Part shown: piece by piece, positions 1-44,798 of the stretch
How the letters are laid out: every line of letters starts with the position of its first letter
Numbering within the stretch: position 1 is the first letter of the stretch
Assembly: GCA_016869515.1 (NCBI GenBank)
Contig: VGDZ01000021.1
Location: 1 to 44,798 of the forward strand
From: Alphaproteobacteria bacterium
GTDB taxonomy: Bacteria; Pseudomonadota; Alphaproteobacteria; VGDZ01
Direction: 5' to 3'
DNA length: 44,798 nucleotides
The notes under the pieces: generated by a model
Databases searched by the model: none
What the model was told of the DNA's origin: nothing
Seen by the model: only the letters and a program-made list of their open reading frames with translations
Made by a program: the position numbers and the translations under genes

Positions 1-673
1 TGATGCTGGTCGAGGACGAGACGCTGCCGTCGGTCTTGCCGTCTTGGTTGGAATCGACATCCAGCCAATTCGAGTTCGAGTAGTTGACGCTCACGCCGCC
101 GCTGCCGCCGCCGCCATGGTGATGGTGATGGTGACCGTGGCCGCGGCCCACGCGACCACGACCGTCGTCGCCGTCGTCGTCGCGATCGCCGCCGCCATGG
201 CGCTTGCTGAAGGGCACGGGGCCGCCGTCGCTCGGCAGATTGCCGCGCCCGACATTCTGTCGCTTGCCGGCCTGCGTCGCGGGCTTGCCCGGTTCCGGAG
301 TCGCCGCGTTCTCGTTGGCGCGCTCCTCGTTCTGGCGCTTGCCGGCCTGGGTCGCGGGCTTGCCCGGCGCGGGATTGGCGGCGTTGCTTTCGTCGCTACC
401 CTTGGCCTTGCTGGCGCCGCCCTTCGAGGCCTCGACTTCCGCCGCGACCGCGGCCGCGCGCGTCGCCGGGTTGCGAAAATCGACCGCGGTCGCTTCGCGC
501 TTGCCGTTGCCGGCGGCGGTCGCGCCCTTGGTCTCTTCGGCCTTTTCAGCCTTGTCCTGGTCTTTGCCGCGATTGCCGATGGCCGAGACTTCGCTGCCGC
601 GCTGAGCCACTGCTGCCAGCGCCGTCAACGCCGAGCCCTGACCTGACAATGCGCCGATCGATCCGATCTTCAT
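1..673 (-). CDS. His-rich, low-complexity protein with internal repeat and EF-hand-like loop (3' end outside window)
   Basis: I do not recognise this gene. The frame opens with ATG at 673-671 behind a GGTGAG ribosome-binding site and stays open to the window edge (about 224 codons). The N-terminus starts MKIGSIGALSGQGSALTALA. The middle is charged and rich in Ala, Lys, Glu and Asn, and contains the motif PGKPATQAGKRQN twice, about 24 residues apart. An acidic Asp/Gly stretch follows, then HGHHHHHHGGGGSGG. Near the window edge lies DSNQDGKTDGS, which matches the D-x-N-x-D-G-x-x-D spacing of an EF-hand or dockerin calcium loop. The composition suggests a disordered or exported metal-binding protein, but that is inference. 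The C-terminus, which may carry the defining domain, is missing. The compositional bias leaves the plus strand open too, but only the minus-strand product has organised repeats and a good ribosome-binding site. Confidence 0.7.
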   Translation of the reverse strand, partial: MKIGSIGALSGQGSALTALAAVAQRGSEVSAIGNRGKDQDKAEKAEETKGATAAGNGKREATAVDFRNPATRAAAVAAEVEASKGGASKAKGSDESNAANPAPGKPATQAGKRQNEERANENAATPEPGKPATQAGKRQNVGRGNLPSDGGPVPFSKRHGGGDRDDDGDDGRGRVGRGHGHHHHHHGGGGSGGVSVNYSNSNWLDVDSNQDGKTDGSVSSSTSI

Positions 674-779
674 GTGCTCACCGTTCTGGTTGCTCCGCCG
701 CGCATTGTGCGCGGCGGAAATTTGCGCTTTAACCTTCCTTTAATATAGCTCCGGCAAGGGGGGTCAGCAATGCACTCAA

Positions 780-812
780 AATACGTATTATTACCTCTAT
801 AAAACTACGTAT
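780..812. promoter_or_regulatory. Paired TACGTA palindromes in an AT-rich divergent intergenic region
   Basis: The 158-base gap between the divergent His-rich gene and the acyl-CoA synthetase is much richer in AT than its surroundings. It holds a 10-bp palindrome AATACGTATT (780-789) and a second TACGTA core (806-811). Their centres are 24 bp apart, and TATAAA (798-803) lies between them. This looks like a two-site operator over a promoter. I cannot name the regulator. Confidence 0.35.
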
Positions 813-831
813 ATTGACTTATTTCGAGACC

Positions 832-2436
832 ATGCCGATGCCATCGCCAATTCTGACCCGATACGAAACCCATTATGGCGCGCGGCTGGTGCGCTGCTAT
901 GTCGAACGGCCTAGCCATATCGACGCCATGTTCCAAGCGGCCGTGGCACGCGCGCCCCAGCGTGCGGCCGTGATCGAAGACGACGGCCAAGTCATCGCCT
1001 ACGCGCCGTTCGCCCGTCAGGTCGACGCCATCGCCGGAAATCTTGCCGCCGCCGGACTCGGGTCCGGCGATCGCATCGCCATCGTCCTCGGCAATCGCGC
1101 CGCCTTTCTGCAGCTGGTCTTGGCGTGCTGCCGGCTGGGCGCGATCGCGGTGCCGATCGGCACGCGGCAGCGCAAGCCGGAACTCGCCTTCATGCTCGCC
1201 CAATGCGGCGCCAAGATGTTGGCGATCGAGGCCAGCCTGGCAGCGGAAATCCCCGATGCCCAGGACGTGCCGCGGTTGGAACGGATCTATGCCGTCGCCG
1301 GCGCGATCGCCGGTGGCCGGGCTTTCGAGGACTTGCTGGCGCTGCCGCCCGCACCGCCCCCGCCCTGTCCGGTGCGCGAGGACGACACCGCCTTCATTCT
1401 CTACACCTCGGGCACGACCGGTCGGCCGAAAGGCGCGATGCTGAGCCATTTCGGCGTTATCCAATCCTGCATCCACTTCGAGACCATCTACGATTTGCGC
1501 GATGGCGATCGCACGATCCTGGCGGTGCCGGCCTCGCATGTCACCGGTCTGGTGGCGGTGTTGTTGTCGCTGGTGCGCATCGCCGGCACCACTGCCCTGA
1601 TGCTCGAATTCAAGGCCAAGGATTTCCTGGCCCGCGCCGAAACCACCGCCATGACCTACGGCATCTTGGTGCCGGCGATGTACAATCTCTGCCTGTTGCA
1701 GCCCGATCTGGCGCGCTATCGCCTGGGCCAGTGGCGCATCGGCGCCTTCGGTGGCGCGCCCATGCCCGAAAGCACCATCACCGCCTTCGGCGCCGCGTTT
1801 CCGAACCTGATCTTGTGCAATTCCTACGGCGCCACCGAGACCACCTCGCCGACCTCGCTGATGCCCTTGGGCATGGGGCCGACGCATCTCGATACGGTCG
1901 GCAAAGTGGTGACCTGCGGCGAGGTCCGGATCATGGACGAGGCGGGGCGCGAACTGGCGCCGGGCGCCCCCGGCGAGATCTGGATCGCGGGGCCGATGGT
2001 GGTGGCGGGCTATTGGGACAATCCCGCAGCCAACGCCGCCAACTTCGTCGCCGGGTTCTGGAAGTCGGGCGATATCGGCTCGCTCGACGGCGAGGGCTAT
2101 TTGCGCGTGCTCGACCGCCGCAAGGACATGATCAACCGCGCCGGATTCAAGGTCTATTCGGTCGAGGTCGAGAACGTGCTGGCGCAGCATCCGGCGGTGA
2201 TCGAAAGCGCGGTCATCGGCCACCCCGATGCGGTGCTGGGCGAACGCGTACAGGCGGTGGTGGTGGCGCATCCCGGCAGCTTCGATGCGGCGGCGCTGCG
2301 CGCTTTTTGCGCTCAGCGCCTGGCCGACTACAAAGTTCCGGAACTGATCGCGCCGCTCGATCGGCCCTTGCCGCGCAACGCCAACGGCAAGGTGGCGAAG
2401 AACGAACTCAGGCGGCTGCTGGCGGATGGGAGCTGA
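832..2436 (+). CDS. Acyl-CoA synthetase (AMP-binding, ANL superfamily)
   Basis: This 534-residue adenylate-forming enzyme would activate a carboxylic acid to its CoA thioester using ATP. All core motifs are visible: the P-loop YTSGTTGRPKG (191-201), YGATE (332-336), the SGDIG aspartate (about 414), the hinge region DRRKDMINRAGFK (428-440) and the catalytic lysine in NANGK (K520). Substrate cannot be read from sequence. The size and motif set fit medium-chain, aryl or malonyl-type family members equally well. The frame is also open upstream to a TTG at 814; I chose the ATG at 832 (another ATG follows at 838) because no clear ribosome-binding site supports the TTG. It converges with the amino acid dehydrogenase, 13 bases apart, so the link to the neighbouring oxoacid dehydrogenase operon is thematic (acyl-CoA metabolism), not transcriptional. 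Confidence 0.9.
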   Translation: MPMPSPILTRYETHYGARLVRCYVERPSHIDAMFQAAVARAPQRAAVIEDDGQVIAYAPFARQVDAIAGNLAAAGLGSGDRIAIVLGNRAAFLQLVLACCRLGAIAVPIGTRQRKPELAFMLAQCGAKMLAIEASLAAEIPDAQDVPRLERIYAVAGAIAGGRAFEDLLALPPAPPPPCPVREDDTAFILYTSGTTGRPKGAMLSHFGVIQSCIHFETIYDLRDGDRTILAVPASHVTGLVAVLLSLVRIAGTTALMLEFKAKDFLARAETTAMTYGILVPAMYNLCLLQPDLARYRLGQWRIGAFGGAPMPESTITAFGAAFPNLILCNSYGATETTSPTSLMPLGMGPTHLDTVGKVVTCGEVRIMDEAGRELAPGAPGEIWIAGPMVVAGYWDNPAANAANFVAGFWKSGDIGSLDGEGYLRVLDRRKDMINRAGFKVYSVEVENVLAQHPAVIESAVIGHPDAVLGERVQAVVVAHPGSFDAAALRAFCAQRLADYKVPELIAPLDRPLPRNANGKVAKNELRRLLADGS

Positions 2437-2449
2437 GCGCGCCGCGCAG

Positions 2450-3538
2450 TCACCGGAAGCGCCGCAAGGCCATCGCCGCCCGCACCCGCCGCTCGGCCAG
2501 GGCGAGCGCGGCGCTCCGCGGCGGTTCGCCCGAACGGGCGGATTCCGCCAATACCGACGCGGTGTTGGCGGCGATCTTGTCGACGATGGCGGAGCGCGCC
2601 TGGGCCTCGCTGCCGCCGCGATACTCGACCGCGGCGCAGATCACGCCGCCGGCATTGGCGATGAAATCGGGCAGCACCACGACGCCGCCGGCGTGGAGCG
2701 CGCGCTCGGCCGCGTCGTCGAGCGGAATGTTGGCGCCCTCGGCCACCAGCCGCGCCTTCAGCCGGCCGACATTGTCGGTGCGGATCACGTCCGGCCGCGC
2801 CGCCGGAATCCAGATCTCGCACGCCACGTCGATCACGGCATCGCGCTCGCGCTTGTCGCCGCGATCGTGATCTGACAAAGGCCGTCCCGCCGCCTTGAGC
2901 GCGATCAGCGCCGCGACGTCGAGCCCGTCCGGATCGACCAGCGTCCCTCGGCTGTCGCTGGCCGCGACCAGCACCGCGCCGCGCTCGGCTAGGAAACGCG
3001 CGGCATGCTTGCCGACCGCGCCGAAGCCCTGCACCGCCACCCGCGCCCCCTTGATTGCGATCCCGGCCGTACGTTGCGCCGCCTCGATCGCCGCCACCAG
3101 CCCGAGTCCGGTGGCGCCGATGACGTCGAGCGGGATGCCGCCCAACTCGCGCGGCAGGCCGACCGCGCGCCCGATCTCGTCCTTGACCCAGGCCATGCAG
3201 CCCTCGTCGGTGCCCATGTCGGGGCCGGGGATGTAGTCGCCGAGATCGCGGATCGAATCGGCGAAGGCGCGCACCAGCTGCTCCTTGCGCGCGGGCGCCA
3301 TCGTCGGATCGGCCACGATCACCGACTTGCCGCCGCCATGGGCCAGATCGGCGGCGGCGTTCTTCAGCGTCATCGCCCGCGCCAAGCGCCGCGCCTCCTC
3401 GAGACCGGCGTCGGGCGCCATGCGCACGCCGCCGATGGCGGGGCCGCGGGCGGTGTTGTCGATCACGACGAAGGCCTCCAGCCCGACCCCCGGGCGGCGG
3501 ATGTGCACGCTGCGATAGGGTCCGAGATCGTCGCTCAT
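2450..3538 (-). CDS. Glu/Leu/Phe/Val dehydrogenase family protein
   Basis: This 362-residue NAD(P)-dependent amino acid dehydrogenase would carry out reversible oxidative deamination. The catalytic segment is visible: LKNAAADLAHGGGKS with lysines K59 and K71, and the general-base aspartate D107 in GPDMGTDE. The Rossmann motif is GFGAVG (171-176). Its length fits leucine or phenylalanine dehydrogenases better than the longer glutamate dehydrogenases, but the GPDMGT segment is more glutamate-dehydrogenase-like, so substrate is ambiguous. It is the last gene of the oxoacid dehydrogenase operon, starting 8 bases after the E2 stop. That supports, by inference, a role in making branched-chain 2-oxoacids for that complex (leucine dehydrogenase-like). 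Confidence 0.88.
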   Translation of the reverse strand: MSDDLGPYRSVHIRRPGVGLEAFVVIDNTARGPAIGGVRMAPDAGLEEARRLARAMTLKNAAADLAHGGGKSVIVADPTMAPARKEQLVRAFADSIRDLGDYIPGPDMGTDEGCMAWVKDEIGRAVGLPRELGGIPLDVIGATGLGLVAAIEAAQRTAGIAIKGARVAVQGFGAVGKHAARFLAERGAVLVAASDSRGTLVDPDGLDVAALIALKAAGRPLSDHDRGDKRERDAVIDVACEIWIPAARPDVIRTDNVGRLKARLVAEGANIPLDDAAERALHAGGVVVLPDFIANAGGVICAAVEYRGGSEAQARSAIVDKIAANTASVLAESARSGEPPRSAALALAERRVRAAMALRRFR

Positions 3539-3546
3539 CGCCGCTC

Positions 3547-4506
3547 TCAGCGCGCGCGTTCGAGATCGGTCAAGGCGGCGGAGAGGAAACGCGCCGCCTC
3601 GCCGCCCGAGACGACGCGATGATCGAAGGTCAGCGACAGCGGCAGGACGCGGCGCACCGCCGCCGCGCCTTCCCTGGCCCGGACCTCCTCCCGCGTCCGC
3701 CCCGCGCCCAGGATCGCCACCTGCGGCGGCACGATCGACAGCGCGGCATAGCGCCCCGCCATCATGCCGAAATTGGACAAGGTCAGGGTCGGATCGCGCA
3801 GCTCGGCCAGCGGCACCTTGCGCGCGCGCACGTCGGCGATCAGCCGGTCCAGTCCGCGCCGCAGATCGGCCGCGTCGCGCCGACCGACATCGCGCATCAC
3901 CGGCACGATCAGCCCGTCCTCGGTATCGACCGCGATGCCGAGATCGAGCTTCTGGTGCAGCCGCCGCTCCTGGCGGGCGGAATCGTACCAGACATTGAGC
4001 GCCGGCGAGGCCGCGACCGCAGCGGCGACGGCGCGGATCAGGCGCACGGTGACGTCCTCGGTCGCCGCCCAGTCGCCGATGTCGGCGTCCTCCAGCACCG
4101 TCGCCGGCACCACCTCGTCGCCGCTGCGGCGCATATTGGCGGCCATCGCCCGCCGCACGCCGGCCAGCGGCTCGGCCATGGGCCGCGCCTGGGTTATCGG
4201 CTTCGGCCGCGGCGCGGCCGGCGGCGCGGTCGGCAATTCCCCCACCACCGCGCCCGCGTCCCGCCCTTCGCCTTCGGCGAATTCGACCAGCGCCGCGCCG
4301 ACCTTCAACCGCACGCCGCGCTCGGCATGCAGCTTTGCGATGCGGCCCGAGCGCGGCGAGGGAATCTCGACCACCGCCTTGTCGGTCTCGACCGAGACCA
4401 AGGGCTGATCGGCCACGACATGATCGCCGGCGGCGACGTGCCAAGCCACGATCTCGGCCTCGGCCAGGCCTTCGCCCAGATCGGGCAGCGCGAACAGCGC
4501 GCTCAT
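3547..4506 (-). CDS. Dihydrolipoamide acyltransferase (E2) of a 2-oxoacid dehydrogenase, lacking the subunit-binding domain
   Basis: This E2 would move the acyl group from E1 to CoA. A lipoyl domain occupies residues 3-77, with the lipoylated lysine K43 in ETDKAVVE. A Pro/Ala linker follows (about 78-112), and then directly the acyltransferase domain (about 113-319) with the active-site DHRVVSGG (H296). The peripheral subunit-binding domain that normally sits between them is not recognisable, and the protein is only 319 residues against about 400 or more for typical E2. The usual Asp of the DHRxxDG motif is Ser300; family members with Ser or Thr there exist, so this alone does not mean inactivity. 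Its ATG overlaps the E1 beta stop by 4 bases. No E3 gene is nearby, so E3 is presumably shared with another complex. Confidence 0.88.
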   Translation of the reverse strand: MSALFALPDLGEGLAEAEIVAWHVAAGDHVVADQPLVSVETDKAVVEIPSPRSGRIAKLHAERGVRLKVGAALVEFAEGEGRDAGAVVGELPTAPPAAPRPKPITQARPMAEPLAGVRRAMAANMRRSGDEVVPATVLEDADIGDWAATEDVTVRLIRAVAAAVAASPALNVWYDSARQERRLHQKLDLGIAVDTEDGLIVPVMRDVGRRDAADLRRGLDRLIADVRARKVPLAELRDPTLTLSNFGMMAGRYAALSIVPPQVAILGAGRTREEVRAREGAAAVRRVLPLSLTFDHRVVSGGEAARFLSAALTDLERAR

Positions 4507-5483
4507 GCCCGCCCCATCGCCCGTCGCGCCGCCGCCAAAAGGCGCGTCTCGCTCGGCAGGCAATGCGCCTCGAGCCGCGGATAGGGCAGCACCGCGTCGT
4601 AGGCCGCGACCCGCTCGATCGGGGCCGCCAGCCGGTCCAGCACCCGCTCGGCCAGGCGCGCGGCGATCTCGGCGCCGACCCCGCCGCTGCGCGCGGCTTC
4701 CTGCGCGATCACGCAGCGCCCGGTGCGCGCCACCGATTCGATCAGCGTCGCGGTGTCGAGCGGCTTGAGCCAAGCCATGTCGACGACTTCGGCCGAAATC
4801 CCTTCTTCCGCCAGCCGCTCGGCCGCGGCCAAGGCCATCGGCACCACCCCGCCCCACGCCACCAGTGTCAGATCCTCGCCTGGCCGCAGGACAAAAGCGC
4901 GATCGAGCGGCGCCGCCTTGCCGTCATCGGCCACGTCCTCGCTGCCGGCGCGATAGAGCCGCGTCGGCTCCAGGAACACCACCGGATCGGGATCGCGGAT
5001 CGCCGCCAGCAGCAAGCGATAGGCCCGCTCGGGCGAGGACGGCAGCGCGACCCGCAGGCCCGGGACATGCGCAAACAGCGCCTCGGGGGATTCCGAATGC
5101 AGTTCGGCGGCGCGGATGCCGCCGCCATTGGGCGCGCGCAGCACCATCGGGCAGGTCAGTCGTCCGCGGGTACGATTGCGCATGCGCGCGGCGTGGCTGA
5201 TCATCTGATCGAGCGCCGGATAGATGAAACCGCTGAACTGAATCTCGGCCACCGGCCGGAAGCCCTGCGCCGCCAAGCCGACGGCGACTCCGGCGATGGC
5301 GGCTTCGGCCAAGGGCGTGTCGAAGACGCGGTCGGCGCCGAAGCGATCGAGCAGGCCCTCGGTGGCACGGAACACGCCGCCGTCGCGGCCGACGTCTTCG
5401 CCCAACACCACGACCTGCGGGTCCTCGGCCATGGCGCGCGCCAGCGCCATGTTTATGGCCTGGACCATGGTCACGGCCGCCAT
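4503..5483 (-). CDS. 2-oxoacid dehydrogenase E1 component, beta subunit
   Basis: This 326-residue protein is the transketolase-like beta half of a heterotetrameric E1 decarboxylase. Visible signatures are LGEDVGRDGGVF (28-39), the catalytic Glu of DTPLAEAAIAG (E60) and ELHSESPEALF with H129. The C-terminal domain carries VDMAWLKPLDTATL. I placed the start at 5483, not at the in-frame ATG at 5492. A GAGG ribosome-binding motif abuts the upstream ATG with no spacing, but lies 9 bases from the second. The chosen ATG follows the E1 alpha stop after a single base. Gene order E1 alpha, E1 beta, E2, amino acid dehydrogenase favours a branched-chain complex, although pyruvate or acetoin dehydrogenase cannot be excluded from sequence alone. 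Confidence 0.92.
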   Translation of the reverse strand: MAAVTMVQAINMALARAMAEDPQVVVLGEDVGRDGGVFRATEGLLDRFGADRVFDTPLAEAAIAGVAVGLAAQGFRPVAEIQFSGFIYPALDQMISHAARMRNRTRGRLTCPMVLRAPNGGGIRAAELHSESPEALFAHVPGLRVALPSSPERAYRLLLAAIRDPDPVVFLEPTRLYRAGSEDVADDGKAAPLDRAFVLRPGEDLTLVAWGGVVPMALAAAERLAEEGISAEVVDMAWLKPLDTATLIESVARTGRCVIAQEAARSGGVGAEIAARLAERVLDRLAAPIERVAAYDAVLPYPRLEAHCLPSETRLLAAARRAMGRA

Positions 5484-5484
5484 G

Positions 5485-6471
5485 TCAGGCATCCTCGGGA
5501 CGGAACGCCGCACGCTGTTCGGCCAGTTCGGCCGGCAGGTTGGCATAGGTGTAGTCGAACAGCGTCACCGGCGGTTGCGCGGGCGTCGCGGCATAGCGCT
5601 CGACCGCGCGTTCGATGGCGGCGGCGTGCTCGGCCAGCATGCCTTCTTCCTGCGCCTTGCCCCATGCCCCAAGATCGACCAGGCGGCGGCGAGTCCGCGC
5701 TATCGGATCCTGTGCCCATTGCCGGCTGACCTCGGCGTCGTCGCGATAGCGCCGGGCGTCGTCGGCGGTGGTGTGATCGCCCATGCGATAGGTCAGCGCC
5801 TCGATCAGGCTTGGCCCCTGCCCGTCGCGGGCGCGCGCCAATGCCCGCGCCGCGGTCTCCACCACCAGCTCGACATCGTTGCCGTCGATGCGCTCGCCCG
5901 GCATGCCGGCGGCGTCGGCCTTGCGCGCCAAGGTCTCGGCCGCGGTCTGGCGCTCGACCGGGGTCGAGATCGCCCAGCGATTGTTGCAGACCACGAACAC
6001 CGCCGGCAGCCGCCACACCCCCGCGATATTGAGCGCCTCGGCGACATCGCCCTTCGAGGTCGCGCCGTCGCCGAACAGGCACACCGCGACCCGCGGCTCG
6101 CGCCGCAGCTTGAACGCCAGCGCCACGCCGGCCGCATGCGGCGCGTGGGTACCGACCGGAACGCTGACGGGAAAATCCTGGCGCGGGCCGGCGAAATCGC
6201 TGCCGCGCTCGTCGCCGCCCCAGTAGAGCAGCGATTCCGCCATGTCGACGCCGCGCCACAGCATCGCCCCATGGTCGCGAAAACTGGGCAAGAGCACGTC
6301 TTCCGGCCGCATTGCCGCCGCCACCCCGACCGAAACCGCCTCTTGGCCCAACGAGGAAGCAAACGTGCCCAGCCGGCCGGTACGCTGCAACGCGATCGCC
6401 TTGGCATCGAAGGCGCGCGTCAGGCACATCGCCCGATAGAGACCGATCAGCGCGTCGGTCGACTGAGCCAC
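5485..6471 (-). CDS. 2-oxoacid dehydrogenase E1 component, alpha subunit
   Basis: This 328-residue thiamine-diphosphate-binding subunit carries out the first, decarboxylating step with E1 beta. The ThDP motif is clear: GDG at 134-136 followed by N-N at 163-164. The N-terminal part has the family segment QRTGRLGTFASSLGQEA (29-45). YRMGDHTTADD matches the loop that surrounds the cofactor in branched-chain E1 alpha subunits, which is the main reason to prefer a BCKDH-type assignment. The start is GTG at 6471 behind a G-rich ribosome-binding site; no ATG is suitably placed. It begins 18 bases after the stop of the 85-residue gene and is probably co-transcribed with it. Confidence 0.92.
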   Translation of the reverse strand: MAQSTDALIGLYRAMCLTRAFDAKAIALQRTGRLGTFASSLGQEAVSVGVAAAMRPEDVLLPSFRDHGAMLWRGVDMAESLLYWGGDERGSDFAGPRQDFPVSVPVGTHAPHAAGVALAFKLRREPRVAVCLFGDGATSKGDVAEALNIAGVWRLPAVFVVCNNRWAISTPVERQTAAETLARKADAAGMPGERIDGNDVELVVETAARALARARDGQGPSLIEALTYRMGDHTTADDARRYRDDAEVSRQWAQDPIARTRRRLVDLGAWGKAQEEGMLAEHAAAIERAVERYAATPAQPPVTLFDYTYANLPAELAEQRAAFRPEDA

Positions 6472-6489
6472 GGTCCGCCCCCAGCCCGT

Positions 6490-6747
6490 TTACGCCGGCT
6501 CTTCGGATTCGAAATCCGGATCGGCCATCAATATGTCGTAGACCGCCGCCGCTCGGCCGACCAAGGCCCGCCGCTCCTCCGGCAACCCGCTGACCATGCC
6601 CGAAGCGCGCCGCACCGCCCATTCGACCTCGGCTTGATTTGCTCCGGTATCGACGATCGCTTGCAAAGTCGCGGCATCGAGGTCCCCCACCAAGGGAACC
6701 AACTCGCTCATCGTCAGCGTCTTGAAAGCGGCGGATTGCTTGGTCAT
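6490..6747 (-). CDS. Small hypothetical protein (85 aa), first gene of the oxoacid dehydrogenase operon
   Basis: I do not recognise this protein. It starts at ATG 6747 behind a strong GAGGGTGG ribosome-binding site. It is a compact, soluble, helix-prone chain (MTKQSAAFKTLTMSELVPLV at its start) with an acidic C-terminus (DPDFESEEPA). It has no signal peptide, membrane segment or cysteine. It lies 18 bases upstream of E1 alpha and 60 bases from a perfect FNR/FixK-type box, so it is likely the first cistron under that site. A regulatory or adaptor role for the complex is only a guess. Confidence 0.72.
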   Translation of the reverse strand: MTKQSAAFKTLTMSELVPLVGDLDAATLQAIVDTGANQAEVEWAVRRASGMVSGLPEERRALVGRAAAVYDILMADPDFESEEPA

Positions 6748-6807
6748 GACACCACCCTCGGGATGCCGATGGTGATTGCAAAATGGTGAAGCTTGACCGT
6801 GCCTGCC

Positions 6808-6821
6808 TTGATTTGCATCAA
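6808..6821. promoter_or_regulatory. FNR/FixK-type operator (TTGAT-N4-ATCAA)
   Basis: TTGATTTGCATCAA is an exact match to the FNR/FixK consensus. It lies in the 166-base gap between the 85-residue gene plus oxoacid dehydrogenase operon (minus strand, start 6747) and the hybrid histidine kinase (plus strand, start 6914). Its centre is about 67 bases from the first start and about 100 from the second. Class II activation, with the site near -41, is therefore possible in either direction. Such sites respond to low oxygen through Crp/Fnr-family regulators. Confidence 0.65.
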
Positions 6822-6913
6822 GACGTACTAGCCGTCGCTCAATCCTCAAGGCATAGTAAAATGCGAATAGCGATCGAACCCGTTCGGTGCCGCGGCGTTC
6901 GATGCTGTGACGG

Positions 6914-9900
6914 ATGGATTGCCGCAGTGTTTCATCGGCCAATGCCCGATATGACGCCGCCACTCGCCTGGGGTCGGATTTGACCGGCGCCGGAACTACT
7001 CCGGGCCTGAGCATCGGCGGGCGAGTCGCCATCGGTTTCGCGATCGTGCTGGCATTGCTGGCGGGCGTCGGTGCGACCGGATTTTGGGGCATGGATCGGG
7101 CCCGCGGCTCGATCTCCGATCTTGGCCGCTGGGGCCGAGAGACCATTCGCCTGATCGAACTCAACGGCTCGTTCGACGCCTTGCGGCGCAACGTCGTGAT
7201 CTATCTGCGCGACGACGCCGAGGGCGTGCTGCCGCGCGTGGCCGAACTGCGCGACCGGATCGGCGAGTCGCTGCGCGGCATCGCCCGCGACACGACCGAT
7301 CCCGAACTGCGCCGCTCGCTGACGGCGATCGGGGCCGATCTGGCCAATCTCGAAGCCAACCTGGACGTCCTGGTCGCCAAGCGCGGGACGCGCAGCCGGC
7401 TGATCGAGGCGGCATTGTCCGCCGTCGACGAGCCGCTGCGGGCTGGACTCGATCAAGCGATCGATCGCGCCATGGCCGACGGCAATTTCACGCTTGCCGC
7501 TCATCTCAGCGCGATCGAGACCCTGGCGCTGCGGCTTCGCATCGTCGCCGGGCGCGACCTAACCGGCGCTGAAATCCGGCCCTCCCAGGATATCCAGGCC
7601 GCGATCGAAGGGATGCGCGACGCCATCCGGCGCACGCGCGGACTCGATTCGGCGCGACCCTTGACCGCGCTGTTGCGCGGCGTCGATGATCAGCTAGGGA
7701 CCTTCGAATTCGGCTTTCGCGGCGCCATGTCAAGTCAGGCCGAGGTTGTTCTGCTCGACCGCGACATCTATCGGCCGCTGGCCGAACGCATCGGCAGCGG
7801 CCTGACTGCCATCCGCGACGGCCGCATCAAGGGCTTCGATCTCCTGGGCGATAACAGTCGCCATCGGATCGGCCGCGCCACATTCGTCTCGGCCGGCTTG
7901 GGTCTGGCCGGGCTGATCGCCGGCCTGGTATTGGCCTGGCGCATCGGCCGTTCGATCGCGACGCCGGTGCGCGACATGACCGCGGCAATGCGCCGCCTCG
8001 CCGGCGGCGATCACGGCATCGAGATCCCGGCCCGCGAGCGGCGCGACGAGCTGGGCGCCATGGCCGAGGCGGTGCAAGTCTTCAAGACCAATGCCACCGA
8101 CATGCGCCGATTGATGAACGAGCAGGCGCGCCTGGCATCGATCGTCGAAACCTCGGACGACGCCATCGTCTCGAAATCGCTCGACGGCACCATCGTCACC
8201 TGGAATGCGGGCGCCGAGCGGTTGTTCGGCTATGCCGCGGCCGAGATGGTCGGCAAGTCGATGACGCTGCTGACTCCGTCGGATCGCGCCGAGACCGAAT
8301 GGCGCGTCCTGGTGCGCGCGACCAGCGGCGAGACAAGCGGCAATTACGAGACCGTTCGCCTGCGCAAGGGCGGATCGCCGATCGCTGTCCAGGTGGCGGT
8401 CTCGCCGATCAAGGACGCAGGCGGCTGGGTGATCGGGGTCTCGGATATCGCCCGCGACGTCTCGCGCCTGAAGCAGACCGAACAGGAACTGCGCGACCGC
8501 GAGGCCCGCATCGGCGCCGTCCTCAGGACCGCCATCGACGGCATCGTCACCATCGACCAGAGCGGCATTGTCGAGACCTTCAATCCGGCGGCAGAGCGCA
8601 TCTTCGGGTATGCCGCGGCCGAGGTCGTCGGCCGCAACGTCAAGATGCTGATGCCCGATCCCTACACCAGCGAGCACGATCGCTACATCGAGAACTTTCG
8701 CAACAGCGGCAAGGCCCGCATCATCGGCATCGGCCGCGAGGTGGTCGGCCGCCGCAAGGACGGCTCCACATTCCCGCTCGATCTCGGCGTCGGCGAGATG
8801 CGGATAAGCGACTCGGTCATGTTCACCGGCATCGTGCGCGACATCACCGAACGCAAGCAAGCCGAACGCGCCAAGGCCGAATTCGTCTCCACCGTCAGCC
8901 ACGAACTGCGCACGCCCTTGACCTCGATCAAGGGCTCGTTGGGCCTGGTCCGGTCGGGCGTGGTAGGCGCCCTGCCCGAAAAGCTGACGCGCATGATTGA
9001 GATCGCGCACAACAACAGCGACCGCCTGATGCGCTTGATCAACGACATCCTCGACATCGAGAAGATCGCCGCCGGCAAGATGGAATTCCACATGCGGCCG
9101 ATCGAACTGAGCGAGTTCGTCGAGCACGCGATCGAGGCCAACCGCGCCTACGGCTCCGGTCGCAGCATCGTCCTCAGCCTGACCGAAACCGTGCCCGGCG
9201 CCTGGATCGAGGGCGATCAGGACCGGCTGATGCAGGTGCTGGCCAACCTGCTGTCCAATGCCGCCAAGTTCTCTCCTGACCGGGGTACGGTCGAGGTGGC
9301 GGTTCGCCGCCACGGCGCCTTTCATCGCATCCTGGTGACCGATCACGGACCCGGCATTCCCGAGGAATTCTGCAGCCGCATCTTCCAACGCTTCGCCCAG
9401 GCGGATTCCTCGGACACGCGCAAGATGGGCGGCAGCGGTCTCGGTCTCAGCATCGCCCGTGCCATCGTCGAACGCCATGGCGGCGCGGTCGGATTCGAGA
9501 CCCGTCTCGGCAAGGGCTCGACCTTCCACATCGATCTGCCGGCCCGCGCCGTTCCGTCCCCTGACACGTCCAAGGCGCCGGCAGCGCCGCTGACGGGACC
9601 GCGCGTGCTGGTGGTCGAGGACGATCGCGACATCGCGACGCTGCTGAAGATGATGCTGGAGACCGACGGGCTGAGCGCGGATATCGCGGCGACTGCGGCC
9701 GAAGCCAAGCAGCGGCTGCGCGATGCGACTTACGCCGCCATGACCCTGGACCTGATGCTGCCGGACCAGGACGGCATCGCGCTGATGCGCGAATTGCGGG
9801 AGGCTCCGGCGACGCGCGACCTGCCGATCGTCGTGGTGTCGGCCAAGGCCGAGGATGGCGCCAAGCGGGTCGCCACCGGCGAGGCGATGGGCGTAATCGA

Positions 9901-10342
9901 CTGGATGCCGAAACCGATCGACCAGGCCCGGTTGTCGGCGGGCGTGCGGAAGGCGCTGTCCGGCGGAGGGGGCCGCAAGCCGGTCATGCTGCATGTCGAG
10001 GACGACGACGACATCTGCAGCATCGTCGCCACGCAGGTCGGCGAGTTGGCGACGGTGGTGCCGGCTCGCACGGTGGCCGAGGCGCGCCGGTTGCTGTCCG
10101 AGCGCCGCTACGATCTGGTGTTGCTCGATCTCATGCTGCCCGACGGCTACGGCGAGGACCTGCTGCCGATCCTGGCCACGCCGATCCACAAGGGCACGCC
10201 GGTGATCGTGTTCTCGGTGCGCGAGACCCGGCCCGATCTTGCCGCCAGCATCGAGACCATCCTGACCAAGGCGCGGACCAGCAACGAGACCTTGCTGGCC
10301 TCGATCCGCTCGGCCATCGCCGGCCGCGGCAAGCCGGGCTGA
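6914..10342 (+). CDS. Membrane hybrid histidine kinase with FixL-like candidate haem PAS and two receiver domains
   Basis: This 1142-residue sensor kinase has, in order: a membrane helix (about 38-58); a periplasmic helical region (about 60-322); a second helix (about 323-343); HAMP (about 344-400); PAS1 (about 405-520); PAS2 (about 530-645); HisKA with phospho-acceptor H663 in SHELRTPLTS; HATPase_c with the N-box around N782, DHGPGIP and GGSGLGL; receiver 1 (phospho-Asp D946, K1000); and receiver 2 (D1072, K1119). PAS2 closely follows FixL, with MPDPYTSEHDRY (H588 at the haem-ligand position) and IIGIGR (R608 at the distal arginine position). It may therefore bind haem and sense oxygen, although haem-free PAS domains can share these residues. 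The start at 6914 is the most upstream plausible ATG; a slightly later start is possible. A separate output regulator is not seen next to it. Confidence 0.93.
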   Translation: MDCRSVSSANARYDAATRLGSDLTGAGTTPGLSIGGRVAIGFAIVLALLAGVGATGFWGMDRARGSISDLGRWGRETIRLIELNGSFDALRRNVVIYLRDDAEGVLPRVAELRDRIGESLRGIARDTTDPELRRSLTAIGADLANLEANLDVLVAKRGTRSRLIEAALSAVDEPLRAGLDQAIDRAMADGNFTLAAHLSAIETLALRLRIVAGRDLTGAEIRPSQDIQAAIEGMRDAIRRTRGLDSARPLTALLRGVDDQLGTFEFGFRGAMSSQAEVVLLDRDIYRPLAERIGSGLTAIRDGRIKGFDLLGDNSRHRIGRATFVSAGLGLAGLIAGLVLAWRIGRSIATPVRDMTAAMRRLAGGDHGIEIPARERRDELGAMAEAVQVFKTNATDMRRLMNEQARLASIVETSDDAIVSKSLDGTIVTWNAGAERLFGYAAAEMVGKSMTLLTPSDRAETEWRVLVRATSGETSGNYETVRLRKGGSPIAVQVAVSPIKDAGGWVIGVSDIARDVSRLKQTEQELRDREARIGAVLRTAIDGIVTIDQSGIVETFNPAAERIFGYAAAEVVGRNVKMLMPDPYTSEHDRYIENFRNSGKARIIGIGREVVGRRKDGSTFPLDLGVGEMRISDSVMFTGIVRDITERKQAERAKAEFVSTVSHELRTPLTSIKGSLGLVRSGVVGALPEKLTRMIEIAHNNSDRLMRLINDILDIEKIAAGKMEFHMRPIELSEFVEHAIEANRAYGSGRSIVLSLTETVPGAWIEGDQDRLMQVLANLLSNAAKFSPDRGTVEVAVRRHGAFHRILVTDHGPGIPEEFCSRIFQRFAQADSSDTRKMGGSGLGLSIARAIVERHGGAVGFETRLGKGSTFHIDLPARAVPSPDTSKAPAAPLTGPRVLVVEDDRDIATLLKMMLETDGLSADIAATAAEAKQRLRDATYAAMTLDLMLPDQDGIALMRELREAPATRDLPIVVVSAKAEDGAKRVATGEAMGVIDWMPKPIDQARLSAGVRKALSGGGGRKPVMLHVEDDDDICSIVATQVGELATVVPARTVAEARRLLSERRYDLVLLDLMLPDGYGEDLLPILATPIHKGTPVIVFSVRETRPDLAASIETILTKARTSNETLLASIRSAIAGRGKPG

Positions 10343-10352
10343 GGTCCGGGCT

Positions 10353-11174
10353 TCAGGTCCCGACGCGCAATGGCGCGCGCAAGCGGCGCAAGGCGGCGAT
10401 CACGCTTTGCGCGGTGATGCGTCCGGTCTTGGGATTCTCGGACGGAATGTTGGCGATCTCGAGGCTGAACCAGGCGCTGTCGCTGTCGACGACGATGGCG
10501 TGGCGGTTGCGGTCGATGCCGGGATCGGCCCAGATCTCGATGGTGGTGCGGTCGGGGCCGATGCCGGCCAGGCTGAGCGCAGCGGCGACGTTGACGTTGG
10601 CGGGAAAGCCGCGCACCGCCTCGCGCGCCGGGCCTTCGTAGATCTTGCGCGCGGTGTTGAGGCCATCGAGCGAAATGCCCTTTTCGACCAGATAGGGCGC
10701 GCCGGCCAGTCCCTTGGGCGGCTTGCGCGTCACCATGCGGACGGAATGGATCTTGCCCTCGGCGGCGGCGGCGACGGCATCGAGCCCCAGCAGCGCCCCG
10801 GTCGGAACGACGATCCGCCCGCCGCTCTGGCGCGCCAGATCGATCAGGTCGTCGCGGCCGAGCAGCGCGCCGGCGCTGACCGCCATCAGCATCCGACCCG
10901 CCGCCAGCGTCGGCCGCGCCACCGCATCGAACGCCGCAGCCGGCAAAGCCTCGACCACCAGATCGGCTTGCTCCGCCAACCGCTCGAGCGGAAGGATCGG
11001 CACATCGGCGCCGAGTTCGCGCAGGCTGGCCTCGGTCTTGGCGCGATCGCGCCCGGCTACCGCCGTCAGCACAAGGCCGGGCAGCCCGGCCACCAGGTGC
11101 CGGACCACGGCTTTGCCGATCGCGCCCAGCCCGGCGACGGCGACGCGCAGCGGCCGAGCGGAAGGGTCGGTCAT
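10353..11174 (-). CDS. nadX: Aspartate dehydrogenase-like protein (NadX family)
   Basis: This 273-residue NAD(P)-binding enzyme resembles L-aspartate dehydrogenase, which interconverts aspartate with iminoaspartate or oxaloacetate. Visible features are the Rossmann motif VAGLGAIG (13-20), the conserved block FPANVNVAAALSLAGIG in the C-terminal domain, and the candidate acid/base histidine H225 in RNRHAIVV. Length matches the family (about 265). The ATG overlaps the upstream dehydratase stop by 4 bases (ATGA), so the two are co-transcribed. In canonical NAD synthesis nadX sits with nadA/nadC. Here it is with an IlvD/Edd dehydratase and across from a TRAP transporter, so a catabolic role on an amino or hydroxy acid is equally possible. 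Confidence 0.82.
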   Translation of the reverse strand: MTDPSARPLRVAVAGLGAIGKAVVRHLVAGLPGLVLTAVAGRDRAKTEASLRELGADVPILPLERLAEQADLVVEALPAAAFDAVARPTLAAGRMLMAVSAGALLGRDDLIDLARQSGGRIVVPTGALLGLDAVAAAAEGKIHSVRMVTRKPPKGLAGAPYLVEKGISLDGLNTARKIYEGPAREAVRGFPANVNVAAALSLAGIGPDRTTIEIWADPGIDRNRHAIVVDSDSAWFSLEIANIPSENPKTGRITAQSVIAALRRLRAPLRVGT

Positions 11175-12871
11175 GGGCGTGCTCCCGGCGGCAGCATGAA
11201 ATCGAAATCGCAGCCCAGATCGGCCTGGGTCACGGTCTGGTGATAGAGACGGGCATAGCCGCGCTCGGGCACGGCGGCCGCGCGCAAGGCCTTGCCGCGG
11301 CGTTCGAGCTCGGCCTTTTCGACCAACAGCTCGATCCGGCGCGCCGGAACGTCAAGGTCAATGCGGTCCCCGGACCGCACCAGAGCCAAGGGACCGCCGA
11401 TCGCGGCTTCGGGCGCGATGTGCAGGACGATGGTGCCGAAGGCAGTGCCGCTCATGCGCGCATCCGAAATCCGCACCATGTCCTTGACGCCCCGGCGCGC
11501 CAGCTTGCGTGGAATCGGCAGATAGCCGGCCTCGGGCATGCCCGGCGCACCCTTGGGTCCGGCGTTGCGCAAGACCAGGATATCGCCGGCGGCGACGTCG
11601 AGATCGTCGAGATCGATCCGCCGCGCCAGGTCCTCGACCGAGTCGAACGCCACCGCCCGCCCCGTATGGCGCAGCAATGCGGGCGTGGCGGCGGCGTGCT
11701 TGATCACCGCGCCGTCGGGGGCGAGATTGCCGCGCAGCACCGCGATCGAGCCCTCGGGCTTGATCGGCTGGGCGCGCGGGCGGATCGCGTCCTGGCCGCG
11801 CACGCGTTCGCAGCCATCGGCGATGTCGCCCAGCGTGCCGCCGGCGACGCTGGGCGCGGCACGATCGATCGCCGACCCCAGCTCGGCCAGCAATCGCGGC
11901 ATGCCGCCGGCGTGGTGGAAATGCTCCATGTAATGCGCGCCCGAGGGCTTGAGATCCACCAGCACCGGGACATCCCGCCCGATTCGGTCGAACTCCTCCA
12001 AGGCCAGCGGGATGCCGGCGCGGCGGGCGATGGCGCATAGATGAATCACGCCGTTGGTCGAGCCGCCGATCGCCTGCAGGACCGCGATCGCATTGCGCAG
12101 GGATGCGGGCGTGACCAACTCGCTCGGGCGCGGCCCGCCGGTCTTGGCGATTTCGGCCGCACGCTTGCCGCTGGCCTCGGCCAGGCGCACGCGCTCGGCA
12201 TGCGGCGCGGGAATGCTTGCCGCCATCGGCAAAGCCAGGCCCAAGGCCTCGGCGATGCAGGCCATGGTGCTGGCGGTGCCCATCACCATGCAGGTGCCGA
12301 CCGAGGGCGCCAAGCGCCCGCTGACGGTCTCGATCTCGGCGGCGTCGATCGTACCGGCGCGGTGCGCCGCCCATAGCCGCCTGCAGTCGGTGCACGCCCC
12401 CAGCACCTCGCCTTGGTGGTGGCCGACCACCATCGGCCCGACCGGCACCACCACCGTCGGCAGATCGACGCTGATCGCGGCCATGATCTGCGCCGGTAGG
12501 GTCTTGTCGCAGCCGCCGATCGCGACCACCGCGTCCATCGGCTGGGCGCGGATCATCTCCTCGGTGTCGATCGCCATCAGATTGCGCAGGAACATCGAGG
12601 TGGGATGGGCGAAGCTTTCGTGGATCGAGACGGTCGGGAACACCATCGGCATGGCGCCGGCCAGCATGACGCCGCGCTTGGCGGCTTCGATCAGCGTCGA
12701 GGCGTTGCCGTGGCAAGGATTGTAATCGCTGCGCGTGTCGGCGATGCCGACGATCGGCCGCTCCAGCGCGTCGTCGGAATAGCCCATCGCCTTGATGAAG
12801 GCCTTGCGCAGGAACAGCGAAAACCCGGCATCGCCGTAGCTGGTCAGCCCCTTGCGCAGTCCCCGACTCAT
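11171..12871 (-). CDS. IlvD/Edd family dehydratase (dihydroxy-acid or sugar-acid dehydratase)
   Basis: This 566-residue Fe-S dehydratase would remove water from a 2,3-dihydroxy acid. The three expected cluster ligands are present: C53 (DYNPCHGN), C121 (GGCDKT, with K123 as the metal-site lysine) and C194 (GTCMVMGTASTM). GGSTNGVIHL is also conserved. The GTASTM form around C194 is more typical of sugar-acid dehydratases (arabonate/xylonate type) than of biosynthetic IlvD, so I do not assign ilvD. The frame is open further upstream, but conserved sequence starts at MSRGLRKGLT (12871). It diverges from the flavoprotein/TRAP operon across a 97-base gap that contains a palindrome, which suggests one catabolic locus for an organic acid. 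Confidence 0.88.
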   Translation of the reverse strand: MSRGLRKGLTSYGDAGFSLFLRKAFIKAMGYSDDALERPIVGIADTRSDYNPCHGNASTLIEAAKRGVMLAGAMPMVFPTVSIHESFAHPTSMFLRNLMAIDTEEMIRAQPMDAVVAIGGCDKTLPAQIMAAISVDLPTVVVPVGPMVVGHHQGEVLGACTDCRRLWAAHRAGTIDAAEIETVSGRLAPSVGTCMVMGTASTMACIAEALGLALPMAASIPAPHAERVRLAEASGKRAAEIAKTGGPRPSELVTPASLRNAIAVLQAIGGSTNGVIHLCAIARRAGIPLALEEFDRIGRDVPVLVDLKPSGAHYMEHFHHAGGMPRLLAELGSAIDRAAPSVAGGTLGDIADGCERVRGQDAIRPRAQPIKPEGSIAVLRGNLAPDGAVIKHAAATPALLRHTGRAVAFDSVEDLARRIDLDDLDVAAGDILVLRNAGPKGAPGMPEAGYLPIPRKLARRGVKDMVRISDARMSGTAFGTIVLHIAPEAAIGGPLALVRSGDRIDLDVPARRIELLVEKAELERRGKALRAAAVPERGYARLYHQTVTQADLGCDFDFMLPPGARP

Positions 12872-12910
12872 CCGTCCTATCCCGTCAACGGTCCTGAAAA
12901 TCCGGCGGGT

Positions 12911-12925
12911 TTGGTTTAGAACCAA
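12911..12925. promoter_or_regulatory. Palindromic operator candidate between divergent catabolic genes
   Basis: TTGGTT-TAG-AACCAA is a perfect 6-3-6 inverted repeat in the short gap between the dehydratase (start 12871) and the flavoprotein (start 12969). TTGGT/ACCAA half-sites resemble those of FadR-subfamily GntR regulators, although the usual spacing between them is 3 rather than 5. Just downstream, two GC-rich CCGGCCG words (from about 12931 to 12953) can pair into a small hairpin in the flavoprotein leader. Confidence 0.4.
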
Positions 12926-12968
12926 TCCCGGCCGGCCGCAACGACCGGCCGTGCTGGAGCGGATTTCC

Positions 12969-14675
12969 ATGACGGCGTTCGATGTCGAGTGCGACGTGTT
13001 GGTGGCGGGGTCGGGAGCCGCCGGCCTGACCGCGGCGGTGGTCGCGAGACTACACGGGCTCAAGCCGATCGTGGTCGAGAAGGCCGAACAGTTCGGCGGC
13101 ACCAGCGCACGCTCGGGCGGCTGGCTGTGGATTCCGGACAACCCCCAAGGTCGCGCCGCCGGCGTCGAAGACTCGGCCGCCGCCGCGCGGCGCTATATCC
13201 AGCACGAAGCCGGCAACGCCTTCGATGCCGAGACGGTCGATGCCTTTCTGGCCCACGGCCCGGCCATGGTCGAACTGCTCGAAGCCAAGACCGAAGTCAG
13301 GTTCGAGCTGGGACCGGCGTTCTCGGACTACCATGCCGAAGCGCCGGGCGGGCTGGCCGGCGGCCGCTCGATCTGCGCCCAGCCTTATGACGGCCGCGCC
13401 TTGGGCGCCGAGATCGCGCGGCTGCGGCCGCCGCTGCGCGAGATCACCTTCATCGGCATGATGATCGGATCGAACCGCGACCTGGTGCATTTCTTCAACT
13501 GCACGCGGTCTTGGGCCTCGGCGCGGCGAGTGGCGGTGCTGCTGGCGACTTATCTGGGCGATCTGATACGGCACGGAAGACCGATGCGCCTGACCAACGG
13601 CAATGCCTTGGTGGCGCGTTTGGCCAGATCGGCCATGGACCTGGGCATTCCGATTTGGACGTCCTCGCCGGTGAGCGGTCTGATCTTGGATGGGGAACGT
13701 GTCGCCGGCGCGACCGTGGGCACGGCCGAGGGCACCAAGCGCATTGGCGCAAGGCGCGGCGTCGTGCTGGCGGCCGGCGGATTTCCGCACGACCTCGATC
13801 GCCGCCGCGGGCTCTATCCCCATCTCAAGGCCGGCCAGGAGCATTTTTCGCCCACGCCCGAATCCAACACCGGCGACGGTATCCGCATGGCCGAGGCCGT
13901 CGGCGGCGGCACGGTCTCGGGCTATGCCAATCCGGCGGCCTGGGTGCCGGTGTCGCTGGTGCCGCATGCGGACGGCACCCAGGGCCGCTTTCCCCATTTC
14001 GTCGATCGCCAGAAACCCGGGCTGATCGCCGTCGCCCGCAGCGGTCGGCGCTTCGTCAACGAGGCCAACAGCTATCACGATTTCATCAGCGGCCTGCTCG
14101 ACGCCGTGCCGGCCGGCGAAGCGCCCTGCGCCTGGCTGATCCTCGATCACGCCACGCTGCGGCGCTATGGCGTCGGCTTCGTCAAGCCTTTCCCGGTGCC
14201 CTACCGGCATCACGTCCGCTCGGGCTATCTCAAGCGCGGCGCGACGCTGCGCGAATTGGCGGCGGCCGCCGGAATCGACGCATCGGCGCTGGTCGAGACC
14301 GTGGCGCGCTTCAATGTCGGCGCCGAACGCGGCGAGGACCCCGAATTCGGCCGCGGCACCACCGCCTACAACCGCTATCTCGGCGACGCCAACCACAAGC
14401 CCAATCCTTGCGTCGCCCCGATTGCCGTGCCGCCGTTCTACGCCGTCAAAGTCGTGCCGGGCGACCTCGGCACCTTTGCCGGGCTGAGGACCGACGGTCA
14501 GGCTCGTGTGCTTGGACGCGATGCTCGGCCGATCCCGGGTCTCTACGCCGCCGGCAACGACATGGCCTCGGTGATGGGCGGCGCCTATCCCGGCGGCGGC
14601 ATCACCTTGGGCCCGGCGATGACCTTCGCCTATGTCGCCGCGCGGCACATGGTCGGAGCCGAGCAATCCGGTTGA
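12969..14675 (+). CDS. FAD-dependent oxidoreductase (fumarate reductase / 3-ketosteroid dehydrogenase-like flavoprotein)
   Basis: This 568-residue flavoprotein starts at ATG 12969 behind a GGAGCGGA ribosome-binding site. The FAD dinucleotide fold is clear: VLVAGSGAAGL (10-20), the acidic residue at the end of strand 2 (E38 in VVEKAE) and GGTSARSGG. The C-terminal FAD block is YAAGNDMASVMGG followed by PGGGITLGPAMTFAY. These features place it in the broad FAD_binding_2 family of fumarate reductase, tricarballylate dehydrogenase and ketosteroid dehydrogenase enzymes; substrate is not readable. No secretion signal is visible, so it is probably cytoplasmic. It is followed directly by a TRAP transporter, and a role in dehydrogenating the imported acid is the natural inference. 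Confidence 0.88.
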   Translation: MTAFDVECDVLVAGSGAAGLTAAVVARLHGLKPIVVEKAEQFGGTSARSGGWLWIPDNPQGRAAGVEDSAAAARRYIQHEAGNAFDAETVDAFLAHGPAMVELLEAKTEVRFELGPAFSDYHAEAPGGLAGGRSICAQPYDGRALGAEIARLRPPLREITFIGMMIGSNRDLVHFFNCTRSWASARRVAVLLATYLGDLIRHGRPMRLTNGNALVARLARSAMDLGIPIWTSSPVSGLILDGERVAGATVGTAEGTKRIGARRGVVLAAGGFPHDLDRRRGLYPHLKAGQEHFSPTPESNTGDGIRMAEAVGGGTVSGYANPAAWVPVSLVPHADGTQGRFPHFVDRQKPGLIAVARSGRRFVNEANSYHDFISGLLDAVPAGEAPCAWLILDHATLRRYGVGFVKPFPVPYRHHVRSGYLKRGATLRELAAAAGIDASALVETVARFNVGAERGEDPEFGRGTTAYNRYLGDANHKPNPCVAPIAVPPFYAVKVVPGDLGTFAGLRTDGQARVLGRDARPIPGLYAAGNDMASVMGGAYPGGGITLGPAMTFAYVAARHMVGAEQSG

Positions 14676-14731
14676 CATCGCCGGCGCGGCGTGCGGGAGT
14701 CGCCGCGGTCTTTTTCGGGGGGAAAACCAAG

Positions 14732-15724
14732 ATGCAACGCCGTTCGGTTCTGCGCGGCCTCGGCGCCGCGGGCCTGACTGCCGGGTTCCCGGCGATCGTC
14801 CATGGCCAAGCCGCGATCACGCTGTCGGGCGCGGTCCAGTTCAACGACGACCACGCCTTCACCAAGGCGCTGGTGCGGTTCGAGGAGCTGGTCAAGAAAT
14901 ACTACGCCAAGCCGATCAACTTCTCCCTGCACAAGAACTCGTCGCTCGGTCTCGAGAAGCAGTATTTCGAGTACATGGCGCAGGGCAAGTCGGTCGACTA
15001 CGGCATCGTCTCGCCGGCGCACATGTCGACCTTCTCGCGCGCGGCGCCGTTCATCGACGCGCCGTTCCTGTTCCGCGACCTGGCGCATTGGAACAAGGTG
15101 CTGGACGCCGACCTGCTCAAGCCGGTCTCCGACGAGATCGAGGCCAAGGCCGGCGTGATGCTGATCGGCTATGCCGGCGGCGGCGTGCGCAACATCTTCA
15201 TCAACAAGCCCAAGGCCAGCCTGGCCGACATCAAGGGCCTCAAGGTGCGGGTCCAGGGCGCGCCGATCTGGTCGAAGACCTTCGCCGCCGCCGGCATGGC
15301 GCCGACGGTGATCGCCTACAACGAGGTCTACAACGCCATCCAGAACAACGTCATCGAGGCCGGCGAGAACGAAGCCGCCGGCGTCGAGGCGATGAAGTTC
15401 TTCGAGGTCGCGCCCAATCTGGCGATGACCCAGCACGCCATCACCATCCGGCCGCTGTGCTTCTCCTCGAAAGTCTTCAAGACGCTGCCGGCGGACTTGC
15501 AGGCGGCGGTGATCAAGGCCGGCAAGGAAGCCGGCGCCTATGGCCGCCAGGTCGAAAGCTCGGAGGACGAGGAGAAGCTGGTGGCGATGGAGAAGGCCGG
15601 CAAGCTGAAGCGCATCGCCTTCCAGGGCCGCGATCAGATGAAGAAGCTGGTCGATCCGGTGATGGAAGCCTACGCCAAGGAAATCGGCGCGGAAGACCTC
15701 TACAAAAAGATCAACGCTCTCTAG
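14732..15724 (+). CDS. dctP: TRAP transporter substrate-binding protein, DctP family
   Basis: This 330-residue periplasmic binding protein captures an organic acid for the DctQM permease. It begins with a Tat-like signal (MQRRSVLRGLGAAGLTAGFP, predicted cleavage near HGQA), which suggests folded or cofactor-assisted export. The conserved DctP core is present: DIKGLKVRVQ (with the arginine that usually binds the ligand carboxylate), YNEVYNAIQNNVIEAGENE and the late hinge segment. It lies 56 bases after the flavoprotein gene. A strong hairpin follows it before dctQ, as is common where the binding protein is needed in excess. Confidence 0.93.
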   Translation: MQRRSVLRGLGAAGLTAGFPAIVHGQAAITLSGAVQFNDDHAFTKALVRFEELVKKYYAKPINFSLHKNSSLGLEKQYFEYMAQGKSVDYGIVSPAHMSTFSRAAPFIDAPFLFRDLAHWNKVLDADLLKPVSDEIEAKAGVMLIGYAGGGVRNIFINKPKASLADIKGLKVRVQGAPIWSKTFAAAGMAPTVIAYNEVYNAIQNNVIEAGENEAAGVEAMKFFEVAPNLAMTQHAITIRPLCFSSKVFKTLPADLQAAVIKAGKEAGAYGRQVESSEDEEKLVAMEKAGKLKRIAFQGRDQMKKLVDPVMEAYAKEIGAEDLYKKINAL

Positions 15725-15731
15725 TCGCTTC

Positions 15732-15765
15732 GGTCGGCCCCGGATGGTTTCGTCCGGGGCCGACC
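15732..15765 (+). promoter_or_regulatory. Intercistronic hairpin between dctP and dctQ
   Basis: GGTCGGCCCCGGA (15732-15744) and TCCGGGGCCGACC (15753-15765) form a perfect 13-bp stem with an 8-base loop, 7 bases after the dctP stop. No T-run follows, so it is more likely an RNA-stability or partial-attenuation element than a full Rho-independent terminator. It would favour dctP mRNA over dctQM. Confidence 0.7.
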
Positions 15766-15788
15766 CTCGCACCGCTCTACACTCCGAC

Positions 15789-16271
15789 ATGATCCGGTCC
15801 GTCATCGCCGCCTATGGGCGGCTGCTAGATATTCTGCTGGCGGCGTCGGTGCTGATCCTGGTGTTTCCGGTCACGCTTCAGATCTTCTCGCGCTTCACCG
15901 CGCTGATTCCGTCCTACATCTGGACCGAGGAAATGGCGCGCTTCCTGTTCGTCTGGACGATCATGATCGGCGCCATGGTGGGGGTGCGCGATTCGGCCCA
16001 TTTCGAAGTCGATTTGTGGCCGGCGGGAGGGAAGCGTGCCGCCGCCGCGGCGCGGTTGATCGGCCGCTTGGGCGTGCTGGCCATGGCGGTGCTTTTCATC
16101 GTCGCCGGCATCGAGTTCACCCAGTTCGCCTGGAACCGGATTTCCGAATTGGCCGAACTTCCGCTTTGGCTGATCCACGTCGCCTGGCCGGCGACCGGAG
16201 CCACCTGGCTGATCTTCCTCGGGCCGCAGTTGCGCGACGATCTGATCGAATTGTTCGGGAGCCGGTCGTGA
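15789..16271 (+). CDS. dctQ: TRAP transporter small permease, DctQ family
   Basis: This 160-residue membrane protein has four predicted helices (about 12-34, 45-66, 87-108, 126-147) and the conserved family block YIWTEEMARFLFVW near helix 2. This is the standard size and topology for DctQ. The start at ATG 15789 gives the expected short cytoplasmic N-terminus. Its stop overlaps the GTG of the large permease. With DctM it forms the ion-driven permease that accepts substrate from DctP. Confidence 0.93.
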   Translation: MIRSVIAAYGRLLDILLAASVLILVFPVTLQIFSRFTALIPSYIWTEEMARFLFVWTIMIGAMVGVRDSAHFEVDLWPAGGKRAAAAARLIGRLGVLAMAVLFIVAGIEFTQFAWNRISELAELPLWLIHVAWPATGATWLIFLGPQLRDDLIELFGSRS

Positions 16272-17587
16272 CCGGAACCGTGCTGTCCTCGGGCCAGGCG
16301 GCGATGGTGCTGTTCGGCTTGTTCTTTCTTTTCCTGGCGCTGCGGGTGCCGGTGGCGTTCGCGCTCGGGCTTGCCGCCCTGCCGGTGCTCCTGATCGAGC
16401 CGCGGCTGTCGGTGATGAGCATCGCCCAGGAGACCTTCAACGCCTACAACTCGTTCATCCTGCTGGCGGTGCCGTTCTTCCTGCTGACCGCCAACCTGAT
16501 GAACGTCGGCGGCATCACCGACCGCCTGGTGCGCCTGTCGCGCGCCCTGGTCGGGCATTTCCCCGGCGGCCTGGCGCAGATCAACGTCGTGCTGTCGATC
16601 TTCTTCGCCGGCATCTCGGGCTCGTCGACCGCCGACGCCGCCAGCCAATCCAAGATCTTCATCGAAGCCCAGCGCAAGGAAGGCTACGACGACAGCTTCT
16701 CGGTCGCCATCACCGCGGTCTCGGCGGTGCTGGCGGTGATCATCCCGCCCTCGATCCTGATGATCGTCTGGGGCGGCATCCTCACCACCTCGATCGGCGC
16801 CTTGTTCCTGGCCGGGATCGTACCCGGCCTCTTGATCGGCGTGGCGCAAATGGCAACCGTGCACGCCTACGCCGTCAAGCGCGGCTATCCGACCTATCCG
16901 CGCGCCAAGTTCCGCGAACTGCTCTGCGCCTGCGCCAAGGCGTTTCCGGCGCTGATGACGCCCGGCATCATCATCGGCGGCAAGATCTTCGGCTGGTTCA
17001 CCGCCACCGAGTCCGCCGCCATCGCCGTGCTTTATGCGGGGGTCTTGTCGCTGATCGTCTATCGCGAGATGGACCTCAAGGGTCTCTACGCGGCGCTGCT
17101 CGACACCGGCAAGCTGGCCGGAGTGGCGCTGTTCTGCGTCGGCACGGCGTCGCTGTTCGGCTGGCTGCTGGCCTATTACAAGATTCCCCAGGCCATCCTC
17201 GCCAACGTCTCGTCCTGGGGCATGGGCTTCTTCGCCACCGGCTTTTTCATCGCCCTGGTGTTCCTGGTGGTGGGCTGCTTCCTCGACGCCATTCCGGCCA
17301 TCATCATCTGCGCGCCGATCCTGGCGCCGCTGGCCAAGGCGGTGACGATGGACCCGGTCCATTTCGCCATGATCGGCATCGTCTCGCTGGCCTTCGGGCT
17401 GGTGACGCCGCCCTATGGCCTGTGCCTGCTGATCGCCTGCGCCATCGCCGGCATGCAGATGCGCCACGCCCTCAAGGACACCTTCATCATGCTGGTGCCG
17501 ATGCTGATGGTGCTGGCGGGGGTGATCGTATGGCCGACCCTGTCCTTGCTGCTGCCCGGCCTGATCTCGCCCGAGTTCCTGCGCTGA
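16268..17587 (+). CDS. dctM: TRAP transporter large permease, DctM family
   Basis: This 439-residue transporter has about twelve hydrophobic segments. It starts at GTG 16268, inside the dctQ stop (GTGA overlap). Family blocks include SIFFAGISGSSTADAASQSK, where the Na+-binding and substrate region lies, IIPPSILMIVWGG, and FGLVTPPYGLCLLIAC near the C-terminus. It is the last gene of the flavoprotein-TRAP operon. Its stop is only 8 bases from a 13-bp sequence that recurs at the tRNA-Arg 3' end, so it may mark the left limit of the conserved chromosome. Confidence 0.94.
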   Translation: MTGTVLSSGQAAMVLFGLFFLFLALRVPVAFALGLAALPVLLIEPRLSVMSIAQETFNAYNSFILLAVPFFLLTANLMNVGGITDRLVRLSRALVGHFPGGLAQINVVLSIFFAGISGSSTADAASQSKIFIEAQRKEGYDDSFSVAITAVSAVLAVIIPPSILMIVWGGILTTSIGALFLAGIVPGLLIGVAQMATVHAYAVKRGYPTYPRAKFRELLCACAKAFPALMTPGIIIGGKIFGWFTATESAAIAVLYAGVLSLIVYREMDLKGLYAALLDTGKLAGVALFCVGTASLFGWLLAYYKIPQAILANVSSWGMGFFATGFFIALVFLVVGCFLDAIPAIIICAPILAPLAKAVTMDPVHFAMIGIVSLAFGLVTPPYGLCLLIACAIAGMQMRHALKDTFIMLVPMLMVLAGVIVWPTLSLLLPGLISPEFLR

Positions 17588-17595
17588 TCGGCGGG

Positions 17596-17608
17596 GGCGC
17601 ATGGCGCG
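17596..17608. repeat. Candidate distal attachment site (copy of tRNA-Arg 3' end)
   Basis: GGCGCATGGCGCG here is identical to 28719-28731, which spans the last 7 bases of the tRNA-Arg gene and 6 bases beyond. The copy lies just after the dctM stop and just before an integrase remnant, in the same orientation. That is the arrangement expected for an element integrated at the tRNA 3' end. The repeat is short and GC-rich, so chance is not excluded. Confidence 0.45.
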
Positions 17609-17623
17609 AATAGCGCCGTCAAG

Positions 17624-17866
17624 AATCGTCTCGCATCGCCCTATGCGATCGCGGCGATTGGACTGCCGCTATACACCGGCGCCCGGCTGACCGAAATTCC
17701 AACGTTGAAATGGGAAGGCGTCGATCTGATCAATCGCCGCATGCGACTTGCCGACTCCAAGACCGGCCCCAATTTCATTCCATTGTCCGAGCGGGCTATC
17801 GCAATCCTGCACGAATTGCCCAGGGCCGGATCGGGGTGGATCATTTGCGGGCTGAAACCGGGCGGG
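17624..17866 (+). pseudogene. Tyrosine recombinase/integrase fragment
   Basis: An uninterrupted reading frame encodes an internal piece of a tyrosine-type integrase catalytic domain: YAIAAIGLPLYTGARLTEIP, then LKWEGVDLINRRMRLADSKTG and FIPLSERAIAILHELP. The TGARLTEI arginine corresponds to the first catalytic Arg. The N-terminal DNA-binding part and the C-terminal His-x-x-Arg and Tyr motifs are absent. Homology ends near GLKPGG, where a different gene remnant begins on the other strand. It is therefore a dead fragment, most likely of the integrase that brought in the island. Confidence 0.8.
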
Positions 17867-18049
17867 TTTCGTCAATCCCTTTGTGACCGAAGTGATCCCG
17901 ACCAATGCGCCGTGGATCGTATTTTCAGGTGTTTCGTCGTTCGCCTTCCTAATCGCCTTGCGAATTTCGGTGTCGCGGATGCCATCAGGCTTTGACCGGA
18001 GAAGCTTGGCGATCTCTTCCTGAATCGGCTTCACGCCGAGTTTGGCCAT
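17857..18049 (-). pseudogene. 5' fragment of an unidentified helix-turn-helix-like gene
   Basis: The first 64 or so codons from ATG 18049 encode a plausible protein start (MAKLGVKPIQEEIAKLLRSK, then EIRKAIRKANDETPENTIHG). It has the feel of a small winged-helix domain such as those at the front of some restriction or DNA-binding proteins. After about 17857 the frame runs antisense into the integrase fragment, and the sequence no longer looks like a protein. The 3' part has been lost by the same rearrangement that truncated the integrase. I cannot name the family with confidence. Confidence 0.5.
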
Positions 18050-18089
18050 GGCATCCGTCCATCGATCGGTTCAATTCCGATATCGCTTA

Positions 18090-18145
18090 GGGCATGATTC
18101 ACGATCTGTCTTGAACTCTATGGTTCAAGACAGATCGATCATGCC
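18090..18145. repeat. Long palindromic repeat, copy 1
   Basis: GGGCATGAT...GATCTGTCTTGAAC, a 6-base loop (TCTATG), then GTTCAAGACAGATC...GATCATGCC. The inner 14 bp pair perfectly and the outer 9 bp pair across a 4-base bulge. Related copies lie at 20031 and 28512. It sits 23 bases upstream of the aldolase start and would lie in or near its leader. Confidence 0.85.
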
Positions 18146-18167
18146 GTAAGACAGGGAGTACGGAAAC

Positions 18168-18941
18168 ATGGTTCGCAAAAGCCTGAAACAGCGCGTGTGC
18201 GCCGGCGATGTCGTATCCGGCGCGATGGTGTTCGAATTCTTCTCGCCGGGCATGGCGCGCATCGCCGAAGTCGCGGGATGCGAGTTCCTGATTTACGACA
18301 TGGAGCATTCCGGTCTCTCGATCGAGACGCTGAAGCAACTGCACGCGTCCGCGCGCGGCCTCTCCATCGCACCCATCGCGCGGGTTCCGCGCGGGGAGTA
18401 CCACTTCTTGGCCCGCGCCCTCGATGTCGGTATGCACGGGGTAATGATCCCGATGGTGGAAAGCGCGTCGCAGGCAAAAGCCATCGCGGAAGCCACACAC
18501 TATCCGCCGCGGGGGCGGCGGGGTGCCGGCTTCGGGTTCGCCCACGACGACTATGTCGCCGGCAGCGTCGAGCAGAAAATCAAACGGCTCGATGCCCGCA
18601 ATCTCGTCATCGCCCAGATCGAGACCGAGCGGGGCCTAGCGGCGGTCGAGGAAATCGCGGCCGTCGACGGCATCGATGTGCTGTGGCTCGGCCATTTCGA
18701 TCTCACCAACTTCCTCGGCATCCCGGGCCAGTTCGACAACAAGCTTTACATCGACGCCATCAAGCGCATCGTCGCCGCCGGCCGAAAGCGCCGCAAGGGT
18801 CTCGGCTTCATGACCGTCGATCCGGCAACGACACGGCGCTACCGGGAATACGGCTTCAACATGTTGGCGTCGGGCACCGATCCAGCCATCATGGTGAACG
18901 GCATTCGCACGATCCTCGCGCCGCTGGGAGACGAGAAATGA
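18168..18941 (+). CDS. HpcH/HpaI-family class II aldolase
   Basis: This 257-residue TIM-barrel aldolase would cleave a 4-hydroxy-2-oxo acid to pyruvate (or a related oxoacid) and an aldehyde. Key residues align with HpaI and 2-dehydro-3-deoxyglucarate aldolases: H47 in YDMEHSG, R72 in IARVPRG, metal ligand E152 in QIETERGL and D178 in LGHFDLT. The last motif differs slightly from the usual G-P-x-D-L. A GGGAG ribosome-binding site precedes ATG 18168. Its stop overlaps the dehydrogenase start by 4 bases, so the pair is one transcript. Palindromic repeats flank the pair on both sides. Confidence 0.9.
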   Translation: MVRKSLKQRVCAGDVVSGAMVFEFFSPGMARIAEVAGCEFLIYDMEHSGLSIETLKQLHASARGLSIAPIARVPRGEYHFLARALDVGMHGVMIPMVESASQAKAIAEATHYPPRGRRGAGFGFAHDDYVAGSVEQKIKRLDARNLVIAQIETERGLAAVEEIAAVDGIDVLWLGHFDLTNFLGIPGQFDNKLYIDAIKRIVAAGRKRRKGLGFMTVDPATTRRYREYGFNMLASGTDPAIMVNGIRTILAPLGDEK

Positions 18942-19936
18942 CGTTCAAGATCGGGATATCCCGCGATGTCCTCGACGAGAACGGGGAGCCGAGCTTCGGG
19001 CGCGCGGCGCTTGCGGTTCTCGACCAAAACCCGACGTTGCAATGGGAATACCTGCCAGAGCGTTTCGCCGAGTTGCCCCCGGCCATTTCCGCAACCTACG
19101 ACGGAGTCTACATCAGTGTGGCGAAGGTGACGCGGTCGTCGCTGGTCCGTCCGGACCGTCGGCTGAAGATCGTCGCACGGCATGGCGTCGGCTACGACTC
19201 GGTCGACGTCGCGGCCTGCAGCGAGTTCGGCATTGTGCTGACCAACACGCCGCTTGCGGTGCGACGCCCGATGGCGGTCGCGACCTTGACGCTGATTTTC
19301 GCCCTCGCCTCACGCCTGTTCATCAAGGACCGACTGGTGCGCGAAGGACGCTGGAACGAGCGCACCAGCCACATGGGCACGGGCCTGCGCATGCGCACGC
19401 TGGGTCTGGTCGGAGGCGGCGGTATCGGCCAGGAGATCATGATGCTGGCGAAGCCGTTCTTCGGCCGCATGATCGTCGCCGATCCCCACGCCAACGCGCA
19501 GCACATCGCTTCTCTGGGTGGCGGCCTGACGTCGCTCGAAGCGGTAATGGCGGAAAGCGACGTCGTGGTGTGCTGCTGTCTGCTGAACGACGAGACGCGA
19601 CACCTGATAAATGCGGAACGACTTGCCCTAATGAAGGCGACGGCGTACCTCGTGAACGTCGCGCGCGGCCCGGTGGTCGACGAGCCGGCGTTGATCGACG
19701 CTCTGATCGGAAAGCGCATCGCCGGCGCGGGCCTCGACGTGTTCGAGCAGGAGCCAATCGCCGCGGACAACCCGCTCAAGGCGCTGCAGAACACGATTCT
19801 CGCGCCGCACGCCCTCGGCTGGACCGACGAGTGCTTCCACGACATCGCGTCGACCGGCCTGCAGAGCCTGGTCGATTTCTCTCTCGGCAAGCGGCCGGCC
19901 CACGTGGTCAATCCCGAGGTCTACGGCAAGCTGTAG
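18938..19936 (+). CDS. D-isomer-specific 2-hydroxyacid dehydrogenase
   Basis: This 332-residue NAD(P)H-dependent dehydrogenase would interconvert a 2-oxoacid and a D-2-hydroxyacid. The Rossmann motif is LGLVGGGGIGQEI (155-167). The catalytic triad is R243 (NVARGPVVDE), E272 (DVFEQEP) and H291 (APHALGW). The catalytic-domain segment RHGVGYDSVDV is typical. Being translationally coupled to the aldolase suggests it reduces or supplies the aldolase oxoacid, but the substrate is unknown. A long palindrome begins 95 bases after its stop and may act as its transcript end. Confidence 0.92.
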   Translation: MTFKIGISRDVLDENGEPSFGRAALAVLDQNPTLQWEYLPERFAELPPAISATYDGVYISVAKVTRSSLVRPDRRLKIVARHGVGYDSVDVAACSEFGIVLTNTPLAVRRPMAVATLTLIFALASRLFIKDRLVREGRWNERTSHMGTGLRMRTLGLVGGGGIGQEIMMLAKPFFGRMIVADPHANAQHIASLGGGLTSLEAVMAESDVVVCCCLLNDETRHLINAERLALMKATAYLVNVARGPVVDEPALIDALIGKRIAGAGLDVFEQEPIAADNPLKALQNTILAPHALGWTDECFHDIASTGLQSLVDFSLGKRPAHVVNPEVYGKL

Positions 19937-20030
19937 GACGGGCCGTCAGTCTGCAACACGTGTGGGTGGCTTCCCTTCGCACGCTCACCCTCCCGCCACC
20001 TGCCCAAAGCGACGGTTGAGCCGATCTCCT

Positions 20031-20170
20031 AGGGCATGATCGATCTGTCTTGAACCATAGAGTTCAAGACAGATCGCGGATCATGCCCTCGTATCCTGCT
20101 CTGGACCGCGATTCACGGTTTGCATGGGATAGCGTCTGCGATTCCATGCAAACCGATCGTGGTCTAGGGG
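20031..20170. repeat. Long palindromic repeat, copy 2 (compound: two hairpins)
   Basis: Hairpin A (20031-20089) pairs AGGGCATGATC and GATCTGTCTTGAAC with their complements around CATAGA, giving a 25-bp stem with a 3-base bulge. Hairpin B follows, delimited by GGACCGCGATTC and GATCGTGGTC, with an inner perfect pair GGTTTGCATGG/CCATGCAAACC. Its right end coincides with the truncated 3' end of the IS3 transposase remnant, which suggests the repeat or a deletion at it cut the IS. Confidence 0.85.
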
Positions 20171-20815
20171 CTCCCGGGCCTGATGCGTCTTCGAGCCGAT
20201 CTGCGCGAGCCAGTCGCGGACGACCTTGGCCGTCATCTCCGGGCCGTTGTCTGAACGGATGTGAGCGCGGATACCACGTCACAGCATCGCATCGGCGAAC
20301 GCCTCGATGACGCCGAAGCTGTTGATCCGCCATGCCACCCGGATCGCCAGGCACTCGCGCGTGAACTCGTCGATCAGGCAGCGCATTCGGTACTTCCGAC
20401 CACCGTGGGTCCGGTCCTCGACGAAGTCGTAGGCCCAGACATGGTTGCGCCGCATCGGCCGCAGCCGCACGCACGAGCCGTCGTTCAGCCAGAGCCGGCG
20501 GCGCCGAGGCTGGCGGGCCGGCACTTTCAAGCCCTCCCGTCGCCACAGCCGCTCGACCCGCTTCTTGTTGACCTCCCAGCCGGCCGACCGCAGCGGGGCC
20601 GCGATCCGTCGGTAACCGTAGCGTCCGTACTGCCGGGTCAGCTCGATCATGTCCGCGACAAGAGCCGCTTCGTCCTCCGGGGTATGCCCCTCGCGCCGCT
20701 GCGTGGTCCGCGGCTGGCCGATCACCGCGCAAGCCCGGCGCTCCGAGACGCCGAGAACCTGCCGGACGTGATCGACAAGCTCGCGCCGGCGCGAGGGGCG
20801 TACGGTTTTCCCCTG
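20171..20815 (-). pseudogene. IS3-family transposase OrfB remnant
   Basis: Homology to the IS3 integrase domain runs from RRRELVDHVRQVLGVSERRA (near 20815) through YGRYGYRRIAAPLR, HVWAYDFVEDRTHGGRKYRM (first catalytic Asp) and IRSDNGPEM (second Asp). An in-frame TGA at 20281-20279 interrupts it between ADAML and RGIRAHIRSDNGP. The third catalytic residue (Glu) and the whole 3' end are missing where palindromic repeat copy 2 begins. The transposase is therefore inactive. Confidence 0.88.
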
Positions 20816-21091
20816 ATCGCATCCGACAGAATCATCATGTCCAGCGCAAGGTCGGAGACGGCACGCCGAAGCCGGGCGTTCTCCGCCTCGACTTCGTTAA
20901 GCCGTTTCACCTGATCGAGCTTCAGCCCGCCATACTCGTTGCGCCACCGGTGATACGTCGTATCCGTCACCCCGATCGACTTCACCGCTTCGCCGAGCTG
21001 CCTGCCCTGGCCAAGCAAGACGTCGACTTGCCGCAGCTTCCCAACACGGCATCCATTTACGGCGCTTCGGGCGTGTATCGCTTTTCGGCAT
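20722..21091 (-). pseudogene. IS3-family transposase OrfA remnant
   Basis: The 3' two-thirds encode a typical IS3 OrfA helix-turn-helix and leucine zipper: KLRQVDVLLGQGRQLGEAVK, then YHRWRNEYGGLKLDQVKRL and EVEAENARLRRAVSDLALD. The 5' part is frameshifted: the usual RYTPE start motif is readable near 21070 (KRYTPEAP), but in another frame that hits a stop. Overlap with OrfB has the normal IS3 arrangement. It is not functional as it stands. Confidence 0.82.
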
Positions 21092-21186
21092 CCTCCGGAT
21101 CCCCCTCGGTTTCCAATCTTACCGATGGTTCCCTCCGGCGGGGCAGGTCAGAGGAGTGTTTCGGGCTCATCGTGACCTGAGAGGGA

Positions 21187-21295
21187 ATGAGCATGAGCCA
21201 AAAGTCGGCGCCCTCGCGGACCGCCGAACAGCATGTCCGCGAGATCCGCCGCCGGGCGCGCAAGCCGTACTCGTCGGAAGAGAAGGTCCGAGCCC
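21187..21295 (+). pseudogene. 5' fragment of a second IS3-type transposase OrfA
   Basis: ATG 21187 opens a frame beginning MSMSQKSAPSRTAEQHVREI and reaching KPYSSEEKVR, which reads like the start of an IS3-family OrfA of a different subgroup. After about 21295 the similarity stops, 13 bases from the end of the class V aminotransferase. It faces away from the first IS remnant. It marks a second, independent IS insertion that was later deleted. Confidence 0.6.
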
Positions 21296-21307
21296 GAAGG
21301 CGGCGCC

Positions 21308-22516
21308 CTATTTCCCGAGGGCGCGCCGCGCGGTCGCCACCACCACATCGACATCCGAGCGATCATTGTACATGTGGAAGCCGAAACGCAGCAGCCCCCG
21401 CCGGATGGAGAACCGCACGCGCGCTTCGGTCAACGCCTTGGCAATCGCGTTGAGCGTCGGATCTTGCGTCGCGTAGGCGTCGCCCGCACCGCGCGCACCG
21501 ACCGTCACGAGATGCCCATACGCGCGCGGCGACGCGGGGCGCAAGACAGGCAAGCCGAGCTTCTCGAGGCCGGCGCGCAGCTCTTCGGCGAGCGCCAGCG
21601 CATGGCGCTCGATCTCCGCCACGCCGATCGCGTTAATCTCGGCGATCGACTGCGATGCCGCCGCGATGCCGAGCCAGTTCGGATTGCCGACCTCGAACCT
21701 CTCGGCGGTCGGCGCGAAGGCGAAGTCGACGCTCTCGATCTCGGAGTAATGCCCGCTTGTCGCGATCGAGGTCCGCGCGACGTAAGTCGGGGTGAGTTTC
21801 GGCAGCCAATCCTTGCGCACCCAGAGGAAGCCGATTCCCATCAGGCCGAGCAAGCCCTTGCTGGTCGACGCGACCAATGCGTCGACGAAAGACTCGTCGA
21901 CATCGAGCCGGAGCACGCCGCAACTCTGCACGCCGTCGACCAGGAACAGCGCGCCCTTCGCGCGAGCGGCGCGGCCGATCGTGGCCAGATCGGTGCGAAA
22001 CCCGGGCGTGAAAGTCACGCTCGACGCCGTCACCACGCGCGTGCGCGCGTCGATGGCGGCGGCCAAGCCCTCGGCGTCAATCTCGTGTCCGCGCGGCGGC
22101 ACGGCGCGGACTTCGACGCCATGCCGGCGCAGATGGTGCCAGAGATAGACGTTGTTGGCGTGCTCGTAATCGGCCGACATCACGACATTGTCGCCGGCGC
22201 GCCAGACGATCGAATTTGCGATCGCATTCAGCCCGTCGGAGACGCTGGTCGCGACCGCGACCTCCGATGCCGCGCCTCCGATCAAGTGCGCGAAGCCGCG
22301 CCGGCAGGCGGCGAGCATCGGCGCGAGGGTTTCCTTGCCGACATCGACCGTCCAATGGCCATCGACGACCGCGATCGTCGCGGCGCGGGTGGCGTCGGAC
22401 ACGACGCCGCGCGAGCCGACGTTCAAATAGGTCCATTCGCGCGCCGCCGGATAGTTGGCGCGCGCCTTGGCGAATACGTCCGCAGCGGTGGCCGCTGGCG
22501 GCGGAACTACGTTCAT
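21308..22516 (-). CDS. Class V aminotransferase (PLP-dependent; NifS/isopenicillin-N-epimerase-like fold)
   Basis: This 402-residue PLP enzyme has Schiff-base lysine K220 in ASTSKGLLGLMG, cofactor Asp D194 and Gln197 in LVDGVQSCG, and H119 in SADYEHANN, which stacks on PLP in this fold. Family members include desulfurases, serine/alanine-glyoxylate aminotransferases and epimerases, so the reaction is not fixed by sequence. Its ATG overlaps the threonine aldolase stop (ATGA), making it the last gene of the amino acid uptake operon. A transaminase acting on glycine/glyoxylate, or on the amino acid released or used by the aldolase, would fit. IS debris begins right after its stop, but the C-terminus looks complete. 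Confidence 0.88.
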   Translation of the reverse strand: MNVVPPPAATAADVFAKARANYPAAREWTYLNVGSRGVVSDATRAATIAVVDGHWTVDVGKETLAPMLAACRRGFAHLIGGAASEVAVATSVSDGLNAIANSIVWRAGDNVVMSADYEHANNVYLWHHLRRHGVEVRAVPPRGHEIDAEGLAAAIDARTRVVTASSVTFTPGFRTDLATIGRAARAKGALFLVDGVQSCGVLRLDVDESFVDALVASTSKGLLGLMGIGFLWVRKDWLPKLTPTYVARTSIATSGHYSEIESVDFAFAPTAERFEVGNPNWLGIAAASQSIAEINAIGVAEIERHALALAEELRAGLEKLGLPVLRPASPRAYGHLVTVGARGAGDAYATQDPTLNAIAKALTEARVRFSIRRGLLRFGFHMYNDRSDVDVVVATARRALGK

Positions 22517-23592
22517 GGTCGTTCCTCCTGGTTCGAATTCCCCGCGCCGGCGACCCACCCGATCGCCGACGCGGCTGCATCTATCGCCGAAGCGTCGACA
22601 TCGAGATGGGTGACGGCGCGCAGCCGCGTGGCGGTCTCGGCGCCGATGGCGACGCCCCGCTCGCGCAAACGCGCCGAGAACGCCGCCGCGTCGAGGCTGG
22701 TGCCGGCCACGTCGAAGAACACGATATTCGTTTCGGGCTCCGCCGCGTCGAGCTTGAGACCGCCGATCGCGCGGAGGGCCCGCGCCAACCGTTTCGCGTT
22801 GGCGTGATCCTCCGCCAAGCGCTCGACATTGTGGTCGAGCGCGTAGAGACCGGCCGCCGCGAGGATGCCGGCTTGGCGCATGGCCCCGCCGAGCCGATGT
22901 TTCCAGCGCCACGCTTCTTCGACGAAGTCGCGCGACCCGGCGAGCACGGCACCGACCGGACAGCCGAGCCCCTTCGACAGGTCGAGCCAGATGGCGTCGC
23001 ACGGAGCCGCGAAATCCTTCGCCGCGATTCCGCTGGCCACCACCGCGTTGAGGAGGCGCGCCCCATCCATATGGACAAAAAGCCCGTTCACATGGGCGCA
23101 AGAAGCGACGTCTTGGAGCCGGTCGAGCGGCCAGATGGCGCCGCCGCCGCGATTTACCGTCTGTTCGACGGCGACGAGGCGCGAGCGCGGCGCATTGCGC
23201 TTGCGGCCACGCAGCGCGGAGAGCAAGTCCCCCGCGGTGAAGCGGCCGCGGTCGCCGTCGACCGTCCTTATCTGGGCGCCGGCGAGCGCGGCAGCGCCGG
23301 CCGCTTCGGTGTTGAAGAGATGCGAGCGGACATCGGCGACGATCTCGTCCCCGGGACGGCACATCACGGCGACCGCGATGGCGTTGCACATCGTCCCGGA
23401 TGGAAGAAACAGCGCCGATTCCTTGCCGAGCAGGTCGGCCACCCGCTCGCACAATGCGCGCACGTTGGGATCCTCGCCGGCCTGCTCGTCGCCGACTTCC
23501 GCCGCCGCCATCGCCGCGCGCATGCCGGGGCTCGGGCGCGTCTTGGTGTCGCTGCGCAGCTCGACGCGGATCTCTGGATCGGCAGCGGTCAC
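22513..23592 (-). CDS. Threonine aldolase family protein (beta-hydroxy-amino-acid aldolase)
   Basis: This 359-residue PLP enzyme would cleave a beta-hydroxy amino acid to glycine and an aldehyde. The PLP lysine is K207 in LDLSKGLGCPVGAVL; D176 in HMDGARL, H91 and the SGTMCN loop (65-70) are conserved. Length suits low-specificity L-threonine aldolases. The motif DEQAGEDPN replaces the more usual DDVYGEDP, which may alter substrate preference. I placed the start at GTG 23592 behind GAGGGG; the open frame upstream lies inside the ABC ATPase gene and is not conserved-looking. It is translationally coupled to the aminotransferase and 16 bases after the ATPase stop. Confidence 0.9.
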   Translation of the reverse strand: MTAADPEIRVELRSDTKTRPSPGMRAAMAAAEVGDEQAGEDPNVRALCERVADLLGKESALFLPSGTMCNAIAVAVMCRPGDEIVADVRSHLFNTEAAGAAALAGAQIRTVDGDRGRFTAGDLLSALRGRKRNAPRSRLVAVEQTVNRGGGAIWPLDRLQDVASCAHVNGLFVHMDGARLLNAVVASGIAAKDFAAPCDAIWLDLSKGLGCPVGAVLAGSRDFVEEAWRWKHRLGGAMRQAGILAAAGLYALDHNVERLAEDHANAKRLARALRAIGGLKLDAAEPETNIVFFDVAGTSLDAAAFSARLRERGVAIGAETATRLRAVTHLDVDASAIDAAASAIGWVAGAGNSNQEERP

Positions 23593-23608
23593 GTTCCCCT
23601 CGCCATCG

Positions 23609-24361
23609 TCAGTGCCCCAGTATCTGGGCGAGGAAGGCACGCGTCCGCTCCTGCCGCGGAGCTTCGAAAAACGCCGAAGGCGGTGCGTCTTCGACGATCT
23701 CGCCGCCGTCCATGAACAGGATCCGGTCAGCGACCGCACGGGCGAAGCCCATCTCGTGGGTCACGACAATCATCGTGCGGCCCTCGCGCGCGATTTCGAT
23801 CATCGCGTCAAGGACCTCCCTGGTCATTTCGGGATCGAGGGCCGAGGTCGGCTCGTCGAAAAGGAGAATCTCGGGTTCCATGGCGAGCGCGCGGGCGATC
23901 GCGACACGCTGCTGCTGCCCCCCGGACAATTGCCCGGGATACTTGTCCGCCTGATCGAGAACATGCACGCGCGCGAGATAGCGCATAGCGCGCGCTTCGG
24001 CCTCGCCCCGCGAGAGGCCGAGCGCCGATTCCGGCGCGAAGGCCGCATTGCCGAGCGCCGTCAGATGCGGAAACAGGTTGAGGCTTTGGAAGACCATCGC
24101 CGTCTTGCGCCGCACGGCGCGGATGGCGCGCACGTCGCCGTCCAGATCGATGCCATCGACCGTAAGACGGCCTGAATCGATCGCTTCGAGCCGGTTGATG
24201 CAGCGGACCAGCGTCGACTTGCCCGACCCGGATGGCCCGCATATCACGATGCGCTCGCCCCGCCCGACGGACAGCGAGACGCCGTTCAAGGCGCGAAACC
24301 GGCCGAACGTCTTGTGGACGCCGTCGAAGGTCACGATGGGATTTGTGCCGGGAGTCGCCAT
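23609..24361 (-). CDS. aapP: Amino acid ABC transporter ATP-binding protein
   Basis: This 250-residue ATPase of the polar amino acid uptake class has Walker A GPSGSGKST (42-50), Q-loop FQSLNLFPHLT, signature LSGGQQQR, Walker B ILLFDEPTSALD and the switch histidine in VTHEMGFA. It matches AapP/GlnQ in length and motif wording. The start shares its A with the permease stop (TGATG). It would energise the two permeases encoded just upstream for import of an L-amino acid, plausibly a beta-hydroxy amino acid given the downstream aldolase. Confidence 0.94.
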   Translation of the reverse strand: MATPGTNPIVTFDGVHKTFGRFRALNGVSLSVGRGERIVICGPSGSGKSTLVRCINRLEAIDSGRLTVDGIDLDGDVRAIRAVRRKTAMVFQSLNLFPHLTALGNAAFAPESALGLSRGEAEARAMRYLARVHVLDQADKYPGQLSGGQQQRVAIARALAMEPEILLFDEPTSALDPEMTREVLDAMIEIAREGRTMIVVTHEMGFARAVADRILFMDGGEIVEDAPPSAFFEAPRQERTRAFLAQILGH

Positions 24362-25446
24362 CAATAGTTCCGTCCGGTCTTCATCTCGGTCTCGAGCTTC
24401 TGGCTGTATTGCGAAAGCGAGAAACAGAACAGAAAGTACAGAGCAGCGACGAAGAGATAAGCCTCGACGTAGAACCGCGTCCAGCGCGGATCCTCCAGCG
24501 CGGCCATCGTTCCGCCAAGCAAGTCCAACAGGCCGATGATCACCAGTACCGACGTATTCTTGAAGGCGCGGATCACGTCGTTCACAACGGCAGGAATCGC
24601 GATGCGCAGCGCCTGAGGCAGCACGATCTTGAGTGTGCGCTCCCAATAGCTCACGCCGAGGCTGTCGGCCGCCTCGTATTGGCTGTGGGGAACCGCCTGA
24701 AGACCGCCGCGAACCGACTCGGCCGTGTACGCGGCGAAGAAGATCAGCATCCCAACTTGGGCGCGCAGCAACTTGTCGAAATTCACCCCCGCCGGCATGA
24801 ACAGCGGGAACAGAAGCGCGGCCACGAAGAGGATATTCACTAGCGGTACGCCACGCACGGTCTCGATGAACCCGATCGACAGCGCGCGGACGACGGGCAG
24901 CCTGGATTGCCGGCCGAGCGCGAGCAGCACCGCAAGCGGAAATCCGCCGAGGACGGTGCCAAGGAATATCGCGAGCGTCAGCGGCAGCCCGCCCCAGAGG
25001 GACGTCGGCACGCGAGCGAGACCCGCGAAGCCGCCGAACTGAAGAACCATTGCGGCCGACAATCCCACGCCCCAGGCGATCAACAGCGCGCCCGACCACA
25101 GCCGGCGGACCGTCGACACGCCGACCAGCGTCAGGACGATCGCCATCATCGCGTAGCCGCGCCAATGCTGATCGAACGGGTATGTGCCGAACAACATCAC
25201 CCGATATTTTTCGCCGATCACCGCCCAGCAGGCGCCTCCGGCGGTCCGGCACACGGCCGGATCGGCCGTTCGCCAAACGCTATCGACGAGCGCCCAGCGC
25301 ACGAGGTCAGGCAAGGTCGCGGCGAGCGCCGCGAGGAGCGCCAGCGACATGAGCGACGACGGGATCGAACCGAAAAAATTCGCCCGGAGCCAAGCGAGGG
25401 GCCTCGCCGATCCGGCCGGGCGGATGGCCGCGTCGGTCGGTCCCAT
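24361..25446 (-). CDS. aapM: Amino acid ABC transporter permease, AapM type
   Basis: This 361-residue membrane protein has an N-terminal helix, a periplasmic segment containing CRTAGGACW (two cysteines, possibly paired), and a C-terminal permease core with the His/Glu/Gln transporter pattern (GFIETVRGVPLVNILFV and the coupling loop EAADSLGVSYWERTLKIVLP). The long N-terminal extension is the mark of AapM against shorter HisM/GlnP permeases. It starts 2 bases after the AapQ stop, in the fixed order AapJ-Q-M-P. Confidence 0.92.
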   Translation of the reverse strand: MGPTDAAIRPAGSARPLAWLRANFFGSIPSSLMSLALLAALAATLPDLVRWALVDSVWRTADPAVCRTAGGACWAVIGEKYRVMLFGTYPFDQHWRGYAMMAIVLTLVGVSTVRRLWSGALLIAWGVGLSAAMVLQFGGFAGLARVPTSLWGGLPLTLAIFLGTVLGGFPLAVLLALGRQSRLPVVRALSIGFIETVRGVPLVNILFVAALLFPLFMPAGVNFDKLLRAQVGMLIFFAAYTAESVRGGLQAVPHSQYEAADSLGVSYWERTLKIVLPQALRIAIPAVVNDVIRAFKNTSVLVIIGLLDLLGGTMAALEDPRWTRFYVEAYLFVAALYFLFCFSLSQYSQKLETEMKTGRNY

Positions 25447-25448
25447 CC

Positions 25449-26651
25449 TTAACGCTCCTTGATCGCGACGAGGCGATTGTAGAGGTTCATCGCCGCCGCG
25501 ATCGAAAAGCTGATGGCCAAATACACCAGCGACATCAGCAATAGGGCTTCGACGACATGCCCGGTCTGATTGAGGGTCGTGTTCGACACATTGACTAGGT
25601 CGGGATAGCCGATGGCGACCGCAAGCGAGCTACTCTTGGCCAGGCTCACATACTGGCCGGCGGCCGGCGGAACCATCACCCGCAGCGCCTGGGGAATTAC
25701 GACGAGGCGATAAATCTGCGCCTGGCGCAGGCCCAGCGAGCGCGCCGCGTCGACCTGTCCGCGATGCACCGCTTCGATGCCGCCGCGAACGATCTCGGCG
25801 ATGAAGGCGGCGGTGTAGAGCGAGAGTCCGAGGAACAGGGCCACGAATTCCGGCGACAACGTGGCGCCGCCGACGAAGTTCAGTCCGCGCAGCGCGGGGC
25901 GGTCGAGGGCGGTCGGCGCGCCGGCCAGCGCCCAGGCCAACACCGGCAAGCCCAGCAGAAGGGCCGCACACGCCCCGCCGATCGGCGGGGCGGTTCCGAT
26001 GCGCGCCCGGCGCGCGCGCGCCCAGCCGCGCAGGAGGTACGCCGCCAGGATCGCGACGAGGAAGGCAGCTCCGGCCCAGGCGTAGGCCGCGTCGGCGATC
26101 GGCCACGGGAGTTTGATGCCGCGGTTACTGACGAACACGTCGCCGCCGGGCGAAATCGCCTGGCGCGGCCCCGGCAGCCGCGTCATCACCGCATACCAGA
26201 ACACGATCTGGAGAAGCTGCGGCGTGTTGCGGAACAGCTCAACATAGGCTGCGGAGAGTTTCGCGGCACCGAGATTGCGCGACAGCCGCATGATGCCCAG
26301 GACGAACCCAAGCACTGTCGCGGCGACGATCGCCAGCAGCGACACCCGCAAGGTGTTGACGAGCCCTACCAGGAACGCGCGCAAGTAACTGTCGGACGGC
26401 TCGAAGCCCAGGAACAGGCTTTCGCCGATCCCGAACCCCGCCTCCTGCGAGAGATACCCGAAGCCCGAGGCGATCCCGCGCACGCGCAGCGCCTCGGCCG
26501 CGTTCGAAACGAAGAACGCGATCGCTCCCACCACGACGGCGAGCGCAAGCCCTTGCAAGACGACGTCGCGGACCCGCGTATCGTGGACGACCCACGCCAA
26601 TCCGGCCCGCGGCGAAGGGCCGGTTTGCGATCCGCGATCGGGTAAGCTCAC
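25449..26651 (-). CDS. aapQ: Amino acid ABC transporter permease, AapQ type
   Basis: This 400-residue permease starts at GTG 26651 behind GAGGCGGA. An N-terminal hydrophobic helix follows a short leader (VVLQGLALAVVVGAIAFFV). The protein has the AapQ-type first periplasmic segment, the block YVELFRNTPQLLQIVFWYAV and the coupling loop DAARSLGLRQAQIYRLVVIP. About eight helices are expected. It pairs with AapM. The gap to the binding-protein stop is 20 bases. Confidence 0.92.
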   Translation of the reverse strand: MSLPDRGSQTGPSPRAGLAWVVHDTRVRDVVLQGLALAVVVGAIAFFVSNAAEALRVRGIASGFGYLSQEAGFGIGESLFLGFEPSDSYLRAFLVGLVNTLRVSLLAIVAATVLGFVLGIMRLSRNLGAAKLSAAYVELFRNTPQLLQIVFWYAVMTRLPGPRQAISPGGDVFVSNRGIKLPWPIADAAYAWAGAAFLVAILAAYLLRGWARARRARIGTAPPIGGACAALLLGLPVLAWALAGAPTALDRPALRGLNFVGGATLSPEFVALFLGLSLYTAAFIAEIVRGGIEAVHRGQVDAARSLGLRQAQIYRLVVIPQALRVMVPPAAGQYVSLAKSSSLAVAIGYPDLVNVSNTTLNQTGHVVEALLLMSLVYLAISFSIAAAMNLYNRLVAIKER

Positions 26652-26671
26652 TCCGCCTCGCCTGGTCCCGC

Positions 26672-27706
26672 TCAATTGAACGGCGGCGAATACAGCAATC
26701 CGCCGCGCGTCCACAATTCGTTGAGCCCGCGCGGCAGCTTGAAGGCCGAGTTCGGGCCGAAGCTCCTGTCGTAGACCTCGCCGTAGTTTCCGACTTGCTT
26801 GATTGCGCGATAGGCCCATTGCTCGTCGAGCCCGAGCGCGCGGCCCAAGCCGGGCGTGACGCCCAACAGCCGGCGGATGTTCTGATCCTCGGATCGGAGC
26901 ATCTCGTCGACGTTTCGCGACGTTACGCCGGCCTCCTCGGCTTCAATCAACGCGTAGACGACCCAGGTCACGATGTCCTTCCATTGATTGTCGCCGTGAC
27001 GCACCACGGGACCCATCGGGTCCTTGGCGGCGACTTCGGGCAGGAAAACGTAGTCGTCCGGGTTGGCGGCGAAGATCGAGCGCTGCGAGGCGAGGCCGGT
27101 CGTCGTCTGCACGTTGACGTCGCAACGGCCGGAGAAAAAGGCTTGGGACAGTTCCTGCGGCTTGTCGATGACCACGGCGCGGTACGTCATCCGGTTCTGG
27201 CGGAAGACGTCGGCGACGACTTTCTCGGAGGTCGAGCCCGGCGCCACGCAGACCGTGGCACCATTGAGATCCTTGATGCTCTTAGCGCCCAACGAGCGCG
27301 CCACCATGAAGCCTTGGGCGTCGTAGAACGTGATCGGGCCGAAATCGAAGCCCATGCTCGTGTCGCGCAACAGCGTTTTGGTGACGTTGTTGGTCAGGAG
27401 ATCGACCTCGCCGGTCTGCAACGAAGGGAAGCGGCTCTGCGCGGTCGTCCGGACGAACTGCGTTTTGGCTGCGTCGCCGAGCACGGCGGCCGCGACGGCG
27501 CGGCAGGTGTCGATGTCGATACCGTTCCAGCGGCCCTGGCTATCGATGGCCGAGAAGCCGGCCCGTCCGCCATGGATGCCGCAGACGAGCGCGCCACGCT
27601 TCTTCACAGTCTCCATCGTCGCCGACTGGGCGTGGGATGGCGTGGCGTTGATGGCACCCATCAGCACAGCGGCCGAAAGGGCGATGGTCGAAAGTTTTGG
27701 GATCAT
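26672..27706 (-). CDS. aapJ: Amino acid ABC transporter substrate-binding protein, AapJ type
   Basis: This 344-residue periplasmic binding protein has a Sec signal (residues 1-26, cleavage near SHAQS). Typical blocks are LVCGIHGGRAGFSAIDSQG, GIDIDTCRAVAAAVLGD, FPSLQTGEVDLLTNNVT and a long C-terminal tail ending GGLLYSPPFN. All fit AapJ of the general L-amino acid system. A near-perfect AGGAGG ribosome-binding site lies 8 bases before ATG 27706 and overlaps the end of the regulator gene, implying strong translation. Ligand cannot be read from sequence. Confidence 0.93.
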   Translation of the reverse strand: MIPKLSTIALSAAVLMGAINATPSHAQSATMETVKKRGALVCGIHGGRAGFSAIDSQGRWNGIDIDTCRAVAAAVLGDAAKTQFVRTTAQSRFPSLQTGEVDLLTNNVTKTLLRDTSMGFDFGPITFYDAQGFMVARSLGAKSIKDLNGATVCVAPGSTSEKVVADVFRQNRMTYRAVVIDKPQELSQAFFSGRCDVNVQTTTGLASQRSIFAANPDDYVFLPEVAAKDPMGPVVRHGDNQWKDIVTWVVYALIEAEEAGVTSRNVDEMLRSEDQNIRRLLGVTPGLGRALGLDEQWAYRAIKQVGNYGEVYDRSFGPNSAFKLPRGLNELWTRGGLLYSPPFN

Positions 27707-27711
27707 TTCGA

Positions 27712-28419
27712 CTACCTCCTCGTTTGTTGCGTTGGACGGGAAAAGGTGGCGGCACCCGCGACCGCCGAAAGGTCGAGCCGGGCCCGCGCCTCGAGAACGC
27801 CGGCAAGATGCTCGACGATGCGCATTTGGGCGAGTGGCGCGTCGCCGTTTTCGATGGCGTCGAGAATCGCGAGATGCTCGATCAGGCTGCGCCGCGCCTG
27901 ACCGGCGCCCAGCGGGCGGCCCTCGCGCGCGGCCATGATCGGCAGCCGCAGCGCGTCGTAAGTCTGGAGCATGCGCTTGTTGCCCGTCGCCGCGACGATG
28001 GCGGAGTGGAAGTCCCAGCCCAGCCGATGCATCGCCGCGATCGAGCGCGCGTCGCTCTGTCCGAGATATCCCGCAAGACGCTTTCGAAATCCGAGGAGTT
28101 CCGGCGGCGCGCCGCGCTGGGCGACCAGCGACGCCGCCATGCTCTCGATGGCGAGCCGCACCTCGTAGATCTCGCGTACCTCGTCGAGCGAGGGCTGACG
28201 AAGGAACGTGCCGCGCATCGGCACGACGTCGAGCACACCTTCGCGGGCCAGACTCTTCAAAGCTTCGCGGACCGGCGTACGGCCGAAGCCGAGCCTATCC
28301 GCCATCGACCGCTCCGAAATCGGCGCGGCGGGATTGATCGCGCCGTCGGCGATCAGCCGGCGAATGCGCGCATAGGCCTCGTCGCGGTCGCTTCCGTCGA
28401 TCTGGCTCATCGTTGGCAT
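27712..28419 (-). CDS. GntR-family transcriptional regulator, FCD (FadR-like) type
   Basis: This protein is about 235 residues long. The N-terminal winged helix contains ISERSMADRLGFGRTPVREA followed by LAREGVLDVVPMRGTFL. The C-terminal FCD ligand-binding domain keeps the metal-site pattern: D and H in HRLGWDFHSAIV, H in SLIEHLAIL and H in MRIVEHLAG. An organic-acid or amino-acid effector is therefore likely. It is the first gene of the Aap/threonine aldolase operon (5 bases before aapJ) and presumably controls it. Start is uncertain between ATG 28419 and ATG 28410; neither has a strong ribosome-binding site. A long palindromic repeat lies 50 bases upstream. Confidence 0.9.
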   Translation of the reverse strand: MPTMSQIDGSDRDEAYARIRRLIADGAINPAAPISERSMADRLGFGRTPVREALKSLAREGVLDVVPMRGTFLRQPSLDEVREIYEVRLAIESMAASLVAQRGAPPELLGFRKRLAGYLGQSDARSIAAMHRLGWDFHSAIVAATGNKRMLQTYDALRLPIMAAREGRPLGAGQARRSLIEHLAILDAIENGDAPLAQMRIVEHLAGVLEARARLDLSAVAGAATFSRPTQQTRR

Positions 28420-28468
28420 GCCAGCACGGCGGGGCGGCCGAGTCAATCTACCGGCCGCGGCGAGGCAA

Positions 28469-28575
28469 CCCCTAGACCGCGATCGGTTCATAGGGAATCG
28501 CGGTCCAGAGCAGGATACGAGGGCATGATCGCTCTGTCTTGAACTCTATGGTTCAAGACAGATTGATCATGCCCT
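28469..28575. repeat. Long palindromic repeat, copy 3 (compound, inverted relative to copy 2)
   Basis: This is the reverse-complement arrangement of copy 2: a hairpin bounded by CTAGACCGCGATCGGTTC and GAATCGCGGTCC (28471-28506), then the AGGGCATGATC...GATCATGCCCT hairpin (about 28519-28575) around the loop TCTATG. It lacks the extra inner arm found in copy 2. The 305-base gap between the GntR gene and tRNA-Arg consists of this repeat plus about 150 bases (28576-28724) in which I see nothing recognisable. Confidence 0.85.
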
Positions 28576-28718
28576 AGCAGGTGAATGTGTCCGTTCTTAC
28601 AGCGGGCGCGAATTGCACCACCCAGGGCGCGCGCAATTCCGCGCCTTTCCGGCGATCTGGTAGCCCCGTGGTATCCCGAGACCTCCGGCCCGCAGCGCCA
28701 CCACATCTAACCCATTGA

Positions 28719-28731
28719 GGCGCATGGCGCG
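28719..28731. repeat. Candidate proximal attachment site at the tRNA-Arg 3' end
   Basis: GGCGCATGGCGCG overlaps the encoded CCA and the last acceptor-stem bases of tRNA-Arg, and is repeated exactly at 17596-17608 in the same orientation. The tRNA 3' end points towards the island, as expected for integration into a tRNA gene. Confidence 0.45.
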
Positions 28732-28801
28732 CCCGGAAGGATTCGAACCTCCGGCCCCCAGATTCGTAGTCTGGTGCTCTATCCAACTGAGCTACGGGCG
28801 C
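28725..28801 (-). tRNA. tRNA-Arg (anticodon ACG)
   Basis: A full 77-base cloverleaf is readable on the minus strand. The acceptor stem is GCGCCCG with CGGGCGC, the D arm GCTC...GAGC, the anticodon stem CCAGA/TCTGG around CTACGAA (anticodon ACG), the variable loop GGGCC and the T arm GGAGG-TTCGAAT-CCTTC. The discriminator is G, and CCA is encoded. It reads CGU and, with inosine, CGC and CGA codons. It lies at the right boundary of the island. Confidence 0.97.
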
Positions 28802-28893
28802 ATGCCAAGCGGGCGCGGGTCTATAACCCGAAGCCCGGACGCGATCAAGCGCGGCGACTGGCTTTGACTCGCGCCCTCGGGCAGAGTGCGCGC

Positions 28894-29652
28894 ATGAGCG
28901 AAACCAAGCCCGGCCGGCCGCTGGAGACCTTCGCCTGGATCGCGCTGATCGTGGCCGCGGTCGCGGCGGCGATGGTGGCGGCGGCCGGCCCGGCCTATCG
29001 TTTCGGCCTGATCTCGCTGCAAGCGGCCTTCGCCGAGATGCGCTCGGGCGCCTATGGCGCGGCCGGCGGCGGCGCGGTGGCCCTGATCGTCGCCGCGGTG
29101 GCGTATCTGCGCGGCGTCACGCGCGCCGCGCTGATTGCGGCGATCGCGGCCGCGATCGCGGGCCCCACGTTCTACCTGCCCTGGCAGTTCGGCCAGCGCG
29201 CGCAAGCGGTGCCGCCGATCCACGACATCTCGACCGATTTGGACGATCCGCCGCCCTGGGTGGCGCTGCGGGCGGCGCGCGAGGCCTCGCGCAACGGCGC
29301 CGGCCTGCCCGACGCCGACACCCGCGAACGCCAGCGCAAGGGCTATCCCGAGCTGGGTCCGGTGCATTTGGCGGTTTCGCCCGAGCGCGCCTTCGGCACC
29401 GCCGAAAGCGCGGCGCGTGCCATGGGCTGGAGCATCGCCGATTCCTCTTCCGCCGACGGCCGCATCGAGGCCGGCGCCGTCACCATCTGGTTCGGCTTCA
29501 CCGACGACATCGTCATCCGTGTCCGCGCCGAAGGGGACGGCAGCCGGGTCGACATCCGCTCGGCCTCGCGCATCGGCCGCAGCGACCTCGGCGCCAACGC
29601 GGCGCGGATCCGGGCCTATCGAGAACGGCTCGAACGCGCCGCGCGCGGCTGA
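28894..29652 (+). CDS. DUF1499 membrane-anchored protein
   Basis: This 252-residue protein has hydrophobic N-terminal segments (about 13-32, 56-70, 76-96) followed by a soluble domain with the DUF1499 opening VPPIHDISTDLDDPPPWVAL (about 107-126). The domain continues with an Asp/Arg-rich alpha/beta region (GWSIADSS..., IVIRVRAEGDGSRVDIRSAS). Function of the family is unknown. I chose ATG 28894 because the upstream open frame runs through the tRNA gene. It is monocistronic and converges with the phosphatase gene, with 7 bases between their stops and no visible terminator. Confidence 0.85.
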   Translation: MSETKPGRPLETFAWIALIVAAVAAAMVAAAGPAYRFGLISLQAAFAEMRSGAYGAAGGGAVALIVAAVAYLRGVTRAALIAAIAAAIAGPTFYLPWQFGQRAQAVPPIHDISTDLDDPPPWVALRAAREASRNGAGLPDADTRERQRKGYPELGPVHLAVSPERAFGTAESAARAMGWSIADSSSADGRIEAGAVTIWFGFTDDIVIRVRAEGDGSRVDIRSASRIGRSDLGANAARIRAYRERLERAARG

Positions 29653-29659
29653 ACCGGAG

Positions 29660-30499
29660 TTACGGCCCCGGCCAGGCGGTCAAGGCGCCGCGCTTGGCCT
29701 GGCGGCGATCGTCCTGCGATTTCTTGAAGTCGTGGCCGAACGGCGCCGATTCGAACGAGCCATAGGTCGGGTTGGCGACCACGATCCATTCCCGGCCCCA
29801 ACGCGCCTTGTGCTTTTCGAACACCGCCAGGCGCTCGGCCTCGCCGCCGCGATATTCGTCGGTGAAATCGCCGAAATTGTCGCCCATCATCAGCAGCACC
29901 CGATAGTCCTTGGCGATGTGGGCGCGGCGCGTGCCCTTGGCCGAGGTCCAGTCGGGACGCTCGCGCGCCATCAGGAAGGTGTCGACGTTGCCGCCCATCG
30001 GGAAGCCGAACTTGGCCATGTTGTCGCGCGTCGCCGGTTCTTCCTCGCCGGTGCGGTTCGAGACGTAGAACACCTTGACGCCCTTGGATTCGGCGTATTG
30101 GCAGAACTCGACCGCGCCCGGGATCGGCACCGAGGCGCGGGTGTTGACGAAGGCGTTCCAGGTCTTGGGATCGAAGCTGGTGTCCTTCATCACCATCCAG
30201 CCCTGATAGGCCGAGTTGTCCATCAGCGTCTCGTCGATGTCGAGGATCACCGCCGGCGGCAGCGAGCCGAAACCGCCCTTCTGCTCGTCGGGCGCCGCGG
30301 TCCAGTTCGGGTCCTTCAGCGCCTCGTCGAGCCGAAGCTTGGCCAGCGCGAAAGCGGTCAGCGCCGTGCCCTTGAACTCGACCGAACGCTGGGTCCACAG
30401 CGTGGCGTTGAGATTGTCGTTCTGCGGCACGCCCTGTGCCGCGACGCCTCCGGCCAGGCCAAGGCCGATCGCCAACGCCAATGCAATGATGCGAGTCAT
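29660..30499 (-). CDS. Secreted HAD-family acid phosphatase, e(P4)/class C type (putative 5'-nucleotidase)
   Basis: This 279-residue protein has a signal peptide (residues 1-21, ending GGVAAQ) without a lipobox cysteine, so it is probably soluble in the periplasm. The HAD nucleophile and acid are D87 and D89 in ILDIDETLMDNS. The segment LWTQRSVEFKGTALTAF and the late DNFGDF motif fit the e(P4)/class C family, whose members dephosphorylate nucleoside monophosphates and NMN. It is the last gene of the nucleoside operon, 14 bases after the oxygenase. The obvious inferred role is to turn external nucleotides into importable nucleosides. Confidence 0.88.
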   Translation of the reverse strand: MTRIIALALAIGLGLAGGVAAQGVPQNDNLNATLWTQRSVEFKGTALTAFALAKLRLDEALKDPNWTAAPDEQKGGFGSLPPAVILDIDETLMDNSAYQGWMVMKDTSFDPKTWNAFVNTRASVPIPGAVEFCQYAESKGVKVFYVSNRTGEEEPATRDNMAKFGFPMGGNVDTFLMARERPDWTSAKGTRRAHIAKDYRVLLMMGDNFGDFTDEYRGGEAERLAVFEKHKARWGREWIVVANPTYGSFESAPFGHDFKKSQDDRRQAKRGALTAWPGP

Positions 30500-30513
30500 A
30501 GGCTTTCCCTCCC

Positions 30514-31347
30514 TCATCCGATGCCCTCGCCCCGTGCCGCCCGGCCGGGGTAAGGCAGCCAATTGTCCTCCCGATAATGCGCCTGTTCGTCGACCAGGTG
30601 AAGGGCATAGGCAAGGCGCCGCCGGTTCGAGACATTGGTCGGGCTCATATGCGGCAGGTGCCCGTGCAGCGCGATCAGCGTGCCGCGGGGCGCTTCGAGT
30701 TCGATCGCCGCCGTGTCTGGCCATGGCCGGTCGCTCGTCTCTTCCATCGTCAACCGATCGCCAGCGCGCCGAAAGCGACGCCGCAGCGGGCCGCGATGCG
30801 CGCCGGGAATTGCACGCATGCAGCCATTGCTGCGATCGGCGTCCTCCAGCGCCAACCACAGCCCGATCACGCTCGACGGCTCGGTCGAGAGAAAGGTCGC
30901 GTCCTGATGCCAGTCGACTTCGCCGCCGATGCGCGGACCCTTGACGATGACCATGGACTGGATCGCCAGGGGTCTCGCCAGTCCCAGCGCCGCGGCATAG
31001 CGCATCCATCGCGTCTCGGACGAAAACGCAGCGAACTCCGGATCCAGCAGGTGCAGCGCGTGTCCGATCTTGTTGACGTTTTGGCCGTCGATCTCGGCAA
31101 ACAGGCGGACCTTGTCGCCGGACTCCCGGAACCAGGCATCGTCGGCATGGGATTGGCGCTTGGTGTCGAATACGGCGCGCGGCCGGTCCAGCGTCTCGAT
31201 CAGCCGTTCGGCGCGCCGGACCAGCGCCTCGCACTCGGCAGCGCTGGCAAAACCCTCGACGATCAGAAAACCGTCGCGCGCAAAGGCCTCGCGCATGGCG
31301 GCACCGGGACGACCGTCGACGGGCGGCCGAAACCGGGCCGGAATCAT
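30514..31347 (-). CDS. Phytanoyl-CoA dioxygenase (PhyH) family Fe(II)/2-oxoglutarate oxygenase
   Basis: This 277-residue double-stranded beta-helix oxygenase has metal ligands H147 and D149 in VDWHQDATFL and H233 in LPHMSPTN, followed by NRRRLAYALH carrying the 2-oxoglutarate-binding arginine. Family members hydroxylate diverse small molecules (acyl-CoAs, ectoine, natural products); substrate cannot be read. Its ATG overlaps the deoA stop by 4 bases and the phosphatase starts 14 bases after it, so it is firmly inside the nucleoside operon. By analogy with fungal Fe/2OG enzymes that oxidise deoxynucleosides or thymine, a nucleoside, base or sugar substrate is a reasonable hypothesis. I know of no assigned role for it in bacterial nucleoside salvage. 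Confidence 0.87.
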   Translation of the reverse strand: MIPARFRPPVDGRPGAAMREAFARDGFLIVEGFASAAECEALVRRAERLIETLDRPRAVFDTKRQSHADDAWFRESGDKVRLFAEIDGQNVNKIGHALHLLDPEFAAFSSETRWMRYAAALGLARPLAIQSMVIVKGPRIGGEVDWHQDATFLSTEPSSVIGLWLALEDADRSNGCMRAIPGAHRGPLRRRFRRAGDRLTMEETSDRPWPDTAAIELEAPRGTLIALHGHLPHMSPTNVSNRRRLAYALHLVDEQAHYREDNWLPYPGRAARGEGIG

Positions 31348-32663
31348 CCCGCCGGGATCCGGCGATGGATCGCGGGGCGCGGCGCGGGCGGCCGGTCGGC
31401 CAAGGTTACGGCCGCACCGATTTCGGCCGCGGCCCGCTCGGCCCCGGCCTCGTCCGCGGCGTGAACGAAGCAATAAGGCTCGCCCGCCGCAAGCCTGGTC
31501 CCGGCTGGCCGGATATCGGAAAGGCCCACAGCGGGGTCGATACGATCGCCCGCCCGCCTGCGGCCGCCGCCCATTTCCACCACCGCCAGCCCGATGCGGC
31601 GCGTATCGACGGCGGCGACAAATCCGGCGCGCGGGACCGTGCAGGGCCGGATCGCGCCGGCGCGCGGCAAATAGGAATCCATCCGCTCGACAAAATCCTT
31701 GGGGCCGCCCTGCGCCGCCACCATGCGCCCGAAGATTTCCAGCGGCTTGCCGCCGGCAAATGCGTCCATGGCGCGCTTGCGGCCCTGCTCGGCCGTCGCC
31801 GCCAACCCGCCCAGCGCCAGCGCCTCGCCGGCCAAGGCCAAGGTGATCTCGCGCAAGCGCGGTTCGGCCCGCCCGCGCAGGAAATCGACCGCCTCGCCGA
31901 CCTCCAGCGCGTTGCCGGCGGCGCGGCCCAGCGGCTGGTCCATGTCGGTGATCAGCGCCACGATCGGCAGCCCCGCGCCGGTTGCGACCTCGACCAGGCC
32001 TTCGGCCAGTTCCCGGGCCATCGCCATCTCGGCGGCGAACGCGCCCGAGCCGGTCTTGACGTCCATCACCAGCGCGCCGATGCCGGCCGCCAGTTTCTTG
32101 GACAGGATCGAGGCGACGATCAACGGGATCGATTCGACCGTGGCGGTGACGTCGCGCACGGCATAAAGCGCGCGATCGGCCGGCGCGATGTCGGCTCCGG
32201 CGCCGACGATGGCGCAGCCGATCTCGGCCACGATCCGGGAGAGCCCGGCGGGATCGAGATCGGTGCGCAGGCCGGGTATCGATTCGAGCTTGTCGAGCGT
32301 GCCCCCGGTATGGCCGAGCCCCCGCCCCGACAGCATCGGCACATAGGCGCCGCAAGCCGCCAGGAGCGGCGCCAGCATGAGGCTGATCTTGTCGCCGACG
32401 CCGCCGGTCGAATGCTTGTCGATCACCGGACCGGGCAGCTTGGCGCCGCGCCAATCCAGCACCCGGCCCGAACGGGTCATGGCTTGGGTCAGCGCCACGC
32501 TTTCGGACCTATCCATGCCGCGCAGGAAAATCGCCATGGCCAGGGCCGCGATCTGGCCCTCGCTCCACGAGCCATCCGCGATCCCGGCCACGGCCGCCAC
32601 GATCGCCTCGGGCGCCAGCACGCCGCCGTCGCGCTTTTGGCGGATGATTTCCTGGGGCAGCAC
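31344..32663 (-). CDS. deoA: Thymidine/pyrimidine-nucleoside phosphorylase
   Basis: This 439-residue enzyme phosphorolyses thymidine and deoxyuridine to base plus deoxyribose-1-phosphate. The family signature is intact: DKHSTGGVGDKISL, then SGRGLGHTGGTLDKLES and VMDVKTGSGAFA. The start is GTG 32663 (MLPQEIIRQKRDGG), 7 bases after the punA stop. Whether it also accepts uridine (Pdp-type) is not decidable. It feeds the deoxyribose branch that ends with DeoC in the same operon. Confidence 0.95.
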   Translation of the reverse strand: MLPQEIIRQKRDGGVLAPEAIVAAVAGIADGSWSEGQIAALAMAIFLRGMDRSESVALTQAMTRSGRVLDWRGAKLPGPVIDKHSTGGVGDKISLMLAPLLAACGAYVPMLSGRGLGHTGGTLDKLESIPGLRTDLDPAGLSRIVAEIGCAIVGAGADIAPADRALYAVRDVTATVESIPLIVASILSKKLAAGIGALVMDVKTGSGAFAAEMAMARELAEGLVEVATGAGLPIVALITDMDQPLGRAAGNALEVGEAVDFLRGRAEPRLREITLALAGEALALGGLAATAEQGRKRAMDAFAGGKPLEIFGRMVAAQGGPKDFVERMDSYLPRAGAIRPCTVPRAGFVAAVDTRRIGLAVVEMGGGRRRAGDRIDPAVGLSDIRPAGTRLAAGEPYCFVHAADEAGAERAAAEIGAAVTLADRPPAPRPAIHRRIPAG

Positions 32664-32670
32664 GACGCGC

Positions 32671-33465
32671 CTAGAGGCCGGCGACGAAAGTCTCGACCAG
32701 CCGCGCCACCGCGCTCGATCCGCGCCGGGCGGCGGCCAAGGTCTCGGCGTGGCTGAGCGTGCCCTTGCCGATGCCGGCGCCGAAATTGGTCACCAGCGAC
32801 AGCGCCGCGACCCGAAGCCCGCAATGGCGCGCCAGGATGGCCTCGGCCACGGTCGACATGCCGGCCAGATCGGCGCCCAGCAGGCGCGCCGCGCGTATCT
32901 CGGCCGGGGTCTCGAATTGCGGGCCGGGAAACCAGGCATAGATGCCATCGACTAGGCGGACCCCGGCTTGGCGCGCCGCCGCCTTGAGCCGCCGGCGCAG
33001 TTCGGGATCGTAGACCGCGGTTTGATCGACGAAACGCGCGTCGTCGCGTTCGCCGATCAAGGGCGAAAGGCCGGCCCAGGCGATGTGGTCGGTAACCATC
33101 GCGATCGCGCCCGGCTTGGCCCAGGGCCGCAAGCCGCCGGCGGAATTGGTCAACAGCAGGATTTCGCAGCCCAAGGCCCGCAGGGCGCGGACCGGCGCCT
33201 TCATGGCGTCGGCGCGGCCGCGCTCGTAATAATGTTCGCGCCCTTGCAGCACCGCGACCGGCTTGCCGGCGACCCGGCCCAGCACCAGCGTGCCGGAATG
33301 GCCCGAAACCGTGGGACGCGGGAATCCCGCCAGCTTGGAATAGGGGATGGCGATTGGATCGGCGATGCGCTCGACCAACCCGGCCAGCCCCGATCCCAGC
33401 ACGATGCCGATGCGCGGCGCGAAGCCCGGCGCGAGACGGCGGATTTGCGCGATGGCGGTTTTCAT
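32671..33465 (-). CDS. punA: Purine nucleoside phosphorylase (trimeric, PunA type)
   Basis: This 264-residue enzyme cleaves purine (deoxy)nucleosides with phosphate. The phosphate-binding and active-site motifs are GIVLGSGLAGL (20-30), SGHSGTLVLG (H56), QGREHYYERG (R76, H78), TNSAGGL, the base-binding Glu in FPGPQFETPAE and the late VTNFGAGI. It is of the high-molecular-weight purine family typical of bacteria with PunA/XapA. ATG 33465 overlaps the cdd stop by 4 bases. Confidence 0.94.
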   Translation of the reverse strand: MKTAIAQIRRLAPGFAPRIGIVLGSGLAGLVERIADPIAIPYSKLAGFPRPTVSGHSGTLVLGRVAGKPVAVLQGREHYYERGRADAMKAPVRALRALGCEILLLTNSAGGLRPWAKPGAIAMVTDHIAWAGLSPLIGERDDARFVDQTAVYDPELRRRLKAAARQAGVRLVDGIYAWFPGPQFETPAEIRAARLLGADLAGMSTVAEAILARHCGLRVAALSLVTNFGAGIGKGTLSHAETLAAARRGSSAVARLVETFVAGL

Positions 33466-33854
33466 TTCAGGTGATCCGGTCCGAAGGCCAACGGCAACAG
33501 CGCGCCCAGCGTCGTGCTGCGGCGTATCCCGCGCCCGTCGCACAGATGGACGGTCAAGCCGTCGTCGGCGAATTCGCGCAGGCGCTGGCGGCAGCCGCCG
33601 CAGGGGACGATGGTCTCGGCGCCCTCGCCCATGACCAGCGCCTCGGCGATGCGGCGTTCGCCGTCCAGCACCATGGCGGCGACGGCGCCGGTCTCGGCGC
33701 ATTGCCCTTGCGGATAGGCCGCGTTCTCGACATTGCAGCCGGCATAGATTTTGCCGTTGGCGCCGCGCAAGGCGGCCCCGACCTTGAACTTGGAATAGGG
33801 CGCATAGGCCCGCTCCATCGCCGCGCGCGCCGCCTGCAGCAAATCCTCGCTCAT
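33462..33854 (-). CDS. cdd: Cytidine deaminase
   Basis: This 130-residue homotetramer-type enzyme converts (deoxy)cytidine to (deoxy)uridine. Zinc ligands C52, C85 and C88 and catalytic E54 are visible in QCAETGA and PCGGCRQ. The N-terminal APYSKFKVGAAL and NVENAAYPQGQ are standard. It overlaps the upstream permease and the downstream punA by 4 bases each, so it is tightly coupled to import and phosphorolysis. Confidence 0.96.
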   Translation of the reverse strand: MSEDLLQAARAAMERAYAPYSKFKVGAALRGANGKIYAGCNVENAAYPQGQCAETGAVAAMVLDGERRIAEALVMGEGAETIVPCGGCRQRLREFADDGLTVHLCDGRGIRRSTTLGALLPLAFGPDHLK

Positions 33855-34765
33855 GTGCGGTCCTTGACATAGGGCACGCCGATGGCCCGGGGGGCCACCG
33901 CCTTGCCGATGAAGCCCGCCAGCAGGATCACGGTCAAGGCGTAGGGCAGCGCCTGGACAAGCTGCACCGGAACCTCGCCGATGCCGGCGATGGCGACGCC
34001 CTGCAGGCGGATCGCCACCGCATCCAGCAGCCCGAACATCAGGCAGGCACCGAGCGTCGGCCAGGGCCGCCACTTGCCGAAGATCATCGCCGCCAGCGCG
34101 ATATAGCCCTGGCCCGCGCTCATGTCGCGGCTGAAGCCGGCGTTCTGGGCGATCGCCAGATAGGTCCCGGCGATGCCGGTCAGCACGCCGCCGATCAGCA
34201 CCGCGCGATAGCGCAAGCCCTCGACCGAAATGCCGGCGGTGTCGACCGCCTGCGGGTTCTCGCCGACCGCGCGCAGCCGCAGCCCGAAGCGCGTTCCGCC
34301 CAGAACCCACGCCACCAGCGGCACCAGCCCAAGCGCGAAATAGACCATCAGGTTGTGGCCCAGCCACACCGGCATGAAGCGCGCCTCGGGCGGCAATTGC
34401 GGGGTCTGGCCGCCGCGCTGGAACCAGGCCATGCCGAGGACGATGGTCAGCCCCGAAACCAGGATGTTGATGGCGACGCCGCTGACCACCTGGTCGCCCT
34501 TGTGGGTGATGCAGGCGAAACCGTGCACCCCCGACAACATGACCGCGGTCAGGATTCCGGCCCCCAACCCCGCCCAGGCCGAACCCGACACCGCCGCCAT
34601 CGCCGCGGCTGAGAAAGCGGCGGCCAGCATCTTGCCTTCGAGGCCGATGTCGATCACGCCCGAACGCTCGGACACGAGGCCGGCCATGGCGCAGAGAATC
34701 AGTGGCGTCGCCACCCGCAAGGTCGCGCCCAGCGTCGACAGCAGCGGGACCAGCAATTCGTCCAT
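33851..34765 (-). CDS. Nucleoside ABC transporter permease (second)
   Basis: This 304-residue permease of the branched-chain/ribose-type family (YufQ/NupC-like) has about eight to nine helices. The blocks VSERSGVIDIGLEGKMLAAA near the N-terminus and SAGQGYIALAAMIFGKWRP in the C-terminal half are characteristic of permeases paired with BMP-type binding proteins. Its start shares an A with the first permease stop (TGATG), and its stop overlaps cdd. Confidence 0.92.
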   Translation of the reverse strand: MDELLVPLLSTLGATLRVATPLILCAMAGLVSERSGVIDIGLEGKMLAAAFSAAAMAAVSGSAWAGLGAGILTAVMLSGVHGFACITHKGDQVVSGVAINILVSGLTIVLGMAWFQRGGQTPQLPPEARFMPVWLGHNLMVYFALGLVPLVAWVLGGTRFGLRLRAVGENPQAVDTAGISVEGLRYRAVLIGGVLTGIAGTYLAIAQNAGFSRDMSAGQGYIALAAMIFGKWRPWPTLGACLMFGLLDAVAIRLQGVAIAGIGEVPVQLVQALPYALTVILLAGFIGKAVAPRAIGVPYVKDRT

Positions 34766-35865
34766 CAGCCGCTCCCGCGCGCGAACAGCCGCTCGAAACT
34801 CGGCCGCAGCCAATAGGCCAAGGCGCCGGAAAACAGGATCACCAGGCCCTGGATCACCACCACCATTTCGCGGGTGATGCTGGGAATTTCGAACGCCAGT
34901 TCGGCGCCGCCCTGCTGCAGCGCGCCAAACAGCAGCGCCGCCAGGCCGACGCCGATGGGATGGTTGCGGCCCATCAACGCCACGGCGATGCCGGTGAAGC
35001 CGGCGCCGGCGACGAAATTGAGGAACAGGCGATGATGCACGCCGAGAATCTCGTTCAGCCCAGCCAGGCCGGCCAGCGCCCCCGACAGGCACAAGCTGGC
35101 CACCACCACCCGCCGCGAGCGAATGCCGGCATAGACCGCCGCGCGCTCGGAATGGCCGACCGCGCGCAGCTCGTAACCCAGGGGCGTATGCCAGAGGAAC
35201 AGCCATACTCCAATTCCGGCGGCGACGGCGATGACGATCGACAGGTTGAGCGGGGTGTGGCCGACCTTGATCCCGACCATGCCCAACACCTCGTGCATCA
35301 TCGGCAGGCGCGCGGCCGGCGCGAATTCGCGGCTTTCGGCCGCCATCGAGCCGGGCGCGATCAACACGTTGACCATCAGATAGACTATTAGCGCCGCCGC
35401 CAGGAAATTGAACATGATGGTGGTGATGACGATATGGCTGCCGCGATAGGCCTGCAGCCAGGCCGGGATCGCGGCCCAGGCCGCGCCGAACAGCGCCGCC
35501 AGGGCAAGCCCGATCGGCGCCAGCAGCCAGCCGGGCAAGAGACGGTCCAGGGCCAGCATCGCCAGGCCGACGCCCAGGCCGCCGATATAGGCCTGGCCTT
35601 CGCCGCCGATGTTGAACAGGCCGGCATGGAAGGCGACCGCCACCGCCAATCCGGTGAAGACGTAGTTGGTGGCGTAGTAGAGCGTGTAGCCGATGGCTTC
35701 GCCTTGTCCCAGGGCGCCGGTCACCATGATGCGAATCGCCCGCCACGGGCTTTCGCCGATCGCCAGCACGATCAGCCCGGCCACACCCAGCGCCAGCGCG
35801 ACATTGCAGGCGGGAATCAGGCCGACATCGACCCACCGCGGCAGGCCGGCCGGACGCGCGCTCAT
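34765..35865 (-). CDS. Nucleoside ABC transporter permease (first)
   Basis: This 366-residue permease (YufP/NupB-like) has the paired-family blocks FHAGLFNIGGEGQAYIGGL and FLNFVAGAGFTGIAVALMG. The N-terminal helix is preceded by a short cytoplasmic leader (MSARPAGLPRW). ATG 35865 overlaps the ATPase stop (ATGA). It forms a heterodimer with the following permease. Confidence 0.92.
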   Translation of the reverse strand: MSARPAGLPRWVDVGLIPACNVALALGVAGLIVLAIGESPWRAIRIMVTGALGQGEAIGYTLYYATNYVFTGLAVAVAFHAGLFNIGGEGQAYIGGLGVGLAMLALDRLLPGWLLAPIGLALAALFGAAWAAIPAWLQAYRGSHIVITTIMFNFLAAALIVYLMVNVLIAPGSMAAESREFAPAARLPMMHEVLGMVGIKVGHTPLNLSIVIAVAAGIGVWLFLWHTPLGYELRAVGHSERAAVYAGIRSRRVVVASLCLSGALAGLAGLNEILGVHHRLFLNFVAGAGFTGIAVALMGRNHPIGVGLAALLFGALQQGGAELAFEIPSITREMVVVIQGLVILFSGALAYWLRPSFERLFARGSG

Positions 35866-37430
35866 GCCGCCTGCGCCGTGCCCTGGGCGCCGGCCATCAG
35901 CAGGCCGATCTTGCGTTCGTCGGCCTCGGCGCGATCGAGTTGGCCGGCGATCCGTCCGCCGCACATCACCAGGATTCGATCCGACAGCGAGAGGATTTCC
36001 TCCAGCTCGACCGAGACCAGCAGCACCGCGCAGCCGGCATCGCGCCGCTCGATCAGGCGGCGGTGCACGAATTCGATCGCGCCGATGTCGAGGCCCCGGG
36101 TCGGCTGCCCGGCCAGGAGGATCTTGGGTTCGCGATTGAGTTCCCGTCCCAGAATAAGCTTCTGCTGGTTGCCGCCCGAAAACCCCGCCGACCGCAGTTT
36201 GGGATCGCGCGGTCGGACGTCGTAGCGCTCCATCACGCCGGCGCAATGGCGGGACATGGCTGGCTGATCGCTGAACGGCCCGCGGACATAGGCTGGATCG
36301 CGCTGATAGCCCAGCACCGAGGATTCGGTGGCGGCGAAGGCCGTCACCAGCCCCAGCCGATGGCGGTCCTCGGGCACATGGGCCAGGCCGAGCGCCCGCA
36401 TCGCGGCGGGATCGGCCGGCGCTTCGGCCGTGACGACGCGGTCTCCGACCGTCAATCGTCCGGACTCGAGCGGCCGAATGCCCGACAAGACTTCCAGCAA
36501 TTCGGTCTGGCCGTTGCCGGACACGCCGGCGACGCCGACGATCTCGCCCGCGCGCAACTCGAACGAGACCTCGTCCAGCCGCACCACGCCGCGACCGTCG
36601 CGCACCCGCAGATGCTCGGCCTTGAGCAGCACGGGGCCCGGCCGGCAGGGCGCGATGGCGAAATCCAGCCGCACCTTGCGCCCGACCATCAGCTCGGCCA
36701 GTTCCTCGATCGTGGTCGCGGCGGTATCGCGTTCTGCCACGACCGCGCCAGCACGCATCACCACCACGCGGTCGGTCACTGCCATGATCTCGCGCAGCTT
36801 GTGGGTGATCAGGATCACCGTCGTGCCGCGCGCCTTGAGGGTCCTGAGGATGCGGAACAGCTGCTCGGTCTCGGCCGGCGTCAACACGCCAGTCGGCTCG
36901 TCGAGGATCAGGATTTCGGCGCCGCGATAGAGCGCCTTGAGAATCTCGACCCGCTGCTGGGCGCCGACCGGCAGATCGCCGACCAGGGCATCCGGATCGA
37001 CGCCCAGGCCGTAATCGCGCTCGAGGCGCTCGAGCGTGGCGCGGCCCGCGCGCAAACCGGCCGCCAGGACCGCGCCGCCTTCGGCCCCAAGCATGACGTT
37101 TTCCAGCACGGTGAAGGTGTCGACCAGCATGAAATGCTGGTGAACCATGCCGATGCCAAGGGCGATGGCGTCGCTGGAATTGCGGATGCTGACCGGCCGG
37201 CCGCGGATTCGGATCTCGCCGGCATCGGCGGCGTAGAAGCCGTAGAGGATGCTCATCAGCGTCGACTTGCCGGCGCCGTTCTCGCCGACGATGCCGGCGA
37301 TCGATCCGCGCGCGATGGTCAAGTCGACCGCGCGATTGGCGTGGACCGCGCCGAAACGCTTGTCGATGCCGATCAAGGAAACCGCCGGCGGGACGATCCC
37401 CGCCGGCGGTTCCGCCGCTAGTGCCGCCAC
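35862..37430 (-). CDS. Nucleoside/sugar-type ABC transporter ATPase with two nucleotide-binding domains
   Basis: This 522-residue double ATPase is of the RbsA/YufO class. Domain 1 has Walker A GENGAGKST (50-58), Q-loop VHQHFM, a degenerate signature LPVGAQQR and Walker B ILILDEPT. Domain 2 has a degenerate P-loop GVSGNGQTE, the signature FSGGNQQK and a Walker B with Ala-Gly (ILLAGQPTRGLD), lacking the usual acidic pair. This asymmetry is normal for the family. I used the GTG at 37430, 4 bases after the binding-protein stop; a TTG further in (at SLIGIDKRFG) is possible, because a strong hairpin occupies the first 20 codons. Confidence 0.93.
   Translation of the reverse strand: MAALAAEPPAGIVPPAVSLIGIDKRFGAVHANRAVDLTIARGSIAGIVGENGAGKSTLMSILYGFYAADAGEIRIRGRPVSIRNSSDAIALGIGMVHQHFMLVDTFTVLENVMLGAEGGAVLAAGLRAGRATLERLERDYGLGVDPDALVGDLPVGAQQRVEILKALYRGAEILILDEPTGVLTPAETEQLFRILRTLKARGTTVILITHKLREIMAVTDRVVVMRAGAVVAERDTAATTIEELAELMVGRKVRLDFAIAPCRPGPVLLKAEHLRVRDGRGVVRLDEVSFELRAGEIVGVAGVSGNGQTELLEVLSGIRPLESGRLTVGDRVVTAEAPADPAAMRALGLAHVPEDRHRLGLVTAFAATESSVLGYQRDPAYVRGPFSDQPAMSRHCAGVMERYDVRPRDPKLRSAGFSGGNQQKLILGRELNREPKILLAGQPTRGLDIGAIEFVHRRLIERRDAGCAVLLVSVELEEILSLSDRILVMCGGRIAGQLDRAEADERKIGLLMAGAQGTAQAA
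37377..37413 (-). promoter_or_regulatory. Strong hairpin at the ATPase start, after the binding-protein genes
   Basis: AACCGCCGGCGGG (37380-37392) and CCCGCCGGCGGTT (37399-37411) form a perfect 13-bp stem with a 6-base loop, extended by GGA/TCC across a one-base bulge. On the transcribed strand the stem is followed by TTTCCTTG. It lies just after the second binding-protein gene, at the 5' end of the ATPase frame. That is a position suited to reducing expression of the membrane components relative to the binding proteins. Confidence 0.65.
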
Positions 37431-37434
37431 CAGC

Positions 37435-38424
37435 TCAGTTCGGGCAGGCGTTGTTGCTCATGTAGTCGTGGACCGCGATCTTGCCGCCGACGATGTCGGC
37501 CTTGGTCTGGTCGATCCGCGTCTTCATCGCCGCCGTCACCAGCTTTTCGTTGTGCTGGTCCAGCGCCCAGTCGACGCCGCCTTCCTTGAGGCCCAGCACC
37601 CGAATGCCCGATTTCCAATTGCCGTCCTTGGCCGCCTTGAAGCTTTCGTAGGCCGCCAAGTCGACCCGCTTGACCATCGAGGTCAGCATGGTGCCGGGAT
37701 GGAGGTGGTTCTGGTTGGAATCGACGCCGATGGCCAGCCTGCCGCGATCCTTGGCCGCCTGATAGACGCCGACGCCGGTGCCGCCGGCGGCGGCATAGAT
37801 CACGTCGGCGCCGCGATCGAACTGGCCCTTGGCCAATTCGCCGCCGCGACCGGGATCGTTCCAGGCTGCCGGCGTGGTGCCGGTCATGTTGGCCAGCACC
37901 TCGACATTGGGGTTGACGAACTTGGCGCCTTTCTCGTAGCCGCACTGGAACCGCCGGATCAGCGGGATGTCCATGCCGCCGACGAAGCCGACCTTGCCGG
38001 TCTTCGACGCCAGCGCCGCCAGCGCGCCGACCAGGAACGAGCCTTCGTGCTCCTTGAACAGCACCGATTGGACGTTGGGCAGCTCGACCACGCTGTCGAT
38101 CAGGGTGAAGCGGATGTTGGGAAACTCGCCCGCCACCTTCTTGACCGCGTTGCCCTGGCTGAAGCCGACGCCAATGATCGGGTTCTGGCCGCGTTGGGCG
38201 AAGCGGCGATGGGCTTGCTCGAACTGGGTCTCGTTGGTGACCTCGAAATCGGCCACCGCGACGCCGCTGTCCCGGGTGAAGCGGGTGACGCCGTTGACCA
38301 CGCCCTCGTTGAACGACTTGTCGAACTTGCCGCCCATGTCGAACACCACCGCCGGCTTGAGCTCCTGGCCCTGGGCCGTGGCGGCGAAAGCGATCAGGCC
38401 GATCGCCAAACCGATGCTACGCAT
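37435..38424 (-). CDS. BMP-family (Med/PnrA-type) nucleoside-binding protein, copy 2
   Basis: This 329-residue periplasmic binding protein has a signal peptide ending near ATAQG and no lipobox cysteine. Family blocks include DMGGKFDKSFNE, GVGFSQGNAV, FKEHEGSFLVGALAAL, VGFVGGMDIPLIRRFQCGYE and AIGVDSNQNHLHPGTMLTSM. Two cysteines (in RFQCGYE and at the C-terminal NNACPN) are shared with the neighbour and could form a disulfide. Homologues bind purine or pyrimidine nucleosides. It is a diverged tandem duplicate of the preceding gene. Confidence 0.93.
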   Translation of the reverse strand: MRSIGLAIGLIAFAATAQGQELKPAVVFDMGGKFDKSFNEGVVNGVTRFTRDSGVAVADFEVTNETQFEQAHRRFAQRGQNPIIGVGFSQGNAVKKVAGEFPNIRFTLIDSVVELPNVQSVLFKEHEGSFLVGALAALASKTGKVGFVGGMDIPLIRRFQCGYEKGAKFVNPNVEVLANMTGTTPAAWNDPGRGGELAKGQFDRGADVIYAAAGGTGVGVYQAAKDRGRLAIGVDSNQNHLHPGTMLTSMVKRVDLAAYESFKAAKDGNWKSGIRVLGLKEGGVDWALDQHNEKLVTAAMKTRIDQTKADIVGGKIAVHDYMSNNACPN

Positions 38425-38461
38425 GTCTCTCTCCCTTGGTTTGCCTTGCCTAGCCGCGGCC

Positions 38462-39448
38462 TCACGCGCCGCAGCGGTTGTTGCTCATGTAGTCGTGAAC
38501 CGTGATCTTGCCGGCGACGATGTCGGCCTTGGCCGCTTCGACCTTGGCCTTCATCTCGGCGCCGATCAGGCCGGCATTGTGCCGGTCCAGCGCCCAATCG
38601 ACCCCGCCTTCCTTGAGGCCCAGCACCCGCACGCCGGCCTTCCAGCTGCCGTCGCGGGCGGCCTTGAAGCTTTCGTAGGTCGCCAGATCGACCCGCTTCA
38701 GCATCGAGGTCAGCACGCTGCCGGGGTGAAGGTGGTTCTGATTGGAATCGACGCCGATCGAAAGCTTGCCGCGATCCTTGGCGGCCTGCAGCACGCCCAG
38801 ACCGGTGGTGCCGGCGGCGGCGTAGATCACGTCGGCGCCGCGGTCGATCTGGCCGCGGGCCAGCTCGGCGCCGCGCGCGGGATCGGTCCACGCCGCCGGC
38901 GTGCTGCCGGTCATGTTCTGGATCAGCTCGATGCGCGGATTGGCGTGGCGCGCGCCCTGTTCGTAGCCGCAGGCGAATTTGCGGATCAACGGGATGTCCA
39001 TGCCGCCGACGAAGCCGATCTTGCCGCTTTTCGCCGCCAGCGCCGCCGCCATGCCGACCAGGAACGAGCCTTCGTGCTCCTTGAACAGCACCGATTGCAC
39101 GTTGGGCAGGTCGACCACGCTGTCGATCACGGTGAAGCGCAGCGCCGGGAACTCCTTGGCCACGGTCGTCACCGCCGCGGTCTGAAGAAATCCCACGCCG
39201 ACGATCGGATTGGCCGGCAGGCGGGCGAAACGCCGATGCGCCTGCTCGAACTGGGCCTCGTTCGACACCACGAAGTCGCGGTAGTCGATGCCGGTCTCGG
39301 TCTTGAAGCGCTCGGCGCCGCGATAGGCCGCTTCGTTGAACGAGCCGTCGAACTTTTCGCCCATCGAATAGACCACCGCCGGCGCGATCTGGGCCGCGGC
39401 CGTTCCCGCCGCCAGCACCAATGCCATTGTCGCCATTGTCTGCCGCAT
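38462..39448 (-). CDS. BMP-family (Med/PnrA-type) nucleoside-binding protein, copy 1
   Basis: This 328-residue protein has a signal peptide (1-19, ending GTAAAQ). The core follows copy 2 closely: SMGEKFDGSFNE, LPNVQSVLFKEHEGSFLVG, IGFVGGMDIPLIRKFACGYE, IGVDSNQNHLHPGSVLTSM and HDYMSNNRCGA. Roughly two-thirds of positions look identical by eye. A GAGG ribosome-binding site precedes ATG 39448. Keeping two binding proteins for one permease suggests the system covers two ligand ranges, for instance purine and pyrimidine nucleosides. Confidence 0.93.
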   Translation of the reverse strand: MRQTMATMALVLAAGTAAAQIAPAVVYSMGEKFDGSFNEAAYRGAERFKTETGIDYRDFVVSNEAQFEQAHRRFARLPANPIVGVGFLQTAAVTTVAKEFPALRFTVIDSVVDLPNVQSVLFKEHEGSFLVGMAAALAAKSGKIGFVGGMDIPLIRKFACGYEQGARHANPRIELIQNMTGSTPAAWTDPARGAELARGQIDRGADVIYAAAGTTGLGVLQAAKDRGKLSIGVDSNQNHLHPGSVLTSMLKRVDLATYESFKAARDGSWKAGVRVLGLKEGGVDWALDRHNAGLIGAEMKAKVEAAKADIVAGKITVHDYMSNNRCGA

Positions 39449-39458
39449 CGCCGCCTCG

Positions 39459-41807
39459 CTATTCGCCGTAGGGAATCCAGACGTTCTTGACCTGCGTCGC
39501 CTGACGCAGGAACTCGGTGCCTTCGCCCTGGCGCGGATCGCGCCAGTCGCGGGCGCGGCCGTGATCGACCCAGCTGCGCTTGAGATCGGCGGCCGAAGCC
39601 GCTTCGACCCGCCGCGCCGCCTCGGCGTCGCCCGCCAGGCACCACACCGCATCGACGTCGCCGTGCGCGGCCAGGGTCTCGGCCAGGCCTCGGCGCTCGC
39701 CGGTGACGATCGCAAGCGCGCCCGGCGGCACGTCCGAAGTGTCGATCACCTGATAGAAATCGGTCGCCGGCAGGGGGCAACGCTGGGACGGCACCGCCAC
39801 CACCCGGTTGCCCATGGCCAGCGCCGGCGCCCAGATCGAAACGAAGGACAGCAGCGGCATGTCGTCGGGGCAGATCGCGCCGATCACGCCCAGCGCCTCG
39901 GGCATGGCCAGCGCCACGCCGCGCAATGGCGGATTGTGGACCTGGCCGTCGAACTTGTCCGCCCAGGCGCCCCAGGTGAACAGGCGGGCAAGGCTGGTCT
40001 CGACCTCGCGCTTGGCCTCGGCCTTGGAAGATCCCGCGACCTGGCAGAGGCGCCGCACGAATTCGTCCGCGCGCGCAGACAGGTTCTCCGCCAGGTAATA
40101 GAGCACCTGGGCGCGATTGTGCGCCGTGGCTTTGGTCCAGGCATCGGCCTTGCGCGCCGCTTCGACAGCGTTGCGAATGTCCTTGCGGTTGCCCTCGCCG
40201 ACCTCGCCGCCCGGCACAAGACGGCTATAGCCCGAATCCGGCCGCGCCTGCTTGCCGCCGACATGCAGCTTGGCGGTGCGGTCGATCGCCGCCGGCGGCG
40301 CCTTCAACCGCAGCGCCCTGGGCTTGGGCGGCGCATAGGCCGGCAGATCGGGCGCGAGATATTCGTACATGCCCTCGCGACCGCCCTCGCGGCCGAACCC
40401 GGATTCGCGATAGCCGCCGAATCCGCAGGCCGCATCGAACTGATTGGCGCAGTTGATCCAGACCGTGCCGGCCTTGAGCTTGGGCGCCACGTCCAGCGCC
40501 AAATTGACGTTCTCGGTCCAAACGCAGGCCGCCAGCCCGTAGCGGCTGTTGTTGGCCAGGGTCACCGCCTCCTCGGGCGTGCGGAAGGTCATCGCCGCCA
40601 GCACCGGGCCGAAAATCTCGACCTGGGCGACTTCGGCCGCCGGCGACACGCCGGTCAGCAGCGTCGGCGGGTAATAGCAGCCGGTTCCGGGCGGCGGCGT
40701 CTCGGACCGCCATAGCGTGGCGCCTTCGGCCACGCCGCGTTCGACCAAAGACTCGATACGCTGGCGCTGGCGCGGCGAGACCACCGCGCCGATGTCGGTG
40801 CATTTGTCGAGCGGATCGCCCATGCGCAGCGTATCCATCCGCGTCTTGAGCTTGACGTAGAGCCGCTCCGCCGTGCCCTCGTGCACCAGCAGCCGCGATC
40901 CGGCGCAGCACACTTGGCCCTGGTTGAACCAGATCGAGTCGACCGCGCCTTCGACCGCGGCGTCCAGATCGGCGTCGTCGAAGACGATGAAGGGCGACTT
41001 GCCGCCCAGTTCCAGCGTCAGCTTCTTGCCGCTGCCGGCGGTGGCGGCGCGGATCGAACGCCCGACCTCGGTCGAGCCGGTGAAGGCGATCTTGTCGATG
41101 CCGGCATGGCGGACGATGGTCTCGCCGACCTCGCCCGCGCCGGTGACGATGTTGAGCGCGCCCGCCGGCAATCCGGCCTCGGCCGCCAATTCGGCGAACA
41201 GCAGCGCCGACAGGCTGGTGTCTTCGGCCGGCTTGAGCACCACGGTGTTGCCAGCGGCCAGCGCTGGCGCCACTTTCCACGCCAGCATCAGGAGCGGGAA
41301 GTTCCAGGGCACGATCTGCCCGACCACGCCCAGCGGGCGATGGCCGGGGAACTCGGCGTCGCGCAACTGCGCCCAACCGGCGTGATGGTAGAAATGCCGC
41401 GCCACCAGCGGAAGGTCGATGTCGCGGGTCTCGCGGATCGGCTTGCCGTTGTCGAGCGTCTCGACCACCGCCAGCAGCCGCGCGTGGCGCTGCACCATGC
41501 GCGCCAGCGCATACAGCACCCGTGCCCGACCGTGGCCGCCCAGCCGCGTCCAACCCGGCAGCGCCTTGCGCGCCGCCGTGACCGCGGCATCGACGTCGCC
41601 TTCGCCGGCAAGCGCGATCTGGGCCAGGGTCTTGCCGCTGGCCGGATTGACGGTGGCGAAGGATTTTCCGGTCGAGGGCTTGACCCATTTGCCGCCGATG
41701 AACAGCCGGAACTGCTGGTCGTGGCGGGCCAGCCAGGCTTCGGCCACGCCTGCGCTTTCCGGCGCCGGTCCGTAATCCATGGAATCGAGGATAGCGGCGA
41801 TGTTCAT
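39459..41807 (-). CDS. ALDH16-family aldehyde dehydrogenase (two ALDH modules)
   Basis: This 782-residue protein joins a complete N-terminal aldehyde dehydrogenase (about 1-500) to a second, partial ALDH-like module (about 510-782). Module 1 has N169 (VPWNFP), K192, E266 (LELGGKS) and the catalytic cysteine C300 (GQVCCAGSR). Module 2 keeps a cofactor-domain look (CPDDMPLLSFVSIWAPALAM) but lacks a catalytic Cys block. This layout and length match bacterial ALDH16 proteins. ATG 41807 overlaps the deoC stop by 4 bases, so oxidation of DeoC-derived acetaldehyde to acetate is the natural inference. Confidence 0.92.
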   Translation of the reverse strand: MNIAAILDSMDYGPAPESAGVAEAWLARHDQQFRLFIGGKWVKPSTGKSFATVNPASGKTLAQIALAGEGDVDAAVTAARKALPGWTRLGGHGRARVLYALARMVQRHARLLAVVETLDNGKPIRETRDIDLPLVARHFYHHAGWAQLRDAEFPGHRPLGVVGQIVPWNFPLLMLAWKVAPALAAGNTVVLKPAEDTSLSALLFAELAAEAGLPAGALNIVTGAGEVGETIVRHAGIDKIAFTGSTEVGRSIRAATAGSGKKLTLELGGKSPFIVFDDADLDAAVEGAVDSIWFNQGQVCCAGSRLLVHEGTAERLYVKLKTRMDTLRMGDPLDKCTDIGAVVSPRQRQRIESLVERGVAEGATLWRSETPPPGTGCYYPPTLLTGVSPAAEVAQVEIFGPVLAAMTFRTPEEAVTLANNSRYGLAACVWTENVNLALDVAPKLKAGTVWINCANQFDAACGFGGYRESGFGREGGREGMYEYLAPDLPAYAPPKPRALRLKAPPAAIDRTAKLHVGGKQARPDSGYSRLVPGGEVGEGNRKDIRNAVEAARKADAWTKATAHNRAQVLYYLAENLSARADEFVRRLCQVAGSSKAEAKREVETSLARLFTWGAWADKFDGQVHNPPLRGVALAMPEALGVIGAICPDDMPLLSFVSIWAPALAMGNRVVAVPSQRCPLPATDFYQVIDTSDVPPGALAIVTGERRGLAETLAAHGDVDAVWCLAGDAEAARRVEAASAADLKRSWVDHGRARDWRDPRQGEGTEFLRQATQVKNVWIPYGE

Positions 41808-42817
41808 GCCAGGGGATGACGATGCGCGGCCGAATAGCGGCCGGTGACATGGTGTTCGAGCTGGCGCTCGATGTCGCCCAGCAGGCTGGAAGCGCCGATG
41901 CGGAACAGTTCGGGCTCCAACCACGGCCGGCCGAGTTCCTCGCACATCAGGAACTGGTAGTTGAGCACGTCCTTGGCCGCGGAAATGCCGCCGGCCGGCT
42001 TGAAGCCGATGCGTTGGCCGGTGCGTTCGCGATAGTCGCGGATCATGCGCAGCATGGTCAGCGACACCGGCAATGTCGCGTTGACCGTTTCCTTGCCGGT
42101 CGAGGTCTTGATGAAGTCGGCGCCGGCCATCATGCACACCGCCGAGGCCCGGGCGACGTTGCGCAGTGTGCCGAGATCGCCGGTGGCGAGGATGGTCTTG
42201 AGATGGGCCGGCCCACAGGCGGCGCGGAAGGCACGCACCTCGTCATGAAGCGCGCGCCAATCGCCGACCAAGGCATGCCGCCGCGAAATGACGATGTCGA
42301 TCTCGGCCGCGCCCGCCGCGACCGAGGCTTCGATTTCCTTGATGCGCAGGCCGAGCGGGCTGAGACCGGCGGGAAAGCCGGTCGAGACCGCCGCCACCGG
42401 AATGCCGCTGCCGGCCAGCGCCTCGACCGCGGTCGGCACCATTTCGTGATAGACGCAGACCGCGCCGACCTGGATCTTGCGATCGCCGAGACCCATCGCA
42501 TCGAGCAGGTCGCGCCGCACCGGCTGGCGGGCCTTGGCGCAAAGCCGCCGTACCCGCTCCCAGGTGTCGTCGCCCGACAGCGTGGTCAGGTCGATGCACT
42601 GGATCGCCTTGACCAGCCAGGCCGCCTGCCAATCCTTCTTGACCGTGCGCCGGCCGGGAAGCGTGGCGACACGGCGTTCGACCGCGCTGCGGTTGACCTT
42701 GAGGCCGTCGACCCAATCGAGGTCCAGCGCCATACCGGGATTGCGGCCGTGGCCGGCAACCGCCGGGTGTCGCGCGATGTCGGAATCGTTGCTGGGAACC
42801 GGCTGCAGCTTGGCCAT
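41804..42817 (-). CDS. deoC: Deoxyribose-phosphate aldolase
   Basis: This 337-residue class I aldolase splits 2-deoxyribose-5-phosphate into glyceraldehyde-3-phosphate and acetaldehyde. The Schiff-base lysine is K237 in FIKTSTGKE, the second lysine K273 in GFKPAGGI, and D174 lies in AEIDIVI. It is longer than E. coli DeoC, with an N-terminal extension of about 60 residues as in the eukaryote-like subgroup. It is probably the first gene of the nucleoside operon, 33 bases after the meaB stop, so read-through from meaB is possible. Confidence 0.95.
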   Translation of the reverse strand: MAKLQPVPSNDSDIARHPAVAGHGRNPGMALDLDWVDGLKVNRSAVERRVATLPGRRTVKKDWQAAWLVKAIQCIDLTTLSGDDTWERVRRLCAKARQPVRRDLLDAMGLGDRKIQVGAVCVYHEMVPTAVEALAGSGIPVAAVSTGFPAGLSPLGLRIKEIEASVAAGAAEIDIVISRRHALVGDWRALHDEVRAFRAACGPAHLKTILATGDLGTLRNVARASAVCMMAGADFIKTSTGKETVNATLPVSLTMLRMIRDYRERTGQRIGFKPAGGISAAKDVLNYQFLMCEELGRPWLEPELFRIGASSLLGDIERQLEHHVTGRYSAAHRHPLA

Positions 42818-42850
42818 GGGCGGCGAGTTTCCGCCTTGTCCGCAGGGCGG

Positions 42851-43765
42851 TCAAGCGCGACGGGCGAGATCGATCAGCCGTTCGGTCGCTTGATCGAGCG
42901 TCAACGCACCGGAGAGCGCCTGGGCTGCGATCGGTTCGACCGCAACCGCCTCGAGACGGCGTGCAAGCCGCTCGGTCGCCAACCCGATCAGCAATCGCCG
43001 CACCCGCGCCAGACGCTCGGCCTCGCCGCTCGGTTTCCCGGCGCGGGCAGCCTCGACCGCCGCCAACAGCGCGGCGATGCCCTGGCCCGACGTGGCGACG
43101 GTTTCGATCAGGGGCGGGGTTCGGCCCGAGGCCATGCCGATCGCCGCCGCCAACTGCGCCGCCGCGCGCTTGGCGCCGGGCAGGTCGGCCTTGTTGAGCA
43201 CCAGCACGTCGGCCACTTCCAGCAGACCGGCCTTCAGCGCCTGAATGTCGTCGCCCAGCCCCGGCGCGCAGACCACGCAAGTGACATGGGCTAGGCGCGA
43301 GATTTCGATCTCGGATTGGCCGACGCCGACCGTCTCGACGATCACGACCCCCTGGCCGGCGGCGTCCATGACATCGACCGCGCGCGCCGTCGCCGCCGCC
43401 AGCCCGCCGAGGTGGCCGCGCGCCGCCAGCGAGCGCACGAATACCCCCTCGTCCTCGGCCGCGATCAGCATGCGAATGCGGTCGCCCAGCACGGCGCCGC
43501 CGCTGAACGGGCTGGAGGGATCGACCGCCAGCACGCCCACCTTGCGCCCCTGCCGGCGCAAGGCGCCGATCATTGCCCCGACCAGGGTCGACTTGCCGGC
43601 GCCGGGCGCGCCGGTGACGCCGATCACTGTCGCCTGGCCGAGGCGCGGCAGGGCAGTGCGCAGCACGTCCGATGCCTCGGGCAGGTCGTCGATCACGGCG
43701 GTAAGCGCGCGCGCCAGCGCCGGGCGCCGGCCGGCCAGCCATTCCGCGATCCAGTTCGAATCCAT
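42851..43765 (-). CDS. meaB: MeaB/ArgK-family G-protein chaperone of methylmalonyl-CoA mutase
   Basis: This 304-residue GTPase protects and loads adenosylcobalamin-dependent acyl-CoA mutases. The P-loop is GAPGAGKST (52-60). DPSSPFSGGAVLGDRIRM, the switch motif VETVGVGQSE and the base motif NKADL follow. I chose ATG 43765; an ATG 21 bases upstream is also in frame. No mutase subunit is in the window. It diverges from the CoA-transferase gene with a 94-base gap. Confidence 0.92.
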   Translation of the reverse strand: MDSNWIAEWLAGRRPALARALTAVIDDLPEASDVLRTALPRLGQATVIGVTGAPGAGKSTLVGAMIGALRRQGRKVGVLAVDPSSPFSGGAVLGDRIRMLIAAEDEGVFVRSLAARGHLGGLAAATARAVDVMDAAGQGVVIVETVGVGQSEIEISRLAHVTCVVCAPGLGDDIQALKAGLLEVADVLVLNKADLPGAKRAAAQLAAAIGMASGRTPPLIETVATSGQGIAALLAAVEAARAGKPSGEAERLARVRRLLIGLATERLARRLEAVAVEPIAAQALSGALTLDQATERLIDLARRA

Positions 43766-43859
43766 TGACCAAGCTTGGGACGGCACGCCGACGCTGGCAA
43801 GTCGCCGGCCGAAGCGCCGCCGGTTTTCAAATCGACCGGCCTTGGTTTAGGCTTCTGCC

Positions 43860-44798
43860 ATGGACGGGGGGCGGCCCTTCGCGGGCCTAAAAGTGCTCGA
43901 TCTCAGCCAAGGCATCGCCGGACCGCAGGCCGGGATGATGCTGGCCCAGGCCGGCGCCGACGTCGCCAAGATCGAGCCGCCCGAGGGCGACTGGGGTCGG
44001 CGCATCGGCAAGCGTTTCGGCGAGCACTGCGCGGTGTCGCTGGCGATGAACCGCGGCAAGCGCAGCCTGGCGGTCGACATGAAAAGTGCCGAAGGCCGCG
44101 CGCTGGTCCGCCGTCTGGCACGATCCAGCGACGTGCTGATCGAGGGCTTCCGGCCGGGGGTGATGGCGCGGCTGGGGCTCGACTATCCGTCTTTGGCAAA
44201 GGAATGCCCGCGCTTGGTTTACGCCTCGGTCAGCGGCTTCGGGCAGGAGGGGCCGCTGTCGGAGCGACCGGCGACGGACTCCGTGCTGCAGGCCTTCAGC
44301 GGCATGTACCGGGCCAATGCGGCCGATGACGGCCTGCCGCGCCGGGTGACCTTCTTCCCGATCGACATGGTCACCGGAATCTGGGGCTATGGCGCCATCG
44401 TCACCGCGCTGTTTCACCGCCAGACGACGGGGCGCGGCACGCATCTCGATCTGGCGATGATGCGCGTCGCCGGCGCGATGCAGGCGATCGATCTGATCAA
44501 GTACCGCGCCGAGGGTCCCGCGCCCGAGATTCCGCTGGTGCCGCTCGGCGCCTATCGCACCCGCGACGGCTGGATCAGCCTGAGCGTGCTCAACGACGGA
44601 CAGTTCAAGGCGCTGATGGAAGCCATGGGATCGGCCGAATTGGCGCGCGATCCGCGCTTCGTCGACGCGGCGGCCAGGCGCGAGAACGGCGCGACCCTGC
44701 AGGCCATGCTCGAGCGGGAATTTCCCAAGCGCGATACGGCGGATTGGGACCAGCGGCTGGGCAAGGCCGGGATCCTGTCGGCGCCGATTGCCGATTTC
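43860..44798 (+). CDS. Class III CoA-transferase (CaiB/BaiF family), truncated by window end
   Basis: The first 313 codons of a family III acyl-CoA transferase (usually about 390-410 residues) are present. The N-terminal GLKVLDLSQGIAGPQAGMML, the DVAKIEPPEGDWGR CoA-binding region and MNRGKRSLAVDMK are typical. The catalytic aspartate is D169 in FFPIDMVTG, the same position as in CaiB. It transfers CoA between carboxylic acids; the acyl specificity is unknown. The start is ATG 43860, with MDGGRPFAGLKVLDLS as N-terminus. Confidence 0.93.
   Translation, partial: MDGGRPFAGLKVLDLSQGIAGPQAGMMLAQAGADVAKIEPPEGDWGRRIGKRFGEHCAVSLAMNRGKRSLAVDMKSAEGRALVRRLARSSDVLIEGFRPGVMARLGLDYPSLAKECPRLVYASVSGFGQEGPLSERPATDSVLQAFSGMYRANAADDGLPRRVTFFPIDMVTGIWGYGAIVTALFHRQTTGRGTHLDLAMMRVAGAMQAIDLIKYRAEGPAPEIPLVPLGAYRTRDGWISLSVLNDGQFKALMEAMGSAELARDPRFVDAAARRENGATLQAMLEREFPKRDTADWDQRLGKAGILSAPIADF

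Follow-up and report, generated by a model that had tools for sequence, protein, structure and literature searches.

A PHYHD1-type oxygenase in an alphaproteobacterial nucleoside operon, a predicted 2'-O-methyl-nucleoside demethylase

The window analysed here, the whole 44,798-nucleotide stretch of contig VGDZ01000021.1, contains on its minus strand a co-directional run of genes extending from 42817 to 29660 in the order deoC-ALDH-bmp-bmp-ABC-perm-perm-cdd-punA-deoA-phyH-nucleotidase (Table 1). A preliminary description had placed the oxygenase gene, phyH, within a nucleoside operon, and Pfam and NCBIfam assignments of its neighbours confirm this. Overlaps of 4 bp are found between deoC and the aldehyde dehydrogenase gene, the ABC ATPase and permease A genes, permease B and cdd, cdd and punA, and deoA and phyH; since five gene pairs overlap in this way, the set looks translationally coupled. 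The last of these overlaps, in which the deoA stop and the phyH start share ATGA at 31347-31344, agrees with the coupling to deoA proposed earlier. The nucleotidase gene, as also described, follows at once, its ATG at 30499 lying 14 bp beyond the phyH stop. Its product carries, as judged by eye, a likely N-terminal signal peptide, and scores 211.9 bits against TIGR01533, just under the cut-off of 216.05, the query copy being short of 5 N-terminal residues. Further along, past an opposite-strand DUF1499 gene, positions 23609-28491 hold a polar amino-acid ABC transporter and a GntR/FCD regulator gene that look unrelated to the nucleoside operon.

Table 1. Genes of the phyH-containing operon, in window coordinates.
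Feature	Position	Strand	Basis
Acid phosphatase / e(P4)-type 5'-nucleotidase, secreted-type, 279 aa	29660..30499	-	Pfam Acid_phosphat_B 138 bits
phyH, PHYHD1-type Fe(II)/2OG oxygenase, 277 aa, predicted 2'-O-methyl-nucleoside demethylase	30514..31347	-	Pfam, PDB sequence, fold and residue comparisons
deoA-type pyrimidine nucleoside phosphorylase, 439 aa	31344..32663	-	Pfam Glycos_transf_3, PYNP_C, Glycos_trans_3N
punA, purine nucleoside phosphorylase	32671..33465	-	PNP_UDP_1 182 bits
cdd, cytidine deaminase	33462..33854	-	dCMP_cyt_deam_1
ABC transporter permease B	33851..34765	-	BPD_transp_2
ABC transporter permease A	34765..35865	-	BPD_transp_2
ABC transporter ATPase, sugar/nucleoside type, two ATPase domains	35862..37430	-	NCBIfam
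BMP/PnrA-type substrate-binding protein 1	37435..38424	-	Bmp 214 bits
BMP/PnrA-type substrate-binding protein 2	38462..39448	-	Bmp 200 bits
Aldehyde dehydrogenase, two Aldedh domains	39459..41807	-	Aldedh 655 bits, 2 stretches
DeoC-type (deoxyribose-phosphate) aldolase	41804..42817	-	DeoC/LacD 73 bits

Profile searches of the source genome, which is 97% complete, gave no match to adenosine deaminase (PF00962) or to the phosphopentomutase deoB (TIGR01696), and none above cut-off to glutathione-dependent formaldehyde dehydrogenase (TIGR02818). Relatives carry the first two, add and deoB, within the phyH operon itself.

The PhyH protein matches a single Pfam family, PhyH (PF05721), with 135 bits and an E value of 6e-39 against a cut-off of 22. 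The iron triad H147-x-D149...H233 and the 2OG-binding R244 are present, and these residues are invariant in 116 of 116 PHYHD1-type rows of our alignment, bearing out the earlier view that the oxygenase is intact. By sequence the top solved relative is human PHYHD1 (PDB code 2opw), matched over nearly the full length with 166 bits (E 1.2e-47), the PDB relatives that come after it scoring no more than 50 bits. Structural comparison employed an AlphaFold2 model derived from a 25-row alignment (mean pLDDT 90.1, pTM 0.90): a fold search with this model returned two PHYHD1 entries as the best matches (1.4e-27 and 7.3e-27), the next, non-PHYHD1, entry standing at 6.9e-16. Human phytanoyl-CoA 2-hydroxylase, PHYH (2a1x), shares the PF05721 fold and the catalytic residues, but is a far weaker match both by sequence (40 bits, E 2.5e-9, versus 166 bits) and by fold (E 3.2e-15 versus 1.4e-27). 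When human PHYHD1 was used as query it scored 163 bits to the PhyH protein and 163-255 bits to the PHYHD1-type group, while of 40 PhyH-paralogue loci 38 gave 18-61 bits and 2 gave no match. By sequence and fold, the protein belongs with PHYHD1 and not with phytanoyl-CoA hydroxylase.

This placement brings with it a known reaction. The bacterial PhyH protein FJS was found by metagenomic selection, in an E. coli background unable to use 2'-O-methylcytidine, and 2OG-dependent 2'-O-demethylation of free nucleosides was reported for FJS, for PHYHD1 from animals and a fungus, and for homologues from plants, bacteria and a virus (Stonkus et al., December 2025; PMC12709175). In the same work formaldehyde release was demonstrated for FJS, 5'-phosphates were not substrates for FJS or human PHYHD1, and human PHYH was without demethylase activity. 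Zebrafish knockouts accumulate free 2'-O-methyl nucleosides, the pool of which PHYHD1 controls in that animal (PMC12709175). The preliminary description had cited fungal thymine and deoxynucleoside hydroxylases as its chemical precedent; in comparisons that covered Pfam families and solved structures we find no support for that precedent, the relevant one being 2'-O-demethylation by PHYHD1 and FJS (PMC12709175).

In docking of human PHYHD1, K102, H105, Q139 and W277 contact the ribose and F161 stacks on the base (PMC12709175). In the fold alignment human PHYHD1 (2opw, 3obz) is about 36% identical to the PhyH protein, and its Fe triad, 2OG arginine and all five of these pocket residues have identical counterparts there: K93, H96, Q130 and W263 at the predicted ribose contacts, and F152 at the stacking position. 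The four ribose contacts, all retained here, were called conserved in the tested non-bacterial enzymes (PMC12709175). Across the 116 PHYHD1-type rows, the PhyH protein included, the lysine and the glutamine occur in 116 each and the histidine and tryptophan in 115 each, with Phe or Tyr at the stacking position in 115. The 40 paralogues, whose rows were aligned against the profile for these counts, keep the iron and 2OG residues but show the lysine in 1, the histidine in 1, the glutamine in 10 and the tryptophan in 4, a contrast weakened, though not removed, by the K, H and W positions lying mostly outside the aligned stretch. FJS is, like our protein, a bacterial member of the PhyH family within the PHYHD1 clade of PMC12709175, and acts broadly on free 2'-O-methyl nucleosides; it differs, by description rather than by sequence, in that the bacterial demethylases are stated there to have Tyr at F161, where the PhyH protein has Phe.

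Other differences from the human enzyme are evident. The purine contact S154 is replaced by D145, at a position that varies across the family, and the protein is shorter both at the segment of human helix Q56-L71 and at a later insert. Q56-L71 is, in the human enzyme, an extra helix at the cavity mouth; as a possible counterpart the model offers short helices at 66-69 and 71-74, where its confidence is lower. The PhyH protein is also divergent, with 57% identity at best and a long branch, and is without an insert of about 12 residues found in most relatives; like the change at S154, both features count against its being a demethylase.

The source genome is the only one sampled from its order and comparisons therefore drew on the class and phylum. 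In the class, 38 of 385 genomes contain a match at E 1e-20 or better, and 37, the source genome included, do so at 8e-48 or better, after which there is a gap to 4e-21. PHYHD1-type copies thus defined occur once per carrier genome, in around 10% of the sampled class genomes (37/385). Thirty carrier genomes have in sum 280 PhyH-family places, so that the PHYHD1 type shares its family with many other members. A search of PLSDB plasmids yielded distant matches only, the best, at 40% identity, being from Azospirillum and lying beside methyltransferases and another dioxygenase rather than nucleoside genes. This locus, from an Azospirillum ramasamyi plasmid (L148:179-6813), combines the PhyH gene with two SAM methyltransferases, a TauD-type dioxygenase and a hypothetical protein of 1397-aa size, and looks like a biosynthetic cluster.

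An even class sample, from which the source locus was excluded, showed nucleoside genes within about 10 kb at 20 of 35 PHYHD1-type loci. All 20 have phyH adjacent to a nucleoside gene, on the same strand in 19. At the PhyH-paralogue loci, 38 from relatives' genomes and 2 from the source genome, the figure was 1 of 40, a lone IunH (Fisher p 6e-8, in a test that ignores shared descent). Linkage was seen at 74 of the 80 closest loci from named genomes, a set biased towards best matches, and clustering at 80% identity gave 53 clusters, 37 linked and 16 unlinked. The association of phyH with nucleoside genes is thus not a matter of chance: it is found repeatedly in the class, whereas other PhyH paralogues hardly show it. 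The preliminary description had allowed that close homologues might consistently lie apart from nucleoside genes, or that the protein might prove to be an acyl-CoA enzyme; its neighbours in relatives, and its PHYHD1-type sequence and fold, point the other way. The 15 unlinked loci of the 35 nevertheless count against the demethylase interpretation, and at 3 loci examined outside the class no nucleoside genes were found near the homologues.

The arrangements themselves vary. Besides deoA-phyH, with add and a nucleotidase gene behind in Reyranella-type loci, there is deoB-phyH(-add-upp), as in Stappia, Pseudovibrio and Dongia, and phyH is elsewhere placed first, before BMP, divergently from BMP, behind a permease gene or ahead of add. 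One locus (L139:9962-14438) has phyH-deoA-CNT, the last a nucleoside transporter of a different type, with an IunH-like gene behind. In another (L113:9956-13553) and some 30 similar loci (e.g. L055, L087, L104), a co-directional gene for an IunH-type nucleoside hydrolase comes after phyH; these loci come from AT-rich alphaproteobacterial genomes, mostly AG-series records, and opposite-strand Indigoidine_A (PsuG-like) and PfkB genes adjoin. Such loci are possibly islands for modified nucleosides, both 2'-O-methyl and pseudouridine. A quick tree, weakly supported at its deep forks, requires no fewer than 14 changes of arrangement, and 7 between the linked and unlinked states.

Taken together, the pocket, placement and context make it highly probable that phyH encodes a PHYHD1-type oxygenase removing the 2'-O-methyl group from free ribonucleosides, making these blocked RNA nucleosides usable in the operon. 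The activity of the protein, the flow through the operon and the part of the methyl group as a block to phosphorylases are what we infer here. The substrates would be 2'-O-methylated ribonucleosides, released in RNA turnover or taken from RNA in the environment. The exported nucleotidase would strip the 5'-phosphate outside the cytoplasm and the BMP-ABC transporter would import the nucleoside, which PhyH would then demethylate by oxidising the 2'-O-methyl group, yielding plain nucleoside, formaldehyde, succinate and CO2. Cdd, PunA and DeoA could deaminate and phosphorolyse the product, with DeoC and the aldehyde dehydrogenase taking the deoxyribose branch. The position of the nucleotidase ahead of PhyH in this scheme fits, because PHYHD1 enzymes accept nucleosides and not 5'-phosphates (PMC12709175). 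That the methyl group should block nucleoside phosphorylases is our expectation, in line with the failure of E. coli to use 2'-O-methylcytidine (PMC12709175). Of the roles suggested earlier, a route for modified nucleosides that the phosphorylases cannot use is thus the best-supported reading, while we found no sign of thymine or a free sugar as substrate.

The same chemistry might serve a different purpose, control of the free 2'-O-methyl nucleoside pool rather than uptake. The zebrafish enzyme has that function (PMC12709175) and many bacterial copies stand alone, yet the linked copies are accompanied by an importer, to which the present operon and the Reyranella-type loci add a nucleotidase that looks exported. 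Because of these companions uptake is indicated, and pool control as the purpose seems rather unlikely, although the two roles can hold together.

A different nucleoside position might alternatively be oxidised, either the 2' carbon of deoxynucleosides or a base methyl, with the product entering the same operon. The operon context would be identical, deoA and deoC also point to deoxynucleosides, and 2' oxidation of free nucleosides by a 2OG enzyme has a precedent in PDN2'H, the Neurospora nucleoside 2'-hydroxylase (cited in PMC12709175); deoxynucleosides are, furthermore, not listed in the substrate table of that paper. Against this, the ribose contacts and overall similarity match PHYHD1, whose demonstrated reaction is 2'-O-demethylation, and deoxynucleosides enter the pathway with no need of an oxygenase. 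In the AT-rich genomes, moreover, the partner is an IunH-family nucleoside hydrolase. Known members of the IunH family act on ribonucleosides. Oxidation at another position is accordingly improbable. A generic acyl-CoA or phytanoyl role was rejected on sequence, fold and context: that phyH is an ordinary hydroxylase of an acyl-CoA, amino acid or natural product, caught in the operon by accident, is suggested by the Pfam name and the many paralogues per genome, but is very hard to credit given the far weaker match to phytanoyl-CoA hydroxylase and a nucleoside association that recurs in several arrangements and that 39 of 40 paralogues lack.

The reaction and the enzyme family were already known. 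New here are two things, an operon context that recurs in several arrangements and a bacterial branch, operon-linked and recognisable by sequence, that has the animal-type pocket; human PHYHD1, by comparison, has a counterpart here that is encoded in a bacterial nucleoside operon. 2'-O-methylation is among the commonest RNA marks. Its breakdown was little understood before the demethylation by PHYHD1 and FJS was reported in late 2025 (PMC12709175), and FJS has no known operon context, since it was recovered from an insert of about 1200 bp. In the literature searched, no paper dealt with the operon context of PHYHD1-type genes, nor did we find gene neighbourhood discussed in the main text of PMC12709175. 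A bacterial cluster previously proposed for 2'-O-methyl nucleoside breakdown, that of the nucleoside hydrolase RK9NH and the aldolase RK9DPA (PMC6278475), resembles the present operon in including a deoxyribose-phosphate-aldolase homologue, but there the glycosidic bond is cleaved without demethylation and no oxygenase was reported.

The recurrent operon gives the host role of the bacterial enzymes a testable form, namely dephosphorylation, uptake, oxidative unblocking and phosphorolysis, and the label 'phytanoyl-CoA dioxygenase' can be corrected for the PHYHD1-type subfamily. More broadly, we lean towards the view that there are bacterial operons dedicated to the use of modified RNA nucleosides as food, in which the linked PHYHD1 branch would be a nutritional demethylase. 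On more than one occasion this branch would have been joined to a phosphorolytic (deoA/deoB/punA) or a hydrolytic (IunH) route and, where genomes are AT-rich, set beside PsuG and PfkB of the pseudouridine-degradation type; animal PHYHD1 would then be a relative of a bacterial salvage enzyme. One of the unlinked PHYHD1-type genes (L043:2596-4029) lies directly behind a same-strand aldehyde dehydrogenase gene, where a link through formaldehyde is possible.
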